Below, in pieces: positions 1 through 63,937 of a stretch of 63,937 nt of DNA. The stretch is taken from the IMG/VR virus record IMGVR_UViG_3300009507_000019, positions 1 through 63,937 of that record; one strand, written 5' to 3'. The first letter of the stretch is position 1. Each line of letters starts with the position of its first letter. Both the position numbers and the translations under genes were made by a program. Origin of the DNA: a virus. The notes under the pieces are model-generated. The model did no database searches, was not told the origin of the DNA, and saw nothing but the letters and a program-made list of their open reading frames with translations.

Positions 1-1049
1 AACTCGATGTCAACATCAAACTTATTGAGTAGACGATCCGCGAACTTCTCCAGATCGTTGAGTTCTTTCTGAGACACCTCTTCAGCCATGGCACGTCTCT
101 TACGCAGAATGTCTTGTGCACGGTCAACCCCAGGCGTCATCTTGACTGCCTTCTTAACTGCGGCGGGTGTGCCTTCTTCGGGTTGTTTCTTGGTAGTTAC
201 CAATACACCCTTCTTGACGATAGGAGACTCTTCTACTAGTTCTACGTTCTCGATCCATTGACGGGATACACTACCCTCATCTAATGCAACGATAACATAG
301 TTGGTACCTAGACGATGGATCTGTCCAGACTTACCACCTTTGATCTTTACGTTGTCACCCTCTACAAACAACTCACCTTCGATGTACTTCTCTCGTGCCT
401 CAGACACAGGTTCTAGGTTCAACTTATTCTTGAACTCTTTAGTCTCCTTGAGACCCATACCAGTACGAACGTCATTGAACAGTTTCTTTGCATCGCGGTT
501 AGACATTGAGGTTGGTACTCCCTGAGAAAATAAAGTGAAGTCGTTTTCCTTTGCGTTCGCTCTCTGTTTAGATGCGGACATACCAGTCAGACCTTCTGCA
601 TCTGGATCACGATCCCCAGATGAAATAATGGTAATCTTCTCGAAGTTATAAAACCCGTGACGACCCTTTAGGTTATTGTACTTGTTAAGGAGAGTTTCAA
701 ACTCGGTGAGACGATCTGCACCCACGACCATATTGACTTTATTGAATCCAGCGTTGTACAACTTTACTGCAACATCAAACACGGTACGTGAACCTGTGTC
801 TGATATAATGTTACGTGCATGTTTTGGAAACATTTTACGTGCGTGTTTGATCTTCTCTGCATAACTGAGAGGATTCTTTCTTGCGTCTTGAGTTTGGGAT
901 AGATAGATCTTGTACGGTGACTTGCCTGCCTTTGCAGACATGATATTCATCAACTTACCATGACCTATGGTAGGTGGATTCATGCGACCGTATGTGAAGA
1001 ATACTTCTCTTTCTTCTTCAACAAGGTATTGTTTAAATGAGGGTAACAT
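1..1049 (-). CDS. Nucleotidyltransferase-like protein (partial, 3' end outside window)
   Basis: The reading frame is open from an ATG at 1049 to the window edge, about 349 codons, so the C-terminus is missing. The N-terminal part carries the cytidylyltransferase/adenylyltransferase signature (GRMNPPTIGH, with the T/HxGH-type motif at about residues 27-30) followed by a GADR segment, as expected for a nucleotidyl-transfer Rossmann fold. Homologous proteins are common in marine T4-like phages, where the substrate is not known. The start overlaps the stop of the upstream basic protein by one base (TAATG), so the two are translationally coupled. The late part of the visible protein is lysine-rich and looks like a linker. 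Confidence 0.75.
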   Translation of the reverse strand, partial: MLPSFKQYLVEEEREVFFTYGRMNPPTIGHGKLMNIMSAKAGKSPYKIYLSQTQDARKNPLSYAEKIKHARKMFPKHARNIISDTGSRTVFDVAVKLYNAGFNKVNMVVGADRLTEFETLLNKYNNLKGRHGFYNFEKITIISSGDRDPDAEGLTGMSASKQRANAKENDFTLFSQGVPTSMSNRDAKKLFNDVRTGMGLKETKEFKNKLNLEPVSEAREKYIEGELFVEGDNVKIKGGKSGQIHRLGTNYVIVALDEGSVSRQWIENVELVEESPIVKKGVLVTTKKQPEEGTPAAVKKAVKMTPGVDRAQDILRKRRAMAEEVSQKELNDLEKFADRLLNKFDVDIE

Positions 1050-1507
1050 TACGATTTTCTTTCCTTATCACTTTTACGAACCGAAGGTAACAACTTACGT
1101 GCGATTGCAGTCACCCGAGTAGACATCTTCTTTACTCTTTTTTCAATTTCTGAACGACGTTGTGGAGTGAGGTCACCTCGTGAGGCATCCTTACTGAACT
1201 TTTTGAATAGTTGATTTCGTGCTTGTTTGGTCGCACGTTTCATGAGAGTGTCTTTGGTTGCAGACTTCTGCATTGCTCTCTTACGGGACATCTTGAGTCT
1301 GGACTTGTTGCGTTTCATCGCACGTGCAAGTGCACGTCGTCCTTGGAAACTCAAGACTTCGTTGGCAGCATTATTTTCTTCGGTATCCTGTACCTTACGC
1401 TTCTTCGCGTTCTTGGATATCTGCCCGTCTTGACCGGGCGTATAGTCTACTGCCAAAAAATCTTTAAAATTAAGTGGTTTGGCCACTTTGTCCTCCGTCT
1501 CTACCAT
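1049..1507 (-). CDS. Very basic 152 aa conserved phage protein
   Basis: About 30 percent Lys plus Arg from residue 50 on, predicted mostly helical, with no catalytic motif. Residues 1-35 are more acidic and include LNFKDFL. The composition suggests nucleic-acid binding or packaging into the virion, but this is inference. The gene follows a late-type TATAAATA box at 1578-1585, consistent with late expression. I recall similar basic proteins paired with the nucleotidyltransferase in marine T4-like phages; the function is unknown. Confidence 0.65.
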   Translation of the reverse strand: MVETEDKVAKPLNFKDFLAVDYTPGQDGQISKNAKKRKVQDTEENNAANEVLSFQGRRALARAMKRNKSRLKMSRKRAMQKSATKDTLMKRATKQARNQLFKKFSKDASRGDLTPQRRSEIEKRVKKMSTRVTAIARKLLPSVRKSDKERKS

Positions 1508-1573
1508 TGGTTACAAATATATAAAATGGGATAAGTCCTAAGACAAATACCCCTTTCACTAACTGAGTTTGTA

Positions 1574-1601
1574 GTATTATTTATACATCTTTAAATGTCA
1601 A
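1574..1601 (-). promoter_or_regulatory. Overlapping late (TATAAATA) and sigma70-like promoter
   Basis: Reading the minus strand, TATAAATA lies at 1585-1578, the T4 gp55-dependent late consensus. A TTGACA at 1601-1596 sits 16 bases upstream of TAATAC at 1579-1574, so host polymerase might also use the site. It is about 65 bases upstream of the basic-protein ATG at 1507. Confidence 0.6.
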
Positions 1602-1602
1602 A

Positions 1603-2982
1603 TTAATACAACTTTGCGAATGGGCCAAATAAATCGCCCTTTTTCTGTGCAAGATAACCCAAATCGGTTAACGCATTATTCAACTGCGTTTGGTTTCGTA
1701 TTGAAAATATTTCATTCAATATATCGATTTGCATCAACTTACTTAATGCAACGTCTGCCTTCCCCTTATCGAACACAGTAGTCATATTCTTAACAAACTG
1801 ATCCACAGTGGTGATCTCAAAGTCTACCTTTCGTGTGGCTTGGAGAGACTTAAATCGATTGACATGTGTGTCGATATCATCTAGAAACTCTTGAGTGGTT
1901 GTCGGATAGTTTCTCCAACGTCTCCATCGTTGACTCTCTAGTCCCTGTCTTTGAAACAGTGCAGATGCCATATCTAGTGGTACCTTACCAAGACGTGCAG
2001 ACGACGCACTGATATCGGTACCTTCTAGTTTGAGGTTTGCCTTACCTGCTTCGTTCTGACGTATCTGGAACTTGATCTCTTGTTTAGACGATCCAATGAA
2101 TACCAGCGAATCTGTTTTACGGAAGTTGTTGCCTTGGAGATTAAGTGTGCAGTCTGCCTTCTGGAACTTAAACAGATACTCATCCCCATCGAACACATCT
2201 TGACCTTCAAGGTTCACCAGTTCCCACTTCGCTTCTTTAGCAGACATCAACTTCAGAGAGATACCAACTACCTGTCTGCTTTTAAACATCGCACGAAGAA
2301 TAGTGTTGAACTCTTGTAGAGATGTTGTGTTGTCCCTGATCTTAGAATCTAGGTCTCTCTTAACCTTTTCCAGATCAGACACTAACCACACGTCTGCGGG
2401 GTTCCATGTATCCTTCTTAGTGATCTTGTATAAACGTTGACAAGTCTCTGTGATGTAGTCCATGAATCCACCGTCGCGGGAGTAATGACCGTATGAGGTC
2501 TGACCCACCTCGCGATAGGTTGTCAGTTGTTGTTGAAATATTGTGTCTTCCCAAGTCTCATTCATCTCAGGATAGATCTCTAGTAGTTCATCACGATAGA
2601 GTTGATAGAACTGTTTCTGGTTGTTATACCCGTTGTTCTCAATAGACTTTTGTATTGCAAACAAAGATGCGTTCTCTTGCATCGCAGTGGTCTTGGCATT
2701 AGAACCACCGCCACCGGTAAACTGACTCTTCTCTATCTCTGACCATTTGTACCCGTTAAACAATGGTGCAAACTGTGCGGATATTTTGAGAGTGGTTCCT
2801 ATGATTCCTTCATTCTTTTGTTGAACTGCTTGTAGAAACTTCTTGACAGTAGGAGACTCCACGATCACTTGATTGGATCGGTCAGTCATTAGAAGTGGTT
2901 TTCCAGACACAATAAGATCCGCAACCTTACCGATGTAAGGTTTCTCGAACGTTATATATTTTCCACCAGATAGTCCAGCCAT
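1603..2982 (-). CDS. Unknown 459 aa protein, probably late
   Basis: I do not recognise a family. The protein starts MAGLSGGKYITFEKPY, is rich in Gln, Asn and aromatic residues, and has no membrane segment, signal peptide or nucleotide-binding loop that I can see. A Gly-rich GGGGS stretch at about residues 90-94 may be a linker. Residues 150-175 are Tyr-rich. A perfect late promoter box lies 25 bases upstream (3007-3014), which points to a virion or morphogenesis role, but this is inference only. It is the last gene before the basic protein and nucleotidyltransferase. Confidence 0.6.
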   Translation of the reverse strand: MAGLSGGKYITFEKPYIGKVADLIVSGKPLLMTDRSNQVIVESPTVKKFLQAVQQKNEGIIGTTLKISAQFAPLFNGYKWSEIEKSQFTGGGGSNAKTTAMQENASLFAIQKSIENNGYNNQKQFYQLYRDELLEIYPEMNETWEDTIFQQQLTTYREVGQTSYGHYSRDGGFMDYITETCQRLYKITKKDTWNPADVWLVSDLEKVKRDLDSKIRDNTTSLQEFNTILRAMFKSRQVVGISLKLMSAKEAKWELVNLEGQDVFDGDEYLFKFQKADCTLNLQGNNFRKTDSLVFIGSSKQEIKFQIRQNEAGKANLKLEGTDISASSARLGKVPLDMASALFQRQGLESQRWRRWRNYPTTTQEFLDDIDTHVNRFKSLQATRKVDFEITTVDQFVKNMTTVFDKGKADVALSKLMQIDILNEIFSIRNQTQLNNALTDLGYLAQKKGDLFGPFAKLY

Positions 2983-3006
2983 GCGTATTTCCTCTATGGT
3001 AGTTAC

Positions 3007-3014
3007 TATTTATA
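3007..3014 (-). promoter_or_regulatory. Late promoter TATAAATA
   Basis: Perfect T4-type late box on the minus strand, 25 bases upstream of the ATG at 2982. The same box and a similar spacing recur before structural genes at 35820, 42742, 60391 and (as CATAAATA) 63344. Confidence 0.75.
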
Positions 3015-3028
3015 TGGTTATTTATTTA

Positions 3029-3076
3029 GCATCTAATCAGATGCCCAAACCCCACTTAGGCATCTAAACAGATGCC
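3029..3076 (-). repeat. Two near-identical hairpins in the 5' leader
   Basis: Two tandem copies of a 16-18 base perfect inverted repeat: GCATCTAATCAGATGC at 3029-3044 and a GGCATCT / AGATGCC pair at 3059-3076, each followed on the plus strand by CCAA. In RNA made from the promoter at 3087-3115 they would form adjacent stem-loops with 4-base loops, just before the late promoter of the 459 aa gene. A protein-binding site or mRNA stabiliser is possible. Confidence 0.6.
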
Positions 3077-3086
3077 CAATAGTGGA

Positions 3087-3115
3087 ATTGTACGCAAAAA
3101 AAAGGACGCTGTCAA
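3087..3115 (-). promoter_or_regulatory. Sigma70-type promoter interleaved with a terminator
   Basis: TTGACA (3115-3110), 17-base spacer, TACAAT (3092-3087) on the minus strand. The -35 box lies in the loop and flank of the terminator hairpin at 3104-3121, and the terminator T-run forms half of the spacer. It would drive the leader with tandem hairpins and the 459 aa gene. Confidence 0.55.
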
Positions 3116-3121
3116 GCGTCC
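3096..3121 (-). terminator. Rho-independent terminator after the structured RNA and SpoT-like gene
   Basis: Minus strand GGACGCT-TGAC-AGCGTCC, a perfect 7 bp stem with a 4-base loop, followed directly by eight T. It ends the long accessory-gene transcript coming from higher coordinates. Confidence 0.85.
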
Positions 3122-3133
3122 GAAGAGAGAGAA

Positions 3134-3203
3134 TGGAGCGGAGAGTAGGAGTTTCACCTACCTTCTTTGGGGGGAACCCATAGACCCAATAACTGGCCTC
3201 CGC
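3134..3203 (-). ncRNA. Candidate structured RNA with tRNA-like closing stem
   Basis: The 70 bases between the stop of the SpoT-like gene and the terminator fold on paper into a three-way junction. The closing helix is GCGGAGG with TCTCCGC and is followed by TCCA, like an acceptor end. A 3' arm has GTAGG, a 7-base loop and CCTAC, placed like a T-arm. A middle arm pairs TTGGG with CCCAA around GGG/CCC. It is too short (35 bases between the closing helix and the 3' arm) and lacks a D-arm and a TTC T-loop, so it is not a normal tRNA. It could be a trailer structure, a tRNA mimic or a processed small RNA. Confidence 0.35.
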
Positions 3204-3204
3204 A

Positions 3205-3738
3205 TTATTTGGTGGTTAACAATGTAACAAAGTTGGTATAGTCGTCACGTGCTTGAGCAGTACACAGATCATTCCAGACGTAATTTGCGTCCATAGCTTC
3301 TAACAACTGTATCGCTTCAACCTTCCATGTTGACCAGAAATCCTTATCGTGTTCTCTGATACTAGGTGCGTTGTGCATCAAGTCACAGATCTTAACCATA
3401 CGTAGTTCAGGGGGTGCAGAAGCCAACCTCGCACGATCCAATTCTTTACGTTTAGCACGGTTACCAACAAACTCAGGGGGTTTAGTCAGGTACCATACGT
3501 ACTCTGCAACCAAATCACCAAACTTTTGTTGAATCTCTTCCTGAGTAACATCGGTGTCTTCCACAGTGTCATGGAGATAAGCAGAGTATACCAATTCAGG
3601 AGTTGGTTCCCTCATTGAGATGAAAACGTTATCTGCAACAGAGAAACAATGTTCGACATAAGGCTCACCAGTATACTTTCGCACCTGTCCTTCGTGAGCA
3701 TGGATGGCGAACATCTTTATCTCTTCTAACCTAACCAT
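3205..3738 (-). CDS. SpoT/MESH1-like HD-domain (p)ppGpp hydrolase
   Basis: A 177 aa stand-alone HD domain. It keeps the residues of the Mn-dependent hydrolase half of RelA/SpoT and of MESH1: His30, the HDTVED box at 56-61 (His56, Asp57, Glu60, Asp61) and the KICDLMHN segment with Asp119 and Asn123. There is no synthetase domain. The likely reaction is removal of pyrophosphate from (p)ppGpp or a related nucleotide, which would damp the host stringent response during infection; NADPH phosphatase activity, known for MESH1, is an alternative. It overlaps the upstream gene by 8 bases and is followed by the structured RNA and terminator. Confidence 0.8.
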   Translation of the reverse strand: MVRLEEIKMFAIHAHEGQVRKYTGEPYVEHCFSVADNVFISMREPTPELVYSAYLHDTVEDTDVTQEEIQQKFGDLVAEYVWYLTKPPEFVGNRAKRKELDRARLASAPPELRMVKICDLMHNAPSIREHDKDFWSTWKVEAIQLLEAMDANYVWNDLCTAQARDDYTNFVTLLTTK

Positions 3739-4099
3739 AGATACTCCGTGAAAATAAGACCTGACCGTTTTCGTAACCTCGAACCGGTCGACCGTTTTGG
3801 GTAATCACCGCAGTGAGATCCCGATTACTGTTGATATTATAATCCAATTCCTTGTCCAAGGCAAGCGCCGCGGACTTATAATTGTCATAACTTTTTACAT
3901 TGACAACACCGTCGCGACGTTGGAAGTGTAACTGAAACTTCTTCAGAGACTCTTCCTCGGTTGCATACTGGTAGTAGTCAGTCGCAAGTTCACTACAGAG
4001 ATCGAGGTTGACGCGTTTGACACGTCGTTCCCCCGTCTCATCAAGGATGTACCGACGGACTTCCGCCGGTATCTGATCATAACTATGGTATGTAGTCAT
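3731..4099 (-). CDS. Hypothetical protein, 122 aa
   Basis: Unrecognised, soluble, mixed charge. It is coupled on both sides: its ATG overlaps the DUF932 stop by one base (TAATG) and its 3' end overlaps the SpoT-like gene. An internal promoter-like sequence lies at 3836-3864 within its coding region. Confidence 0.6.
   Translation of the reverse strand: MTTYHSYDQIPAEVRRYILDETGERRVKRVNLDLCSELATDYYQYATEEESLKKFQLHFQRRDGVVNVKSYDNYKSAALALDKELDYNINSNRDLTAVITQNGRPVRGYENGQVLFSRSIYG
3836..3864 (-). promoter_or_regulatory. Internal sigma70-type promoter for the SpoT-like gene
   Basis: TTGCCT (3864-3859), 17 bases, TATAAT (3841-3836) inside the 122 aa gene, about 90 bases upstream of the SpoT-like ATG. 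The -35 matches the TTGCCT of the 5102-5130 promoter exactly. Confidence 0.5.
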
Positions 4100-5064
4100 T
4101 ATGCTACCTCCGCCATTTCAAGAGCAAGGTTCATCGCCTTGAGTTTCTTCGCTTGGTTTGAACCGAACCACGCAGACTGCATACGAGTGTCGTTTGAACG
4201 TCCCAACTCGTGGTCAGTCATGTACGTTACAGCGTTCACTGCGTTCCACCATGAACCCATCGCCATCTCTGCGCCAGGTTGTGTCTCCAGTACATCGAAC
4301 GTACGTTGTGCAGAACGAGACAGGTCAATGTAATCCATAACCGACTTCTCTTTCGCAGGGAAGATTGCGTTGAAGTACTGAATCAGATCTTCTGCCTTAG
4401 TCTTCTTCTTAGCGAGGAATCGTGCAGCTTCTTTATACTGATCAAACTTCTCGTGGGCAATACCCAACTGATCTTTAACTAACTGTGGATCAAACGCACG
4501 ACGGTGGTTGAGTGCAACTTCGTTCTTTGCGTTCGCACTAAGTGACATAGTCAAAGTGTTGTTACACACTACACGAATCGGAGTGAACCGTACGTTGATT
4601 GACTTACCGTACTGGTGAGGGTTAGAGAACAGAAGGTAAGAATCTACCTGATCTTCACCCAACACATTGAACGACTCGTTAACCTTCGCAAGTGCCCAAA
4701 CCATCTGACCACCCTTCAGAGAACCCGCAGTGTGCATTTCCATGTCACCCGCAAGACAGTACTCGTTGAAGAACTCGAACGCTTCGTGATTCTGGACTGG
4801 ATTCCAACCCTCACCCACAGACGGGGCAAGAACTTTGTTGTCAGTCGAACGGATCAACGCAGATGTGCCGGTGGCGATTAGATCGTCATCAGCAGGAGCA
4901 GCGTATGTTGGAACTTTTTTGACTTCCCAGTCACAACCTGCCTTCTCCATCATTTGACGGGGAGACAGATCTGCGGGAACACGTTCACCTAGACCATGCC
5001 AAGGCACCTCACCAACGTATGCCATTTGCGCTTGACCGTTTACCATTTCAATTTCATGACTCAT
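4099..5064 (-). CDS. DUF932 / phage-plasmid-like protein (TIGR03299 type)
   Basis: A 321 aa protein that begins with the family hallmark, including VPWHGLG at about residues 20-26, and continues with the typical QNHEAF, GG.MVWALA and VVCNNTL segments. The family is spread through phages and plasmids and has no settled function. It is the first gene of a transcript driven by the promoter at 5102-5130 and is followed by overlapping small genes down to the terminator at 3096. Confidence 0.8.
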   Translation of the reverse strand: MSHEIEMVNGQAQMAYVGEVPWHGLGERVPADLSPRQMMEKAGCDWEVKKVPTYAAPADDDLIATGTSALIRSTDNKVLAPSVGEGWNPVQNHEAFEFFNEYCLAGDMEMHTAGSLKGGQMVWALAKVNESFNVLGEDQVDSYLLFSNPHQYGKSINVRFTPIRVVCNNTLTMSLSANAKNEVALNHRRAFDPQLVKDQLGIAHEKFDQYKEAARFLAKKKTKAEDLIQYFNAIFPAKEKSVMDYIDLSRSAQRTFDVLETQPGAEMAMGSWWNAVNAVTYMTDHELGRSNDTRMQSAWFGSNQAKKLKAMNLALEMAEVA

Positions 5065-5101
5065 AATTTTCTTCCTTTCTCTCAGTGTTTAATATGTATA
5101 T

Positions 5102-5130
5102 ATTATACAACGTTTTCATAATAAAGGCAA
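5102..5130 (-). promoter_or_regulatory. Early promoter for the DUF932 operon
   Basis: TTGCCT (5130-5125), 17 bases, TATAAT (5107-5102). The spacer contains ATGAAAACGT, shared with the promoter at 7373-7401 and nearly with 12783-12811. A CAAAATG.TCTAAGAAAG segment directly upstream of the -35 resembles sequences upstream of the promoters at 7373 and 12114. Confidence 0.75.
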
Positions 5131-5160
5131 CAACTTTCTTAGAACATTTTGGAATAAAAA

Positions 5161-5448
5161 TCAGGATGGCAATACCAAACCAGATACCACCTGACGATAC
5201 TCTTTACCAACCTCATTTGCGGTCTTCACCACGAAAGGTACTGCTGATTTGTTGAACCTTACAACCTTGGGGTCTTTCTCACCACTCATACAGACCGCAG
5301 GCAAGAACGCGTACTGACCTTGTTGTTGTGCGGGCATGAGAAGACGGGGATCCTCGATAGTGTAATCTGCCGCGCTCTCATCCAAGAACTTACCCACAAA
5401 CTCGCCTGTTAATGTACAGACCGAAACAATTTCACCTTTGTCAAACAT
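5161..5448 (-). CDS. Hypothetical protein, 95 aa
   Basis: Unrecognised. Beta-rich pattern (GEIVSVCTLTGEFVGKF) with a run of hydrophobic strands that could form a small barrel, but I cannot assign a family. An AAGGAA ribosome-binding site precedes the ATG. It lies after the metallopeptidase-like gene and before the DUF932 promoter. Confidence 0.6.
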   Translation of the reverse strand: MFDKGEIVSVCTLTGEFVGKFLDESAADYTIEDPRLLMPAQQQGQYAFLPAVCMSGEKDPKVVRFNKSAVPFVVKTANEVGKEYRQVVSGLVLPS

Positions 5449-5482
5449 TACTTGATTCCTTTATAAATTGAGTAAGTATGTA

Positions 5483-6157
5483 TTACTTACCTAAGAGTGA
5501 CCTTCCCGCCTCGAAGAAGTCGCGTTGTTCACGCATCTTCTCCATGCGTTCCTTCGACGCAACCCACTTCTCGAAGGTCAGGGGTTGACGTGGTTCACCA
5601 CAGGCGAGTTTACGTCTCTTAAACTCTCTCTTGAGAACCTTCTTTTCTTTGGCACCCATGAAGGCACCGACCAACTCAAGAAGACACTGACGGAACGAAC
5701 GTCCGTGGTGCATATGACCCAAGCAGTGGGCCATCTCGTGAAGTAGGATATACTTGTTCAGACCGGTAATCGTGCACAACGTGATAGTTCGACCGTTAGT
5801 GAAACCTGACAGGGTCTTGTTACGGGTGTTCATACCAACAACTCTAGGAGTCGCGTTGAAGATCTGACCCACGTCATTCTCGACTGAGTCTTGCCACAAC
5901 TTCGACCACTTCTTTGTTTTGTAAACACGTTTCGCAAACTTGTTCGCTTCTTCGATAGAGTCGAACTCGGGGATGTTACACTCAGACATGAAACTGTTTT
6001 CAGAAGCGTAAGTTTTTTTGCGTTCAGAATCACGGTAAGAACGAGAGTCCCCACCCTTGTTTTGACTCGCACGGTGCTTCACCAGATACGTATTGTACTT
6101 GTGCTCTGGTGAATCGTAGTCGGGGTGTTTAAAGAAATTATAGTCCGGCATTGTCAC
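5483..6157 (-). CDS. SprT-like zinc metallopeptidase
   Basis: A 224 aa protein with HEMAH at 140-144 followed by HMHHGRSF, giving two His ligands, the catalytic Glu141 and a third ligand at His150 or His151, as in SprT/Spartan-type and related peptidases. The N-terminal 60 residues are polar and probably disordered. It shows no signal peptide, so it should act in the cytoplasm, perhaps on a host protein or a DNA-protein crosslink. Its start overlaps the upstream 67 aa gene by 20 bases. A second HExxH protein is encoded at 10963-11397. Confidence 0.7.
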   Translation of the reverse strand: MTMPDYNFFKHPDYDSPEHKYNTYLVKHRASQNKGGDSRSYRDSERKKTYASENSFMSECNIPEFDSIEEANKFAKRVYKTKKWSKLWQDSVENDVGQIFNATPRVVGMNTRNKTLSGFTNGRTITLCTITGLNKYILLHEMAHCLGHMHHGRSFRQCLLELVGAFMGAKEKKVLKREFKRRKLACGEPRQPLTFEKWVASKERMEKMREQRDFFEAGRSLLGK

Positions 6158-6341
6158 CTCCAGTCATTCCAACCCAAGCGTACGCAGGGTTTTTACAGAA
6201 CATTCCGATCTCATCGAAACCTAGGATACAGAATCCTTCAGCAGGATCAGTACCAACTTCGTACTCGACTAACTCATAACCGGTACGGAACTGACGAACA
6301 GTGGCAATATCAACAGGGATCACTTCAAACACTTCATTCAT
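6138..6341 (-). CDS. Hypothetical protein, 67 aa
   Basis: Unrecognised small acidic protein. First gene after the promoter-like region near 6372, with a long overlap (20 bases) into the metallopeptidase gene. Confidence 0.55.
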   Translation of the reverse strand: MNEVFEVIPVDIATVRQFRTGYELVEYEVGTDPAEGFCILGFDEIGMFCKNPAYAWVGMTGGDNAGL

Positions 6342-6347
6342 AAACTT

Positions 6348-6398
6348 ACTCTCTCATCACAATAGGGTACTATTATCTCATATCTGGCCACTGGTGGC
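6348..6398 (-). promoter_or_regulatory. Promoter-like leader of the GATAAT / GATGAGAGAG class
   Basis: On the minus strand TGAGATAATA (with GATAAT at 6377-6372) is followed by a CCTATTGTGATGAGAGAG leader, closely matching the leaders at 7343-7380 and 12080-12120. The -35 region is poor. A hairpin-forming CTTTATTTT / AAAATAAAG sequence lies just upstream (6403-6421). Confidence 0.5.
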
Positions 6399-6433
6399 GA
6401 ACTTTATTTTGAAAATAAAGCGGTAATTTGTCA

Positions 6434-6601
6434 CTAATTTCGACCCAAATGGGGAAACCGGTCACGTGCCTCTTGCATCGATAAGACCTCCCAGTCTTCG
6501 ATATCAGTGCGAAACATCTGAAGTCGACTCAACCATTCATATAGATTGGGCAACATGTCAGACCGCATTACACGACCTCTGGCGTCTATTACGATACCCA
6601 T
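6434..6601 (-). CDS. Hypothetical protein, 55 aa
   Basis: Unrecognised. I chose the ATG at 6601, which overlaps the stop of the 88 aa gene as TAATG, over an upstream in-frame ATG at 6634 that would overlap it by 34 bases. It is the last gene before the leader at 6348-6398. Confidence 0.5.
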   Translation of the reverse strand: MGIVIDARGRVMRSDMLPNLYEWLSRLQMFRTDIEDWEVLSMQEARDRFPHLGRN

Positions 6602-6867
6602 TATGAGTACCTCACGTTCTTTTTCAAAGTCCACTTCTCAACAACTGGCAGACCGAACTCATCCTCATCCACACAGATGTAAGCAACGGTCTTCTTGACA
6701 TTGGCATAACGGTAACCTTGATCACCGACAGAACCGACCCAGATCACATGAGGAAAGTCCTCACTTAAATGTATCGGATCTGGATTCTCAGAGTACTCAA
6801 AGTAGTTGCCTATAGACTTCTCTGTGAAACACCCGATCGGGTCTTTGGTATGAACGTGGTAACCCAT
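6601..6867 (-). CDS. Hypothetical protein, 88 aa
   Basis: Unrecognised soluble protein with several aromatic residues and no clear motif. One-base overlaps with both neighbours show it belongs to the operon started at the 7373-7401 promoter. Confidence 0.6.
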   Translation of the reverse strand: MGYHVHTKDPIGCFTEKSIGNYFEYSENPDPIHLSEDFPHVIWVGSVGDQGYRYANVKKTVAYICVDEDEFGLPVVEKWTLKKNVRYS

Positions 6868-7115
6868 TACACATTCTCCACAAAATGAATCCCGATTGGA
6901 CTACCGTTCACAGAACGATGACCCGCAGGTTTGATGTCTTTCAACTTCCACCACGTCTTGGTGGTATCGTCTCCGACCCAACGGATACAAACCTCTTGGA
7001 GAGGGTAGTTGATTGAGAGGATTTTACCCTCTACAGTAGGATGCATGGCACCCCAGTTTGCTTCAACCTCACGACCGAGGATCTCTTCACGACAGTAGTC
7101 TAGGATATCATACAT
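6867..7115 (-). CDS. Hypothetical protein, 82 aa
   Basis: Unrecognised. Start set at 7115 (MYDILDYC...), which overlaps the upstream stop by 8 bases (AATGTATGA); a longer frame from 7250 would run through most of the upstream gene. Segment VCIRWVGDDTTKTWWKLKDI suggests a small beta barrel, without family assignment. Confidence 0.6.
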   Translation of the reverse strand: MYDILDYCREEILGREVEANWGAMHPTVEGKILSINYPLQEVCIRWVGDDTTKTWWKLKDIKPAGHRSVNGSPIGIHFVENV

Positions 7116-7338
7116 TGATGTAGTCCTCCAGTTGAGGGCGGGCGATAGGATTGTCACGAGTCTGCCAAACAAAGGCACTGTAATCACGCAACATTGTTTT
7201 ACGCAGATCATCTTCTTGACTCGCAGCTTGCAGAACTCTAGACTCATCACTACCTTTCGTGTAGTAGCGGTGGTCGTCGGACATCATATATGTCCAGTCA
7301 TGTTTCTGAAGAAGCTTGAAGAATTGTTCGTTGGTCAT
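7108..7338 (-). CDS. Hypothetical protein, 76 aa
   Basis: Unrecognised. Start set at MTNEQFF (7338), which has the purine-rich GAGAGAG about 10 bases upstream; the ATG at 7359 lacks a ribosome-binding site. First gene behind the promoter at 7373-7401. Confidence 0.55.
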   Translation of the reverse strand: MTNEQFFKLLQKHDWTYMMSDDHRYYTKGSDESRVLQAASQEDDLRKTMLRDYSAFVWQTRDNPIARPQLEDYINV

Positions 7339-7372
7339 AAAAAAGGTCTCTCTCATCATTGAATACAGGAGT

Positions 7373-7401
7373 ATTATCTCACGTTTTCATAACAAAGTCA
7401 A
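7373..7401 (-). promoter_or_regulatory. Early promoter, GAAAACGT class
   Basis: TTGACT (7401-7396), 17 bases containing ATGAAAACGT, GATAAT (7378-7373), then a CTCCTGTATT leader with GATGAGAGAG. The core and leader match the promoter at 12114-12142, and the spacer matches 5102-5130. Confidence 0.8.
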
Positions 7402-7407
7402 TAGAAT

Positions 7408-7448
7408 ATCGAAGTTTTTTTAGACCGATTTGGAATAAAAACTTCGAT
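7408..7448. repeat. 12 bp perfect inverted repeat upstream of an early promoter
   Basis: ATCGAAGTTTTT (7408-7419) pairs with AAAAACTTCGAT (7437-7448) around a 17-base loop. It sits between the stop of the 127 aa gene and the -35 box at 7396-7401. With no T-run after the 3' arm on the minus strand it is not a standard terminator; it may be a processing hairpin or regulator site. Confidence 0.6.
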
Positions 7449-7465
7449 TCTTATAACTTTTTGAT

Positions 7466-7849
7466 CTAAAACGCAACCTGCCAGGAGATGCCAGTTTGAC
7501 CATTTTTATAGACAATATAGGTTCTAACTGCAATTGCCGAGGTCATGGTAAAGTTGAAATGGTCGGGGATACCATTACCGATCGTATAATATGATAACCC
7601 ACTGACTAGGACGTTTGTGACCAGAAGGGTGTCCCTGTGGGGGTTCTTACCGAATATTGGATTCCCTTCAGAATAACAATTACAGGGATCCGAGAGGGCA
7701 GTCGTTGTTTGAGAGTAGTCTACGTAGGATACTAGATTGTACCCTAAGAATAGACCTTTCTCTTTATCAGTCCACTCATTAAAGTGTCTGAACTCTGCAT
7801 TAGCATCAACACACCATAAACAAGCAAGGAGTGCTAACAGTATCTTCAT
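7466..7849 (-). CDS. Secreted or membrane-associated protein, 127 aa
   Basis: Residues 1-19 form a signal peptide (MKILLALLACLWCVDANA, cleavage after ANA). The mature part has a D-x2-QT...E-x-NP.FGKNP pattern seen in small bacterial membrane proteins, followed by a hydrophobic stretch (LLVTNVLVSGLSYYTIG) that could be a membrane helix. Target: periplasm or inner membrane. A role in altering the host envelope, for example superinfection exclusion, is inference. It overlaps the SNase gene by 4 bases. Confidence 0.65.
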   Translation of the reverse strand: MKILLALLACLWCVDANAEFRHFNEWTDKEKGLFLGYNLVSYVDYSQTTTALSDPCNCYSEGNPIFGKNPHRDTLLVTNVLVSGLSYYTIGNGIPDHFNFTMTSAIAVRTYIVYKNGQTGISWQVAF

Positions 7850-8301
7850 ACGGTAGGTATTTCCGTACCAGCAACGTTTTCAACACCAACAACCTCTTGT
7901 AACAACTTGCGGTTCTCAAGGTGTTCACCCTCGATATCATCCTTGGACTGACCGAAGTATTTCACAGCGATATGTTTCTCGATCATCATGGTGTTCACAC
8001 TTCGATAGGAATCAGTCTCTGCATCATACACGATAAACTCGCCTAGGATACGACCATATTTTCCTTTACCATCCTTTCGAGTCTGTAGGGTAGACTTCTT
8101 ACCCAATAACGCTTTGAGGTATTCTTTTGCAAACAAACCAAACTTCTTCTCGATTGGATCTCGGGTTCTACTCTCCGGAGTATCGATACCATAGAGACGA
8201 ACTCTCTCCTTACGTAACCAGACTCCAAACCCCAGATCGATATTCACATCAACGGTATCTCCATCGACGACCCTAACTATTTCTACGTTGTACTCATACA
8301 T
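7846..8301 (-). CDS. Staphylococcal-nuclease-like (SNase) endonuclease
   Basis: A 151 aa thermonuclease-fold protein. It shows the VVDGDTVDVNIDLGF segment (residues 11-25), the RVRLYGIDTPES motif with the catalytic Arg/Asp/Thr/Glu arrangement (about 34-45) and the second Arg motif YGRILGE. No signal peptide, so cytoplasmic. Ca-dependent cleavage of DNA or RNA is expected; host DNA breakdown is a plausible role. SNase-like genes are known in marine T4-like phages. AAGGACAAG precedes the ATG. Confidence 0.85.
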   Translation of the reverse strand: MYEYNVEIVRVVDGDTVDVNIDLGFGVWLRKERVRLYGIDTPESRTRDPIEKKFGLFAKEYLKALLGKKSTLQTRKDGKGKYGRILGEFIVYDAETDSYRSVNTMMIEKHIAVKYFGQSKDDIEGEHLENRKLLQEVVGVENVAGTEIPTV

Positions 8302-8334
8302 GTTATTCTTGTCCTTAACAATACGCTTAATTAA

Positions 8335-8559
8335 CTACTGTGTCGCGAGTACCGCGTCGATGTCTTGCTTGTTAAACTTTCTAAACTTACGTCTAGTTGG
8401 AGACCATGTCGATTTTGGCGTATTGAACCAAATGACACCAGTAGTACCTCGACGTATATACCCATACAGAGTTGTGCCTCTGGTGATATAGGTATGATTC
8501 GGATACTCACCACCTTCCGTAATCTCTTCACGCCACAGGTATTTATATGGGTCTGTCAT
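8335..8559 (-). CDS. Hypothetical basic protein, 74 aa
   Basis: Unrecognised. Start set at MTDPYKYL (8559) with AAGGAC upstream; it overlaps the preceding gene by 17 bases. The centre (ITRGTTLYGYIRRGTTGVIWF) contains a repeated RGTT and the C-terminus is Lys/Arg-rich. Confidence 0.55.
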   Translation of the reverse strand: MTDPYKYLWREEITEGGEYPNHTYITRGTTLYGYIRRGTTGVIWFNTPKSTWSPTRRKFRKFNKQDIDAVLATQ

Positions 8560-8734
8560 ACTTACCGTCCTTATAAGTGCCAGGCACTGAGAAATATGCA
8601 ATCAAGGTTTCCAGAGACACTTTAACATCATCCCATCCCTGCGTTTCTACATCAACTTCAAGTTCTTCTAACACGTCAACCAAAATCTCGCGAGTCAGTT
8701 TTTCTTTCTGTTCTGCGGTCAAGTCGATATTCAT
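8543..8734 (-). CDS. Hypothetical acidic protein, 63 aa
   Basis: Unrecognised small acidic helical protein (MNIDLTAEQKEKLTREILVD...), similar in feel to small phage regulators but without a defining motif. Adjacent to the membrane protein gene with a one-base gap. Confidence 0.55.
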   Translation of the reverse strand: MNIDLTAEQKEKLTREILVDVLEELEVDVETQGWDDVKVSLETLIAYFSVPGTYKDGKYDRPI

Positions 8735-8735
8735 T

Positions 8736-9035
8736 TTACCACTCCCTCAATATTGTTACCATTAACATAAAACCAGAAATCGCATTCAACATAATCAACG
8801 CACGATCTCTCCAAATAATAGACACCCATAACCACAAAATGATGCCTGCAAAACCGAACATCAAATCATACATCCGGAAGTCAATACCCGCTGAACGCAT
8901 TGCGAGAGAACAAAGAATCAAGATTGAGGCAACCCACTTTAGATACCAATCAAAGTCCTCGGGATACCAGTCTCGATCAGGTTTGAATCGACCCAACGCA
9001 CGTATCTTTGGATCGCCTTTTCCATTAGGTGTCAT
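8736..9035 (-). CDS. Small integral membrane protein, 99 aa
   Basis: Two or three predicted transmembrane helices (about residues 33-48, 58-73 and 80-95) after a polar N-terminus of 30 residues. No signal peptide. Function unknown. The ATG overlaps the MazG-like stop by 4 bases. Confidence 0.6.
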   Translation of the reverse strand: MTPNGKGDPKIRALGRFKPDRDWYPEDFDWYLKWVASILILCSLAMRSAGIDFRMYDLMFGFAGIILWLWVSIIWRDRALIMLNAISGFMLMVTILREW

Positions 9036-9394
9036 TGTTCTTCCTTAATAAAAATACCGTCAACCATCTTACCTTTGCGGTCTTGTATGTCACTGTATGC
9101 GACCTGAAGACAATGACGCATCGATAGACCATTACGTTCAGCAATATTAATCAACACCACCATGATGTCACCAATGTCATCCGCAACGTCACGGTTCTTA
9201 CATACGTTGTCTGACAACTCACCGACCTCCTGAATGAGTTTGCACACTTGGTCTTTATCAGTGGCACCCTCAATGAGATTCCGAGCATAGTGCCAGTTCT
9301 TAACACGATCGCACAGTTGTTCAAGACTCTCACCACTCGGTTGACGTTCAAGACGTTCGAGTGTCGCTTTTTTACTGTAGGTCATTACTTCCAT
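9032..9394 (-). CDS. mazG: MazG-like nucleotide pyrophosphohydrolase
   Basis: A 120 aa single-domain all-alpha NTP pyrophosphatase. The metal-binding signature is seen as EVGEL (Glu56, Glu59) followed after about a dozen residues by ADDIGD (Asp73, Asp76). Start set at 9394, overlapping the upstream stop as TAATG. Phage MazG proteins have been proposed to lower (p)ppGpp or to hydrolyse dGTP/dCTP to recycle nucleotides. With a SpoT-like hydrolase 6 kb downstream, this phage has two candidate enzymes acting on signalling or pool nucleotides. Confidence 0.8.
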   Translation of the reverse strand: MEVMTYSKKATLERLERQPSGESLEQLCDRVKNWHYARNLIEGATDKDQVCKLIQEVGELSDNVCKNRDVADDIGDIMVVLINIAERNGLSMRHCLQVAYSDIQDRKGKMVDGIFIKEEQ

Positions 9395-9591
9395 TAGAAA
9401 TGTTTCTCCAAAACAAAGATTTGATCTTCCCACTCGGCAATCTGGCCAAGTTCCTTTTGAACTGACTCCATGACATCGGGATGTTCTCCGATACCCGCAG
9501 GGTTAGTTAAGTAAACCTCTACGTTCATTTTGTGCAATTCGATTTGCCCCTCAGCATATAACTTTAAGGCGGCTAACATTTTTTCTCTCAT
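9394..9591 (-). CDS. Conserved hypothetical protein, 65 aa
   Basis: Short helical protein with the segment NVEVYLTNPAGIGEHPDV, which I recall as a recurrent small protein of marine T4-like phages. Function unknown. Overlaps the MazG-like gene by one base and the upstream gene by four. Confidence 0.65.
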   Translation of the reverse strand: MREKMLAALKLYAEGQIELHKMNVEVYLTNPAGIGEHPDVMESVQKELGQIAEWEDQIFVLEKHF

Positions 9592-9908
9592 CTACTCATC
9601 CTCGATATTTCGGTTGCTTGTTCCTTGTTAGTGATAGGCACAGCATTAGACTTGTGCATGGTGGAGATACCTTTCACTAACGTTCCTGTGTATTGCGGTC
9701 TTTCTTTTTTAGAGGTGTTGAAGGTTCCGGAATCGTGTGAGGGGTACTGCTTTGACTCTGCCAATCGAAGATCTGCATACGTCTCTGTCTTTGATGATTC
9801 AAACGGTTTAAACTCCGCTGCCTTGTATTTGCCACACACCACTCCTTTGGGTTTCTTACGTTTGATTTTACGACCGTATTGGTCGTGGTTTAATGAATAA
9901 TATCTCAT
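9588..9908 (-). CDS. Conserved hypothetical basic protein, 106 aa
   Basis: Start set at MRYYSLNHDQYGRK (9908), giving an ATGA overlap with the membrane-protein gene; a longer frame from 10016 would run back through that gene. The C-terminal half (YPSHDSGTFNTSKKERPQ) looks like a conserved marine T4-like phage protein. No enzymatic motif. An internal promoter at 9969-9997 lies just upstream. Confidence 0.6.
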   Translation of the reverse strand: MRYYSLNHDQYGRKIKRKKPKGVVCGKYKAAEFKPFESSKTETYADLRLAESKQYPSHDSGTFNTSKKERPQYTGTLVKGISTMHKSNAVPITNKEQATEISRMSR

Positions 9909-10120
9909 CCCATTTCCATCATTTTGGTGAATAAACTGTGCAACGTTGCACCGGTGAATAGAAGTACTATTATAGGGGAAATCACTCCACATGTCAAGAT
10001 CAAAATGTAAAAACATTTCTCTGAAAACGTTTCGAAATCATTCCAACCAGCGATCAGAAAAGTTTTTAGATCTTTCACTTCCTTCAGAAGTTTTTTCAAG
10101 AGATCCATCATAGTGACCAC
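9905..10120 (-). CDS. Small single-pass membrane protein, 71 aa
   Basis: An amphipathic N-terminus (LLKKLLKEVKDLKTF) is followed by one hydrophobic helix at about residues 37-60. Function unknown; a holin-like or inhibitor role cannot be judged. Overlaps the zinc-finger gene by 13 bases. Confidence 0.55.
   Translation of the reverse strand: MVTMMDLLKKLLKEVKDLKTFLIAGWNDFETFSEKCFYILILTCGVISPIIVLLFTGATLHSLFTKMMEMG
9969..9997 (-). promoter_or_regulatory. Internal sigma70-type promoter
   Basis: TTGACA (9997-9992), 17 bases, TATAAT (9974-9969): a full-consensus match inside the 71 aa membrane-protein gene. Predicted to drive the 106 aa gene and the MazG-like gene. Confidence 0.7.
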
Positions 10121-10587
10121 TCGATGGTTGGACGTTGACCACCCTTACCGTTCCAATGTATCGTACACCCACACTCTTCGATGATGGGTAAGATTGCCTT
10201 CAGGTTCTTAACACCTTTCTTGTCACCATTGAAACAGAAGGTAGATTGACTCTGTTGTTCCGGAGTGTGACACAGAAACCCACCGACCGAAGAATCGTAC
10301 TCTAAGTAGTTGTGACACGTCTCAACGATCTCACCGGTGCCTTCACACTCCTCACAATAAATCCACTCACCGTCTTCATCCTCTATCTCACCCTCACCCA
10401 AACACGCATTGCATGTCGAGTAGTCCTGTTCCACTTCACAGTCTTGAGAGTGGTTGAACAGAACCTTGTCGAGATCTGCTTCATCCGGCACTTCCATCCA
10501 CGCACAAGATTGGCAGCAAGGTAGATTCCACCCCACAAACCAACCTTCTTCGGTCAAACGTTCTTGTAACTTACGAAATCCATTCAT
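10108..10587 (-). CDS. Zinc-finger protein, 159 aa
   Basis: Carries paired CxxC motifs: CCQSC near residue 24-28 and a DnaJ-type CNACLGEGEI ... CEECEGTGEI pair at about residues 58-87, which should bind zinc. The C-terminal part (KKGVKNLKAILPIIEECGCTIHWNG) is a small alpha/beta unit, reminiscent of DUF6891-type proteins. Very acidic centre. Likely a protein-protein or nucleic-acid adaptor; no enzyme motif is visible. Confidence 0.6.
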   Translation of the reverse strand: MNGFRKLQERLTEEGWFVGWNLPCCQSCAWMEVPDEADLDKVLFNHSQDCEVEQDYSTCNACLGEGEIEDEDGEWIYCEECEGTGEIVETCHNYLEYDSSVGGFLCHTPEQQSQSTFCFNGDKKGVKNLKAILPIIEECGCTIHWNGKGGQRPTIEWSL

Positions 10588-10808
10588 GCTTCATACTCAT
10601 ATCTAATTTGGTGAAGGATCTTTCCATCTTGAATAAGATCCAATGCAGGGTTATTCTCTGAGTCATAGAAAAACAACTGTTGAAAATCAGAGAACTGTTC
10701 ATCAGCGAGTTGCGTGATGCGATACTCCATTTCCTCCGGTGGCCAGTTTTCTTCTAACAAAGACACACACATATCATTTGGGGTTGCAGTCAGGACACAT
10801 AGTCTCAT
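10584..10808 (-). CDS. Hypothetical protein, 74 aa
   Basis: Unrecognised acidic protein. Four-base overlaps with both neighbours (ATGA type) show tight translational coupling. Confidence 0.55.
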   Translation of the reverse strand: MRLCVLTATPNDMCVSLLEENWPPEEMEYRITQLADEQFSDFQQLFFYDSENNPALDLIQDGKILHQIRYEYEA

Positions 10809-10963
10809 TCGGATTCCTCTCGGGCTTTGGATTTGTTGTACTCACGTTGGTTGTCTTTCTGGACTTCCATCAGATAAAGTATTCGAACTCCAGCTACTAC
10901 CACGACAATCAACGAACTATACAGAACCACGGTAGCGATTAAATGCGATAAGATTTCTAACAT
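10805..10963 (-). CDS. Small membrane protein, 52 aa
   Basis: Start set at MLEILSHL (10963), overlapping the metallopeptidase stop as TAATG. One strong transmembrane helix (about residues 7-24) is followed by a charged tail. Resembles an i-spanin or small anchor in layout, but no partner is visible. Confidence 0.5.
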   Translation of the reverse strand: MLEILSHLIATVVLYSSLIVVVVAGVRILYLMEVQKDNQREYNKSKAREESE

Positions 10964-11397
10964 TAGTTTTTGAACTCCGCTGAAAAGGGGAAACAAGTCA
11001 TAAAGAGCGCACTCTCCAAACCGTACGCCTCTTTCTCCCACGGTTGATTTTCATATTTATAGTTCTTGGCCCTCTTGCCTTTCCACTCAAAATCTCCACC
11101 GTCAGAACCTAACTGACCTCGAATATATTGACGAGCGTGAACCATCTCATGCGCGAGGGTACGCATCTGGTCAAGGAACGATATCTTGGAACCGTCGATT
11201 GGACAACGAATGGCGATCTCGATGGATGCCTCCGTACGTTCTCCAGTGCAGTAACCAAGAGCATCCAGACCACGTTCAAACGAAACCTCAATGGTAGGTT
11301 TGCGTAGTCTTCCCATACCCAGTGCGTTGATCAAGTTGAACATGTAAATCTCAACAACACGACGGTTACGACCACCCTCGATAAAAACATCAATCAT
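10963..11397 (-). CDS. HExxH zinc metallopeptidase-like protein
   Basis: A 144 aa protein with HEMVHARQ at 83-90 (His83, Glu84, His87), typical of SprT-like and related small phage zinc proteases. The third ligand is probably in the downstream acidic segment around residues 118-125 (EKEAYGLE). It shows no signal peptide. Together with the gene at 5483-6157 the phage encodes two cytoplasmic HExxH proteins; targets unknown. Confidence 0.65.
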   Translation of the reverse strand: MIDVFIEGGRNRRVVEIYMFNLINALGMGRLRKPTIEVSFERGLDALGYCTGERTEASIEIAIRCPIDGSKISFLDQMRTLAHEMVHARQYIRGQLGSDGGDFEWKGKRAKNYKYENQPWEKEAYGLESALFMTCFPFSAEFKN

Positions 11398-11693
11398 GCA
11401 ACATACGCCTTTGGTGTAAAACGGGGATAAAGTCTGAAGTGACCCAACTCAGGGAGTGTCTGCATGTACGTGATAGGATCTTGCAAACACTTCGCGTCAA
11501 GAGCATCATAGTACACCATAGAATCATTCTCTATCTCCAACCAGAAGAAGTCGTCATTGAAGAACGAGTTCTCAGAGATTTTATGAACCGGAACATTCAG
11601 GTTTTCAATAACACGGACAGGAACCTTCAGGAATGACGCTGAAGGATCCGTGATGTAGGTGACTGCATTAGCAGGGTTAGTGTTGAAACTCAT
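11394..11693 (-). CDS. Hypothetical protein, 99 aa
   Basis: Unrecognised. Start set at MSFNTNPANA (11693), one base after the preceding stop; a longer frame from 11789 would lie inside the upstream gene. Overlaps the metallopeptidase start by 4 bases. Confidence 0.55.
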   Translation of the reverse strand: MSFNTNPANAVTYITDPSASFLKVPVRVIENLNVPVHKISENSFFNDDFFWLEIENDSMVYYDALDAKCLQDPITYMQTLPELGHFRLYPRFTPKAYVA

Positions 11694-11694
11694 G

Positions 11695-12078
11695 TTATGC
11701 CTCCAACACGTAAGGAGTGTGGTACTTACCAATGTTGATGTCAGTGTAGTGACTTCTGTGGAAGTAGTCAGTCTGGCTGTCGTCTTCACAGAAGAAGTCA
11801 GGGCCTTCCATCGCAGCTTTCAGTTCAGTCAGGAACGCAACAACAGTAGGACAGTCATAGTTCTCACTGATCCAGTAAGGGTTGACTTGAACATACTCAC
11901 GAGGGCCATACTCACTGACAGGCAAAGCACCGATCACATCTAACGCACCACTCTTAATGTTCACAACTAAAGTACTGTGGTGACGAATGGCAATAGTACC
12001 TTTCATCTTGTACTTCTTGAGGACTGCTTTGATCGCAGGGGCTAACTTCTTTTTGTCTTCTTGACTTACATACGCCAT
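11695..12078 (-). CDS. Conserved phage/plasmid hypothetical protein, 127 aa
   Basis: Start set at MAYVSQEDKKKLAPAI (12078), with the purine-rich GAGAGAGAAAAG as ribosome-binding region; the ATG at 12099 lacks one. The N-terminal half (APAIKAVLKKYKMKGTIAIRHHSTLVVNI) resembles a widespread phage and plasmid protein of unknown role. First gene behind the promoter at 12114-12142. Confidence 0.65.
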   Translation of the reverse strand: MAYVSQEDKKKLAPAIKAVLKKYKMKGTIAIRHHSTLVVNIKSGALDVIGALPVSEYGPREYVQVNPYWISENYDCPTVVAFLTELKAAMEGPDFFCEDDSQTDYFHRSHYTDINIGKYHTPYVLEA

Positions 12079-12113
12079 AACTTTTCTCTCTCTCATCATT
12101 AAAATACAGGAGT

Positions 12114-12142
12114 ATTATCTCATGAATCGGGGGTGCCGTCAA
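12114..12142 (-). promoter_or_regulatory. Early promoter with GATGAGAGAG leader
   Basis: TTGACG (12142-12137), 17 bases, GATAAT (12119-12114), then CTCCTGTATT and GATGAGAGAG as in the 7373-7401 promoter. Upstream TCTAAAGAAAAGC abuts the -35. It drives the run of small genes toward lower coordinates. Confidence 0.75.
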
Positions 12143-12181
12143 GCTTTTCTTTAGACTATTTTGTTATAACGAACATTCGTT

Positions 12182-12394
12182 TTATGAATAATGGTCATAA
12201 AAGGTTCTGACAAGGTATTTTCTCAATATACCTAGGAAGAAAAACATGATGGTCATCACTATGGAAATCGTGCCTGGCCCCCATCCTAGACCCATGAAGA
12301 TGGTCAACAGGACGAAGTTTAGACAGATGTTGATGGGTAGGGCGACAATAGTGTCACCCACCGCGAAGTTCAATGCATCCTTATTGACTTTCAA
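12182..12394 (-). CDS. Small membrane protein, 70 aa
   Basis: Two predicted transmembrane helices (about residues 11-35 and 40-58) and a basic C-terminus; no signal peptide. Function unknown. Overlaps the DUF3310 gene by 14 bases. The stop region carries a small AACGAA/TTCGTT hairpin without a T-run. Confidence 0.55.
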   Translation of the reverse strand: MKVNKDALNFAVGDTIVALPINICLNFVLLTIFMGLGWGPGTISIVMTIMFFFLGILRKYLVRTFYDHYS

Positions 12395-12752
12395 GTTTTA
12401 CCTTTTCGTCATGGATGTGGAGTTGGATCAGTGCATAGTGAAGCACCTTCATGAGATCTTTACGGTGATCATCATTACCACCTTTGTTTCCATAACGTTT
12501 TGCGTACTTGATTACGTTACCAAGACAGAAACCTGTACCCAGTCCCGCATCAATGATGATGTCGGTTGCTTGATACTTGTCTGACGCATAGTGTTGACTA
12601 TACGTGGAGTCGACGTAGTCTTTGAACTGTGTAATCAGTTCGTCTTCGTTGAACTTGTATTCGAGATCTGTCTCGAAAAGAGGAGTTTGGACGGGTGCGT
12701 AGATAGAATCTACATCATGGTCATCACGGAGATCGTAACTTACATTGCTCAT
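12381..12752 (-). CDS. DUF3310-type protein (T7 gp1.7 / SaV-like)
   Basis: The C-terminal 65 residues match the DUF3310 pattern: YQATDIIID...GFCLGNVIKYAKRYGNKGG followed by a basic-acidic helix DHRKDLMKVLHYALIQL. In phage T7 a related protein is a nucleotide kinase, but assignment here is only to the family. The acidic N-terminal 50 residues are not part of it. First gene after the promoter at 12783-12811. Confidence 0.7.
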   Translation of the reverse strand: MSNVSYDLRDDHDVDSIYAPVQTPLFETDLEYKFNEDELITQFKDYVDSTYSQHYASDKYQATDIIIDAGLGTGFCLGNVIKYAKRYGNKGGNDDHRKDLMKVLHYALIQLHIHDEKVKLESQ

Positions 12753-12782
12753 AATAATTCCTAATTCAAATAATAAAGGGGT

Positions 12783-12811
12783 AGTATAACATGTTTTCAG
12801 AACGTTGGCAA
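12783..12811 (-). promoter_or_regulatory. Early promoter for DUF3310 gene
   Basis: TTGCCA (12811-12806), 17 bases containing CTGAAAACATG, TATACT (12788-12783). The GAAAAC element occupies the same place in the spacer as in the 5102 and 7373 promoters. Confidence 0.75.
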
Positions 12812-12820
12812 GCGTTTATT

Positions 12821-13312
12821 TCACTTTTTTTTGTACCAACTAGCACAAGTCCAACGTGTGCCTTTGGTTAGAGTTTTGACCTTGTGGTGGTATTCAATAC
12901 CATCATAGAAGAAGATTCTACCCTGTTTTGGAACGATGGTAGTACCATCCTGTAGTTGAGTCTCTCCTCCTTCAAATCCGTCATTCAGATAAAGGACTGA
13001 GGTGTACATAGTGTGTTTACTTGCAACATCATTATGCAACCCCATCCTAGACCCCTCACTCCATTTGTAGACCTGACACCACTGCATGATTGCACCCGCA
13101 AGTTGGTTAGCGAGGATACTCTGGCGTAACCATATATCCTCTACCAACTCATGTTTCATTGGCATATGTTCTACATCCGGATCACCAATAGGTACGTAAC
13201 TAAAGTTTTGTTTAGAGATAACCTCGGGAGCACTCTTGTACAATCCAATCAAGGTTGCACACTCTTCCGGTGTTATGAAGTTATCTTCAACATAAAAGTT
13301 ACGGGGTTTCAC
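12821..13312 (-). CDS. 2OG-Fe(II) oxygenase (prolyl-4-hydroxylase type)
   Basis: A 163 aa double-stranded beta-helix oxygenase. The iron triad is HND at 93-95 (His93, Asp95) and the distal His143, with Arg153 positioned to hold 2-oxoglutarate. The SVLYLNDGFEGGET segment is typical of P4H-like enzymes. Such genes are common in marine T4-like phages; suggested roles are hydroxylation of proteins or DNA-repair-type demethylation, not resolved here. It overlaps the upstream membrane-protein gene by one base. Confidence 0.85.
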   Translation of the reverse strand: MKPRNFYVEDNFITPEECATLIGLYKSAPEVISKQNFSYVPIGDPDVEHMPMKHELVEDIWLRQSILANQLAGAIMQWCQVYKWSEGSRMGLHNDVASKHTMYTSVLYLNDGFEGGETQLQDGTTIVPKQGRIFFYDGIEYHHKVKTLTKGTRWTCASWYKKK

Positions 13313-13512
13313 TAATTTACCTTTGAAGTATTACCTTCAGTAGTTACGAAGAAGTCACCCTCTTCTGTTATTTCTAGAGAATCGGCATTAAAAACACCCA
13401 ACAATACGCTGATCATATCCCTAAAACCCTCACGTCTACCAAAGTATTTACCTGCGATAAACGATCCAAACATACATCCTGTTGCCAGAAGTGTGTGTAT
13501 ATACATGTCCAT
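13312..13512 (-). CDS. Small membrane protein, 66 aa
   Basis: One N-terminal hydrophobic segment with glycines (LLATGCMFGSFIAGKYFG) and an acidic C-terminal tail. Function unknown. Sits between gp41 and the oxygenase in the same transcript. Confidence 0.55.
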   Translation of the reverse strand: MDMYIHTLLATGCMFGSFIAGKYFGRREGFRDMISVLLGVFNADSLEITEEGDFFVTTEGNTSKVN

Positions 13513-13523
13513 GTGACTACTCC

Positions 13524-14894
13524 TTACGAGAAATTAATCCGTTTTAGTTTCTCTCCTTGTTCCGTATCACCGATAGTCGGGGTCGAAATAATCTCCGGAG
13601 AGAGCGTCTGCTCAGAGTTATCAACATCAAATAGTCTCATCTTAGATCGATCAATACCAACCACAAATCGTTTGTCACGGTTGGGATCGTTGTATCGATT
13701 CTTCAACTGTTTCACCATGATCTGTCCCATCTGTTCTAGTTCTTCATTAGAGACTAAGGCGAACATCAAGTCTGCGGTAGCAGGTAGACCAAACGACTCT
13801 GAGGTGTCCTCAAGGCCGGGATCTGAGTTTGCGAAACCAGATCGAGTAGTCTGAGTCGCAGACACGATCGGCACGTTGAACTCTACTGCAAGACCACGTA
13901 ACTCTTCTGCGATTGCCTTGATATATGTGTATGAGTTAATAGAACCACCCATCGCTTTCATTCGAGAAGATGCACATATATTTAGGTAATCTATGAAGAT
14001 GATTTCAGGAACAAACTTCTTCTTTAGACTCAATTCCTCAAGTAACGCACGGAAGTGACTCGCGTGGGCTTGACCGGTAGGATATTCCTTGACGATCAGT
14101 TTTCCGTTGGTTCGTTTTCCGATATCAGATACTCGGTCTTTGAACATGGTCTTAGACAGATTTTGGATTTGGTCGATTGGGGTGTTGAGAAGGTTTGCAT
14201 CAATCCGTTCAGCGATACGCTCTTCTGACATTTCCATTGTAATATAAAGGACGTTTCTACCTTGTGACAAGGCACCGGCGGCGACGTGACACATGAAGAG
14301 AGACTTACCGACGCCAGTACCAGCAAGAGCGATGTTGAGAGTCTTGTTGGGTAACCCACCCTTGGTGATGTTGTTAAAGTACTCAAGATCGAACGGAATA
14401 CGTTCCTCTTGTTTGTGGTAGAAGTCGAATCGTTCTTCTGCATTGTCGACATAATCGTGTCCTACACTCGTATCAAATGACACACCCAGTGCTTTCTGGA
14501 GAATGTCAGGTAACGAGTTCTTAGTTAGTGTTTGATGTTTCCCATCTATTATAGAGATAGACTCCATGATCGCAAGGAATACGGCACGATCCTGACACCA
14601 CTTCTCGGTAGTGTCCAACAACCACTGAGAATCATTATCTTTCTTTTCAAAAAGAGCTGGAATCAGATCAACAGTTTCGTTGTAATTGGATTCGTTGATA
14701 TTGTCCGACTCCTCAATCTGAAGAGTCAATGCATCACGAGATGGGAGTTTGTTGTACTTGGAAACATACGCAATAATCTCACCAAAGATGAGTTTGGGTA
14801 CGCCTTCGAAGTATGGTTTTTTAAGGAACGGAACGACCTTACGCATGTAAGAATCGTTCGTCAATAAATTATTCAGTATTAGATGTTCTTTCAT
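13524..14894 (-). CDS. 41: Replicative DNA helicase, T4 gp41 (DnaB family)
   Basis: A 456 aa RecA-fold hexameric helicase. Walker A AGTGVGKS lies at 191-198, followed by the FIDYLNI Walker B strand near 300 and a TQTTRSG segment with the sensor Arg. The N-terminal 150 residues form the helical primase-interaction domain. It unwinds DNA 5' to 3' at the fork and should work with the primase candidate at 17061-17984. Its start overlaps the upstream 105 aa gene by 26 bases. Confidence 0.9.
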   Translation of the reverse strand: MKEHLILNNLLTNDSYMRKVVPFLKKPYFEGVPKLIFGEIIAYVSKYNKLPSRDALTLQIEESDNINESNYNETVDLIPALFEKKDNDSQWLLDTTEKWCQDRAVFLAIMESISIIDGKHQTLTKNSLPDILQKALGVSFDTSVGHDYVDNAEERFDFYHKQEERIPFDLEYFNNITKGGLPNKTLNIALAGTGVGKSLFMCHVAAGALSQGRNVLYITMEMSEERIAERIDANLLNTPIDQIQNLSKTMFKDRVSDIGKRTNGKLIVKEYPTGQAHASHFRALLEELSLKKKFVPEIIFIDYLNICASSRMKAMGGSINSYTYIKAIAEELRGLAVEFNVPIVSATQTTRSGFANSDPGLEDTSESFGLPATADLMFALVSNEELEQMGQIMVKQLKNRYNDPNRDKRFVVGIDRSKMRLFDVDNSEQTLSPEIISTPTIGDTEQGEKLKRINFS

Positions 14895-15186
14895 TGTCTA
14901 GTAAAGTTCCTTCGCTGATTGCATTTTCTAACACAGATTCAAGTATCTGGCCCACGTACTCGATAAGATCTTCACGCTCTTCTGTTAACGTCTCATCTGG
15001 TGAGTATTGTACCACATAATTGAAGTTTAAGCAACCTTCATCATCATTAAACTTAATGTTACCAAAACGAACTACAGTCTCAGCAAAATCACCACGTAGG
15101 ATGCGAACATCCCACGCCTGATCATTGTCAGACCCCTCGGAAGGGGTCAATTCATAGTCTTTATGTTCAGATAGTTTTGAAATCAA
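14869..15186 (-). CDS. Conserved hypothetical acidic protein between uvsX and gp41
   Basis: A 105 aa acidic protein with alternating hydrophobic strands and a C-terminal helix; no motif recognised. It overlaps UvsX by 4 bases and gp41 by 26, so it is made with the recombination and helicase genes. Position suggests an accessory replication factor; T4 has no counterpart here that I can recognise. Confidence 0.6.
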   Translation of the reverse strand: MISKLSEHKDYELTPSEGSDNDQAWDVRILRGDFAETVVRFGNIKFNDDEGCLNFNYVVQYSPDETLTEEREDLIEYVGQILESVLENAISEGTLLDNERTSNTE

Positions 15187-16229
15187 AACTCCTCCTCAAG
15201 GTCAAGGGAAAGATTAGATGCACCCACAATAGAGTACATCTGATTCACAAAGTCGATGAAGGTTTCATCTGCAAGCATTTCAGTCCAGAACTCAGGTGAC
15301 AGAGTATCTTTCTCTCGTACCTTAGTGCCTATAACTTCTCCAGTTGCACGATTGACCAATTGATACCAACCATTACTAGGTTTAGTAACATACCCCCCAG
15401 CAAGAGCAATATCCAACAGACCGCTGTAACGCTCAATGCCACCATCCCAAGAAACTGAGATAGGAATCTTCGACTTCTCTTTAACAAACCTAGACTTTTC
15501 CACATTGATGATAAAGTCATATCCAGTGACCTCCGTACCCTTCTTGTTCTGACGGCGACCAATGATCCAGATATTGTCGGCAGAATAATAGATACCAGTA
15601 CCACCACCTACGATATCTTTTGGAAACAAACCAATCTCTTTATAAGTGTGATTGATAGCAAGTAACGGAATGTTTCTCATAGTCAAGTAGGGTGTTGACA
15701 TACGGAACAAACCTTTGAGTGCTTTCGCACGGGACATATCTGCAACAGACTTCTCGTTGATCGCATCTTCCAGTTCTTTCTTAGACGCAAGGTTACCGAT
15801 AGAGTCAATCACAATGATCACCTTATCGTCCTTACCGATCTCTTCTAGTTGGTTGATCAGATCAAACTTCAGTTCTTCGACATTGGTGATAGGCGTATGA
15901 AGTACACGACTAGTATCGATACCAAAGTTCTCGAAGTAAGATTGCGGTGAACCAAACTCAGAGTCATAAAACAACATCATTGCTTCTGGATCTGAGTCGA
16001 GATAAGCAGACGCCATCTTCAAGGCAAACGATGTCTTGAAGTGTTTACTTGGCCCTGCAAGTACAGTAAGACCTGACGCGAGTCCACCATCTAATCTTCC
16101 AGACAGTGCGACATTCATCATTGGTACATCAATTCGCGTCAGTTCTTTTTCTTGGAAGAACTCTGATTTATCGAGTACCGCAGTACCCGACACTTTGGAG
16201 TTCTTTTTGAGTTTTGCCATCAATGACAT
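15183..16229 (-). CDS. uvsX: UvsX recombinase (RecA family)
   Basis: A 348 aa RecA-fold strand-exchange protein. Walker A is the variant GPSKHFKT at 59-66, as in phage UvsX proteins, and the Walker B strand VIIVIDS is at about 137-143. It forms filaments on single-stranded DNA and is loaded by UvsY (34783-35229). Downstream it overlaps the 105 aa gene by 4 bases. GAGGAAC precedes the ATG. Confidence 0.92.
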   Translation of the reverse strand: MSLMAKLKKNSKVSGTAVLDKSEFFQEKELTRIDVPMMNVALSGRLDGGLASGLTVLAGPSKHFKTSFALKMASAYLDSDPEAMMLFYDSEFGSPQSYFENFGIDTSRVLHTPITNVEELKFDLINQLEEIGKDDKVIIVIDSIGNLASKKELEDAINEKSVADMSRAKALKGLFRMSTPYLTMRNIPLLAINHTYKEIGLFPKDIVGGGTGIYYSADNIWIIGRRQNKKGTEVTGYDFIINVEKSRFVKEKSKIPISVSWDGGIERYSGLLDIALAGGYVTKPSNGWYQLVNRATGEVIGTKVREKDTLSPEFWTEMLADETFIDFVNQMYSIVGASNLSLDLEEEF

Positions 16230-16244
16230 AATATAAAGTTCCTC

Positions 16245-17051
16245 TTATGATAAACAGTTTTCAACAAGCGTTAGTGTATCAGTTGCACCTGCAAAGATGC
16301 GAGCATCATACCTTTCAGACTCTGTCACGAAGTTGGGAGTAACACCTTCACCCAGTGCCGACTGAACCATTCGATTGACAACCATCGGGTTGGCATTCTT
16401 CATGTCCATGATCGCTTCATGCAGTTCATCGAAGTATTTCTGACGTACCATGCGGTAACCAGATACACCCAGACGGACATATACAACCTCAGCAATACTA
16501 CCAGTCTGTACCCGTCCGGCATTGAACCACGACATCTCACGCAGTACACCCATATGTTGTTCCAGACCCTTACCATTACCACCCACGATCTGTAGAGGCG
16601 CGTTGATGATGTCTTGGACATTCTCAGAGTCGGACAGATCAGGCATGTAAACGATCTTGTTGTCGAACACTTGACGTGTCAGTGCCATCAAAAGACGTTC
16701 GTATGTCTCGATGTTGATCGTGGATCGGATACAGATACCCGAACCTGAGATACGGATCAATTTCTGAATGGCATTAATGAAGTCGCCATCATCAAGAGTA
16801 TCATTCTTCTTGATAGCAATATCACTACACCAGAACACAACGTTCGGTTTGTTTTTGATTACAGCATCGATATCGTCTTCACTGTGAGTAGTGACCTCGA
16901 CGCCTTTTGGTACATTGAACGCACTCGCTGTGGCACGACACAATGCATTTCCATTACCAATGACCGCAACCTTGAGATCTTGTCTCTCGGGCAGATCATC
17001 ATCTTTTACTACTTCTTCGACGACTTCAGCGTCTACTACTTCTTCAGACAT
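16245..17051 (-). CDS. Divergent nucleotide-sugar dehydrogenase-like protein lacking the catalytic Cys
   Basis: A 268 aa protein. After an acidic tail (residues 1-25) comes a Rossmann start VAVIGNGNALCRA and segments CIRSTINIETYERLL and YMPDLSDSE...APLQIVGG that mirror the UDP-glucose/GDP-mannose dehydrogenase fold (compare IKSTTDP and CPEFL in the gene at 25083-25874). The GGHCFPKD catalytic cysteine motif is absent and the C-terminal domain is missing. It may be a catalytically dead paralogue with a replication-linked role, judged from its position next to uvsX. Confidence 0.55.
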   Translation of the reverse strand: MSEEVVDAEVVEEVVKDDDLPERQDLKVAVIGNGNALCRATASAFNVPKGVEVTTHSEDDIDAVIKNKPNVVFWCSDIAIKKNDTLDDGDFINAIQKLIRISGSGICIRSTINIETYERLLMALTRQVFDNKIVYMPDLSDSENVQDIINAPLQIVGGNGKGLEQHMGVLREMSWFNAGRVQTGSIAEVVYVRLGVSGYRMVRQKYFDELHEAIMDMKNANPMVVNRMVQSALGEGVTPNFVTESERYDARIFAGATDTLTLVENCLS

Positions 17052-17060
17052 AATTGTCTC

Positions 17061-17984
17061 CTAGTTATTACGATATGCATATTCTACTGCTCTATCCGCT
17101 TCTACTTCAAGTGGACGATTAGTATACCAATTTCCGGTGTCAATGTCAAGCTGTCGACATAAATCCGCGATCTCACGTGCGGTGATTGGGTATCCACGAG
17201 TGATCGCTGTACCGGCAGTCGCGACCATAATTTGATACATCTTGTGATACCAACCTGTTTCTGAAATATACTGGTAATCTCTCGCCAGTGTTTTCGGAAA
17301 AAAAGGACAATCATGATAACTTGTCCATGTAAACTCTGTGTTGTTCATTGAGTTCTTCCGGTGTGCAACCACTGCCTTCTGTAACTCATCTGGTAGTCTA
17401 TCTAGGAAGTTTTTACCTTCCTTTTCTTTGTATGGGTGTTTACCTATGAGATAGTCCGCATCCACAGGTCGACCCTCGTTGCGCCATATGAAGTTGTATG
17501 CGTCCTCATACTTAGCGGGGACGTAATACATACGACTCAGATCCTTGGTCTGTTTATCACCTATCTCATTAAGTTCGGTGTTGAGTGCCCACCAGAACGC
17601 CTTGAGTTGATCCGACTCTACTTCTTCGCCCAGATTAAATACCAGTCGGAACTTGGGTTTATCCTCACGAGAACTCGCAGTACTATAACAGACAAAGTCC
17701 CAGTGTCCATAGTCCTCGACCAATCTGTCTTTCAACTTACCTGCGGGGATATCTATATCATCTACGTCTACTGCCGCCCACCCAGTCCAACACTCCACGT
17801 TCTTATTACTACGTGTAGTATCAACCGTGTACTTGGCAGGGCTGATCAATGGCGCAGTCGCCTTCGTATCCGGTTTGTCTGATAACATATACAACAGAGA
17901 CACGAACTCATCCCACGTCTCAAACGACATAGTCTTGTTCGTTTTGTTATCATAACGATTGCGGAATAAAGTTAGAGAGTACAT
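17061..17984 (-). CDS. AEP-type (PrimPol-like) DNA primase candidate
   Basis: A 307 aa protein. Residues 66-76 (GWAAVDVDDID) give an acidic hhDxD metal motif, followed by YSTASSREDKPKFRLVF, which resembles the SxxxxKxR-type motif II of archaeo-eukaryotic primases, and DLSRMYYVPA, like the third RepB/PrimPol motif. The C-terminal part is helical, as in primase helix-bundle domains. T4 uses a Toprim primase gp61; I see none in this window, so this may replace it as partner of gp41. Function is inferred from motifs and position. Confidence 0.6.
   Translation of the reverse strand: MYSLTLFRNRYDNKTNKTMSFETWDEFVSLLYMLSDKPDTKATAPLISPAKYTVDTTRSNKNVECWTGWAAVDVDDIDIPAGKLKDRLVEDYGHWDFVCYSTASSREDKPKFRLVFNLGEEVESDQLKAFWWALNTELNEIGDKQTKDLSRMYYVPAKYEDAYNFIWRNEGRPVDADYLIGKHPYKEKEGKNFLDRLPDELQKAVVAHRKNSMNNTEFTWTSYHDCPFFPKTLARDYQYISETGWYHKMYQIMVATAGTAITRGYPITAREIADLCRQLDIDTGNWYTNRPLEVEADRAVEYAYRNN
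17121..17149 (-). promoter_or_regulatory. Internal sigma70-type promoter upstream of the dehydrogenase-like/uvsX genes
   Basis: TTGACA (17149-17144), 17 bases, TATACT (17126-17121), inside the 3' end of the primase gene and about 60 bases before the ATG at 17051. Confidence 0.7.
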
Positions 17985-18553
17985 AACGCAATTTCATTCT
18001 TATACATTTGACCCTTCCATTCTTGATCGTAGGGAAATACCTGTATCGGTTTGTAATCAGTGTGTTTCAGTACGGTATGACGTACGGGTTTCTGATCCCA
18101 GTTATCAATCAGACATGCTTTGATACCTAGGTCTTGACACATAGTAGAGTCGAACTCCACTGCCCAAGGCTTATGATACCCGTCTATGAGAGCAAAGTCA
18201 AACCAATTCGTAAAGTTTTCTAACATATCATTCTGCACGTACTGAGTCTTACCTTTGATATGAGTAAACCGATTGCCATACACCTTGTTCATCTTGTCAA
18301 TCTGTTCGTAACGAAGTTTGGGATCGGGTACTTCTTTACCTAGGTTTTCTTCGATAGGGCCAATACAAACCAGATCCGCATCGGTGTACGTCTCCAGTTG
18401 GTAGGTCGTAGAATGTCCCCACAGGAAACCAATCTCCAATACCCGTTTGGGTTTGAAGTCTCGTTGTGCGGTTTGAAATGCCTCCATGATTTGGTCTGTG
18501 GGTGGCATGTAACCCCACCCGTCAGTAGGCCAAATTAAGTGGTCTAGATTCAT
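17972..18553 (-). CDS. Class I SAM methyltransferase-like protein
   Basis: A 193 aa Rossmann protein. [12 protein letters not shown] at about 38-49 is motif I of SAM-dependent methyltransferases, and [10 protein letters not shown] (about 118-127) resembles the post-strand-4 acidic motif of small-molecule or sugar methyltransferases. No DNA-methyltransferase catalytic motif (DPPY, NPPF or PCQ) is present, so it does not look like a partner for the EcoRI-type enzyme. Overlaps gp43 by 4 bases and the primase gene by 13. Confidence 0.6.
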
Positions 18554-20982
18554 ATCATAAAGTCCTCAAGGTTCACTCGTTCTTCCGCAGTCCACCCCAA
18601 CGCATCTAGGATAGGCGTGAGGGGATCTAGGAATGTCTTGTCAAACATTATACCATAATCTATCTTGGAATGCAAGTTTAGTTCCTTGGGTAGACCCATC
18701 GGGAACGAGATTACATTTTCTTTTATCTGGTTCGGAACTTTCAGATAGATGAACTTGATCTTCTCGCCATCCTGAATGTGTTCGTACTTTTCCGTCAGGT
18801 CACCCTTCTGTAACGCCTTGTTGTACAGTAACGCACCCCGCACATGGATAGGTGTACCCTTCTTGTAGGTCGTATCCTTGTCTTGCCACTTGGTCAGATT
18901 AGATATCCCACGAGGGAATGCAACGTCCTCTGGATCAAACTTAGAGAAGGTTCGACGGAAATCTGCGATACGTTTCTGTGTTGCACCCTCATCACCGGTG
19001 ACCATGAGACTAAACATCCTCTTCATCTCATCACGACACACAGACGGAGTCGACGACTTGATTGCCTCGATACCCATCATCTTGAGTTTGGGTTCTGCGT
19101 ACTGGACACCCTCGTTGTTGTGGACGTTCAGGATGTAACGTTTCTTCGCCATCCAGATACCACGGTCAGCAATAACCTCACGACCCATCTCCATACGATT
19201 CTCGTAGGCACTGGTTTCGGTTGCGAGACCTGCATAGGCATCTGCAATAATCTTTTCAAAATGTTCTGAACAGATCTTGTCGAGAAACTTCACTGGATCC
19301 TTGGGGTTGAACTTCTTGACCAGTTTGTCCATACCAATGTAGACAGAGTCAGTATCAATCGCGATCACGTAGTCTTCGTCAGTCTCCAGAAGATTGTTCA
19401 TCTCATCGTTGACTGCCTTCTCTGCGAGTTTGATCGCACGTTGACCAGACAGAGTCACACCCTCTGCGATACGGTGGTCGAAGTATCTGAACCATTTGTT
19501 CGCAAGTGCACCATAGAGTGAGTTCATAAGGATCTTGATACCCATCTGTTGGTTGTCAAGATTTGCGATCGCGTTCTCCAGTTTCTTGGTAGGGTTGTCC
19601 TCGTATTCTTGTTTCTTCTTCAACATCTCTTGTTTGATACTAACGCGATTGTTGTAGAACTTTTTAATGACCTTGGGAATCACACCGAGTTTGTCATGAG
19701 TGTACCGTACACCATTCGCAGCGAGTGCACCCTCTTCGAACCTAGGGGACAGTAGAGTCTCGGGAGACATGTTGTACTGTACAATGATGTTGGGATACAG
19801 AGAGTTCAAGTCAAACGACACCACCCAGTCATGACCACCAACATGCGGATCTTTCACGTAACCACCAATGATTTTACCCGCATCATAATCGATCGGGGGA
19901 CGGGGTGGAATTACCACGTTGTCCTGTAGAAGTTCATTGTAGATGATTGTATCCCAGATTGCGGTAGTACCCAGTGCATCACCATAGTTAGTCTTTGCAC
20001 CATAGGACATAGTCAACACCAGAGAGATAATACCAATCTTCTCCTCCAGTCGTTCGACCAACTCCACATCTTTGATGTTGTAGTCAATGAACTTCTGGTA
20101 GTCATTCTTGTACAGTGCGTTGAGAGAACCGTGTTCCTCATAAGACAGTTTGCGTTCACCTAGTACCACGTTGGCAATGTTGTCCAGTTTGTAGGACTCT
20201 TGTTGACCATAGGTGTTAAGGGTAAACTTCTTGAATAGATTGAGGTAATCCAGTTGGGAGATACCTTCAATCGCATATGCCTGTTGTTCACGTCCACCTA
20301 GGGTCATAACCGTCCTAGAACGCGCCAGTTTCCACGGAGAGAGACGTTTAGCATTATCCCACCCAAGTAGACCAGTAATTCGGTTAACAAGGTATGGTAT
20401 GTCGAACAACTCACTGTTCCAACCTGTCACGATGTCTGGATAGTTACCTTCCCACCAACCTAGGAACGAACCAAGAAGAGCACTCTCATCCGTACACTTG
20501 AAGTAAGAGGTATTCTCACGTGCATCATAATCACCAAGACCCCAGACCATACGTTGATCGGACTGATTGTTCTTGACACAGATAGCAGTGACGGGGTGTT
20601 CTGCATCCTCGGGGTTGGGGAAACCTTTATCGGACGCAACCTCGATATCGATATAACAGATGTTGATCTTGGACGTGTCCCATTTAAGATCATTTGGATA
20701 TCGATTGGAGATGAACTGCGAAACGTAGTTGGTGTTGCCGTGTACCGTGAAGTTCGGTATGTCTTTATATTGAGCAACAAACTCTTTCGCCTCTTTCATC
20801 GATCCCATCTCTACCGGTTCGACCTTCTTTCCGTAGAGAGAACGATACTTACCGGTAGCCTTGGGAGACTCGATGTAAAGAGTAGGGTTAAAGGGGATGC
20901 GATCGGAGATGCGTTGACCATCCTCGATGCCGCGGAGTAGTATATTGTTCCCGTAACGGGTCACATTGGTATAATATTTCAT
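18550..20982 (-). CDS. 43: DNA polymerase, T4 gp43 (family B)
   Basis: An 810 aa family B polymerase with proofreading exonuclease. Exo I is DIEV with Asp112 and Glu114, exo II is Asp194 in [11 protein letters not shown] and exo III is Asp305 in [10 protein letters not shown]. Polymerase motif A is DLNSLYPNI from Asp391, motif B is [10 protein letters not shown] (483-492) and motif C is DTDS (543-546). It is the replisome polymerase, clamped by gp45 and repressed in T4 by RegA. A promoter at 20989-21017 ends only six bases before the ATG. Confidence 0.97.
18647..18675 (-). promoter_or_regulatory. Internal promoter near the end of gp43
   Basis: TTGCAT (18675-18670), 17 bases, TATAAT (18652-18647). 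It would supply the methyltransferase-like and primase genes, about 90 bases downstream. Confidence 0.5.
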
Positions 20983-20988
20983 GTACGC

Positions 20989-21017
20989 AGTATATCAAAT
21001 ACCGCCCTACTTGTCAA
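20989..21017 (-). promoter_or_regulatory. Strong sigma70-type promoter directly at the gp43 start
   Basis: TTGACA (21017-21012), 17 bases, TATACT (20994-20989). Only six bases separate the -10 box from the gp43 ATG at 20982, so initiation at the usual distance would give a leaderless or nearly leaderless message. The -35 lies in the 3' end of the glycosyltransferase-like gene. Confidence 0.75.
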
Positions 21018-21729
21018 GCGTTATCCAAGAATAATCTGGGTGAACTTCTCTATCGTATTTGCGTTTACCTGTATCGGTAACGGTACCACCATAGGACTCA
21101 TCAATGATCTGAATGATCGGAGAATCCCATATTTTGAGTGGTTTAGTATATGCAGAACTCACGTCAACGTTCAGTCCTGTCTTATTACAGTACTCAGGAT
21201 TCTTGAATCGGTTTGCAGGCCAGTAAGTGTTGGGGTGGGTATTGTTTTTAGAACGACAATACTTATCGGTCACAACATGCAACAACTGCATCGGGCCACG
21301 TGTGTATCCTTTTTCAAACTCCTTACAGTACATGTCCGCGATCTTAGGTGTAGTAGTCCAGAACTCGTTTGCCATACCCAATTGTAGAGAAGAGTCTTTG
21401 GATGTCCACTTAGACATGATCATGCGAAAGGTATCTTCACACTCTGGTCTCAGGTATGCATCATGTTCCAACATCCATATACGTTCACCCCGTGACATGC
21501 GTTTTGCTGCACGATAGTGAGAGTGGAACGCCGCAAGTTCCTGTGGTGATCTATCAGAGAGATCGTTGTTGACCCCTTTCAGTAATGTGTCAGGGGTGAT
21601 ACATTGTACCACCGTCACCTCAAAGATGTCTGACACACGTTGAAAGGATTCTAAAGCCACCTGCATGTACTTCACTGCAAGTGGATTACCAAAGTCGACA
21701 TTCATGATGCCGCGTGCTATACCTCGCAT
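21007..21729 (-). CDS. Glycosyltransferase-like protein, 240 aa
   Basis: RIWMLEHDAYLRPECEDTFR at about residues 83-102 looks like the nucleotide-sugar binding acidic motif of GT-A type transferases (WMLEHDAYL, DxD-like region), and the N-terminal AVKYMQVALESFQRVSDIFEVTVVQ fits the first Rossmann-like unit. Substrate unknown; it could modify phage DNA, virion proteins or host sugars. It lies immediately before gp43 and overlaps the cupin gene stop by one base. Confidence 0.5.
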   Translation of the reverse strand: MRGIARGIMNVDFGNPLAVKYMQVALESFQRVSDIFEVTVVQCITPDTLLKGVNNDLSDRSPQELAAFHSHYRAAKRMSRGERIWMLEHDAYLRPECEDTFRMIMSKWTSKDSSLQLGMANEFWTTTPKIADMYCKEFEKGYTRGPMQLLHVVTDKYCRSKNNTHPNTYWPANRFKNPEYCNKTGLNVDVSSAYTKPLKIWDSPIIQIIDESYGGTVTDTGKRKYDREVHPDYSWITLDK

Positions 21730-22079
21730 TATGCTTTAGAACCTAACACTCTTCGTACGATATCATTATGGTTGAACTCTGCCCAATACAACTCGAACGC
21801 AACCCCATCTTTGGTACCTTCAAACTGGTGAATCTGACCCGGCTTTACCTGAGTATACTCACCTGCCTTTAGAACTGTTTCATCGACCAGACCGTCTTGG
21901 TCTCCATCTTGCCAGACGCGTACTATCATCTCGCCGGACTCACAGAAGAATCCATTCCACTTATATTCGTGTAGATGTTCCGAACACTTGAAACCTTTCT
22001 TAAACTCTATTCTATGGAACTCTAGTACACCGTTTGCTGCGACTAGTTCTGTTTGTCCCCACAATTTCCCTGCTTTCAT
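21729..22079 (-). CDS. Cupin-domain protein, 116 aa
   Basis: A single small beta barrel. Cupin motif 1 is CSEHLHEYKWNGFFCESGEM (about residues 32-51, with the metal-ligand His pair) and motif 2 is KPGQIHQFEG (about 79-88). Likely metal-binding sugar epimerase-like or regulatory cupin. Four-base overlap with glutaredoxin, so part of the redox block. Confidence 0.75.
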   Translation of the reverse strand: MKAGKLWGQTELVAANGVLEFHRIEFKKGFKCSEHLHEYKWNGFFCESGEMIVRVWQDGDQDGLVDETVLKAGEYTQVKPGQIHQFEGTKDGVAFELYWAEFNHNDIVRRVLGSKA

Positions 22080-22315
22080 AACAACTCCCTCAATTCAGTA
22101 TAACCACCAATATAATTCCACTGGTCTTCTTCTACGGTAAAGATCTGCGGAACCGTCCGAAACTCTTGACCCGCGACTTCCATAAGACGATCTTGTTCCG
22201 CAGGGGCAACCTGCGTCAAACAGAGATATTCATAATGGAGTTGTTTATCGGTACAGAGTTGTTTTGCCTGTTTACAATACCCACAAGCTGGAGTTCCTAA
22301 AATAACGTATTTCAT
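22076..22315 (-). CDS. grx: Glutaredoxin
   Basis: A 79 aa thioredoxin-fold protein with the CGYC active site at residues 11-14 and the cis-Pro segment TVPQIF near 53-58. It reduces disulfides with glutathione, and in T4-like phages supports ribonucleotide reductase. Preceded by AAGGTGAT as ribosome-binding site. Confidence 0.88.
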   Translation of the reverse strand: MKYVILGTPACGYCKQAKQLCTDKQLHYEYLCLTQVAPAEQDRLMEVAGQEFRTVPQIFTVEEDQWNYIGGYTELRELL

Positions 22316-22353
22316 AAGATCACCTTTTCAATTCACTTGTTATATCTAGACAA

Positions 22354-22383
22354 TAAAAAAGAGAGGGTTTTTATGCCCTCTCT
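22354..22383 (-). terminator. Rho-independent terminator
   Basis: On the minus strand GAGAGGG, an 8-base loop, CCCTCTC and six T. It follows the secreted 96 aa gene and separates it from glutaredoxin. Confidence 0.85.
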
Positions 22384-22392
22384 CCATACTAC

Positions 22393-22683
22393 TTAGCTAC
22401 TGGTCTTTTCACTTTTCTCATCATCATGATCGTCTGTTTTTTCGACCCAGAACTGCTTTATCTCAAAATTGATTTTGTAATCAACTTCAGGCAGCATGGG
22501 CTTATGAACGACACTGAGTAACTCACGAAGTTCTTGATCGAACTCCCTTTGTAACTCAAGTTGAGAAACATGCAGTAGATCCGAAGACAAACGTCTTGCA
22601 GTTACTGTCAGTTCTTCAATGTCGCTAGCAGTCGCAAATGAAGAGAGGAAAGTTAGTCCAACCAAGATTAGACTTTTCCTCAT
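22393..22683 (-). CDS. Secreted 96 aa protein with a TonB-box-like N-terminus
   Basis: Signal peptide at residues 1-19 (MRKSLILVGLTFLSSFATA). The mature protein begins SDIEELTVTARRL, which matches the TonB box and start of the plug in TonB-dependent receptors (consensus E/D-x-hVVTAxR). The remaining 60 residues form a helix-rich tail and end in a very acidic, charged segment; there is no beta barrel. It would be exported to the periplasm. Competing for TonB to block receptors is a testable idea. It follows hsp20 by 14 bases and ends at a terminator. Confidence 0.6.
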   Translation of the reverse strand: MRKSLILVGLTFLSSFATASDIEELTVTARRLSSDLLHVSQLELQREFDQELRELLSVVHKPMLPEVDYKINFEIKQFWVEKTDDHDDEKSEKTSS

Positions 22684-22697
22684 GATACTCCTCCGAG

Positions 22698-23135
22698 TTA
22701 TCCTATTTGGATGTTACGGGGACGCTTCTCTTCCGGAAGTTCTACTTTCAGTTTAATGACTAGTAGTCCATCCAAAAAGTCAGCTCCATCTACAACAACA
22801 TGTTCTGACAATCTAAAGGTTCTTTGGAACTTCTTCGTTGATATTCCCTTGTGGATATACTCACGATTATTATCGCTTTCATCGACGGTCTCACGACCTT
22901 GGGCTACAACAAAAAGAATCCCTTCGCGTACTTCTACGGTCAGATCTTCTTTTTTATATCCCGCCAAAGCGAGTTCAACACTAAACTCATCTTCAGAATG
23001 ACGAACGACATTGTGCGGAGGATAGAGTTTTCCATTTGAGCCATTGGCTACATCTGAAAGTTTCTCTATTTCCGACCATACGTGGTCAAATCCAATAAAG
23101 TGCGAACGTGGGAAAGTAAATGCTTTAGTTACCAT
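22698..23135 (-). CDS. hsp20: Hsp20 small heat-shock protein
   Basis: A 145 aa IbpA-like chaperone. The alpha-crystallin domain (about residues 35-130) shows FSVELALAGYKKEDLTVEV and ends in FLDGLLVIKLKVELPEEKRP, close to the family G-L-L signature. A short C-terminal tail carries the IQIG anchor (I-x-I type). Hsp20 genes are near-universal in marine T4-like phages, probably aiding virion or replisome folding. It has its own combined late/sigma70 promoter and a 67-base leader. Confidence 0.92.
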   Translation of the reverse strand: MVTKAFTFPRSHFIGFDHVWSEIEKLSDVANGSNGKLYPPHNVVRHSEDEFSVELALAGYKKEDLTVEVREGILFVVAQGRETVDESDNNREYIHKGISTKKFQRTFRLSEHVVVDGADFLDGLLVIKLKVELPEEKRPRNIQIG

Positions 23136-23202
23136 AACGGTTTCTCCTTTTATTAAAGCGAGGTGTTGTTAGTGTGACCGGAACCATTCCGCATCACGAG
23201 TG

Positions 23203-23233
23203 TATTTATAACATATTTTTACTGTAAAAGCAA
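23203..23233 (-). promoter_or_regulatory. Combined late and sigma70-type promoter of hsp20
   Basis: The late box TATAAATA (23210-23203) doubles as a -10 (TATAAA) with TTGCTT 17 bases upstream (23233-23228). Both gp55 and host sigma could therefore use the site. Confidence 0.7.
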
Positions 23234-23258
23234 GTAATGTTACATTTTTTTTACAGTA
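23220..23258. repeat. 10 bp inverted repeat between peroxiredoxin and hsp20
   Basis: TACTGTAAAA (23220-23229) pairs with TTTTACAGTA (23249-23258). It abuts the peroxiredoxin stop and overlaps the hsp20 -35, so it could be a weak terminator or a regulator site. Confidence 0.5.
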
Positions 23259-23792
23259 TTACCACGGTACCATAGTATCCAATATGTTTTTAGGATCGGT
23301 TTCTCCATAGGGATCGTCGCTTGCATTATCCTGATAGCCGGGTTCTACCCATGACTGGACAACTTCCATATCATTTATCAGTACTGCATATCGCCACGAT
23401 CTTTGACCGAATCCGATATTGTCTTTATTTACGAGCATTCCCATTTGGCGAGTGAACTGTGCAGATCCGTCAGGTAGAACCTTAACGTTTTCTAGACCCT
23501 GATCCTTTGCCCATGCGTTCATCACGAATGAATCGTTTACTGACATACAGTAGATTTCATCAACACCCGCAGCTCGGAATTGGGGATACAACTCCTCAAA
23601 GCCAGGCAATTGATAGGTCGAACACGTTGGAGTAAATGCGCCAGGCAGAGAGAAAAGAACTGTTTTCTTGCCTTTAAATAATGACTCTGTTGTGACGTTC
23701 TCCCACTTGTGACTTACTCCGTTGATAGGACAGACTGCTGTTGAGTCTGGAACACGGGTCATAAGGGAAACACTTGGTACATCTGTTCTCAT
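23259..23792 (-). CDS. Peroxiredoxin (Prx5 / AhpC-TSA type)
   Basis: A 177 aa thioredoxin-fold peroxidase. The active-site motif PGAFTPTCS is at 50-58 with peroxidatic Cys57, and FGQRSWRY contains the conserved Arg. Prx5 enzymes reduce peroxides using glutaredoxin or thioredoxin, and a phage glutaredoxin is 1 kb downstream. Rare in phages as far as I know. It overlaps the cupin-like oxygenase gene by 4 bases, placing it in the RegA transcript. Confidence 0.88.
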   Translation of the reverse strand: MRTDVPSVSLMTRVPDSTAVCPINGVSHKWENVTTESLFKGKKTVLFSLPGAFTPTCSTYQLPGFEELYPQFRAAGVDEIYCMSVNDSFVMNAWAKDQGLENVKVLPDGSAQFTRQMGMLVNKDNIGFGQRSWRYAVLINDMEVVQSWVEPGYQDNASDDPYGETDPKNILDTMVPW

Positions 23793-24319
23793 AATATATC
23801 CTTAACATAAGTTGATGGGTCGGGTTGTTGTTCAACACCAAACGAGAACGTGACCCTTGAGTTCTCAGTGATGATCTGGTGATGAGTTCCTCTAGGTATC
23901 CAGACACAATCGCCTGGCACAAATGATCGAGGTTCATCTTCATAATTCGTATTCTCTACACGAATCTTTATCTCCCCTAACACTTGAACAAGGAACACAT
24001 CCATCTTGTCTTTGTGCCAAGGATAACTGTCACAGTCTCTACCGAACCCAAAGAAACAGATATTTGTGATCGGGTTCTTGTAGAACATCTCTTCCATCCT
24101 CTTCACAGTTTCTTTTGAAAACGTTGGAGAAGATGGTCTCTTGTGAGAGTTCTTCAAGAAAAACCGCATCTTATCTTTGTGATGATCAATAATCTCTGTG
24201 GGATGTGTGTCAAGAAACCTCAACGCACTATCCCAGTTCCAGAGATCTGCATCTGCAAACCAACCAAATGTCGGTGTACGATTTGTTATCTGTTCCCTAG
24301 TGGGAAGGGTTTGACTCAT
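23789..24319 (-). CDS. Cupin/JmjC-like HxD oxygenase
   Basis: A 176 aa protein with the iron-binding pattern HKD at 102-104 (His102, Asp104) and GTHHQI with the distal His146 or His147, inside FVPGDCVWIPRGTHHQI, a classical cupin motif. This matches cupin-type Fe(II)/2OG hydroxylases such as JmjC-related enzymes. Substrate unknown. Four-base overlaps to RegA and to peroxiredoxin. Confidence 0.65.
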   Translation of the reverse strand: MSQTLPTREQITNRTPTFGWFADADLWNWDSALRFLDTHPTEIIDHHKDKMRFFLKNSHKRPSSPTFSKETVKRMEEMFYKNPITNICFFGFGRDCDSYPWHKDKMDVFLVQVLGEIKIRVENTNYEDEPRSFVPGDCVWIPRGTHHQIITENSRVTFSFGVEQQPDPSTYVKDIL

Positions 24320-24720
24320 CTAGTACCAATATTATATTTGGGACACAAACTCCATTCGTCTTTTTCCTTGAAACCAATGATCTTGATTTGTCGGAGTGGT
24401 GCACAGTCTGCGGCTTGGTTAGGGTCAACGATCTGAACTAATCCCCAATCTGCCAATAACGTTGTGATACTATTACGTCTTTGGAGATCTGACAACTCTA
24501 GATTAGATTTCTTACCGTCAAGTAAAAATAACTCTTTGAAGTGTACTATGAAGTACCGACCCTGTTTGTGTAGAATATGACAAGACTGGTACAACTTCTT
24601 TTCACGTCGACTCGCTACGCCTATGCGGGTGAGTGTCTCGCGTACCTTCAAAAAATCATCTGGTTCATTTAGGACGATCTCTAACATGTCGTCCGGTGTC
24701 CATGGCTTAGTTTCTTCCAC
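24316..24720 (-). CDS. regA: RegA translational repressor
   Basis: A 134 aa homologue of T4 RegA. The conserved core GRYFIVHFKELFLLDGK (about residues 52-68) and the helical DLQRRNSITTLLADWG are present. In T4 it binds early mRNAs at the start codon, including those for gp44 and gp45. It overlaps gp62 by 14 bases, keeping the 44-62-regA order except for one inserted gene. Confidence 0.88.
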   Translation of the reverse strand: MEETKPWTPDDMLEIVLNEPDDFLKVRETLTRIGVASRREKKLYQSCHILHKQGRYFIVHFKELFLLDGKKSNLELSDLQRRNSITTLLADWGLVQIVDPNQAADCAPLRQIKIIGFKEKDEWSLCPKYNIGTR

Positions 24721-25090
24721 CTTTATATATCCTCGCTTTTATCTCTTTTAGTTGAGGAGGTGATAATAGATCCAAGATGGACTTTGCTTTAGCATTGCTA
24801 TATCCATAATATTCCTTTACCGCATCCAAGTCTTCAATTTCAGACGGTTTGTTCCATTTGGAGAACCGTTTTCTTTTTCTAATTATATTTAGTAAAAAGT
24901 CGAATTGAAGCTTATTGTCGAGAATTGAATACTGATTCATGACATTGGCTGCCTGAACAGTATCTGCGAAGTATGACAAAGTGCCATTGGTTATGTAAGG
25001 CAGATATTCTGCCTCAGTTTCTTTACTAACGATCAGGTCTTTCTTGCTGTAATTGATCGCAGTAATGTAGTCAAAAGGTTTGTTACTCAT
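24707..25090 (-). CDS. 62: Clamp-loader small subunit, T4 gp62
   Basis: A 127 aa protein. I set the start at MSNKPFDYITAINYSKKDL (25090), which overlaps the preceding stop by 8 bases. The sequence and position between gp44 and RegA match gp62, which with four gp44 subunits opens the gp45 clamp. T4 gp62 is longer (187 aa), as is common for the short versions of marine relatives. Confidence 0.82.
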   Translation of the reverse strand: MSNKPFDYITAINYSKKDLIVSKETEAEYLPYITNGTLSYFADTVQAANVMNQYSILDNKLQFDFLLNIIRKRKRFSKWNKPSEIEDLDAVKEYYGYSNAKAKSILDLLSPPQLKEIKARIYKGGRN

Positions 25091-25874
25091 AAGGATACCC
25101 GTAATCACGTATATCAGTGTTTAAGTCTATAATGTATTGTAACAGATCTGTGTTCGCATAACAAGCTTTACCCATCTCATTTAGCGCACTCATATCCTTG
25201 GGGAAACAATGACCACCATAACCAAACTCACCGTCAGGGCCAGGCACCTGTGTGTGACTCTCTCCTACCCTAGGATCAGTACACACGGCATCGATCATGA
25301 TATCAAAGTCATGGAACCCTGCCATGTTATAGAGATGGTGAATCTGATTAAAGAACGTGACCTTGGTTGCGAGGAAACAGTTCAACACATACTTTGCAAA
25401 TGCAGCCTGTTCGAGCGACACAAACTTCACTGTCTTCAGTCGCCATAGAACAGGTTTGAATAGTTCATGCCAGAATCGCATGTGACCACCGCCATAGATT
25501 GCAAACTCACTTTCTAAGAACTCTTCAGTAGGATCTGCACCGGTAGTACCTTTTAGAAACTCGGGACAGAATGTCACATCAGGGCCACAGTTCTGTCTCA
25601 ACCACACAGGATCGGTGGTAGACTTGATCATGATCTTAGAACCTTCGTACTTTTCCATGACATCTCTGACATTATCTGTAACGCACTTTCCGGTCAGAGG
25701 ATCCATAGGTGTGGCCACACAGATGATAACGCCATCCGGTGGTGTTAGTCCGTCAGGATTGTAATTGTGTCCTAGAAAAGGGTCATCGATAAACAACTCT
25801 ACGTCAGGATGATTCCTCAACGCAGACGCAGTTGCCTTACCTACAGGGCCGTACCCCGCAACAATTATTTTCAT
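25083..25874 (-). CDS. UDP-glucose/GDP-mannose 6-dehydrogenase family protein
   Basis: A 263 aa enzyme. The NAD-binding loop is GYGPVG (7-12), followed by CVATP, IKSTTDP and the CPEFLKGT catalytic segment. The active-site cysteine is Cys223 in GYGGHCFPKD. The normal C-terminal UDP-binding domain is missing (family members have about 390-440 aa), so it is a short version. It is inserted between gp44 and gp62, which are adjacent in T4, and overlaps both. It may make uronic acid sugars for DNA or capsule modification. Confidence 0.75.
   Translation of the reverse strand: MKIIVAGYGPVGKATASALRNHPDVELFIDDPFLGHNYNPDGLTPPDGVIICVATPMDPLTGKCVTDNVRDVMEKYEGSKIMIKSTTDPVWLRQNCGPDVTFCPEFLKGTTGADPTEEFLESEFAIYGGGHMRFWHELFKPVLWRLKTVKFVSLEQAAFAKYVLNCFLATKVTFFNQIHHLYNMAGFHDFDIMIDAVCTDPRVGESHTQVPGPDGEFGYGGHCFPKDMSALNEMGKACYANTDLLQYIIDLNTDIRDYGYPYE
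25136..25164 (-). promoter_or_regulatory. Weak internal promoter upstream of gp62
   Basis: TTGTTA (25164-25159), 17 bases, TACAAT (25141-25136), inside the dehydrogenase gene, about 45 bases before the gp62 ATG. Confidence 0.35.
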
Positions 25875-26815
25875 TTTAACTCCACATTCGCCATGACTTC
25901 AGTGAGACAGGCGACCATATTCAATTCATGATCAGCAACAAACGCATCCTTGTATTGGTAGTCCGCAAGGATCAATACTAACTGAGGGATAGATTGTTGA
26001 TCGATGTTTTCGAACATCTGATCGTATATAGTGCGGAAGATAACAGATGAATCTACGTCAATGTTATTGGTGACCCACTGACGCATGACCTTGAAGTTCT
26101 TCTCCTTCAGGGACTTGTACAGAACCTCGTAGGATGCATCGGTCTTGTTCAGGTTACCAATACTCAGAGTACCACCGATAGATGCACGTTGTAACTCATT
26201 GAGTATACGTCTCCAGTCGGGTGCGTGTTTCATGATCAGTTCTGCGACTTCTTGTTCGTTCTCCAACTCGACCTTCTCGGTCTTGAGGATTTCCGTCACA
26301 CGTTTCATGAAGTCGCCACACAGAGGTGCCATAGACTTCTTGTTGGTATTGAACTCATACACACCACAACGAGAGTGGAGAGGTTCGATGATACGGTTTT
26401 TGAAGTTGCATGTCATGATGAATCGACAGTTGTCTGAGAACTCTTCGATAAATCCACGCAGTGCGGGTTGAGTAGAACGTGGGTTGAGGTAATCTGCCTC
26501 ATCTAGGATAACAACCTTGTAACCACCCATCAAGGATACAGATGACGCAAAACGTCGAATCTTATCACGTAGGGTATCGATGTTACCATCTTCTGAACCG
26601 TTGATTAAGATATAGTCCAGATCGAGTACATTACACAATGCACGTGCGACCGTAGTCTTACCTAGACCCGCAGTACCCGTGAACAACATGTTTGGTAGTT
26701 CACCGGTTTCTAGAATCTCTTTGAATGTTTTCTTTAGGTTGGCAGGTAGAATGCAGTCGTTGATAGTTTGAGGGCGGTACTTCTCACACCAGAGAAAGGT
26801 ATCTGTCATAGTCAA
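25871..26815 (-). CDS. 44: Clamp-loader ATPase, T4 gp44
   Basis: A 314 aa AAA+ protein of the RFC/DnaX type. Walker A GTAGLGKT is at 47-54, Walker B ends in DEAD at 105-108 and the SRC arginine-finger motif is at 148-150. It loads the gp45 ring onto primer junctions. Behind its own promoter, whose -10 lies in a 16 bp perfect palindrome. Confidence 0.95.
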   Translation of the reverse strand: MTMTDTFLWCEKYRPQTINDCILPANLKKTFKEILETGELPNMLFTGTAGLGKTTVARALCNVLDLDYILINGSEDGNIDTLRDKIRRFASSVSLMGGYKVVILDEADYLNPRSTQPALRGFIEEFSDNCRFIMTCNFKNRIIEPLHSRCGVYEFNTNKKSMAPLCGDFMKRVTEILKTEKVELENEQEVAELIMKHAPDWRRILNELQRASIGGTLSIGNLNKTDASYEVLYKSLKEKNFKVMRQWVTNNIDVDSSVIFRTIYDQMFENIDQQSIPQLVLILADYQYKDAFVADHELNMVACLTEVMANVELK

Positions 26816-26846
26816 TTTCCATAATAAAATAAATAATAATGTATAC

Positions 26847-26862
26847 TACAATGTACATTGTA
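26847..26862. promoter_or_regulatory. 16 bp perfect palindrome (operator candidate)
   Basis: TACAATGTACATTGTA, with further partial symmetry outside (ATACT / AGTAT). It covers the -10 box of the gp44 promoter and the expected start site, the classical place for a repressor-binding site. Confidence 0.6.
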
Positions 26863-26885
26863 CAGTATATGAAACAAATAGTCAA
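26857..26885 (-). promoter_or_regulatory. gp44 promoter
   Basis: TTGACT (26885-26880), 17 bases, TACAAT (26862-26857). The -35 begins directly after the T-run of the terminator at 26887-26909. Confidence 0.7.
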
Positions 26886-26886
26886 G

Positions 26887-26909
26887 AAAAAAGGGAACCG
26901 AAGTTCCCC
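26887..26909 (-). terminator. Rho-independent terminator with UUCG loop
   Basis: Minus strand GGGGAAC-TTCG-GTTCCC followed by six T, just after the 93 aa gene. The UUCG tetraloop makes it very stable. Confidence 0.88.
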
Positions 26910-26914
26910 ATCTC

Positions 26915-27196
26915 TTAGTGATGGTTTGCTAGTGCATCCACCAATTTGCCCTTAGACCAAGATTTGTACACAGGGAGACCTTTTTCAGATCCCATCTTGA
27001 ACAGTTCTGCGTTGGACATCTGTTTTAATGCATCAACGTCAACAACTGGAGACTCTTCTTTCGCTGGTTCAACTCTCTTACTATTAGGGTTATTCCTTCG
27101 CAAAGTTCGTTCAGTATTAATAACGTACATGATACCAAAAGCCACTAAAGCAATAGTAAAAATCGTACCCACTAAGATTTGTTCGCCCATGATCAT
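26915..27196 (-). CDS. Membrane-anchored protein with SAP/LEM-like C-terminus, 93 aa
   Basis: One N-terminal transmembrane helix (LVGTIFTIALVAFGIMYVI, residues 8-26), a basic linker, and a C-terminal 40-residue helix-extended-helix unit (DALKQMSNAELFKMGSEKGL...SKGKLVDALANH) that resembles SAP or Rho-N type nucleic-acid-binding domains. It may tether DNA or the replisome to the membrane. Located between clamp gp45 and clamp loader gp44. Domain assignment is tentative. Confidence 0.5.
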   Translation of the reverse strand: MIMGEQILVGTIFTIALVAFGIMYVINTERTLRRNNPNSKRVEPAKEESPVVDVDALKQMSNAELFKMGSEKGLPVYKSWSKGKLVDALANHH

Positions 27197-27393
27197 TCCT
27201 CCGTTGGGGTTGGGGTTTCGCCTTCACCTTGAAGTGCCTCAACCTTTTGGATCAATGAGATACACTGATCTCGAAGTTGACCAATAGTTGATAACTCTTC
27301 GCCTCTAAAGCCACCGCGACCGGCGACAGTATCTACAACCGCGACAGTACTGCGTGTCACACGATTGACTAGATCCATTACATCATTATCCAC
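27193..27393 (-). CDS. Hypothetical protein, 66 aa
   Basis: Unrecognised, helical, with a Pro/Thr/Glu-rich tail (GEGETPTPTEE). It overlaps the membrane-anchored gene by 4 bases and follows gp45 by 12, so it is co-transcribed with the clamp. Confidence 0.55.
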   Translation of the reverse strand: MDNDVMDLVNRVTRSTVAVVDTVAGRGGFRGEELSTIGQLRDQCISLIQKVEALQGEGETPTPTEE

Positions 27394-27405
27394 AAGATTT
27401 TCCTC

Positions 27406-28080
27406 TTAATTAAATTGACTTGATTTTTGTAGCGCTACCCAATATTCCATATTGGAATCTGTATTCACAAAATGTGAAATGAACTTAGAAGACAACGCCA
27501 CACGATAGTCACCATCTTCCAATAGTCTGATATTGTTGATGTTGAAAACAACATTCAGATCATTACATTGAGACTCACCTTCAACCACAATACTGAACGC
27601 ATGTGAGGTGTCATCATCATTGTCTTTCACAGTTAACGTCATCAGACCATTATCTATATGAACATTAACTTCGCTGTGTCCAAGTGCACCTGCCGCACTC
27701 TTTACACGATTTAGAGTCTGTGCATCCAGAGTAAACCACGCATCTTCTGAAGGCAGTACCAAGTCACCCTTTGCGGTAGTCAAAGTATCTGGTGAAGAAT
27801 AGAAGTACTTGATCTTAGAACGACCACTCGAATCTGAAATCGCCACACTTGATTGATCAAAGTTTAAGTTAGGACTGTCTACCAATCCCATTACACTCAA
27901 AAACTCACGCAGGTCATAGATACCAAACGATGTAGGAAAGTCCACATCTAGGGTTGCCTTTGCAAGTACAGTTCTCGACTCCGAGACAGTACGTACTACG
28001 TTACCCTCGTTGAAGTAGATGTTTCCGTTGATACCCGCGAAGTTCCGTAGAACCTGTGAGGCGCGATCAGATAGTTCCAT
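27406..28080 (-). CDS. 45: Sliding clamp, T4 gp45
   Basis: A 224 aa protein of the expected length for gp45, with the two-domain PCNA-like repeat pattern of alternating strands. The segment FPTSFGIYDLREFLSVMG near residue 50 matches the gp45 family, and the context (46, 47, 45, 44, 62, regA, 43) is the T4 replication order. It tethers gp43 to DNA and, with gp55 and gp33, activates late transcription. Confidence 0.9.
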   Translation of the reverse strand: MELSDRASQVLRNFAGINGNIYFNEGNVVRTVSESRTVLAKATLDVDFPTSFGIYDLREFLSVMGLVDSPNLNFDQSSVAISDSSGRSKIKYFYSSPDTLTTAKGDLVLPSEDAWFTLDAQTLNRVKSAAGALGHSEVNVHIDNGLMTLTVKDNDDDTSHAFSIVVEGESQCNDLNVVFNINNIRLLEDGDYRVALSSKFISHFVNTDSNMEYWVALQKSSQFN

Positions 28081-28108
28081 AACAATATTCCTCGATTAAT
28101 TTAAACAT

Positions 28109-28137
28109 AGTTTAACAAAAGTCTGCGTTGTTGTCAA
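28109..28137 (-). promoter_or_regulatory. gp45 promoter
   Basis: TTGACA (28137-28132), 17 bases, TAAACT (28114-28109), overlapping the end of the upstream oxygenase gene. Confidence 0.7.
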
Positions 28138-28735
28138 GCGGTACTTCAATGTCTTTTAAAAATATTTGAATACATTTCCTAAAACGTTTGGTCTGTATCT
28201 CTGTAGACCTATGTGATACGTTTCGTATTGCGACTGCTCTGTTGTAACTGGGGGTTACTCTCTGTACTTCTTGTTTTTCGTTCTTGTACAGAAAGTCCCC
28301 ACCCCACTCTATATCCCAGTGACGATTAAGGTAGATGGTTATCGCTCCGGAACGGATTCGTGCATCATGAGGATCGCCGTGTTTGAAATCACTATGCCAT
28401 TCAATCCTAGACCCACCAGTCCAGACAAAGAATTGCATAGCCTCTCGGGTTTCAGGAATCCAATGAGGATATATCTTTTGTATATCATTCACGATGTTCT
28501 GCCACAACTCTGGATTACTCTCCCATATCTTATGTACTAGACAAAGGTTTTCATAACGTTCTGACATGGGATTCATAAAGTGTTTAGGTTTGTCTTTGGC
28601 CCATGCAAAGTTAGTTGTCCACACATGATCTGTAGAGTTCAGTAAATGATCACAATATCGAGATGCCGCGTCTGCGACTCGCGGAGAAAGAAACGCGTCA
28701 TGGTTCTTTACGTAATAATCGATTTGTTCACTCAT
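28112..28735 (-). CDS. 2OG-Fe(II) oxygenase, 207 aa
   Basis: The iron-binding triad appears as EWHSDF (His114, Asp116) and NVSHRST (His175), with GAITIYLN and GGDFLY strands typical of the P4H-like barrel and an Arg for 2-oxoglutarate shortly after. Third HxD-type oxygenase in this window. It overlaps gp46 by 8 bases and sits between gp46 and gp45, where marine T4-like phages often carry extra genes. Substrate unknown. Confidence 0.8.
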   Translation of the reverse strand: MSEQIDYYVKNHDAFLSPRVADAASRYCDHLLNSTDHVWTTNFAWAKDKPKHFMNPMSERYENLCLVHKIWESNPELWQNIVNDIQKIYPHWIPETREAMQFFVWTGGSRIEWHSDFKHGDPHDARIRSGAITIYLNRHWDIEWGGDFLYKNEKQEVQRVTPSYNRAVAIRNVSHRSTEIQTKRFRKCIQIFLKDIEVPLDNNADFC

Positions 28736-30437
28736 TTAATGAACTGAAGTTGCCCTTCTTGACAAACTCGATTTTATCTTCGAACTTACCGTCAAGCAAC
28801 TCTCCTTTGTGAGAGATTACATATGTATTAGTATCACCGTCCAATGTATCTAGGATACTAGTAAGATTGTCAATACCCTCTACGTCCAGAGAAGAGTCAA
28901 ACGTCTCATCAAGTATCAGTAGGTTGGTCGCCACAGAGTTCTTCATCTTCGCAACCTGTCTCCACGTAAACAATAACGCGAGGTCAATACGTTGTTTCTC
29001 GCCTTCAGAGAATGAGTCGTACGAGAACGCATCACGATGTCGTGACCGTATGGTCTCCTTGAACTGTTCATCTAAATTGAACGACACAAAGAAGTCTAGA
29101 ACCTGTAGGTATTTGTTGACCAACTGATTGATGACAGGGAGATACTCTTTCACAATCTTAGTCTTGATACCAGTGTCTTTCAACAACTCTGTGATAACCA
29201 TACTGTACGCAACCTGTTCAGCGAGATCTCCCTTGATCTCACGTAGTATTTCGCGATCATCATTCTGATTCATTAGAGTCTGACGTTCTTCTGCGATATC
29301 AGTGGTGGTCTCATCCTGTTTCGCTAGGTACTGTTGTATGTTGGTTATTTGTTTTTGTAACGTATCGATCTCTATCTGTTTTCGATCGTACTCAGATACC
29401 AAGTCCTGTAACTTCTTTGTCTCCTCGACTACGCCCACCATTCGTTCGTTGAGTCTGGTGAGTTCTTCGGAGGCTTTGGATCTTGCGTCGACGAATCCGG
29501 AGTGTTTGGTTTCTGCTTCGGATATCTTTTTTTCTTTGAAGGTAGTTTCGATCCCCTGTTCACAGGTGGGACAATTGGAGTTATCTTCATAGAACTTCTT
29601 CTCCTTCTCCAGATCCTTCAGTTTAGAGTTGAAGGTCTTATCGTATTGTTTAATCTGAATGATCAGACTATTACACGAGTCGTGTTCCATCTTGAGTTGA
29701 TCCAAACCACCCGCGGCGATTGGACGCATAGTAGATCGAATGTCACCAATCTGACTGGTCAGTGATTCAATGTCAGATAGTTTCTCTTCACGATTGTCAC
29801 GCTTGTTCTTCTCCAGACTCTCAACATACTTCTTCTGTGTCCGGATCTTGTACTCTAGGTTCTCTAGATCTGATTGGTTCGCACGTACCTTCTCTTTGAT
29901 GACAGAGAACTTCTCCTTGAGGATAATGTTCATCTTAGAGAATACGTTGATATCAAGCAGATCTTCGATCACCTCACGTCGATGGTTCGCAGGTAACTGC
30001 ATGAACGGCACAAACGAACTACTACCCAGTACAATGATCTGGTGAAAAGACTTGTGGTTTAGTTTCAGAATGTTTTGTTCAAGTACCTTCTGATACTCTT
30101 TACTATGAGAGTCTTGATTGATGACCTTGTCGTCTCGCCAGATCTCAAACTTAGTTGGTTTGATACCACGCACAACCTTGTACTCACAACCAAGTGCGTT
30201 GAACTCTACCTCAACATGACAGTTCTTGTTATTGACACTATTGACCAGTTGACCCTTAGATACGGATCGGTGTGCCTTACCAAACAATGCGAAAGATAGT
30301 GCGTCCAACATAGTAGACTTACCCGCACCATTCTGACCCACTACTAGAGTAGAAGCAGATTTGTTGAGATCTATTTGAGTGAACGAATCACCAGTACTAA
30401 GAAAGTTCTTGTACTTTAACGATTTGAATATAATCAT
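28728..30437 (-). CDS. 46: Recombination exonuclease subunit gp46 (SbcC/Rad50 type)
   Basis: A 569 aa SMC-like ATPase. Walker A GQNGAGKS lies at 34-41, two coiled-coil arms flank a zinc hook CPTCEQG at about residue 289, and the C-terminal half has the signature FSEGEKQRIDLALLF and Walker B LLILDETFDSSLD. With gp47 it resects DNA ends for recombination-dependent replication and degrades host DNA. Four-base overlap with gp47. Confidence 0.95.
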   Translation of the reverse strand: MIIFKSLKYKNFLSTGDSFTQIDLNKSASTLVVGQNGAGKSTMLDALSFALFGKAHRSVSKGQLVNSVNNKNCHVEVEFNALGCEYKVVRGIKPTKFEIWRDDKVINQDSHSKEYQKVLEQNILKLNHKSFHQIIVLGSSSFVPFMQLPANHRREVIEDLLDINVFSKMNIILKEKFSVIKEKVRANQSDLENLEYKIRTQKKYVESLEKNKRDNREEKLSDIESLTSQIGDIRSTMRPIAAGGLDQLKMEHDSCNSLIIQIKQYDKTFNSKLKDLEKEKKFYEDNSNCPTCEQGIETTFKEKKISEAETKHSGFVDARSKASEELTRLNERMVGVVEETKKLQDLVSEYDRKQIEIDTLQKQITNIQQYLAKQDETTTDIAEERQTLMNQNDDREILREIKGDLAEQVAYSMVITELLKDTGIKTKIVKEYLPVINQLVNKYLQVLDFFVSFNLDEQFKETIRSRHRDAFSYDSFSEGEKQRIDLALLFTWRQVAKMKNSVATNLLILDETFDSSLDVEGIDNLTSILDTLDGDTNTYVISHKGELLDGKFEDKIEFVKKGNFSSLNE

Positions 30438-31495
30438 ACGAGTTCGAGCGTCTGCGCCTCTACCATGAGTTCACGCACCATCCCCTTGATGGTGTCTTTG
30501 TTTAACGGTGTATCTACCGCATTTATATAAGTATACAACAAATCTTCCGTACTGTCAACTGATATTTGATTGTCACTCACAGAACCACCAGTAAACTCTT
30601 CAAAGTTCTCTGCGATCTTGAGTTCGTGTATCTTACGAGAGTTGATCCTATCTACGAATGCATCGAACAACTTAGGATCAGACTTATTGACCACGATCAA
30701 CTTGACGAACTTATCGTCTAGGTGTCGTATGTCTGTAAGCATAGGATTCTTCTCTTGATCGTTGTAGTAGATCTTCTCGAACAATCTCTCGGTGTTGACT
30801 ACGGGGGTGACCTCACGAGTGTCTGTGTCTAGGATGTGGAAGTGCTTGGGGTCATGTGCATCACTCCAGAAGAACTCCATCTGAGAACCAAGGTAGTGTA
30901 TGTTACCACTCTGTGACTTGGTGTGGAAGTGTCCGGAGAGAACCAAATCAAAACGATTGAATGCAGATGCCCTCATACCATGAGTACAGGGAATACCCGC
31001 AGACATCTCGAACCCTTCTAACTCAAGGTGTGCACCAATCACATCTGCCTTACAACCCTGAATGAACTTCATACACTCATCATTGTTGGTCTCGTTGATC
31101 CAAGGTATCAGACCCATAGGCATACCATCATAGTCAACCACCATTGGTTTCTCGATGATACGTACCTCTTCCATGTAGTGACCTAACAGTTCTTTGAGTG
31201 CACTCAGGTCATTAGTATTCTTGTAGAACACGTCATGGTTGCCGGGAATGATATCCATGTGGATCTTGTACTCACGCAACTTCTCCAAAAAGATCTTCCG
31301 GTTATGTTCCAACGCACGGAAGTTGATGAACTTACGGTTGTCGTAGTAGTCACCAAGGTGTAGTATCTTTGTGATACCGTTCTCACGTAGGTACGGGAAG
31401 AACACATCACGATAGAAACGTTCTTGATAGTCCATCATCACGTCAGATGAGTTACGGATACCACAGTGAGTGTCATTCAGTATTGCAATCTTCAT
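30434..31495 (-). CDS. 47: Recombination nuclease subunit gp47 (SbcD/Mre11 type)
   Basis: A 353 aa metallophosphoesterase nuclease. Motifs are DTHCG (Asp8, His10), HLGDYYD (around Asp49), IPGNHDVF (Asn-His near 85) and the later GHFHTK. It partners gp46. An internal promoter at 30530-30558 lies near its 3' end. Confidence 0.95.
   Translation of the reverse strand: MKIAILNDTHCGIRNSSDVMMDYQERFYRDVFFPYLRENGITKILHLGDYYDNRKFINFRALEHNRKIFLEKLREYKIHMDIIPGNHDVFYKNTNDLSALKELLGHYMEEVRIIEKPMVVDYDGMPMGLIPWINETNNDECMKFIQGCKADVIGAHLELEGFEMSAGIPCTHGMRASAFNRFDLVLSGHFHTKSQSGNIHYLGSQMEFFWSDAHDPKHFHILDTDTREVTPVVNTERLFEKIYYNDQEKNPMLTDIRHLDDKFVKLIVVNKSDPKLFDAFVDRINSRKIHELKIAENFEEFTGGSVSDNQISVDSTEDLLYTYINAVDTPLNKDTIKGMVRELMVEAQTLELV
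30530..30558 (-). promoter_or_regulatory. Internal promoter for gp46
   Basis: TTGACA (30558-30553), 17 bases, TATACT (30535-30530), within gp47 and about 90 bases upstream of the gp46 ATG. Confidence 0.7.
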
Positions 31496-31498
31496 TAA

Positions 31499-31714
31499 TT
31501 AGTTACTCGCGAGTTGTACAACTATTATGAATAGTAACATATTTGTTACAAACAATTCAAGCGCTAATATAGTATGATACCATACCCACCTTGTCTTGTA
31601 CGCATTTTCCATACTAATCTCTTCGGGATCAGGATCACTGTTGGGATTAGCGACTCTTTTCATAGTATCCCATATGCGTCGAGACTCTGCTCGAGCTTGG
31701 TCTAACGATTTCAT
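31499..31714 (-). CDS. Small C-terminally anchored membrane protein, 71 aa
   Basis: Polar N-terminal 40 residues and one hydrophobic helix at the C-terminus (LALELFVTNMLLFIIVVQLA). Function unknown. Four-base overlap with gp55 and three bases before gp47. Confidence 0.55.
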   Translation of the reverse strand: MKSLDQARAESRRIWDTMKRVANPNSDPDPEEISMENAYKTRWVWYHTILALELFVTNMLLFIIVVQLASN

Positions 31715-32319
31715 ACATCATCCTCTTCTCCAAGGAAATCTGACAGATCGGAATCGACACGTCTACGTCGACGTTTGCGTATCTCTTTCGCATATACCTT
31801 AATCTTTTGGTCAGTATCCTTTACTTCATCAATACGATCACGTAGACTGTCAACAAACATTTGTGTCTGACGTACCGCCTCTTCATTGTCGCCATCAAGG
31901 ATTAACGAAGATATATCACTCTCCGCAAGAAACTTCATCTTGATGTCTTGTTGTTTTTTCTCTTTCTGAATCCTACGCAGAAACGCATACCATGCAATCT
32001 GTGTGAAGTATGCAAATGCGTTGGGTGCCTTAGTTCGCGTTGCCTTTGTGATGTCGTAGTTGTCTATTGCCTTGAGACAGTTCTCCACTGCGTCCATCAC
32101 CATTTCTTCTCTATAGGTGTAACGCACGAAGTTTGCTCGGTGAGACAATCCCTCCGCGATCTTGAGAAAACATCGAGCAATATAGTCGGTCACGACAGGT
32201 CGGGGTTCGCCTTCAGCAGACTTTTCTGTTGCATCTTTAACGTAGTCGACAACCGCTAATGAGAACTCTGCGTTGTTTACGTAATGCGGTTTGTCTTTCG
32301 GTTTCATAGTCATCTCCAA
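31711..32319 (-). CDS. 55: Late-transcription sigma factor, T4 gp55
   Basis: A 202 aa protein with the hallmark N-terminus KPHYVNNAEF and a sigma region-2-like helical core (YDITKATRTKAPNAFAYFTQIAWYAFLRRIQKEKK), which recognises the TATAAATA late box. The acidic C-terminus (FLGEEDD) can contact the gp45 clamp or polymerase flap. Its own promoter is a clean sigma70 type, fitting early or middle expression of the late regulator. Confidence 0.93.
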   Translation of the reverse strand: MEMTMKPKDKPHYVNNAEFSLAVVDYVKDATEKSAEGEPRPVVTDYIARCFLKIAEGLSHRANFVRYTYREEMVMDAVENCLKAIDNYDITKATRTKAPNAFAYFTQIAWYAFLRRIQKEKKQQDIKMKFLAESDISSLILDGDNEEAVRQTQMFVDSLRDRIDEVKDTDQKIKVYAKEIRKRRRRRVDSDLSDFLGEEDDV

Positions 32320-32332
32320 TTTGATTTAATAC

Positions 32333-32361
32333 ACTATAACAAAACTACTACTGTTTGTCAA
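32333..32361 (-). promoter_or_regulatory. gp55 promoter
   Basis: TTGACA (32361-32356), 17 bases, TATAGT (32338-32333). Confidence 0.75.
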
Positions 32362-32768
32362 TCCCTATCGACAACTCTTCGTCTCAAATCAGAAGTAGAA
32401 AATCTATGATCTCTTTTATTGAAGTATATCTCTATACCTCTGCTTGCACATATGGCACGTCCTGTAAATGTGCCTGACTTGTACTCTGATCCTATGATCC
32501 GGACATCGATCTGTAATGCGGATAGGATATCCTCTAGATCTTGTTCGGTGACGTAAGGTATGATCTCGTTGACGTACTGCACCGCATTTAACTGTGTGTA
32601 ACGTTCTACGACGGTTTGGATAGGTTGGTTTTTCTCCGGTCGATCTAGACTAGGATCTACCTGTAGTCCACATATAAGGTAGTCACATTGAGTCTTTGCC
32701 TCTCTCAACATGGCGATGTGACCTGCATGTAACAGATCGAATGCACTGCATGTAAATCCTATTTTCAT
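32358..32768 (-). CDS. Cytidylyltransferase-type nucleotidyltransferase, 136 aa
   Basis: A single Rossmann domain like TagD/HldE-type enzymes: GFTCSAFDLLHAGHIAML carries the HxGH signature at 14-17, and the C-terminus has the second motif FSTSDLRRRV (ISTT.IR-like). It would transfer CMP or AMP to a sugar or alcohol phosphate. Second nucleotidyltransferase of the window. A 73-base gap upstream holds no clear promoter on this strand. Confidence 0.8.
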   Translation of the reverse strand: MKIGFTCSAFDLLHAGHIAMLREAKTQCDYLICGLQVDPSLDRPEKNQPIQTVVERYTQLNAVQYVNEIIPYVTEQDLEDILSALQIDVRIIGSEYKSGTFTGRAICASRGIEIYFNKRDHRFSTSDLRRRVVDRD

Positions 32769-32841
32769 AAAAAATCACTTGACATATTGTAAAAGAAATG
32801 TTACCCTAAAGCTGTTCAGCGCCCCAGAGTGAATACTTCGA

Positions 32842-33303
32842 TTAGTGAAGTACTTTGTTTGGGTCTGGGAACTGCAAAACATTGTTATAATCTGAGTCCG
32901 TTATATGAGTGCTAACCGCTGTTAATTTCTCAAGTGCACTGGCCAAAGATCTTGCATCTTCTTCATTACGTTGTCTCAATCGCACGTTTCTCTGTTTACC
33001 CGTCTGGTGCATCTCATCAACTGCATCTATATATTCCTTAGAAAACATAGGAGAAGGTTTACTAGTACCGACAATATGATCAGTATTGACAACCATGATA
33101 TCGAGATAATTCTCTTGCATGGTCATCCAAGGACGTAGTCCATAGATCTGATCTTCATCTTCAGTCCAACTAATAGTTAACATCATTGCGTTGCGTACAA
33201 TCAGTTCGTTACTGTCAGCAGACGGCCACTCTATGACCTCACAGACCATCTCCTCACCGGATGCCATTCTTACTTGTAAAAAGTTCTTCTCTGAAAATAT
33301 CAT
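32842..33303 (-). CDS. Conserved hypothetical protein after UvsW, 153 aa
   Basis: The N-terminal half looks like a small Sm-like beta barrel (FLQVRMASGEEMVCEVIEW), the C-terminal half is helical and charged. I recall similar proteins in marine T4-like phages near uvsW. Function unknown. Its ATG overlaps the UvsW stop by 4 bases. Confidence 0.6.
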   Translation of the reverse strand: MIFSEKNFLQVRMASGEEMVCEVIEWPSADSNELIVRNAMMLTISWTEDEDQIYGLRPWMTMQENYLDIMVVNTDHIVGTSKPSPMFSKEYIDAVDEMHQTGKQRNVRLRQRNEEDARSLASALEKLTAVSTHITDSDYNNVLQFPDPNKVLH

Positions 33304-34775
33304 ATGGGCACCTGTGTAATCTTAAAAGGGAAACGTTCCCTACTATATATCTTAACTCTTTCAGCGCTGTGCAGAAGAGTAAAGTTCTTCTTAGACTTGA
33401 TATGTAGATCATCTGCAATGTCATACAACCTTGTAGTACTACCATCGTCTGATATTCTTAGTCCTCTTCCGATTGATTGTAAGACTCGAATCTGAGACTT
33501 GGACGGAGAAGCAAATACAATGTTATGAATATTTTTAATGTTAATACCAGTAGAGAACGTACCAAGAGAGGCCAGAATAATACTATTCTTTTGCTTATCG
33601 ACAATATTACGTATCTGTTCTCGGTCTGAGGTTTTGGTTTCTCCTGATACGAAAAAGAATCTCTGTCCATCTTTTAACTTGTCCTCAATTAGAGGCCGTA
33701 AAACCTTGCCGTGTTTGTCCACAAGGTTAAACAAAACAAGAGTGTTACCCTCCAGAGATGCTGAAAGGTTGGCGATAAAGTTATTTCGTTTCTCATATCC
33801 AACGATAAAGTCGATTTCATCTTGATATGTCCTTCCGTCTGTAAGTTGACAGAGTTCGCGTTTATATTTTAGTAGTATAATATCTATATCTAACTTAGCG
33901 AGGTGTTTATCCTCTTGCAACTTCGCGGTGGTTACCGACGTATATGTGGGGCCAAACAAACCTTCCAGTACTAGTTTGTGTACTGTGGTTCCGTCCAGTG
34001 TACCTGTGGTACCGAACCGATACTCTGCCTCGATAGACTTGTTCATAATTGACGACAGGGACTTAGACTTAAACCCATGTACCTCATCCCCCACGATACA
34101 ACCAAACTGTTGAAACCAAGGTGCACCTAGTTTGTAGATTGATTGCCATGTAGAGACAATGATTGGACAGTCTGTCTTCTTATCCTTACCAGAATAGATA
34201 CGGTGTACGTTCTTCTCTACGTCATACCCGTACTCATAGAAGTCCTTGTACATCTGTTCAACCAGAGATGTTGTAGGAACAATCAGTAACAACTTCTTGT
34301 TGTGTTGTGCGAGATACCACCGTGCGAGAATATAAATGATAAAAGACTTGCCAGATCCTGTAGGACTCAGTATAATGGCTCTCTTGTTCTCTATACCATG
34401 TACTATAGCATCATATTGATAATCACGTGGTTTGAATGGTAGATCTAGAGAATCAATGAACTCTTGGAATGCCATGTGAGGAACTTTGTTCTTATCGTAG
34501 GGATAACCATATGGCCCTTCTTCAACCTTGATACCATAACCACGTTCACCTGCAAACTTACGCAACGACTCATATAGACCCGCATTCAGTTCACCATTAG
34601 TACGGTTGAACAAACGAATCTTGCCGTCCCAGATTCTCTTCTTTACCGCAGGCATGAACTTAGCGCCAGGCACTTCAAAACAGAAGTGTTCAGAGATCTC
34701 GGATACTATGTGAGGTGCACACTCGACCATCTGCAACATCGCATAGTTTCTCATTTTAAGTTTGATTACTTCCAT
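33300..34775 (-). CDS. uvsW: UvsW DNA/RNA helicase (SF2)
   Basis: A 491 aa superfamily 2 helicase. Walker A SPTGSGKS is at 137-144, DEVH at 230-233 is motif II, and QSIGRGLRIS is motif VI. The N-terminal 90 residues match the small UvsW substrate-binding domain. In T4 it unwinds R-loops and branched DNA, switching replication from origins to recombination. It follows uvsY by 7 bases. Confidence 0.93.
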   Translation of the reverse strand: MEVIKLKMRNYAMLQMVECAPHIVSEISEHFCFEVPGAKFMPAVKKRIWDGKIRLFNRTNGELNAGLYESLRKFAGERGYGIKVEEGPYGYPYDKNKVPHMAFQEFIDSLDLPFKPRDYQYDAIVHGIENKRAIILSPTGSGKSFIIYILARWYLAQHNKKLLLIVPTTSLVEQMYKDFYEYGYDVEKNVHRIYSGKDKKTDCPIIVSTWQSIYKLGAPWFQQFGCIVGDEVHGFKSKSLSSIMNKSIEAEYRFGTTGTLDGTTVHKLVLEGLFGPTYTSVTTAKLQEDKHLAKLDIDIILLKYKRELCQLTDGRTYQDEIDFIVGYEKRNNFIANLSASLEGNTLVLFNLVDKHGKVLRPLIEDKLKDGQRFFFVSGETKTSDREQIRNIVDKQKNSIILASLGTFSTGINIKNIHNIVFASPSKSQIRVLQSIGRGLRISDDGSTTRLYDIADDLHIKSKKNFTLLHSAERVKIYSRERFPFKITQVPI

Positions 34776-34782
34776 TATCTAA

Positions 34783-35229
34783 TTAGAACCCTGCTTCAAA
34801 CTGTTTCCATCGTATGATATTACCAATTGTTTGGTGTCTCCACTTCAACGTTTCTAGTATTTCTTTCAAGGTATCTATACACGTAGTTAAGTACTGGATT
34901 TTCTTCTCACTGTTCACAAGGTCTTCGTCAGTCTCGATGAACTGTTCTTTGAACTTGTTAGTGGTTGCACTACGACCTTCGTACGGATCATAATCCCATC
35001 CAAAACGATCGATTTCGTCCTTGGACATCTTACCTTCGTAGTATAGATACTTCCACTTCATGAGTTCTTTCTGTTTGAACTCGGCGTCTTTCAATTTTAG
35101 TTTGTAGGTTGCGTGTAGTTCCAAGTACTTACCGTGGTTCTTGGACGCTTCTACGGAGGAGGCATCTAGTGCCATCATTTCAATCTGAGAGTCTTTCTTC
35201 CACTCAGTTAATATAGCTTCAAGGTTCAT
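34783..35229 (-). CDS. uvsY: UvsY recombination mediator
   Basis: A 148 aa helical protein with the family length and features: a Lys-rich helix LKLKDAEFKQKELMKWKYLYYEGKMS and a long coiled-coil C-terminus ending in IGNIIRWKQFEAGF. It loads UvsX onto gp32-coated DNA. Promoter at 35265-35293. Confidence 0.92.
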   Translation of the reverse strand: MNLEAILTEWKKDSQIEMMALDASSVEASKNHGKYLELHATYKLKLKDAEFKQKELMKWKYLYYEGKMSKDEIDRFGWDYDPYEGRSATTNKFKEQFIETDEDLVNSEKKIQYLTTCIDTLKEILETLKWRHQTIGNIIRWKQFEAGF

Positions 35230-35264
35230 TATTTATCCTATAGGAGTAGTCTTAATACCCACCT

Positions 35265-35293
35265 AGTATATCATTTAAACACAAAATAGTCAA
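35265..35293 (-). promoter_or_regulatory. uvsY promoter
   Basis: TTGACT (35293-35288), 17 bases, TATACT (35270-35265); the -35 is inside the 3' end of the tube-like gene. Confidence 0.7.
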
Positions 35294-35792
35294 ATCTAAA
35301 TGTCGCCTGAAACGACAAAAACTGCTCCTGTGAAGTTGATGCAAGGTTGATCATACCTACACTTGTGGGGAACCCATTTATATAGGTAAAAGTTCTGTTC
35401 ACATTATTGTGACTAGAGAGGATGGCGACAGTGATATCATTGTATGACGAACCCTGATATCCTTTCTCCGGATTAGATTCTACGGATGCGGACGGAAGTT
35501 TGTGTGGATTAGAGGTTGCGGACATCATCCAGTTGAAGAGTTCTCGATATGAGTTCATGTCCTCATCAAGTAACACTTCCATAGTCAATGTACCAAACTC
35601 AGCGGCGTCTCCCACAAAGGGTACACTGTTAACCCTAGAGAAACCCAACTCAGCGGATGGTAAGTTTACATCGGGGTGAGATATTGTTTGTGCATAGAAC
35701 TGTAGGTTAGGGAAGTCTCTCCTACTGATAACTATTTTGAACCCTGACGGTTGCAAGTAGTTTGTTCCACAATCAAATGTGTTGGTCGCCAT
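35271..35792 (-). CDS. gp19/gp54-like tail-tube or baseplate-tube protein
   Basis: A 173 aa protein with the tube-fold pattern of T4 gp19 and gp54: an N-terminal strand set (GFKIVISRRDFPNLQFYAQTISHPDVNLP), a central TMEVLLDEDMNSYRELFNWM, and a terminal SFQATFRFDYF strand pair (compare DVTFAYQYW in gp19 at 44775-45302). It sits alone next to uvsY, behind its own late promoter, so it is a specialised tube paralogue, perhaps the baseplate tube initiator. Confidence 0.65.
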   Translation of the reverse strand: MATNTFDCGTNYLQPSGFKIVISRRDFPNLQFYAQTISHPDVNLPSAELGFSRVNSVPFVGDAAEFGTLTMEVLLDEDMNSYRELFNWMMSATSNPHKLPSASVESNPEKGYQGSSYNDITVAILSSHNNVNRTFTYINGFPTSVGMINLASTSQEQFLSFQATFRFDYFVFK

Positions 35793-35819
35793 GTCTTATA
35801 CCTTTGGTTTGTCTTACTG

Positions 35820-35827
35820 TATTTATA
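35820..35827 (-). promoter_or_regulatory. Late promoter TATAAATA
   Basis: Perfect late box 28 bases upstream of the tube-like gene. It lies back to back with the plus-strand early promoter at 35840-35868. Confidence 0.75.
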
Positions 35828-35839
35828 CCTGTTTAGGGG

Positions 35840-35868
35840 TTGACTTTGCAGGCTACATAATGTATAAT
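35840..35868 (+). promoter_or_regulatory. Strong plus-strand sigma70-type promoter
   Basis: TTGACT (35840-35845), 17 bases, TATAAT (35863-35868). It is the only clear plus-strand promoter and opens the islet with the EcoRI-type gene. Confidence 0.78.
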
Positions 35869-35892
35869 GTATTACATTGAGATGAGGTATAG

Positions 35893-37023
35893 ATGATACT
35901 AACACACACAGACGCGTTATACGCTGCAAATGCATTCGAGGAGTTCTTCGGTAGTATCGAAAGAATCGACGAATACATGCGTATGGTAAAGATGGAGAGG
36001 ATGGCAGAGTTTCCTCCCGCATTGCCTGGCATGGGCCCTGAAGAAGATCTCTTCAACAACTTCGATATCCATCCGTCTGAGATGGAGTTTACTATCATTG
36101 ACACTGCGTCATACAAGTTCATGAACTACATGGAGATCGTCACCTCTGCCCCTGTAGAGAAGTCAATCCCCGGCAAGACCATGAAGTGGATAATCAAAGA
36201 GAAGAACACCGACATGGTTGCGGGTATGATTCGACTCGGTTCTCCTACCATTAATAGTAAACCACGCAACGACTGGTTGGGTAATCCCCTCGACAGTCTA
36301 AACCCTAAGATCATGGAGAGGTTCAACAACTCTGCAATCATGGGGTTCAACATCGTACCTACACAACCATTTGGATTTAACTATCTGGGTGGTAAGTTAC
36401 TGGCTGCAATCTGTTGCAGTCACTTTACACGTGATGCACTCAACAAGAAGTATGATTCTAACTTCTGTATGTTTGAGACCACATCACTATATGGTTCAAC
36501 AAAGTCTGCCTCGCAGTATGATGGTATGAAACCATTTCTGCGATTCAACGGTTTGACAGACTCAAACTTCTTGCCACTAATCAATGACAACACTTTCCGC
36601 AGACTGAGTGATTGGTTCATTGATAAGAACGGTGGTGAACCCTTGGTTCCTGTGGATGCATCCTCTCGCAAACTCAAGACACAGACCAAGATGGCATCGA
36701 TCATCAAAGCCTCTCTCAAAGTTCATGATGATGTTGCCTATAAGAAGTTCTGTCAAACCTACGATAATGCAAAGGATCTGACTGAACGAAAACGTTCTTT
36801 CGTATCCACGTATGGTTATGATAATGTACCTCAGTATCTAAACCTCGAAACAGATACATTGATCAAGAAAGAAAACTACGACAGGTTCTCTCTTGAGAAT
36901 GTTACTACATGGTGGAAGAAGAACGCCACCAAACGTTACGACAAACTAAAATCTGAAGGTCGGTTGAGACGTACCGTAGAAACTTGGAACGTCAACGCAG
37001 ATGATATCGATATAATTAGGTGA
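35893..37023 (+). CDS. DUF4338 / DruA-like protein
   Basis: A 376 aa protein. Segments VAGMIRLGSPTINSKPRNDWLG, FNNSAIMGFNIVPTQPFGFN and FCMFETTSLYGSTKSASQYDG follow the DUF4338 order (G-x-l-x-s-P...R-D-x-x-G; N-x-R/A-x-l-x-x-P; ETx...Gt.Y), the family that includes DruA of the Druantia defence system and many phage and transposon proteins. Biochemical function is unknown. A GATGAGG ribosome-binding site precedes the ATG. Assignment is by eye and needs a profile search. Confidence 0.5.
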   Translation: MILTHTDALYAANAFEEFFGSIERIDEYMRMVKMERMAEFPPALPGMGPEEDLFNNFDIHPSEMEFTIIDTASYKFMNYMEIVTSAPVEKSIPGKTMKWIIKEKNTDMVAGMIRLGSPTINSKPRNDWLGNPLDSLNPKIMERFNNSAIMGFNIVPTQPFGFNYLGGKLLAAICCSHFTRDALNKKYDSNFCMFETTSLYGSTKSASQYDGMKPFLRFNGLTDSNFLPLINDNTFRRLSDWFIDKNGGEPLVPVDASSRKLKTQTKMASIIKASLKVHDDVAYKKFCQTYDNAKDLTERKRSFVSTYGYDNVPQYLNLETDTLIKKENYDRFSLENVTTWWKKNATKRYDKLKSEGRLRRTVETWNVNADDIDIIR

Positions 37024-37029
37024 TATATT

Positions 37030-37413
37030 ATGATTACAGATTTCTGTGTTATATGCGGAACAAAAGATAATCTTCATAACCATCATATTGTTTGTAAGAA
37101 AAGTGAACTAAAACCAATATCTGGTGATTACGATCATTATACAAACCTCCTGACTCTTTGTGGAGAACATCATGGATGGATTCATGGTGTTAAACCTAAC
37201 AGGTTTAATAACTGGTCTGAACTAAAAAAACTAGGAATAGAGAGTGCAAAAAGAAGAGGAGTCAAGTTTGGCGCACCAAGAAAAATAGACGATAAAAAGG
37301 TTCATGACTTATGGTTATCGGGAAGGAGTGCTATAGAAATTGCTGAAGAGTTAGGTGTCGCTCGCGCAAGTGTGTATAGGTATTTGTCTTTATTCAAAAA
37401 ACAAGGATTTTAA
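37030..37413 (+). CDS. HNH endonuclease fused to a resolvase-type helix-turn-helix
   Basis: A 127 aa protein. The nuclease part has CVIC (6-9), HNHHIV (His18, His19), Asn39 and CGEHH (44-48), the zinc-stabilised HNH fold seen in phage homing endonucleases. After KRRGVKFGAPRKI comes a helix-turn-helix (89-117, VHDLWLSGRSAIEIAEELGVARASVYRYL) of the HTH_7 type that ends serine recombinases. The gene is visibly richer in A and in AAA/AGA/ATA codons than both neighbours, so it is probably a mobile insertion. Confidence 0.8.
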   Translation: MITDFCVICGTKDNLHNHHIVCKKSELKPISGDYDHYTNLLTLCGEHHGWIHGVKPNRFNNWSELKKLGIESAKRRGVKFGAPRKIDDKKVHDLWLSGRSAIEIAEELGVARASVYRYLSLFKKQGF

Positions 37414-37415
37414 AA

Positions 37416-38081
37416 ATGGCACAGTCGGATAGGTTAAGAGAGATACAGAGAAACTCGGGGGGTGGTAAGACCACCTACGCTGAGGGTGAGAAGACCGAGA
37501 CTAAGGTTGCGGATGCAGTCCAACATGTTATGAAAACATTGAAGAAGAAGTATCCGGATCTAGAGTTTGATCACATGAAGAGACATCCCAAGCGTATGTT
37601 CTCCGAATCTATTGGTGCGACAGACTGGATGCCTTCCAATGAAAAATCTTTTGTGAATCCAGACGGTGGTACCATATGGGTCAAAAAGGTCTACAATGAT
37701 GGAGCTACATGGTACCCTATCCTCACCTCAGAAGCAAAGAAACAAGGTACTAATGACAGACTGATTAAAGAGGGTATGAAGAGACAGGCACAGGGCAATG
37801 CGATTGAACGTGCGTACAAGAACATCGAAGAGTTTAGATGTCTGTATGAGAGATACAATTGGTTCCCATACTTCATTTTTTGTGAGGGGTGTGACTTTGA
37901 CAAAGGATCTTCTATCCTTGACCGTATGGATGCAATGACACGTTACCGACCTAGGAATACTACCTATCTCTTCGAACGACACCAACTGGTGTCCCTGTAC
38001 ATCCGCCCAGAAGGATTCAGGCCCGAGTTTATATATAACACCATGCTGGATGCAGCCGAAAAAATACTAACCCAAATATAA
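37416..38081 (+). CDS. EcoRI-family type II restriction endonuclease
   Basis: A 221 aa protein that follows EcoRI through its catalytic core. NPDGG (Asp83, equivalent to EcoRI Asp91), SEAK (Glu106 and Lys108, equivalent to Glu111 and Lys113), GNAIER (127-132, equivalent to 140-145, the EcoRI segment that reads GAATTC), then FPYFIFCEG and SILDRMDAMTR. It is about 55 residues shorter than EcoRI (277 aa). No DNA methyltransferase lies nearby. It should cut double-stranded DNA, most likely at GAATTC. Activity is inferred from motifs. Confidence 0.8.
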   Translation: MAQSDRLREIQRNSGGGKTTYAEGEKTETKVADAVQHVMKTLKKKYPDLEFDHMKRHPKRMFSESIGATDWMPSNEKSFVNPDGGTIWVKKVYNDGATWYPILTSEAKKQGTNDRLIKEGMKRQAQGNAIERAYKNIEEFRCLYERYNWFPYFIFCEGCDFDKGSSILDRMDAMTRYRPRNTTYLFERHQLVSLYIRPEGFRPEFIYNTMLDAAEKILTQI

Positions 38082-38090
38082 GGAAAACCA

Positions 38091-38750
38091 TTGAAAGTAA
38101 AATTGGTAAGTCACTCACAAGCACCAGACTTTAACGAGTCTGCATTAGATCTAGTGGCATATTGTGCACGTGTATCTAACCCGTCTAATCAGAACAACAA
38201 AGAGACGAACGAGAAACTGGTAAAGTATCTCATGAAACATAAACACTGGTCTCCTCTAGAGATGGTTAGTGTCTGTCTGGAAGTAGAAACGACACGAGAT
38301 ATCGCACGTCAGTTGTTGCGCCATCGTAGTTTTAGTTTCCAAGAGTTCAGTCAACGTTATGCGGATCCGTTAAAAGACTTAGAGATGGTACCTCGCGAAG
38401 CACGATTTCAAGATCCAAAGAACCGACAGAATAGTATACCTATTGATCAAGATGACGAATCTCAAAGAAGGATCAATGAAGATTTTCGGATGAAACAGAT
38501 GAAACTTATTCATGAGTCCAAACAGGTTTACAACTGGGCAATCGATAATGGTATTGCAAAGGAACAGGCACGTGCTGTTCTACCAGAGGGTAATACTGTG
38601 TCTAGGTTATATGTGAATGGAACGTTACGGTCGTGGATACACTACATTGAGTTACGTAGTGCGAACGGCACACAGTTAGAACACATAGACCTCGCAATCG
38701 AAGTTGGACGTGTGATCGCTAAAATCTTCCCTTTAACCCCACAGGATTGA
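38091..38750 (+). CDS. thyX: Flavin-dependent thymidylate synthase ThyX
   Basis: A 219 aa enzyme that makes dTMP from dUMP with methylene-tetrahydrofolate and FAD. The ThyX motif is seen as RHRSFSFQEFSQRY at 77-90. The start is a TTG at 38091 with AAGGAAAA about 8 bases upstream; no ATG or GTG gives the normal N-terminus. It supplies thymidylate for phage DNA. It closes the plus-strand islet and is common in marine phages. Confidence 0.92.
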   Translation: MKVKLVSHSQAPDFNESALDLVAYCARVSNPSNQNNKETNEKLVKYLMKHKHWSPLEMVSVCLEVETTRDIARQLLRHRSFSFQEFSQRYADPLKDLEMVPREARFQDPKNRQNSIPIDQDDESQRRINEDFRMKQMKLIHESKQVYNWAIDNGIAKEQARAVLPEGNTVSRLYVNGTLRSWIHYIELRSANGTQLEHIDLAIEVGRVIAKIFPLTPQD

Positions 38751-38754
38751 TAAG

Positions 38755-38829
38755 ATGGATCTCCTTGCGGTGGTACTTATTCTTGTTTGTATGATGATCT
38801 TATACGAGATTCATGACAGAAACGAATAG
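38755..38829 (+). CDS. Tiny membrane peptide, 24 aa
   Basis: ATG four bases after the thyX stop, ending at 38829. The product is one hydrophobic helix (LLAVVLILVCMMILYEI) with a charged end DRNE. It has only a weak ribosome-binding site but would be co-translated with thyX. Candidate small protein, function unknown. Confidence 0.4.
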   Translation: MDLLAVVLILVCMMILYEIHDRNE

Positions 38830-38851
38830 TGCCATCCTTGGCGATCTTACT

Positions 38852-39058
38852 CTAGTCCTCTTCTGGTGAAGTTGCATCTGTGCCAGTCTTGTCTGCAACA
38901 TCTTTAATAAGATTTGATGTTACATCCAATACACCAGCAGTTACACCAAAGACATCGGAACCGACACCTTTAATAACTCCACCAGTACCATCGATAGTTG
39001 CATCGACAGTTGAACAAGCAGACAGAACAAATGCGAATGCAATTGCAATAAAACGCAT
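38852..39058 (-). CDS. Small lipoprotein, 68 aa
   Basis: Signal peptide with lipobox LSAC (Cys15), then a Gly/Val/Asp-rich tail resembling entericidin-type or Rz1-like small lipoproteins. Would be lipid-anchored in the host envelope. Convergent with thyX. Role in lysis or exclusion cannot be told apart. Preceded by AGGAGAG. Confidence 0.65.
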   Translation of the reverse strand: MRFIAIAFAFVLSACSTVDATIDGTGGVIKGVGSDVFGVTAGVLDVTSNLIKDVADKTGTDATSPEED

Positions 39059-39148
39059 GGTACTCTCCTGTTTCTAGATTACTGGATAACCAGACACAAC
39101 GGTAATAGATACCGTCTTTTACTACGTTGTTCAGTTCGTGAACACAAT

Positions 39149-39156
39149 TATTTATC
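39149..39156 (-). promoter_or_regulatory. Late-like box GATAAATA
   Basis: One mismatch to TATAAATA, followed by AATTG on the minus strand, about 90 bases upstream of the lipoprotein gene. Confidence 0.4.
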
Positions 39157-39160
39157 TATT

Positions 39161-39328
39161 CTACCAACCTGATTTAATTCTCGTATCAAAGTGATATTGT
39201 TTGCATTCCCGTACGGTCTTTGCAACACCTTCTTCTACTTCTTTCTTACACATCTTATTCAACTCAATAGTGTTATTAGTCGCACTAAGTGTACCAAAGA
39301 CGACAATCGCCCAAAAAACTATAGTCAT
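39161..39328 (-). CDS. Small exported or membrane protein, 55 aa
   Basis: Begins MTIVFWAIVVFGTLSA, a signal peptide or single membrane helix, then a charged Lys/Glu-rich mature part with two Cys. Ribosome-binding site AGGAG is 7 bases upstream of the ATG. Lies between the major-capsid terminator and the lipoprotein gene; function unknown. Confidence 0.5.
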   Translation of the reverse strand: MTIVFWAIVVFGTLSATNNTIELNKMCKKEVEEGVAKTVRECKQYHFDTRIKSGW

Positions 39329-39352
39329 GTTCTACTCCTGATTTACACAAAT

Positions 39353-39378
39353 AAAAAAAGGGACTCCGAAGAGTCCCC
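39353..39378 (-). terminator. Rho-independent terminator of the head operon, UUCG loop
   Basis: Minus strand GGGACTC-TTCG-GAGTCCC followed by seven T, 43 bases after the major capsid stop. Confidence 0.92.
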
Positions 39379-39420
39379 TTAAAATCGCCCAGTAAACTGG
39401 ATCTAATTTTTATACCTTTC

Positions 39421-40782
39421 TTATGTGAGGATGTTGTCCACACGGAAGATTCGGTAGTACTGGTTAGTACGTACAGCAGCCAGACCGTCAGATCCGTCAA
39501 CGTATGGGTTTGAAGCCATTCCGTAACGAGTCTTGAATCCGATGCGTGGCTGGAAGTCGTCCTCACCAACCGCACGAACCATCTGAAGAGGTACGTATGG
39601 GCAGTAGAACACACCAGCGTCATATGGGTTAGTACCCTTATAACCTACAGTTACGTAGTCAGCAGTGGCATATGGATCGATGTATACACGAGTACGTCCG
39701 TTCAGTACACCAGCAAAGGTGTTACCAGTGTCATCAACCTGAAGGTTGGTAGACAATGAAGGAGTGTAATCAAGCATACCAGCAGCAACAAGAGCAGTAG
39801 CAACATCTGAAGAACAGATTACTACGTTACCCTTACCACGACGAGTTTCTTTCGCGATCACGTTACACTCACGTTCGATCTGAACAAGCAGACCCTTGAA
39901 CTTCTCTACTGACCAACGACCATCAGCATCACTTGACAAGTCAAAGATACCTTTAGTAGCAACGTTAGCCTGACGAGCACCAATCTTAGCCTGTGAGTTA
40001 ATAGTACGGATAACTTCACGGTTGATTTCAGAAAGGATCTCTGTAGACAGAATGTTCGCCAACTCAGTTTCAGCGTCAAGACCGTGGATTGCCTTCAAGT
40101 CTTGTGCCAATTCTAAGGTGTACTCTGCCTTCAGTGCACGTGACTTAGCAGTTACAGTGGACTTCTCGATTGTGAAACCCATTTCTGCGAATGCTTCGCC
40201 AGTGTTACCTAGAGCTTCTGCTTCAGCAGTGCTGTACAGATCGCCTAGAGCAGGAACGTAAGAACCACCAGAATCAACAAGAGTGTTGTCGCCATCTGTG
40301 TCAGATACGCTTTCAAGACCAGTAGAACCACCGTTTGCAGTAGTTGCTGAGTCTCCAGAGAAACCAACAGCTGCTTCGTTGAACAGTGCTTCGTCTCCAC
40401 TTGATACGCCAGCTTTAGTAGTCTTGTATCGCGACTTCATTGCGAAGATAAGACCAGTAGGGCCAGACATAGGTTGAACACCACAGATGTCGTATGCCAT
40501 CAAGTTAGGCATTGCACGACGTACGAGTGCGATCAATACTGGGTTCCAGTTGGATGCTGCACCAGTACCGCCATCAGCAGTAGATACACCATTACCAGCA
40601 GCGTTGCCAGCAGTTTCGATTAACTGACCGTTCATTGCAGCTTCCTCACGGAAAGCGTGCTCTTGGTTCTCAAGAACGGCAGCAGTTACGGCACGGCGAT
40701 GAGAATCATCGATCTTTCCCGCGCTCTCTTCGTTAAGAATGGGTGACCACTTCTCAACTAATTTATCATAGGATACTTGCAT
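39421..40782 (-). CDS. 23: Major capsid protein, T4 gp23
   Basis: A 453 aa HK97-fold protein in the gp20-67-68-21-22-23 order. The body contains typical gp23 stretches: NWNPVLIALVRRAMPNLMAYDICGVQPMSGPTGLIFAM, TVTAKSRALKAEYTLELAQDLKAIHGLDAETELANIL and the C-terminal FQPRIGFKTRYGMASNP. The N-terminal 60-70 residues form the delta domain removed by gp21. Followed by the terminator at 39353. Confidence 0.96.
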   Translation of the reverse strand: MQVSYDKLVEKWSPILNEESAGKIDDSHRRAVTAAVLENQEHAFREEAAMNGQLIETAGNAAGNGVSTADGGTGAASNWNPVLIALVRRAMPNLMAYDICGVQPMSGPTGLIFAMKSRYKTTKAGVSSGDEALFNEAAVGFSGDSATTANGGSTGLESVSDTDGDNTLVDSGGSYVPALGDLYSTAEAEALGNTGEAFAEMGFTIEKSTVTAKSRALKAEYTLELAQDLKAIHGLDAETELANILSTEILSEINREVIRTINSQAKIGARQANVATKGIFDLSSDADGRWSVEKFKGLLVQIERECNVIAKETRRGKGNVVICSSDVATALVAAGMLDYTPSLSTNLQVDDTGNTFAGVLNGRTRVYIDPYATADYVTVGYKGTNPYDAGVFYCPYVPLQMVRAVGEDDFQPRIGFKTRYGMASNPYVDGSDGLAAVRTNQYYRIFRVDNILT

Positions 40783-40797
40783 TAGTATACTCCCTTA

Positions 40798-41835
40798 TTA
40801 CTTATTTGTGTTTTTGATTGCGTTCAAGTACTGATTCATCACAGAATTAACTTCCTGTGGTTCAGCAGTCCAGTCTTCGGTTACTTCTTCAGCAGAGTTA
40901 GTCGCGGGTGCGTCCTTCGTAAAGTACGACTCCTTGACAGTCTTGACTTTCTGTTGAAAAGACTCTTCGTCTTCAAAGTCAAGTGCTTCTACCAATGAAG
41001 CGAGTTTTTCTACCTGAGTGTCAGCGAGATCACCTGACGCTTCACGAATGATCGCAGCGCGTTGGAATGATTCGATTTTCTCAGACATACTAAGAACTTC
41101 AGATACACGTGCGTTAAGAGACTCTTCGAGTTCCTCAACTTGATCTGCTAGTTCATCAACTAAGTCGACCTTGGACTCAGGAACTGTAACATAAGACTCT
41201 ACGAACAAGTCTTTCAACTTATTCATGAAACCTTCTGCGACTTCAGTGCGAAGTCCTTGCTCTACAGCAAGTTTGTTCTCATCCATCCAATTTTCAACTA
41301 CGTAGTTCAGGTAAGAATCAATCTTCTCTACGAGGTCAGAACGAGTTACATTCAGTTCCTCTTCAAGACGTGATTGATAATCATCTTCTAAGCGTTCGAT
41401 TTCCTCGGACAACTTAGACTTAATTGCAGTCTCAAAAATTATGGCAGTTTTCGATTTGAACTCATCTGATAAAGTGGCTTCTGATTCTACTAAAGCGTCG
41501 AGTTCGTCAGTATAGTTAAACTCAGGCAGTTCTACTGCATCTGCGTCTACGTCTACTTCCAGACCTTCCATTTTAGTCGCCATAGCTGCAAGGTGCATCT
41601 TAGACATACCTTCCATCTTTTTGTACATGGCGTTGATCATTGCTGCCTTTGTCTTGGGCGCGCCGTTAGGCTCGTCCTTATTTGCGGTATCACCTTTACG
41701 CTTAGGTGCGGGTTTAGTCGCATCCCCAGCTTTATCAGTGGCCGCAATTGACTGCTCTTCATCTCCTACCGGCATTTTCTGAGCACTTGCTTCCTCGATT
41801 TCTGGAAGCTCGATGTTTTGGTCTACATCAGACAT
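40798..41835 (-). CDS. 22: Prohead scaffolding core protein, T4 gp22
   Basis: A 345 aa acidic, coiled-coil-rich protein between the protease and the capsid protein. Long helical region with heptads (about 130-290). Scaffold for prohead assembly, digested by gp21. Confidence 0.88.
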   Translation of the reverse strand: MSDVDQNIELPEIEEASAQKMPVGDEEQSIAATDKAGDATKPAPKRKGDTANKDEPNGAPKTKAAMINAMYKKMEGMSKMHLAAMATKMEGLEVDVDADAVELPEFNYTDELDALVESEATLSDEFKSKTAIIFETAIKSKLSEEIERLEDDYQSRLEEELNVTRSDLVEKIDSYLNYVVENWMDENKLAVEQGLRTEVAEGFMNKLKDLFVESYVTVPESKVDLVDELADQVEELEESLNARVSEVLSMSEKIESFQRAAIIREASGDLADTQVEKLASLVEALDFEDEESFQQKVKTVKESYFTKDAPATNSAEEVTEDWTAEPQEVNSVMNQYLNAIKNTNK

Positions 41836-41847
41836 AACATTTTACTC

Positions 41848-42507
41848 CTAATAGTTAGATTTTAACAACGAGAGGAAACGCTTGTACTCTCGAACCTGCT
41901 TCTCGTAGAGATGCTTTGTCGGAGTGGTTAGTATTTCAGTCTCCATATTTTCAATGACTTGAGGTTCTATAACACCATTGTTCCATACCCAATCAACACC
42001 TTCCATGATACCATTTACAAAGGCACCAGGCGCTGAAGGATCTTGGACAATATCGACGGTATTAAGAATGAAGTCGTCACGAACATACATCGTGCCGTTC
42101 TTCGACTCAAGACTACCCATGCCACGAGTTGACACACCTAGTTGAACACCACCTTCAAGAAGACCTTTAACAATCTTACCCATTGGAGTATCCAATATTT
42201 GTGCCTTTCCTACCACATCCTTTCCCTCGAACTTGAGGTCTGTGATGAGGTGTGAAACTTTGTCTAAGTTAACGGTTGGCCCTTCAGGGTGGTTTAGTTC
42301 CCCTACCGCACGTTTCTTAGATACTTGTTCATCAACATAACGACCTACTGCCCTTTCCATAATTGCTTTAGGGTAGATACGTCCGTTACGATTCTTTTGG
42401 TCTGCTTGTGCAAACACACCTTCGATGACATAATTCTTGTCACCGTTTTCTTTTTTCTCAACGATACACTGGATATCGTTTTCTTGATATTCTGCGATTA
42501 GTTTCAT
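41848..42507 (-). CDS. 21: Prohead core protease, T4 gp21
   Basis: A 219 aa serine protease of the phage prohead (herpes-like) type: NRNGRIYP at 39-46, catalytic His73 in GELNHPEG, Ser126 in LGVSTRGMG. It cleaves core proteins and gp23 during head maturation. Start overlaps the 69 aa gene stop by one base. Confidence 0.93.
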   Translation of the reverse strand: MKLIAEYQENDIQCIVEKKENGDKNYVIEGVFAQADQKNRNGRIYPKAIMERAVGRYVDEQVSKKRAVGELNHPEGPTVNLDKVSHLITDLKFEGKDVVGKAQILDTPMGKIVKGLLEGGVQLGVSTRGMGSLESKNGTMYVRDDFILNTVDIVQDPSAPGAFVNGIMEGVDWVWNNGVIEPQVIENMETEILTTPTKHLYEKQVREYKRFLSLLKSNY

Positions 42508-42716
42508 TAGAACTCCTTTGCGAAAGCTAAACCAGCTTTCTCCGCTTCTTTTTGTGTCCGGAAGGTATCTAACTTGTCACCATCTATGTATGTAGTGAAC
42601 TTACCTTTCTCTTTGTGCACCATAACAGTGTGACGGTTTACCTTCTTGTCGAACACATGTTCGCCAGGCGGCATACCTTTAGATCTTTTCTCTCGGATAG
42701 ATTGAAACGTTTTCAT
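42507..42716 (-). CDS. Small basic protein at the gp68 position
   Basis: A 69 aa Lys-rich protein between gp67-like and gp21, where T4 has core protein gp68. No recognisable similarity beyond position and size. Has its own late promoter at 42742-42749. Confidence 0.55.
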   Translation of the reverse strand: MKTFQSIREKRSKGMPPGEHVFDKKVNRHTVMVHKEKGKFTTYIDGDKLDTFRTQKEAEKAGLAFAKEF

Positions 42717-42741
42717 AAGAAACCTTTAGTCTTGTACAGAA

Positions 42742-42749
42742 TATTTATA
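42742..42749 (-). promoter_or_regulatory. Late promoter TATAAATA
   Basis: Perfect late box 26 bases upstream of the gp68-position gene, feeding gp21-22-23. Confidence 0.75.
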
Positions 42750-42760
42750 CATATTCGGAT

Positions 42761-43087
42761 CTAGACTTCGTCCTCATCTGACTCTTCCTCATCCGACTCT
42801 TCTTCATAGTCTTCTTCGGGTTCGGACTCATCTTCTACGTCTTCTACGTCCGGTTCGATGTCCGATTCAACTTCTTCGTCGTCACCGTCGCCATAAAGGT
42901 TAGATGCAATCTTGACCTTTGCTTGATCCATTGCATCTTGAAGTCGATCATTGACCATGTCTTTAAACTGCGACTCTGCGCCGACAAAGTTCTGATCTTC
43001 TACGGACTTTAAAAAGTCTGCAATCGGGTTTGGTGCATCAATAGGATCTGCTTCAACTTCAGCTACAACTACGTCATCATCTGGCAT
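42761..43087 (-). CDS. 67: Prohead core protein, T4 gp67-like
   Basis: A 108 aa protein whose C-terminal 45 residues are almost all Glu, Asp and Ser, the mark of gp67 in T4-like phages. Located directly after gp20. Internal scaffold component, probably cleaved by gp21 to acidic peptides. Confidence 0.75.
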   Translation of the reverse strand: MPDDDVVVAEVEADPIDAPNPIADFLKSVEDQNFVGAESQFKDMVNDRLQDAMDQAKVKIASNLYGDGDDEEVESDIEPDVEDVEDESEPEEDYEEESDEEESDEDEV

Positions 43088-43089
43088 TA

Positions 43090-44715
43090 TTAAGACTCCT
43101 CATCTTTTTTATCATCTTGATCTACCGGTGCCTTTTTAGGTTCCGGTTTCTTAGGTTCCACAGGTGGTTTACCCACAGGTGGTTTTTCTTCTTTCTTATC
43201 ATCCGGATCGTCAATCTCTCCAGACGAAATCTCGCCGTTGATCTCTTTCTCCATCGTCTCGATGTCTTCATCAGAGAAACGCATGACATTACGCATCATC
43301 CATTCTTTAGATATGTATTCACCCACGAACCCTACCATCTCGTTCATGAGTCCTGCACGTTCTCTGTAGATCTCCATTTCCTTCAGTTCGGTGAAGTGAT
43401 TATCACGAACGAAGTCAATGTATATATTGTCCTTCCACTCTTCCCAATCTTGTTCTGTGATGATAGACTTGAGAACTAGTTGTTTTCTCAGAATACCAAG
43501 GAACAGATTCGCGAACCTTCTGCGTAGTTTGTCAATAAACTTCTGGAACTTCACTTCGTCTCTGGAGATCTCAGTAGACCTACCTAAAGAGAACTGTGAT
43601 TCTTGTTCCAAACGATTCACTGGGACATTCAGAGAACGGTATAGTCTCTTCTGGAAATAAATGATATCATCTATCTGTCCCAGATTATCGCCGCCTGGCA
43701 GTGTTGATATCTCTGTACCACGTCCACCTTCTTTACGTGGTAACCAGAAGTCTTCAAGCATACTCATATGCTTACGGTCATCTTTGAGTTGACCAGTACT
43801 CGCATCATAGACTAACTTGTTACGATACTTCGCCATGATGTCTTTCATGTATTCGTTTGCCTTACCACGTGGCATGTTACCCACATCAATATAGAATATA
43901 CGACGCTCGGGTGCACGTGCAAGACGATAGATCACAAGACTGTCTTCCATCATACGCAACTGGTTGATGGGTTTTAGTGCCTTATGTAGGTGTGACAGGA
44001 TCTTCTTTCTAGACTCATCCAGTACACCAGATGTCACATAACTGACAGCGTCCATAGACAGTTTGACAGATGAGTTGGTCTGGCCGGGTTTCTCATCGTA
44101 GACGTAAAACTCTTCTACCCTATCAACTATCTTAACATTGGTCTTTTGATCTTTCTTATACTTAATTTCTTTTACTTTGCGAACCCGTGCAGCATCGATG
44201 TGACGGATCTCTTGTATACCTGCTTTTAGGTTAGAGTCGTTAACGAGTAGGTGGTGTACACATCGTCCGTCAACGTACCACGATCTGAAAATGTCGTGAC
44301 CTAGATCGTTGAAGTTCAACATACTAATTACTTTGTCAAACTCCAATCGAATGGTGTCTTTGATTTTATCGTTTGCTTCGATATCATCTAGTGAAATCTT
44401 TACTGAGGATTCCAACTCAGAGGCAGTAATTGCTTCATTGACAATCTCTTCGATCGCCATATCAACTTCAGGGTGTTGTGAAACACCACGGTAGCGCATA
44501 ATTAACTGGTGGTTATCTTTTGCTTGATCACCGTCCATGTTAATGTACTGTCCATAGTAACCCGCCGCGGAGGTCACATAACCTGCACCGTCGGGATCCG
44601 TTGGTGTTACTGGGGACTGAAGTTTCTGTTGACCAGAGGGTACCGAGGAACCCTTACCTGCTCTCTTGATTTCAAATCCAAATAACTTTAATACACTGCC
44701 GCTTTCTTCTGCCAT
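43090..44715 (-). CDS. 20: Portal protein, T4 gp20
   Basis: A 541 aa portal vertex protein. Start set at MAEESGSVLKLFGFEIKR (44715) with GAGAG upstream; the frame extends further to 44760 but that part overlaps an intergenic hairpin. Typical gp20 blocks are present, for example MEDSLVIYRLARAPERRIFYIDVGN and RDEVKFQKFIDKLRRRF. It forms the dodecamer for head assembly and packaging. Confidence 0.95.
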   Translation of the reverse strand: MAEESGSVLKLFGFEIKRAGKGSSVPSGQQKLQSPVTPTDPDGAGYVTSAAGYYGQYINMDGDQAKDNHQLIMRYRGVSQHPEVDMAIEEIVNEAITASELESSVKISLDDIEANDKIKDTIRLEFDKVISMLNFNDLGHDIFRSWYVDGRCVHHLLVNDSNLKAGIQEIRHIDAARVRKVKEIKYKKDQKTNVKIVDRVEEFYVYDEKPGQTNSSVKLSMDAVSYVTSGVLDESRKKILSHLHKALKPINQLRMMEDSLVIYRLARAPERRIFYIDVGNMPRGKANEYMKDIMAKYRNKLVYDASTGQLKDDRKHMSMLEDFWLPRKEGGRGTEISTLPGGDNLGQIDDIIYFQKRLYRSLNVPVNRLEQESQFSLGRSTEISRDEVKFQKFIDKLRRRFANLFLGILRKQLVLKSIITEQDWEEWKDNIYIDFVRDNHFTELKEMEIYRERAGLMNEMVGFVGEYISKEWMMRNVMRFSDEDIETMEKEINGEISSGEIDDPDDKKEEKPPVGKPPVEPKKPEPKKAPVDQDDKKDEES

Positions 44716-44738
44716 ACGTACTCTCTTATAAAATAATA

Positions 44739-44757
44739 GGGAGCCCTTTGGACTCCC
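44739..44757 (-). other. Intergenic hairpin between gp19 and gp20
   Basis: GGGAGTCC-AAA-GGGCTCCC on the minus strand (8 bp with one G-U), followed by TATTATTTTAT. Could be a leaky terminator or a stabilising hairpin in the gp20 leader, since a late box lies just upstream. Confidence 0.55.
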
Positions 44758-44759
44758 CA

Positions 44760-44767
44760 CTATTTAG
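44760..44767 (-). promoter_or_regulatory. Late-like box CTAAATAG
   Basis: Two mismatches to TATAAATA, 45 bases before the gp20 ATG; similar to CTAAATAA before gp18. Confidence 0.45.
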
Positions 44768-44774
44768 TCTTGCA

Positions 44775-45302
44775 TTAAGATGTTGTATTTGATTCCCAAT
44801 ACTGGTAAGCAAATGTTACATCAAATGTTTCGATCTCACCTTTTGTATCATAACTCAAGTTAATTGCACCGACAGTCTCGGGGAATGCACCACGAATGTC
44901 AACACGTTTGATGACAGACTCATCACGATCGAGTTGTTCAACAAAAAGATCAGTCTGGTAGTCAACTGGGTTCACAAGACCGGAATTGCTCTTGTGTCCG
45001 TTGATACCATTAGACCATCTTTCCATTGCGTCACGAACGCCAAAGTTTGTGTCATTGATTATGGTTACTGTCCAAGGTTCAAAAGTTCTCTCAGATGCCA
45101 TCTTCAGTTCACGACCTCGGAAGTTAACAACAAAGTTACCTACCTGAGATTGTGGAAGTTGTGCGGTTTTACATAGAAATGAAGTCTCTTCCGCATCACC
45201 ACCTGCATATGCAGGGAAGTTGATAGTGCATCGGAAAAGGTTCGCTCTAGCGCCTCCGCCACGGAGTTTTGACTTGAAGTCATCTACGCCTAAAATTGCC
45301 AT
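44775..45302 (-). CDS. 19: Tail tube protein, T4 gp19
   Basis: A 175 aa tube subunit: LFRCTINFPAYAGGDAEETSFLCKTAQLPQSQVGNF at the start, ASERTFEPWTVTIINDTNF in the middle and FDVTFAYQYWE at the end are diagnostic. Placed between gp18 and gp20 as in T4. Confidence 0.94.
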   Translation of the reverse strand: MAILGVDDFKSKLRGGGARANLFRCTINFPAYAGGDAEETSFLCKTAQLPQSQVGNFVVNFRGRELKMASERTFEPWTVTIINDTNFGVRDAMERWSNGINGHKSNSGLVNPVDYQTDLFVEQLDRDESVIKRVDIRGAFPETVGAINLSYDTKGEIETFDVTFAYQYWESNTTS

Positions 45303-45314
45303 TTCTTATTCTCC

Positions 45315-47045
45315 TTAAACCGCGCCAACTACTTCTTCGAAATCTACGCCGGTTCTAACTGCTACGAAGTTTAACGTTACGTAGTTGATAGATCGTGCAG
45401 GCTTCACGAAGATTGAAGCGACGAATGAGTTAGTGTCGATGATTTGACCTGTATTGTTTGTTTCATCACAAACGACACGGAAGTCAGTAATACCTCGACG
45501 ACCTTGAACTTCCCGAAGGAAAGGTTCAACAATGTTTACGAACTCAGCGCGAGAAAACTCGTCGTTGAACTCGAATAACACATTTTGTGCAGCACCTTTA
45601 ATTGCTCTTTCTAAAACTAAGAACAGACGACGTACGTTAATACGATCGAACGCTGAAGGTTTACCTAGGAAAGTCTTATCACCCTGTAGAGTGATACCCT
45701 GTCCTGGCAAGTTAGCGATTGGGTTGATACCTGCTTTATATAGGGTATCTCTTTGCGTACGACTTGCGTTGTATGCAATAGAGGTTATACCAAGATAGTT
45801 ACCACGTCGTGTACCTGCGGGAGAGAACCAAGGAGCAGCGACATCATCTGTCGACGCCATTAGTCCAGCAGTGGACGAAGCAGCAGGGATAAACGTATAC
45901 TTGTCATTGTACTTGTCGTACACTTTCAAGAAGTTGTTATCAACCACCAAGTATGAAGACTTCCCAAACGACGCAGCAGTAGTAGTAATGTTGGTAGTGA
46001 CCGTTGCGGGATCTGTAACACCAACAACCGCAGCACGGTTAGGAGATGTAACAACGACACAATCTTTACGTGCAGTCGCTGTAGCAACCAAATCATTAAC
46101 AACAGTTGCCTGATCGGTACCTGAAGATAATGAAGGTGCAATCAACATGTCTATCTGAATAGTGTTTTCGTCTTCAAACTCATTGTGTGCAGTTTGGAAG
46201 TCAGCAGTACCTAATGTACCAGAGTTCACACCTAAAGTTAGGGAATTAGTTTTAGCAGCGTTTGTTTGATCCGCACCGTGAGAAGCGTTAGTGAATGCTG
46301 AAGCAGTAGCATCTGCACCAAATACACCGGGCTTGTTAGCACCCCAGATATATGAAGAACGATCATCTAGTACGTCAAGAATGTAGTTCTTAGCACCGTC
46401 AGATGTTTTTGCATCACTAGCAAGAGAGACGTTAGAAAACGTTTCCAAAACAGTGTTGGGAGATCCACTAAAGATTCCATCTTCGTCGACGATCGCAACG
46501 TGTACTTCGTCAAGTGCAAGAGCACTATCAGCAGAACGTGTTGAAACGTAGTCGGATGTTCCGGGCTTCGCATCGAATGAACTAGCGTATGACCAGTTAT
46601 CCCATGCAGAATCCTTCGATCCACAGACAGAAACAGAGAGTGAGTTGCCAGCAGCACCAGCGTATTTTGCAATGAAGTTACCAACCGCAGTTGATTTTGA
46701 GTTATCCCAGTCATCTCTGTTAGAGATTAAATCTACTGTAGAACCACTGTCGACTGCATTCTTTGCAGCAGAAGTAGCACCACGTACAACGTAGAGACTG
46801 TTAGAATATTTCAAAAACTGATTTGCAGATAGGAACTCGATTGCATTCGCGTCGGTTGCGAATGAGGGGTCGCCAAAGTTACTTACCAGTTCGCCTTCGT
46901 TGCCGACGAGTACTGGTGTGTTAACTGGGCCCCAAGCAAAGTTACCCACGATTGCACCAGTTGAAGTAGTTACGCCGGGCACTATGCCTGACAGATCCAC
47001 CTCTTTGATGGCAACATTCGGGGATTCAGACCTTAGAAGAGCCAT
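45315..47045 (-). CDS. 18: Contractile tail sheath protein, T4 gp18
   Basis: A 576 aa sheath protein. N-terminus SPNVAIKEVDLSGIVPGVTTSTGAIVG and the C-terminal INVRRLFLVLERAIKGAAQNVLFEFND...EVQGRRGITDF are the conserved sheath core; the middle is a variable Ser/Thr/Ala-rich outer domain. Confidence 0.95.
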   Translation of the reverse strand: MALLRSESPNVAIKEVDLSGIVPGVTTSTGAIVGNFAWGPVNTPVLVGNEGELVSNFGDPSFATDANAIEFLSANQFLKYSNSLYVVRGATSAAKNAVDSGSTVDLISNRDDWDNSKSTAVGNFIAKYAGAAGNSLSVSVCGSKDSAWDNWSYASSFDAKPGTSDYVSTRSADSALALDEVHVAIVDEDGIFSGSPNTVLETFSNVSLASDAKTSDGAKNYILDVLDDRSSYIWGANKPGVFGADATASAFTNASHGADQTNAAKTNSLTLGVNSGTLGTADFQTAHNEFEDENTIQIDMLIAPSLSSGTDQATVVNDLVATATARKDCVVVTSPNRAAVVGVTDPATVTTNITTTAASFGKSSYLVVDNNFLKVYDKYNDKYTFIPAASSTAGLMASTDDVAAPWFSPAGTRRGNYLGITSIAYNASRTQRDTLYKAGINPIANLPGQGITLQGDKTFLGKPSAFDRINVRRLFLVLERAIKGAAQNVLFEFNDEFSRAEFVNIVEPFLREVQGRRGITDFRVVCDETNNTGQIIDTNSFVASIFVKPARSINYVTLNFVAVRTGVDFEEVVGAV

Positions 47046-47112
47046 AATCGTATCCTTTTATTTTCGTTGAGTTATGATAAGTAACATAATACGGAGAATT
47101 AATTCAATACCA

Positions 47113-47120
47113 TTATTTAG
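47113..47120 (-). promoter_or_regulatory. Late-like box CTAAATAA
   Basis: Two mismatches to TATAAATA, 68 bases upstream of gp18 in the largest gap of the head-tail block. Confidence 0.5.
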
Positions 47121-47123
47121 TCT

Positions 47124-48725
47124 TTAATAACTTTCGACTTCCCACGGTATGTGCCATCCCTTATCTTTTAACTCATCTTGCATTTCTATGTGGTTAATTG
47201 CGTCTTCTCCATCATCAATGAATCCAAAAGGAACCATATCCGCTTCGATTTCTGCCATTTGTTGTTCAAACATCATTTGTTTAAGATTGATATCAGTCAG
47301 ATCATGGAAATATTGTGTTGTTATGAAGAATCCAAACATTACGAGATTCATCATTAAATCGTCGTGGTTACCGTCAGATGCCTCAAAGGATTGTCCCTTA
47401 GACACAAAGGTGGATATTTCCATAATGGTATCTTCGTCAACAACTTGAAGTTTATTCTCTTCTAAAAGATCCTTAATACCAGAACAACCCAACCGTTTAA
47501 CCTTTCGGTTCATCTCAATACCGATTGCATTCTTCTTGACGGCTGACTCTAGGTGTATGTTTTCATACTCTAGGTCGTGATATAGACCGTTGCACACTAC
47601 TTGTCCAGCATCATTTGACTCGACTATCACGTATGCTTCATTGTAGGATTTCGCAAACTTATAGATAATATCAGGGAAGAGTATTGGCGAAATACGATTA
47701 TTGCGAAACACCGCGACCTGTTTAAAAGGTCGGACAGTTACGTCGATTACCGAAAAGGTACTATAGTCCAACCCTCTCCCTTTTGCTACATCAACACATA
47801 TGATGTAGTCATGTTTCGGTTGAGTATCTTCATAGATTCTCACTGACCCGTTTTCTATAATTCTTTTGGGTGGAGATGCCCTAAAGTTTAATAAGGTTTC
47901 TGCACCTATAAGAGTATCACCTGTCCCAAAGAAGGTGTTCCCGAACTCTTGATCAAACTGTAACTGAGAGGTGTTACCTATCGTCTCTCTCTTCCATTTG
48001 TCGTCTCTGCCTGGCACGTCCCACCAGTTAACAGTAAACGGTTTATATTCATTAGTCTTCTGTACTGCACCTTCCCAGATCTTGTGGAATTGATTACCAA
48101 TACCATTTGCAGTAGATGTAATGATAACCTTGGTATCTTTACCCGCAGATACTACGGGATATGTCGAAGTGTAGAACTCTGCCGCACGTTCAACAAACGC
48201 AAACTCATCTAGGAACAGTAGATTGACCGACATACCACGAATAGAACTACCAGAGGTTGCGGATGCAATGATACGTGAGTTATTGGAAAACTCAATCGAC
48301 CCTTTGTTAAGTGCACGACACCCTGGCTGTAAAAAGAAAGGCAGGTTTTCTAGTGCAAGAGTGACTCGTGACAACATCTCACGTGCAGTCGCACCTTTGT
48401 TAGCAAGCACTGCAATCGTTTTCTCTGGATGAAATATCGCGTACCATAAAAGGTACACTACTGAAGAGATACTTTTACCGGACTGACGACACGCAAGAAC
48501 GATACTGAACCTTTCGTTTTCAAAATGTTTAAACATCTTTTCTTGGTAATCGTATAAATTAAAGTTGACTAGACCTTTATCTAATGATATAATCTTTACA
48601 TAGGTTCTTGCAAAATACGAAGGATCATGTAAACACTTGGCGTATTCTCTTACGTCATGTTCAGTCCACGGTTGTGTAACCCCATCGCCTTTGACGTTGG
48701 GGTTTCCCATATAATGATCAGTCAT
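47124..48725 (-). CDS. 17: Terminase large subunit, T4 gp17
   Basis: A 533 aa packaging motor. ATPase Walker A CRQSGKS at 79-85 and Walker B LLFLDE at 169-174, then the RNase H-like nuclease with Asp312 (CVDVAKG) and VESNDAG (Glu369, Asp372). Overlaps gp16 by 8 bases. Confidence 0.96.
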   Translation of the reverse strand: MTDHYMGNPNVKGDGVTQPWTEHDVREYAKCLHDPSYFARTYVKIISLDKGLVNFNLYDYQEKMFKHFENERFSIVLACRQSGKSISSVVYLLWYAIFHPEKTIAVLANKGATAREMLSRVTLALENLPFFLQPGCRALNKGSIEFSNNSRIIASATSGSSIRGMSVNLLFLDEFAFVERAAEFYTSTYPVVSAGKDTKVIITSTANGIGNQFHKIWEGAVQKTNEYKPFTVNWWDVPGRDDKWKRETIGNTSQLQFDQEFGNTFFGTGDTLIGAETLLNFRASPPKRIIENGSVRIYEDTQPKHDYIICVDVAKGRGLDYSTFSVIDVTVRPFKQVAVFRNNRISPILFPDIIYKFAKSYNEAYVIVESNDAGQVVCNGLYHDLEYENIHLESAVKKNAIGIEMNRKVKRLGCSGIKDLLEENKLQVVDEDTIMEISTFVSKGQSFEASDGNHDDLMMNLVMFGFFITTQYFHDLTDINLKQMMFEQQMAEIEADMVPFGFIDDGEDAINHIEMQDELKDKGWHIPWEVESY

Positions 48726-49056
48726 TTGGAGTTATATCTTTTTCGGGTTCTGCCAACATGCGTTGGAGGTCAGTCGCACTACCAATGAAGACATTGTTAT
48801 TTGTCACACCTTTGGGGGTGTCGTCTTCGGGTTTGGTGATATCTTTGTTCTTCTTCTGGAGATCCATAAGTTTATCGGTAACGTCTGCGACATTCTTTAT
48901 CATACCGGACAAGACTTCAAACGCACGAGGGTGTTCACTTTCCCGTGCGACTTCCATCATCAAATCCAGACCACGTTTCCCATTTTCAATCAACTCCATA
49001 TAGGTGTCTCTTGAGGTTTCGTAGTCATCTTTAATATTTTTTTCTTCACCTGTCAT
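48718..49056 (-). CDS. 16: Terminase small subunit, T4 gp16
   Basis: A 112 aa helical protein with the coiled-coil pair SEHPRAFEVLSGMIKNVADVTDKLMDLQKKNK typical of short gp16 relatives. It forms a ring that regulates gp17. Confidence 0.88.
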   Translation of the reverse strand: MTGEEKNIKDDYETSRDTYMELIENGKRGLDLMMEVARESEHPRAFEVLSGMIKNVADVTDKLMDLQKKNKDITKPEDDTPKGVTNNNVFIGSATDLQRMLAEPEKDITPND

Positions 49057-49069
49057 ACATCATCCTGTT

Positions 49070-52000
49070 TTATGCTGTGTCTTCACTGATCGCTTCTAAA
49101 GTCCATGTGAAAGTCGTTGTATTTGACGTATCTGCAATCTCACGTATTGTGAACTCGATCTTTTCACTACAAAACTCGATACTATTCCCGCCCGGAACGG
49201 CAGTCGTAACGTTCCATGATCTGTCTGTTGACAAGGTTTCCCACACCCCGAAGTTGCCGGGAGAACCTGCATTATCTCCATTACGTAGTATCAATGTAGC
49301 TCTAATTTCAAACTCGTTTGAAGCGAAACCAGAACCTGTGTCATCAACCCAATCACCCAATGCAATGGTAACTTCTGATCCGTTGAAAATAGTCTTCACA
49401 TGATTCGATGATCCATCATCAAAGAATGTTACAGTCATCTCTCCAAGCGATGGTGCTTGTCCAATTGATGTAAAAGTATCTGGGTTTGTGGCACTAGGGG
49501 GTAATTGTACATTAGGCGCAGTTGCCGCTGTCATGTCCCCTATGGTAAATGCCTTTGTCTTTGCAGCAGAAGCGGCAAACGATGCCGCCACATTCATCGT
49601 ATAGTTCTCTATCCTTGGAGTCGGCACATCATCATCCGCCGCAATATCTACATTAAATGTCGATGAAGTAGCTGTTGTATGAGAAAAATCACCGTACGGT
49701 AGATTAGATGAAGAACCAAAATCATCAAATACTTCTGGTAACGCAAAGTGTACTTCAGTACCCGCAGAAACACTCCCAGTTTCTGTGTTGTTTGAAGACA
49801 TGTTCACCCAACCTGAACCGGAGTTAATACTTGTTATTGTCGTACCAGATGGGAAGTCTATTCCACGCACTTCCATACCTGTAGTGAGGTTTGTCACATT
49901 CGTCAGGTAAATAATCGGAGAACTTGCACTGACTGTAGAAGAAACAGACTTAGGTTTGATATCACTAACATTGTAGTAATATGTACCAGTTGGAACGTTG
50001 GTGCCCCCAAAGGTAAACTGTATGGTGTCCCCTTCAGATGCAGAATCGTCCGTTTTATCAGTTGCAAGAGTGAATGCCGTAGTTGCATCCTGTATGATTA
50101 TAGTATCAGATGCGACCTGTGTGCCGGTATAACTACCGATATGTGCAGTCGCCTCTACTGTCAAACCACCCGTTGCAGAATCTTTGACACCAGTTGAAGA
50201 AGTAAACAACTTAGAACCAGTACTAATTGATTGTGCAGTAGGTTGCGGTGTAATGATGTCTGCGCTGTCACCTGCTATAGTCTTGAAGTTGACGTAGATG
50301 TTTTCGGTGTTATTGTTACCGGCATCAGGAATTACATATGCACTAATCGGTGAACCTTCTGTTATAGATGTGCCCATGCCAATCGTATAAACGGGTAAGG
50401 ATGTATCATTAACTGATATATCACCGGTAGACGCCAATACAGACCCGTTGGCAGTGTCTGAGACGTATATTCTAAAGGATTCCGTCCCTTCTCTACTCTG
50501 ATCCAAATCCAACGTTAAATTGATCACCCCGTTGTTACCTGCAACAGTAAAAGTTTCTCTACTGCTTATATCTGACCAACCTGCACTGAAGTCATCTTCG
50601 TTTACTGTACCTGCAATGTAATAGTAATACTGACCATCCGGTGCACTAGTGGTAAAGATGGATTGCATAGATCCGCCCTCATCCTGTGACACAGATGGTG
50701 TAGTCATAGTATAAGTCGCATCTCCAATAATAGTGTAACCCAACCGTTGCATTTCTTCATTAGATGTGTTGGTTAGAACAAAGAAGAAGTCTTCGTTGTC
50801 TGAGTCACCATTGTTTGCGAGAAGGAAAGGTACAGTACCGGAATTACTTGTGAAAGTAATATCAATCGCTGACGCACTATCTGTAGGTGGAGGTGTACTA
50901 AAGTCCGAATCGGTAGTTGTAGTATGATCAATAAAGTAACCTGCGCGAATACCGTCTTCAATATTTGTACCTGTAACATTAAAGCTCAGGTTATCTCCGT
51001 TCTGAGCACCAACAATCGAAGGCGTAATCTGGAACGTAGCGGTCTGATTTTCCACTCGTATTACCCCGCTATGTGTTAACTCTGTACTAAAGAAACCACC
51101 ACTTGACGTAGTAAGAGTCAACCCCACACCTGATACAGTTTCAAAAACATCTGAGGTTTCGGTTGCGGACAGAACATATGTTGCAGTTGCCGCAGTGATA
51201 ACGAACGATCCGGTCTTAGTGATGATACGAGAATCTGTTCCACCAATAGTGTAGTTCACTGTTGTGCCTACTGTGGTAGGATCTACTGTTAACTCAATTT
51301 CGATATCACCACCTTCTATTACTGTAACAGTAGGATCGGGGGATACGCTGAATGTTGGAATAACGTTGTTGATTGTAATCAAAGATGAAGTTGCTTTGAG
51401 AATGTTACTCCCAGTATAAAGCTTGACAACGAAAGTTTCTGTGGTATCTCCGAGATCTCCATCAACCTTTGTTTGAACACTGAAAGATCCACTGTCCTGT
51501 CGTATATCTACGGGTTGGAAGTTAGGTGTGAATGTACCTATGACAAAGTCTGCACTATCCGCAGAATCACTCGCAGTAGGAATGACCTGATACTTCAGTG
51601 TAGTAGAACCACTGTTTGGCACATCTGTACCTATTATAGAGAATGATACGCTATCACCTTCGTCTATTGTCGAAACAGATGGAGTAAGTGTGTATGACGC
51701 ATCCACATCATTTATCGTTACGGGTTGGGTTACAATCGATCGATTGTCGTCATCAAAAAAGAATACATTGAACGTTTCCGCAGATTCTCCTTCATCAGAA
51801 TCATGAAACGTCTGAATGTAGATTGAGGCAGAGTCGTCTTTCATGACAATACTTTGTCTATTGTTCGAATCAGGCAACAAAGTACCGTTTGCGAAATCTG
51901 CAATACTGGTGTTACCCTTATCAACATAGTACTCATAGATACCACGACCTCTCGGTACGTTGGAACCTACTAGGCGAACTCTGAAGTTAGTGCCTTCAGG

Positions 52001-53002
52001 TTCCGAAGAATCGGGTTCAACATAAGCCGCATAAACTTCGTTACCTCGACGTGTCACTACACCTTCTTCTGTGGTGTATAGTGTGGGATATTCTGTATAC
52101 CAAGATTGTTCTTTCATAGATGGAAGAACAACATCTAACCATCTTTTATTTTGTGACGCTGTGGCAGTCCCCGCACCAACAGCAGTAAATATATTTACGT
52201 CACCAGTACTGGTTGAAGAATCACCATCGAGATTCGCATCTGCGATCCTGAAACCGTCGGTGGCAGTAGACTGTGCCCAAATTGCAAACTCGGGTGGGGT
52301 TGTGGTAAGAGAACTGACAACTTTTAGCATTTCCAAAGTGAATGCATCAGTAGGAAGTCCTTCACCCACCAGTTGTGGTGAGATCATTGATGCAAATACA
52401 CGATCCGTTACTAATAACTCACCACCTAGGTACATACCTGCGGGATGAACAAACAACTTGAATAGATCTTTCCACTTGTCGATAGGTACCGAGGATCTTA
52501 CCAAATATGCAAAGGTTTGGTAGAGTTTATCATCTGTCAAGAAACGTAGTGAATCAGCACCAATTGCGGATTTTACTTCGTTCAACTTAAATATCTGTTC
52601 TTGCGTCTCAACGATTTCTACATCAATCCCAAAGAAGGATCGGAAAAACCATTGAATCGCAAACTTAGTACCCTTAGATCTGAATAGAGTATTAGAGAAG
52701 TTTGCAGCGGCACGTTTCTGTGCATCGCCTGTCGCAAAACTCTCGAAGTACGAGTCACCTAGAAGTAACTCATCCTCAATGTATGATAACAGTGTAATGT
52801 CTGTTTCTGTGATGTCACGAGTCGCAAACAAATGACTAAGAAGTTCTGTCGACTTCTCTTCTGATAGGAACTCGTAATAGTACTCCAACAACTTAATGAA
52901 CTTAGGATAAGACGAGCTGAAGTGATCCGGTAGAACAGTCTCTACCTGATTAGGTTGAAGACGAAGGTGTCTCCGTCTTTTGTCTTGAAAGTTACTATGC
53001 AT
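49070..53002 (-). CDS. Giant virion protein with Calx-beta-like repeats
   Basis: A 1310 aa protein. The first 200 residues (LEYYYEFLSEEKSTELLSHL, GTKFAIQWFFRSFFGIDV) match the N-terminal module of large structural proteins in marine T4-like phages. From about residue 300 on there are about eight repeats of roughly 110 aa with patterns such as TPSVSTIDEGDSVSFSI, like Calx-beta and SdrD-type domains that can bind calcium. The end is a Ser/Thr-rich beta region. Likely a tail or whisker fibre. Confidence 0.65.
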   Translation of the reverse strand: MHSNFQDKRRRHLRLQPNQVETVLPDHFSSSYPKFIKLLEYYYEFLSEEKSTELLSHLFATRDITETDITLLSYIEDELLLGDSYFESFATGDAQKRAAANFSNTLFRSKGTKFAIQWFFRSFFGIDVEIVETQEQIFKLNEVKSAIGADSLRFLTDDKLYQTFAYLVRSSVPIDKWKDLFKLFVHPAGMYLGGELLVTDRVFASMISPQLVGEGLPTDAFTLEMLKVVSSLTTTPPEFAIWAQSTATDGFRIADANLDGDSSTSTGDVNIFTAVGAGTATASQNKRWLDVVLPSMKEQSWYTEYPTLYTTEEGVVTRRGNEVYAAYVEPDSSEPEGTNFRVRLVGSNVPRGRGIYEYYVDKGNTSIADFANGTLLPDSNNRQSIVMKDDSASIYIQTFHDSDEGESAETFNVFFFDDDNRSIVTQPVTINDVDASYTLTPSVSTIDEGDSVSFSIIGTDVPNSGSTTLKYQVIPTASDSADSADFVIGTFTPNFQPVDIRQDSGSFSVQTKVDGDLGDTTETFVVKLYTGSNILKATSSLITINNVIPTFSVSPDPTVTVIEGGDIEIELTVDPTTVGTTVNYTIGGTDSRIITKTGSFVITAATATYVLSATETSDVFETVSGVGLTLTTSSGGFFSTELTHSGVIRVENQTATFQITPSIVGAQNGDNLSFNVTGTNIEDGIRAGYFIDHTTTTDSDFSTPPPTDSASAIDITFTSNSGTVPFLLANNGDSDNEDFFFVLTNTSNEEMQRLGYTIIGDATYTMTTPSVSQDEGGSMQSIFTTSAPDGQYYYYIAGTVNEDDFSAGWSDISSRETFTVAGNNGVINLTLDLDQSREGTESFRIYVSDTANGSVLASTGDISVNDTSLPVYTIGMGTSITEGSPISAYVIPDAGNNNTENIYVNFKTIAGDSADIITPQPTAQSISTGSKLFTSSTGVKDSATGGLTVEATAHIGSYTGTQVASDTIIIQDATTAFTLATDKTDDSASEGDTIQFTFGGTNVPTGTYYYNVSDIKPKSVSSTVSASSPIIYLTNVTNLTTGMEVRGIDFPSGTTITSINSGSGWVNMSSNNTETGSVSAGTEVHFALPEVFDDFGSSSNLPYGDFSHTTATSSTFNVDIAADDDVPTPRIENYTMNVAASFAASAAKTKAFTIGDMTAATAPNVQLPPSATNPDTFTSIGQAPSLGEMTVTFFDDGSSNHVKTIFNGSEVTIALGDWVDDTGSGFASNEFEIRATLILRNGDNAGSPGNFGVWETLSTDRSWNVTTAVPGGNSIEFCSEKIEFTIREIADTSNTTTFTWTLEAISEDTA

Positions 53003-53005
53003 GAC

Positions 53006-53479
53006 TTAGAGACACGCTGGAGGGGTTGGCCATGTAACATCATCAATGTTGTCTATTGTAGACATATCTAGTGATGATGGCAAGTCCCTCAATGAAGTCC
53101 TGTAAGTAGTTACCAGTGCCTTGTCTGAATCAGATAAAGGGGAGTCTGGAAGAATAGCGTAGTCACATGCCCACAACTTGTTAGTTCTTTGTTGGCGTAT
53201 ATCTGCTAACAATGCATCACTACTCCAAGTCCATTCTGTACCAGTCCAAGATGCATGTTTATTAGGTTTAGCAGGCAAATCTTGCCAATCGGTTCCGTTG
53301 TGCCACTTGGTGTCCATCCATTCTGCAAAACTCATACCCAACGCGTTCTGAACCCGTCTGACTGTCAATCCACCTTGATCGGTGCCATCTGCGCCATAGA
53401 ATCCGTTATTTGCAGCGATTTGAACTACAGTCCCTTGACTGTTGACCAACGCGACATTTTGAGCATAATCATCACTCAT
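53006..53479 (-). CDS. Tail-fibre assembly chaperone-like protein
   Basis: A 157 aa protein. The C-terminal segment RTNKLWACDYAILPDSPLSD...YRTSLRDLP is the Phage_tail_APC signature (a W-xx-D-xx-x-x-P-D...YRQxLRDLP pattern). Central WTGTEWTW resembles the same family. Helps fibres trimerise. Placed between the fibre genes and the giant protein. Confidence 0.72.
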   Translation of the reverse strand: MSDDYAQNVALVNSQGTVVQIAANNGFYGADGTDQGGLTVRRVQNALGMSFAEWMDTKWHNGTDWQDLPAKPNKHASWTGTEWTWSSDALLADIRQQRTNKLWACDYAILPDSPLSDSDKALVTTYRTSLRDLPSSLDMSTIDNIDDVTWPTPPACL

Positions 53480-54153
53480 TAGTAGTCTCCATATATCCTT
53501 TCTTTCCCCGAAAAGTAGATACCAAACGAGGATGGGTTTGTGTTGCTGAATGGTGAAAATTGTTGGTTCCAGATTCGAGTGGCGGTGCCATATGTCGAAT
53601 GTCCGTTACTGAATCTAACACCACGTCGTATAATTAGGTTAGTCATTGTATCATAATAACAAAGACCTGCATTCACATAACGTTCATCATCATAGCTATG
53701 CAACAATGTCTGGTGACTGTATGGTGAACTACCAACATCATCTATATGAAAGTTTCCTGTCTTTGCATGAATAGTACTGTCAAACGTTACAGTCGTACCA
53801 TCTTCACCAAATTGTTTAATACCATAATTACCATAAGAGGTAGCATTAGTCGCTGCTCTAAGTACTATATAGTCACAAGTGGTTGAGCTAGCACCATCCC
53901 CTGTTCCTTCAGTACACAACAAAAAATCACATTGAGTTTGTGAACCGCTACTTGTCATTTCCGCAGTGATCCATTTTGACGAACCACTGGTCATACTCGC
54001 TACCGTAGGTTTAAACAACAAAATGTCGTCCGAGTAAAAGGTCACTGAACTAGCAGAACCAGTTTCCCACGTCGTTACACCAGTAATACTTTCTTCGGTG
54101 TTAAGAACGTAGTTTCCTGTCGATGGTCTTGTAACTTCAATACCATATGCCAT
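53479..54153 (-). CDS. Putative tail fibre protein, 224 aa
   Basis: Beta-rich, Ser/Thr/Gly/Tyr-rich protein. Begins MAYGIEVTRPSTGNYVLNTEES, a phage-tail DUF6453-like start that is also found inside the next gene (YGVEVRNASNNRTWTNDEE). Probably a fibre tip. One-base overlaps on both sides. Confidence 0.6.
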   Translation of the reverse strand: MAYGIEVTRPSTGNYVLNTEESITGVTTWETGSASSVTFYSDDILLFKPTVASMTSGSSKWITAEMTSSGSQTQCDFLLCTEGTGDGASSTTCDYIVLRAATNATSYGNYGIKQFGEDGTTVTFDSTIHAKTGNFHIDDVGSSPYSHQTLLHSYDDERYVNAGLCYYDTMTNLIIRRGVRFSNGHSTYGTATRIWNQQFSPFSNTNPSSFGIYFSGKERIYGDY

Positions 54154-54893
54154 TATGATGTCCTAAATGCAGTATAACCGATTGATTGTGTGTCTAAAGA
54201 ACCATTATTTATTCGGAAACTAGTGCTCGTGATGTTGCTAACAGATATGGAATATGGTGCGTTATCATTATTGGTGTCTAACAACCATATTCCAACCTTA
54301 TCAACATTGTCCGCATAGACCGTGACATAACCATCAGGATTGGATTCCGTAATAGTCGCAACACCTGCCGCACAAACTAGGACATGTTCCTCATCATTTG
54401 TCCATGTTCTATTATTACTTGCGTTTCTAACCTCAACTCCATATTTAACAGCAACTGTAGGTGCAGAATCATGAAAAGTCAATCGTGTACGACCAATAAA
54501 TCCGCTACTGGTAAAGTCTGGAAATCCATGTGGCGCATCACTTGTCTTGTGGTTGTATATATATTTGAACTGAGTCTTACCACCAGTTAAAGTTCTAGTG
54601 AAATCGCCATACTCAAAAATAGTAGGCCCAATCTTAACATGAGTCCACCCGCCAGTAACATTTCCGTTAAACTGCATGAATATGTAACCGTTTCCGACGT
54701 GAGAATTGTCTCCGTAAAAGTAAAACTCTTCCAAAGTGGCACCACTGTACATATCTGCACCAGTGTCCGCGAGAGAACCCATAGGTTGACCCCCAGTCAG
54801 ATAATCTGACGAAGAGTACCCCACAACCGTGATGGTACCTGAATAGATAAAGTATCTACCCGAATCAAAAGTGGTGTTCCAAACAACGGCCAT
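54153..54893 (-). CDS. Putative tail fibre protein, 246 aa
   Basis: Beta-rich protein. Residues about 150-230 share the GxEVRN..NRTWTNDEEHVLV unit with the 224 aa neighbour, so the pair is related. Likely a host-recognition fibre component. Separated from the 1339 aa adhesin gene by one base. Confidence 0.6.
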   Translation of the reverse strand: MAVVWNTTFDSGRYFIYSGTITVVGYSSSDYLTGGQPMGSLADTGADMYSGATLEEFYFYGDNSHVGNGYIFMQFNGNVTGGWTHVKIGPTIFEYGDFTRTLTGGKTQFKYIYNHKTSDAPHGFPDFTSSGFIGRTRLTFHDSAPTVAVKYGVEVRNASNNRTWTNDEEHVLVCAAGVATITESNPDGYVTVYADNVDKVGIWLLDTNNDNAPYSISVSNITSTSFRINNGSLDTQSIGYTAFRTS

Positions 54894-54894
54894 C

Positions 54895-57800
54895 TTACGA
54901 TAGATCTCCGATCAGGACTCGTGTAACATAGACACCACCAGTGTAACTCTTAATAGTAATCTTGTCACCTGCAATAATAGTCTGACCAACGTTAGAGTTA
55001 GTATTTGTATTAGAGAATCCTGTCGCAAACTGATCCGCAGTAACAGTACCTGCAACGATAAGGTTTCCGTCGATTGCTTCAGTCTGTTCTATCCACGTGG
55101 TACCGTTATAGATGTACACCTTCTGTGAAGTTGGTGTACTTATAGTACCCTTGTAGAACCATGCTTGATCTCCTGAAACTTCAGCGCCAGGCGCATCACC
55201 AACATAAACACCTTCGTCCCATGCTTCCGCTGCATCCGCAGCAGAGGCAGGAAGTGCACCAGTCGCAGTTGCGGATGCGTAGTTGACAGCATCAACATCG
55301 ATATGCCATCTACCTGCACCACGGTCACCATCGGTACCAATAGATCCTTGAGTCCCGTCAATTACAATAGGAATGGTCTCGGTGTCTACGACAGTACTTC
55401 CGACGATCTGATTGATACGAATTGACTCATCACTGTCCGCAAATGTGTATGTTCCACTTTGACTTGTGATATCCACACCCGCACCTTCAGTGCCCGCATT
55501 GGTTACAAAGTAAGTAAGCTTACCATAGTCACCAACAGTAGGTGTACCGTTTCCAACAACACGTTGTTGTGACATCGTCAATGTTGCTGGTGTATGGGTA
55601 GTATTATTCTGATTTGCTTTAATAATACTAGCAGAAGTTAAAAGTCTGTATACAGTTGCAGGCGTACCATCCGATCCTGCCTTCATTCTACTGAGACTAA
55701 AGACTGCACTCTGTGCGGGTCGCGAGGTTCTTGTTGCAGAGAACTGTACAGATGCAGTGTCCTGACTTATTGCGGTTACAACGACAGTTTTAGTATCACC
55801 ACCGGTAATAGTACAGTTAGTTGCATTGGTACCGATTGTCCAGTTATCAGTTTCATCGACACCATCTTCGTAGATCCGTAACGTTGAAGTTGCACCGGTG
55901 AAGTTACCATTAGAACCGTCATTGTCTGTAGGAATCGAATGATTCTCATTAGTCAAGTCCGTCTGTATTACTCTCGCAGCAGGTGTGCCTGGAGACCCGT
56001 CATCACCATCACCACCACGTATCGACTTGGTAAATGAATATCTCTTATCGATAATCATATCACCCGTTGCCATAGGTATTTGTGTTTGTGGTATAGTTAC
56101 TTGGAAGTCTGCATGTGCTTTCTCGGCACTGGCAGAACTAACAGTGTATATACCAGTAGATGCACCAATACTAACATCAACACCAGTCTCTGTATCTACC
56201 GTAAACGAACAGTTAGTAGTAATTTCTGTGTTACCACGGAAGACCTTAAATGTACCACCTGCATCGGTGAGATCTCCAATGATGATTCCCGCAGAATCAT
56301 ATGCTTCTACGTGTGCTTCGTTACTCAGGAAAGTACTGATCGCAGCACCTTCTTGTAGACCATATACCGTGACGAAGTCTTTTGCTTTAATAACATTATC
56401 TTCGTATGAGTTAACTTGAACAACGTACGCAGAATCTACGCCGGGTTCATCACCATCAGCTAGAGTGAAAGTGTTGGTTGCGTTCTGCACACGTTTCTGT
56501 ACGAACGATTCACCTGCACCCTTCTTGAGTAAGAAACTCCAGTTCTCGGTACCAGTGAACTCATCGTTATTCTCTGCGGTAAAGAGTAAAGTGTCAGCTT
56601 CAGTAGTACCATCTGGTGCATACCGAATGACTTGTCCATTTTCTGGAACCAGTTTAACTGATCTTGCGTTGAGACCTGCATCACCAGCACTTGTTCCTTG
56701 AGGGCCAGTACTACCCCTAACAGATTTTGCGACCGAGTATTGTCTCTCGATCACCTTGTCTATTCCAATGCCAGGAATCAATGCGTGTGGGATTGTCGCA
56801 GTAAATGTCGCAGTACCTAGTACCGTTGCGTTACTTGCAAAACTGTTTAGAGTATAGACACCACTTGTTGCGTTGATACCAACGTTAATACCCGAGTTTG
56901 CAGTATTAGCAAATGCACATTGAGTCGTAATCTCATTAGATCCTAAGTAGACCTTAAATGTACCACCGCCATCGTTGAGTGCAGTAGTTGGTGCACCGGC
57001 TGAGTCAGCGGGTTCAATGTGTGATTCGTTGGTTAGGTAACCGTTTGTTTCGAAACCATTTACTAGACCATACACAGAGACAATATCTTGTGCTTTCTCT
57101 GCACTGTCAGACCCATTGGTGTTTTCGTACATCTCACATTTAATTACTTTAACACCGGATACGTCGGGTTCATCTGCGTCTGCGAGAGTGAAGTTAGGGC
57201 CACCATTTTGTTTTACTACATAAGTACCGTCGCCTGCACTTGCGTTTTTAACAGACCATTTGTAAGATAACGTGTTTGCTCCATTCTCAGGTTCTGCGCT
57301 GAAAGTGAGAGTGTCTGTTTCTGCACCGGCACTATCATACCGGATTACTTGGCCGTTGAGTGGTAAGATCTTAACTGCACGGGCATCGTTACCCGCTGCA
57401 CCCTCATTACCATCCCTACCAGAACCACCGATCAATTTCGCAATACTATAATTCTGGTTAATAGTAACAGCAGTGGAACTGCCGGGAATCAATGATGCAG
57501 CAACAACTGCACGAAGAGATGCACTACCAGCAGTTTGACCGTCAGAATCAAAAGAGTCGACCGTGTATGTACCGTTAGAACCAAGAGTTACATCAATACC
57601 AGTCTCTGATTGAACAGTATAGGTTACACTACCGTTACCAGTAACATCTGTTCCACCTACAAGTACGTTGAATACACCACCTGCATTATTAAGATTACCT
57701 GTCAACACACCTGCACTGTCTGCGGGTTCGGTATGTACGGAGTTGGTAAGGAAACCAGTAACTGCGGGAATACCTACGTCACCGCTGTCGCCAGTGCCTC

Positions 57801-58914
57801 CTGGCGATCCTGGCGATCCGCCAGCACCTGTCGCACCTGTCGCACCATCTCTGACACCAATGACCGAAACGAAATCGTTTGCAGAGGAATCCCCTGAACC
57901 ATTTAACACAGATACTTTAAGAATCTTAGATGCGGATGCCGCTGGTTCACTACCATCACCCAATTGGAATGTAGCACTATCGAGAGTATTGGTAACCGAC
58001 TGTTTCAACACATTGTCTACGAAGAACTGATATGTTCTATTCGAATCTGCATTAAAGTTTTGTGAAACTGCACGGAAGTTTAACGTGGTATTTTCTGTTG
58101 TACCTGTACTATCGTACTGAATAATCAACCCATCGATGGGTTCTATTTTTACAAACGTAGGACTGACGCCATCTGCGCCACTGTCTGCACCACCGCTACC
58201 TTGGACTAGGTTTCCGTCAACAAGAAGGTTGGTTGCGTCTGCAAAGTTTACATTATCACCCTGAACTTCAATTCTCTTGTTTCCAAGGTAAATGGTACTA
58301 CCACTAAGATATAGATCCTTCCACTTTCTTGATACAGAACCTAGATCATATTCAGAGTCTGCCAGAGGTATAATATTACCTGCGGTCAATGTACGGGTCA
58401 ATGCATTGTAAGAAAGATCTGGATCAGTCTTTACCGAATCGCCCACACTGGTTGTATTTGAAACCATTGTGGGGTATAATAGTACTTGTTCACCCGCAGA
58501 ATCTACTGAGAGTTTACCCGCAATGTTTGCTGTTGTTGCAGTTGTGACGTAATCGAATACCGCTTTGGAAGTGGGTATGGAGGAGTCAGTTAGATTATTT
58601 TCAATGCCGTCCGCAGCGTCGACAAACTTACTAACAAAGACTCCTTCTGTGTAGTCCTGTAAAGAACCAAACGTCATCTTACCAGTGGTGAAGGTGTCAC
58701 CCCCGATAGTAAGTTCGTTGGTAATATTGAAATCACCCGCGACCTTTGCGCCTGTCCCTGAGTCTACGACATTCTTAGTGTAGTCTTGTAGCAGATTTCC
58801 AAACGTTATCTGTTTGGTAGTCGCGACACTAACGTCATTTATAACTAAAACATCACTGTCCCTGAGATCCACATTGGTCAGTGTGTTTAATTGTGAGATT
58901 TTAATATCTGCCAT
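54895..58914 (-). CDS. Giant modular tail fibre with Ig-like and collagen-like units
   Basis: A 1339 aa protein. The N-terminus (MADIKISQLNTL...DSDVLVINDVSVATTKQI) is shared with the 478 aa fibre and probably attaches to the virion. Then come about three and a half tandem units of about 230 aa: a barrel A (V-K-h-x-P-x-N-G-Q-V-I-R-Y), a barrel B (FLTNSVHTEPADSAG-type start) and a short collagen-like Gly-X-Y linker (for example GSPGSPGGTGDSG). The C-terminus is a receptor-binding candidate with trimerising features. Confidence 0.75.
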   Translation of the reverse strand: MADIKISQLNTLTNVDLRDSDVLVINDVSVATTKQITFGNLLQDYTKNVVDSGTGAKVAGDFNITNELTIGGDTFTTGKMTFGSLQDYTEGVFVSKFVDAADGIENNLTDSSIPTSKAVFDYVTTATTANIAGKLSVDSAGEQVLLYPTMVSNTTSVGDSVKTDPDLSYNALTRTLTAGNIIPLADSEYDLGSVSRKWKDLYLSGSTIYLGNKRIEVQGDNVNFADATNLLVDGNLVQGSGGADSGADGVSPTFVKIEPIDGLIIQYDSTGTTENTTLNFRAVSQNFNADSNRTYQFFVDNVLKQSVTNTLDSATFQLGDGSEPAASASKILKVSVLNGSGDSSANDFVSVIGVRDGATGATGAGGSPGSPGGTGDSGDVGIPAVTGFLTNSVHTEPADSAGVLTGNLNNAGGVFNVLVGGTDVTGNGSVTYTVQSETGIDVTLGSNGTYTVDSFDSDGQTAGSASLRAVVAASLIPGSSTAVTINQNYSIAKLIGGSGRDGNEGAAGNDARAVKILPLNGQVIRYDSAGAETDTLTFSAEPENGANTLSYKWSVKNASAGDGTYVVKQNGGPNFTLADADEPDVSGVKVIKCEMYENTNGSDSAEKAQDIVSVYGLVNGFETNGYLTNESHIEPADSAGAPTTALNDGGGTFKVYLGSNEITTQCAFANTANSGINVGINATSGVYTLNSFASNATVLGTATFTATIPHALIPGIGIDKVIERQYSVAKSVRGSTGPQGTSAGDAGLNARSVKLVPENGQVIRYAPDGTTEADTLLFTAENNDEFTGTENWSFLLKKGAGESFVQKRVQNATNTFTLADGDEPGVDSAYVVQVNSYEDNVIKAKDFVTVYGLQEGAAISTFLSNEAHVEAYDSAGIIIGDLTDAGGTFKVFRGNTEITTNCSFTVDTETGVDVSIGASTGIYTVSSASAEKAHADFQVTIPQTQIPMATGDMIIDKRYSFTKSIRGGDGDDGSPGTPAARVIQTDLTNENHSIPTDNDGSNGNFTGATSTLRIYEDGVDETDNWTIGTNATNCTITGGDTKTVVVTAISQDTASVQFSATRTSRPAQSAVFSLSRMKAGSDGTPATVYRLLTSASIIKANQNNTTHTPATLTMSQQRVVGNGTPTVGDYGKLTYFVTNAGTEGAGVDITSQSGTYTFADSDESIRINQIVGSTVVDTETIPIVIDGTQGSIGTDGDRGAGRWHIDVDAVNYASATATGALPASAADAAEAWDEGVYVGDAPGAEVSGDQAWFYKGTISTPTSQKVYIYNGTTWIEQTEAIDGNLIVAGTVTADQFATGFSNTNTNSNVGQTIIAGDKITIKSYTGGVYVTRVLIGDLS

Positions 58915-58926
58915 TTAACTATTTTC

Positions 58927-60363
58927 CTATACGATGTTTATCGTGTTACCCATCCCTGAGTGGGAAGTACACTGGTAGTATAAAGTTGCTGGAGCACCCA
59001 TAGGAACCGCGAAGAACACAGATCCTACTTCTGCTGCGTTGTTTGTAACCCCAGTAGAGTATGCTGCACCACCATTAGAAACTCTGATCTCAAACGGATG
59101 TCCCGAGGCTGTCATGTCAAAACGGTATGTGTCCCCTCTACGCAAATAAAGAACCGGATCGTTCTCCGCAGTAGGGAAGAACACATTTTGACGATCTTCG
59201 AATACATAGTTTGATGCGCCATCATTTGATACTTTGAATGAGTATTGAACACCACCTGCGTCAATACTAAAGTCACTGTCTATACCCAACGAGAACTTTG
59301 CTGAACTATCGAGGTATGAGAGATGATGTATGCCTGGATTGTATCTATATTTTTGTTGTACTTCAACACCGTCGTTACCAGACAAATTACTACCAAAGTG
59401 TGGATAGTATATTGCGTCTGTGGTTGCCTGACTGATCTGTACGTTAGTAGCTGCGGTTGCACTGAGTGCAGCAACGTTAGTGATATTAGAACCATCTCCG
59501 TTAAAGTATGTCGCAGAGAGAGTACTTGTCGATGCTTCGTAAGACATATTGGTAGTAAAGTCGACACTATCTCCACCAGAAGCGTGGTCGCCCCGTAGAA
59601 GTGGATAGAAGGTACCGACAGCACCAACACTATCTGCAATTACACCACGTGCATTAGACGCGGAAGTCGCAACGAGTGCAAGATCCGCAGTAGATGCATT
59701 ACCAATAATTTCTGCCACCGTGAGGGTGTCATTGGAGGGGTTATATGTTATACCCGCATCAACACCAACCGAGTCTGTACCTGCCGCCTGAACAAAAGGA
59801 ATGAGGAAAGATGCGTCCGTTGTTGTAGAAACAGTATTGATCTGAGATGCAATTACACCCGAACCTGCCGCACCCTGTTCATCGTTTGCGTTAGCCCATG
59901 AGGTACCATTGTACTTGAGGATCTGACCAGATACCAGACCAGCAAAGGTATCAACAACATCATTCAAAGATGTGAGGTCAAAGTTAGCCGAGTCTGCGAC
60001 CGCAGCAGTATGTGCAAACGTGGCAGAGTCTGCATTACCGGTAATGTTCGTAGTTAATCTTTCGGTAGATGGATCGTAAGTGATGCCTGGATCGGTCAAA
60101 ACCGAATCTGCGCCGGATGGGTTTGCTTTGAACATCACAAAGTTATCACCAGAGTTTCCTGGCGTACTAATCACTGTTTTAGCGGCACCCGCGATCAAAG
60201 CAGTCGAAGCTTTATTAGCACTGTCAATGTTAGACGCGATAAGATCCTCGAAGGATATTTGCTTCGTTTTATTTGCACTTACATCTACGATTACTAGAAC
60301 GTCAGAGTCAGCTGCATTTGCACCTGTCAATACTTCCAGTTCGCTTATTTTTATACCTGCCAT
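58927..60363 (-). CDS. Tail fibre protein, 478 aa
   Basis: Same N-terminal attachment module as the 1339 aa protein (MAGIKISELEVLTGANAADSDVLVIVDVSA). The middle contains short repeats of A-T-S-x-T-L-x-A-x-x-F-N-G-D-G type. The C-terminus (GHPFEIRV...GAPATLYYQCTSHSGMGNTINIV) is a cupredoxin-like end domain common in marine phage fibres. Late promoter 28 bases upstream. Confidence 0.75.
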   Translation of the reverse strand: MAGIKISELEVLTGANAADSDVLVIVDVSANKTKQISFEDLIASNIDSANKASTALIAGAAKTVISTPGNSGDNFVMFKANPSGADSVLTDPGITYDPSTERLTTNITGNADSATFAHTAAVADSANFDLTSLNDVVDTFAGLVSGQILKYNGTSWANANDEQGAAGSGVIASQINTVSTTTDASFLIPFVQAAGTDSVGVDAGITYNPSNDTLTVAEIIGNASTADLALVATSASNARGVIADSVGAVGTFYPLLRGDHASGGDSVDFTTNMSYEASTSTLSATYFNGDGSNITNVAALSATAATNVQISQATTDAIYYPHFGSNLSGNDGVEVQQKYRYNPGIHHLSYLDSSAKFSLGIDSDFSIDAGGVQYSFKVSNDGASNYVFEDRQNVFFPTAENDPVLYLRRGDTYRFDMTASGHPFEIRVSNGGAAYSTGVTNNAAEVGSVFFAVPMGAPATLYYQCTSHSGMGNTINIV

Positions 60364-60390
60364 CTATTCTTCCTCAAGAATCTGTATTGT

Positions 60391-60398
60391 TATTTATA
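60391..60398 (-). promoter_or_regulatory. Late promoter TATAAATA
   Basis: Perfect late box 28 bases upstream of the 478 aa fibre gene, at the stop of gp15. Confidence 0.75.
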
Positions 60399-61685
60399 CT
60401 AACTAACGGTAAGTGTTACGGTCACATTCTCAGAGATTCCGCCAGTTGGTGTGACTCTATACACAAACTGATCTGATCCTGATTGACCAACTGTACCGGT
60501 GTATGTCGCAACACCTGTACTCGAATTAATTGTTGCAGTACCTTTCGACGGTGAACTCACAATACCATATACTGGACTTGTGAAACTGTCATTTGTAGAA
60601 ACATCGATTAGTTCTGCAACCCCAGCAGTCGCTGCAAATGGCCCAAGGGTTGTCGCAACAACGTCTTGTACTGCACCAACCGCAACGGTAACCGTCTTAG
60701 TCAACTTCATTGGAGACGAACTGTCACCAAAGAGAAGGTCGATATCAAACGTATCAGTACCGTTCCAGTTACTGTCTGGAGTATACTTATACTCACCTGT
60801 CGCAACAACCACACCGGACGCACTAGTGATCAATTTACCGTATGTTACTGTCGCAGTACCATTATCTGCGGTGTTAGTACCCAAAGAGAAACCATGTGTG
60901 TCTAAAGGTACGTTGACCATTTGGAAATTACTAATGGTAACCGGTGTGTCTTCTAACGTTGATGTAGCAAGTGGTGTTGCTGTCGCCGCACTGTCTTGAA
61001 TACCATACAACTCATCTCCGTTCAACTGGAGATTGTCTATATCGTATTGTGTAATAATAGGTGCAGCTGGGTTGATTGACTTATACATTGATACTTTCAT
61101 TTCGAAGTCAAGCGTATAGATTACAGTACGTCGTGCCTCTAGTGCTGCCTCGAAGTCGTCTGAAAAGGTAATACCTTGTAGAGTTACAGGCACATCTTCT
61201 TTGACACCATCAAAGTCTTCGAGTGGTCTCATTGTTATTGTGTAAGAAGGCGTGAAGTAAGGCAGTATCTGTTCAACGATCTGTAGTGCATCATCCTGAC
61301 CCTTCGCATATATGTTTAACTGAAAGTTAATGTTATATGGTACGGGGGTGAACACCTGTGTAGACTTACCAAATGTTTGAGATGGTATAACACAGTTATT
61401 TACTTTTGGCAACTGTCTTTGTGAGTCATAGTTCATTGCAACAATCTCAAAAGACATGCGAGGTAACTTGACTGCAATCTTACGTTCTCCCTGTTCACCT
61501 GACTTATTCATTGCGTCAATACGTGCAATAAAGTCTCGTGATGGGGCATAGGACAGGGGGACTTTAACCTGTGATATGGTTGCACCGCTAGAGTTCTTTC
61601 TCAAAACGTTTACGTTATTAAAAAGAGATCCGAACACTGCAACCGCAGATCGTATGCGTTGATGATAAAAATGATTACCGAACAT
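60399..61685 (-). CDS. 15: Tail terminator / sheath stabiliser gp15 with cadherin-like extension
   Basis: A 428 aa protein. Residues 1-210 match T4 gp15 (FYHQRIRSAVAVFGSLFNNV, QIVEQILPYFTPSYTITM, YTLDFEMKVSMY), which caps the tail tube and sheath. T4 gp15 is 272 aa; here about 190 extra residues form two cadherin/Big-like domains (DTPVTISNFQMV..., TYTPDSNWNGTDTFDI, SGSDQFVYRVTPTGG), which would project from the neck. Start overlaps the gp14 stop by one base. Confidence 0.85.
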   Translation of the reverse strand: MFGNHFYHQRIRSAVAVFGSLFNNVNVLRKNSSGATISQVKVPLSYAPSRDFIARIDAMNKSGEQGERKIAVKLPRMSFEIVAMNYDSQRQLPKVNNCVIPSQTFGKSTQVFTPVPYNINFQLNIYAKGQDDALQIVEQILPYFTPSYTITMRPLEDFDGVKEDVPVTLQGITFSDDFEAALEARRTVIYTLDFEMKVSMYKSINPAAPIITQYDIDNLQLNGDELYGIQDSAATATPLATSTLEDTPVTISNFQMVNVPLDTHGFSLGTNTADNGTATVTYGKLITSASGVVVATGEYKYTPDSNWNGTDTFDIDLLFGDSSSPMKLTKTVTVAVGAVQDVVATTLGPFAATAGVAELIDVSTNDSFTSPVYGIVSSPSKGTATINSSTGVATYTGTVGQSGSDQFVYRVTPTGGISENVTVTLTVS

Positions 61686-62563
61686 TATTCAGGATCTCCG
61701 AAAGGATTAGATTCAGAGAAGTCCAAGAAACCATCTCCTATTGTATCAAAATCACTATTCATCGCACCGTCTTGTAGATCTTGTACAACGGGTGAACCAG
61801 AAGGTGTTACACTAGTACCAGAAGATTGACCTACAATGTTTGCGGTAGTAGTCCAGTTATGGAACTCACCGTCTGTCGCACCTGAGTGTATCAGATAGAG
61901 AAGACCGTTTGCGTCGTCGTGGTCACCAACCTCACCAACCATCGTGTACGTACCGTTGTTCTGTTGAATCTCTTCACCGATCTCAAACGTTACACCCGTT
62001 GGTATACTGATCTTCGCGGCATATGCGAGTTCTTCGATAGTATTAACTTCACCCACATTAGTATCGAAGTCTTCATCGTTGTACTCGAAGAGTTCACAAC
62101 GCATCTTAAACACAGGAAGGTTCTTCAACTGATAGAACGGTTGTTCAGTCTCTACCCTTGTAATTTCAAACATAGACTTTGAAAGAGTGAGGTATATTAG
62201 GTCACCCTCTCGTGGACGGTAAAACTCTTTTACGCCCGGATCGTTTTCATAACGTCCGACCTGATTTAACCATCGTCTACGTGATACTACAAACGTAGCT
62301 GCGTCACGGATCTCAATGCCAAACTTGGAAAAGAGATCGCCCTCTCCATCAAAACCTTCGGTATTCTCTACGTACATTTCTATCTTGTACGCGTTTTCAA
62401 AACGACTCACTGAATCATCTTGAAAGATACCGTCTCGACGGACAAGTTCACGGGGGATATAGTATACATCTTGACCATATATCTTCAGAGACTCGATGAT
62501 TATATCTTCATAGAGTGCCTGTTCGTTATGGGTTCCCTGCGTGAAATAGGAGTTAACTGCCAT
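61685..62563 (-). CDS. 14: Neck protein, T4 gp14
   Basis: A 292 aa head-completion neck protein. MAVNSYFTQGTHNEQALYEDIIIESLKIYGQDVYYIPRELV and NQVGRYENDPGVKEFYRPREGDLIYL are conserved gp14 blocks. Lies between gp13 and gp15. Confidence 0.9.
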   Translation of the reverse strand: MAVNSYFTQGTHNEQALYEDIIIESLKIYGQDVYYIPRELVRRDGIFQDDSVSRFENAYKIEMYVENTEGFDGEGDLFSKFGIEIRDAATFVVSRRRWLNQVGRYENDPGVKEFYRPREGDLIYLTLSKSMFEITRVETEQPFYQLKNLPVFKMRCELFEYNDEDFDTNVGEVNTIEELAYAAKISIPTGVTFEIGEEIQQNNGTYTMVGEVGDHDDANGLLYLIHSGATDGEFHNWTTTANIVGQSSGTSVTPSGSPVVQDLQDGAMNSDFDTIGDGFLDFSESNPFGDPE

Positions 62564-62566
62564 TCG

Positions 62567-63316
62567 TTACCCCACGAAAAAGTCTGGTGGAGACTCATAT
62601 TCTAATCGCATCTTCTCTTCTAACCTGAGAAGTTCCTGTGTAGCATCTTCATATATTTGACGACCGTTCATGGTTACACCGCCGGGCAGTTGTACACCTT
62701 CAAACTTAATAAGGTTTGCACCCCATTGTTGTTTGATTGACTGTGTGGTATAATCTCTCAAGAACACGTCATTCCAAACGTTGTATGAATCACCATCTAC
62801 CCACTGATATGCTTCTGCGATGAGATAGTCACCCACCTTCAGATCCTCATCTTCAAAGTTACCGTGTAGATAAAGTCTTTTTTGATTACGTGAGAACGTA
62901 GTAATGGGTTGTCCTTCCAAGATATTATCAAGAAAGTTTAAATACTGTTCCAACTGGTAGTAATATGACATACCACCAGAAAATTGCAAGAAGTCGCCCA
63001 TACTGTTCAACATCAATTGATACTTGATATCAAACATATTTACAGAAGACATGATGTGTCCGAAAGGGAAGACTCTTGTGATAACCGGTATATCAGATGA
63101 TATCGGAATGTAACCGTTGTCGATATCTGTCTGAGTTATCTGGTGTTTCATAAAGATACGAACTGTCGCATCGTCGTGAAACTCTCTATACAAGGCTAAC
63201 GCATCATCCACACGATCTTCCACCTGATCGGTGTCAACATTTATTTCTATAACAGGTTGACCCAGACGGCGAAGACAATAGTCAATCAGAGTGTCCCGTG
63301 ATGTTACCGCTGCCAT
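62567..63316 (-). CDS. 13: Neck protein, T4 gp13
   Basis: A 249 aa neck protein. TLIDYCLRRLGQPVIEINVDTDQVEDRVDDALALYREFH at the N-terminus and QQWGANLIKFEGVQLPGGVTMNG at the C-terminus are the gp13 hallmarks. Late promoter variant CATAAATA 28 bases upstream. Confidence 0.92.
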   Translation of the reverse strand: MAAVTSRDTLIDYCLRRLGQPVIEINVDTDQVEDRVDDALALYREFHDDATVRIFMKHQITQTDIDNGYIPISSDIPVITRVFPFGHIMSSVNMFDIKYQLMLNSMGDFLQFSGGMSYYYQLEQYLNFLDNILEGQPITTFSRNQKRLYLHGNFEDEDLKVGDYLIAEAYQWVDGDSYNVWNDVFLRDYTTQSIKQQWGANLIKFEGVQLPGGVTMNGRQIYEDATQELLRLEEKMRLEYESPPDFFVG

Positions 63317-63343
63317 TTATCTTGCTCCAATTAGTGTACTAAC

Positions 63344-63351
63344 TATTTATG
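63344..63351 (-). promoter_or_regulatory. Late promoter CATAAATA
   Basis: One mismatch to TATAAATA, 28 bases upstream of gp13, overlapping the stop of the fibre gene. Confidence 0.6.
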
Positions 63352-63937
63352 CACCCCACAGGACTGCACCTGCGGAGTCATAAATGATTAGTTGATTGTT
63401 GTTTGTATCAAAGAATCCTGTGTTTGCCTTTACAGAGTCCGCATTCAAAGATGCACGGATGAGGATATCATTATCTGTCGAGTCACCACGATCTGTAACA
63501 TCTTGTAGATTATCTACTTCGGTTGCAGAGAGTGATGCGAAGGTTCTTTGTGCAACACTATCCGCTGCGGTTAGTACAAGTACGGTTGTAGTGTCGTTGT
63601 TTGTTGGTAGATTCTCAGCAGTAATACCACCCTTTAAGAATACTTGATTGGTAGTAGAATCGCCACGATCTGTAACAGACTGTAACGTATCTTGACCAAG
63701 ACCCGCATCATCAACAAGGTTTGCAAATGATCGTATACCAACACTATCGGTCAGTTCATTGAGAACCAAAAGACTTGTGGTAGTTCCATCACTCTCTGCT
63801 TGGGTCATGGATAGACCGGCAATTGTGAGAGAGTTAGTAGTAGAATCACCACGATCTGTTACGATTTGTAAGGTGTCTGCACCTATACCTGCTTCGGATG
63901 CAAGTGATACGAACGTTCTCTTACCAACACTATCTGT
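63347..63937 (-). CDS. Tail fibre-like repeat protein (partial, 5' end outside window)
   Basis: The frame stays open to the window edge, so the start is not seen. The protein has tandem units of about 60 aa with a shared core TDRGDST-N (LQIVTDRGDSTTN, LQSVTDRGDSTTN, LQDVTDRGDSTDN) and ends DSAGAVLWGA. It looks like the shaft of a tail or whisker fibre. The repeated DNA (ACAGATCGTGGTGATTC) is strongly conserved. Confidence 0.7.
   Translation of the reverse strand, partial: TDSVGKRTFVSLASEAGIGADTLQIVTDRGDSTTNSLTIAGLSMTQAESDGTTTSLLVLNELTDSVGIRSFANLVDDAGLGQDTLQSVTDRGDSTTNQVFLKGGITAENLPTNNDTTTVLVLTAADSVAQRTFASLSATEVDNLQDVTDRGDSTDNDILIRASLNADSVKANTGFFDTNNNQLIIYDSAGAVLWGA

What the first reader, a model, noticed from the sequence alone, without database searches (positions are those of the whole stretch)
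37416..38081. EcoRI-family restriction endonuclease in a T4-like phage, with no partner methyltransferase visible
The protein keeps the EcoRI catalytic PD...ExK residues and the GNAIER segment that reads GAATTC in EcoRI (established from the EcoRI structure literature), in order and at similar spacing. It sits in an islet behind a strong host-type promoter, so it would be made early. A lone restriction enzyme is expected to be lethal to the phage itself unless the genome lacks or protects its site. It could destroy host DNA or the DNA of competing phages.
Basis: partly seen in the sequence, partly recalled or inferred. Interest (0 to 1): 0.92.

Follow-up and report, generated by a model that had tools for sequence, protein, structure and literature searches.

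The report
Phage restriction enzyme with purged sites
A marine T4-like virus of bacteria carries an EcoRI-type DNA-cutting enzyme without the usual protective partner, and it and its close relatives have lost every copy of the enzyme's probable target (RAATTY) from their sequenced DNA, so the virus could cut foreign DNA without harming itself.

Summary
Window 37416-38081 (+) encodes a 221-aa EcoRI-family endonuclease (Pfam PF02963 E=2e-18; Foldseek best PDB match EcoRI, E=6.8e-16) with the PD...ExK and GNAIER residues kept. No DNA methyltransferase was found in the window or in a sister contig reaching 42 kb further. The genome answers it: RAATTY, the AATT core with purine/pyrimidine outer bases that includes GAATTC, occurs 0 times in 63.9 kb, against 110 +/- 7 expected under synonymous codon shuffling. 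It is also absent from all 15 contigs carrying the gene (223 kb) and from sister contigs covering unseen genome parts. Close relatives lacking the gene carry 0.8-1.5 RAATTY per kb. A second phage clade has a 43%-identical enzyme beside a methyltransferase; there RAATTY is only about 3-fold depleted. Bacterial homologues nearly always sit beside a methyltransferase. Best reading: a lone, RAATTY-specific restriction enzyme used against host or rival DNA, with self-protection by purging its site rather than methylating it. Specificity and activity are inferred; host versus competitor target is open. A host R-M system with the same specificity is the main rival. New variant of a known kind.

The parts
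37416..38081 (+). EcoRI-family endonuclease, 221 aa; catalytic D83, E106, K108; recognition motif GNAIER 127-132
1..63937 (.). Whole window: RAATTY (AAATTC, AAATTT, GAATTC, GAATTT) absent, while the other 12 NAATTN contexts occur 7-17 times each
37030..37413 (+). HNH + helix-turn-helix gene directly upstream; missing from some relatives that keep the EcoRI-like gene, so probably a separate insertion
35893..37023 (+). phrog_19197 gene, the conserved left neighbour; also present in relatives without the EcoRI-like gene
38091..38750 (+). ThyX thymidylate synthase, starting 9 bp after the endonuclease gene; adjacent in most contigs that carry the endonuclease
35840..35868 (+). sigma-70-like promoter match TTGACT-17-TATAAT before the + strand gene group
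   Evidence: consensus match only

Best explanation
The gene encodes an active, EcoRI-family PD-(D/E)XK endonuclease that cuts unmethylated RAATTY. The phage carries no methyltransferase for it. It tolerates the enzyme because selection has removed every RAATTY site from its genome. The enzyme can therefore work as a weapon that tells self from non-self by site absence: it would cut the host chromosome and the DNA of co-infecting phages (related phages without the gene have roughly 0.8-1.5 sites per kb) while leaving phage DNA whole. Shown here: the homology, intact active site, fold, purifying selection, total absence of RAATTY in the clade that carries the gene, its presence in relatives without the gene, and no methyltransferase found in the parts seen. 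Inferred: enzyme activity, RAATTY specificity, and that the purge is caused by this enzyme. Target: host DNA breakdown is slightly favoured because of the ThyX neighbour and the T4-type recombination nuclease genes; exclusion of rivals is the main alternative and both may hold.
For: RAATTY 0 against 109.9 +/- 7.4 expected under synonymous codon shuffling, the highest-expectation zero among all degenerate palindromic 6-mers tested. 127 Glu-Phe and Lys-Phe dipeptides all use GAG/AAG, never GAA/AAA. 0 RAATTY in all 15 contigs with the gene, 223 kb, and in sister contigs G030, G031 and G032, which add parts of the genome outside the window (0 against 90, 60 and 70 expected). Relatives without the gene: 211 in 144 kb, 92 in 122 kb, 45 in 60 kb, 42 in 40 kb, 22 in 16 kb, and 26% of AATT sites in 146 further loci. 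Of the palindromes purged in the window, CTGCAG, GACGTC and CTTAAG are near zero with and without the gene; AAATTT and GAATTC are the ones most specific to the gene. The AATT core is what the GNAIER/Asn141-Ala142-Arg145 region contacts in EcoRI (PMC4081073), and N/AATTN is EcoRI's star site. A second phage clade with a 43%-identical enzyme beside a methyltransferase shows RAATTY at 10-17% of AATT sites against about 18-32% in its nearest kin and 25/73 and 35/100 observed/expected. dN/dS about 0.12-0.14.
Against: No biochemistry. The clade with the gene and the relatives without it differ in other palindromes too (GTGCAC, ACCGGT), so hosts with different R-M systems could explain some differences. 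Near-total purges without a known phage enzyme also occur (CTGCAG here; AATT in another clade). The with/without contrast rests on essentially one lineage, about 71% nucleotide identity from its relatives, so phylogeny is a confounder. About 30% of the genome (if ~150 kb) is unseen and could hold a methyltransferase.
Confidence: 0.8

Rival explanations
1. The purge of RAATTY is a response to a host R-M system of ApoI-type specificity (RAATTY); the phage enzyme has another or no role.
For: Restriction-site avoidance of host systems is common in phages; other palindromes are purged in this group (CTGCAG, GACGTC) and another clade lacks AATT almost entirely with no enzyme seen.
Against: Absence of RAATTY tracks the gene in one clade and its depletion tracks a homologue in a second, unrelated clade; the purged core matches the core that the GNAIER family reads. 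An active lone enzyme reading AATT would require this purge anyway.
Confidence: 0.12
2. An ordinary R-M pair whose methyltransferase lies in the unseen part of the genome.
For: The genome is incomplete; the 43%-identical phage homologue and nearly all bacterial homologues have an adjacent methyltransferase.
Against: Methyltransferases of this family are adjacent in nearly all other cases; none found in the window or in contigs reaching 42 kb beyond it. A working methyltransferase would make total loss of sites unnecessary: phages that have one keep RAATTY.
Confidence: 0.05
3. A homing endonuclease or part of a mobile element with the adjacent HNH gene.
For: HNH+HTH gene directly upstream; phage HNH genes are often mobile.
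Against: The EcoRI-like gene persists in the same place without the HNH gene in other contigs (L002, L003, L011-L014); EcoRI-fold enzymes read short palindromes, and RAATTY absence is genome-wide, not at one insertion site.
Confidence: 0.03

Closest known systems
EcoRI restriction endonuclease (PF02963)
   Same: Fold, PD...ExK active site, GNAIER recognition segment
   Different: 221 aa instead of 277; EcoRI residues M137 and A139 are Q124 and Q126 here; no methyltransferase; inferred site RAATTY instead of GAATTC; carried by a T4-like phage
ApoI-type specificity (R^AATTY; from own knowledge)
   Same: Same inferred recognition sequence
PacI of Pseudomonas alcaligenes, a solitary restriction enzyme explained by absence of its sites in the host genome (PMC3488263)
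   Same: Lone enzyme tolerated because the carrier genome lacks the site
   Different: PacI is an HNH enzyme with a rare 8-bp site in a cell; here a degenerate 6-bp site expected about every 0.5 kb was purged from a phage
Chlorovirus and marseillevirus R-M systems (PMC7019647, PMC7253447)
   Same: Virus-encoded restriction enzymes proposed to degrade host DNA or exclude rivals
   Different: Those are protected by an adjacent viral methyltransferase; here no methyltransferase was found and the site itself is missing
S-CREM2 gp11 and S-RIM2 SWTG_00030 (cultured cyanophages)
   Same: EcoRI-like phage genes with GNAIER
   Different: Shorter (about 180-190 aa), S-CREM2 protein only 27% identical (S-RIM2 found by fold and through S-CREM2), a DNA adenine methyltransferase a few genes away, RAATTY not selectively depleted
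T4 host-DNA breakdown by its own endonucleases with cytosine modification as self-protection (own knowledge)
   Same: Phage nuclease spares phage DNA and destroys host DNA
   Different: Self-recognition by base modification there, by absence of a sequence here

Membership tests
EcoRI endonuclease family (PF02963) | Profile match above curated cutoff | tested here: met
   66.8 bits against cutoff 22; PDB EcoRI 1.6e-13
EcoRI endonuclease family (PF02963) | PD...ExK catalytic residues and GNAxER recognition segment | tested here: met
   D83, E106, K108, G127-R132; invariant in 34 homologues
EcoRI endonuclease family (PF02963) | EcoRI fold | tested here: met
   AlphaFold pLDDT 84.5; Foldseek top five all EcoRI, E 6.8e-16, TMq 0.72
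EcoRI endonuclease family (PF02963) | Sequence-specific double-strand cleavage at an AATT-core site | not testable with these tools
   needs purified protein; genome statistics point to RAATTY
Type II restriction-modification system | Cognate methyltransferase, usually adjacent | tested here: not met
   none adjacent; none in window or in G002, G030-G032; genome not complete
Solitary restriction enzyme tolerated by site absence (PacI-like) | Carrier genome lacks the recognition site | tested here: met
   0 RAATTY in 223 kb of contigs with the gene and in sister contigs; the recognition site itself is inferred
Viral R-M system of chlorovirus type | Endonuclease adjacent to viral methyltransferase | tested here: not met
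   as above; met instead by the 43%-identical phage homologues L071-L073
Homing endonuclease | Long rare target in an allele lacking the gene; gene mobile to that site | tested here: inconclusive
   gene is fixed behind phrog_19197 in its clade; the genome-wide purge of a short palindrome does not fit homing

The most novel reading that the evidence does not exclude
A virulent phage lineage has turned a restriction enzyme into a stand-alone weapon by losing (or never taking) the methyltransferase and rewriting its whole genome to lack RAATTY. Site absence then acts as a heritable self-mark shared by the clade: clade members are immune to one another, while hosts and related phages without the gene are cut.
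Probability: 0.6. Interest if true: 0.9.

Novelty: new variant of a known kind. Interest (0 to 1): 0.86.

Why it matters
Restriction enzymes without a methyltransferase are normally toxic, and solitary ones are mostly explained as broken genes or as paired with a distant methyltransferase. Here a phage lineage appears to have solved the problem by clearing a frequent site from its genome, which is a different way of telling self from non-self than base modification. The enzyme's specificity is predicted from genome statistics alone and can be tested in one cleavage assay. The same approach (lone phage nuclease plus exactly missing site) could reveal other such weapons and their targets in metagenomes.

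Tried and rejected
Strict GAATTC avoidance alone: rejected, because AAATTT and AAATTC/GAATTT are equally absent. General palindrome avoidance: the group avoids several palindromes with and without the gene, but it does not explain the RAATTY-only contrast. Distant homing or mobile-element reading with the HNH gene: rejected by contigs without HNH. Promoter claim: only a consensus match. My first script gave GANTC = 0 because N was read as a letter; one search shows hundreds of sites. Site-by-site comparison with relatives lacking the gene was of limited use: third positions are too diverged, although 36 of 88 aligned RAATTY sites were replaced by synonymous codons. The tree of 40 homologues puts the lone phage enzymes on one side of a branch next to the phage enzymes with methyltransferase, but it has long branches and no secure root, so methyltransferase loss against never-had was not decided. 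Paper searches found no description of a phage restriction enzyme protected by site purge. Host was not identified.

Full report
Observation. The ORF at 37416-38081 (+) encodes 221 aa and is an EcoRI-family protein: Pfam PF02963 E=2e-18, EcoRI in the PDB E=1.6e-13, AlphaFold model pLDDT 84.5 built on 34 homologues, and the five significant PDB folds are all EcoRI (E down to 6.8e-16, TMq 0.72). P82-D83, E106-x-K108 and GNAIER 127-132 are invariant across phage and bacterial homologues, apart from the residue between E and K. The gene is under purifying selection (dN/dS about 0.12-0.14 between clade members).

No methyltransferase. Pfam scans of the larger non-structural proteins found no DNA methyltransferase, only a weak Methyltransf_24 match at 17972-18553. 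PF02086, PF01555 and PF00145 have no match in the window, in G002 or in sister contigs G030-G032, and no ORF of 120 aa or more in the window or G030-G032 has a [DNS]PP[YFW] motif. G030 reaches 42 kb beyond the window's left end.

The missing site. All sixteen NAATTN contexts were counted: the four RAATTY forms are zero and the other twelve occur 7-17 times each. Shuffling synonymous codons within the window's genes predicts 109.9 +/- 7.4 RAATTY; none is seen, and no other degenerate palindromic 6-mer tested has so high an expectation with none observed. All 127 Glu-Phe and Lys-Phe pairs use GAG or AAG, although GAA is the commoner Glu codon.

It tracks the gene. All 15 contigs with the gene (70-100% protein identity, 223 kb in total, partly overlapping) have 0 RAATTY. 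Clade contigs for other parts of the genome, G030, G031 and G032, also have none, against 90, 60 and 70 expected. Relatives found through the neighbouring phrog_19197 gene (84-92% identical), together with phage C48C1, lack the endonuclease and have 204 RAATTY in 194 kb; whole contigs give 211 in 144 kb, 92 in 122 kb, 45 in 60 kb, 42 in 40 kb and 22 in 16 kb. In 160 loci found through genes at both window ends, 14 have none: ten belong to the window's clade and four to a clade that lacks AATT almost altogether; the other 146 have RAATTY at 26% of AATT sites. Other purged palindromes such as CTGCAG are purged with and without the gene.

Comparison with methyltransferase-linked homologues. Phage contigs L071-L073 hold a 43-44% identical enzyme directly followed by a small N6-type methyltransferase. 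They keep RAATTY, but at about a third of expectation (25/73, 35/100), while YAATTR and mixed contexts are near expectation. Their nearest kin (80-100% nucleotide identity) have RAATTY at 10-17% of AATT sites and the next relatives about 18-32%. This is a second, independent link between an enzyme of this type and RAATTY. Cyanophages S-CREM2 and S-RIM2 have more distant, shorter homologues, a D12 or 'DNA adenine methylase' gene within three genes, and no selective loss of RAATTY. Bacterial homologues with the Q-A-Q/R-GNAIER motif almost all have an adjacent DPPY or NPPF methyltransferase.

Mechanism. In EcoRI, Asn141, Ala142 and Arg145, which lie in GNAIER, contact and distort the AATT core, and EcoRI's star sites are N/AATTN. 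The phage enzyme keeps this segment but has Gln at the positions of EcoRI Met137 and Ala139. From my own knowledge, changes next to this segment (for example A138T) relax EcoRI's outer-base choice; that this explains R/Y tolerance is inference. The simplest account is that the enzyme cuts RAATTY and that any phage genome gaining a site is destroyed, so the sites are gone. The enzyme can then attack host and rival DNA. It sits directly before thyX in most contigs that carry it, and the phage has T4-type SbcCD-like genes (28728-31495), which slightly favours host DNA breakdown and reuse. Rival exclusion is equally allowed by the site counts in relatives without the gene. Chloroviruses are thought to use restriction enzymes for host DNA degradation, and marseilleviruses for exclusion, both with a methyltransferase (PMC7019647; PMC7253447).

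Caveats. Activity and specificity are not shown. The lineage with the gene differs from those without it in other palindromes (GTGCAC, ACCGGT), so host differences exist, and purges linked to no known phage gene occur. The contrast is largely one evolutionary event, backed by the second clade. About 106 kb of the genome is covered by the window plus G030; the rest is unseen, taking a relative's 144-156 kb as guide.

Known or new. Solitary restriction enzymes with site absence have a precedent in PacI (PMC3488263), and viral R-M weapons in chloroviruses. I found no report of a phage restriction enzyme protected only by genome-wide removal of a frequent site. I rate it a new variant of a known kind.

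Noticed in passing
whole window and relatives: CTGCAG is nearly absent from the whole phage group whether or not the EcoRI-like gene is present (0 against about 23 expected in the window); GACGTC and CTTAAG likewise. Suggests shared host restriction pressure.
   Followed up: partly
relatives without the gene (L024-L035, L058, L066) compared with contigs that have it: GTGCAC (5 against 55) and ACCGGT (2 against 39) are rare in relatives without the gene but common in the window's clade, hinting at different host R-M systems.
   Followed up: no
L166, L168, L172, L290, L291: Another T4-like phage group is almost free of AATT (10 against 367 expected), AGCT (8 against 151) and CGCG (1 against 64); no restriction gene was identified in the parts seen.
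   Followed up: partly
L400:3998-4537 (S-RIM2 NC_020859 39820-40359): A 'hypothetical' gene in 64 S-RIM2-type cyanophage records is EcoRI-like (PDGG, GNAIER kept), with a D12 DNA methyltransferase two genes downstream: a cultured comparison system.
   Followed up: partly
window 37030-37413: HNH + helix-turn-helix gene beside the EcoRI-like gene; absent at the same place in L002, L003 and L011-L014, so probably a separate mobile insertion.
   Followed up: partly
window 12821-13312 and 28112-28735: Two 2OG-Fe(II) oxygenase genes (PF13640), as seen in several T4-like cyanophages.
   Followed up: no
L018:3965-4953: A close relative of the clade (neighbour gene 97% identical, 0 RAATTY in 5 kb) has a different, ParB-like gene in place of the endonuclease before the contig ends.
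   Followed up: no
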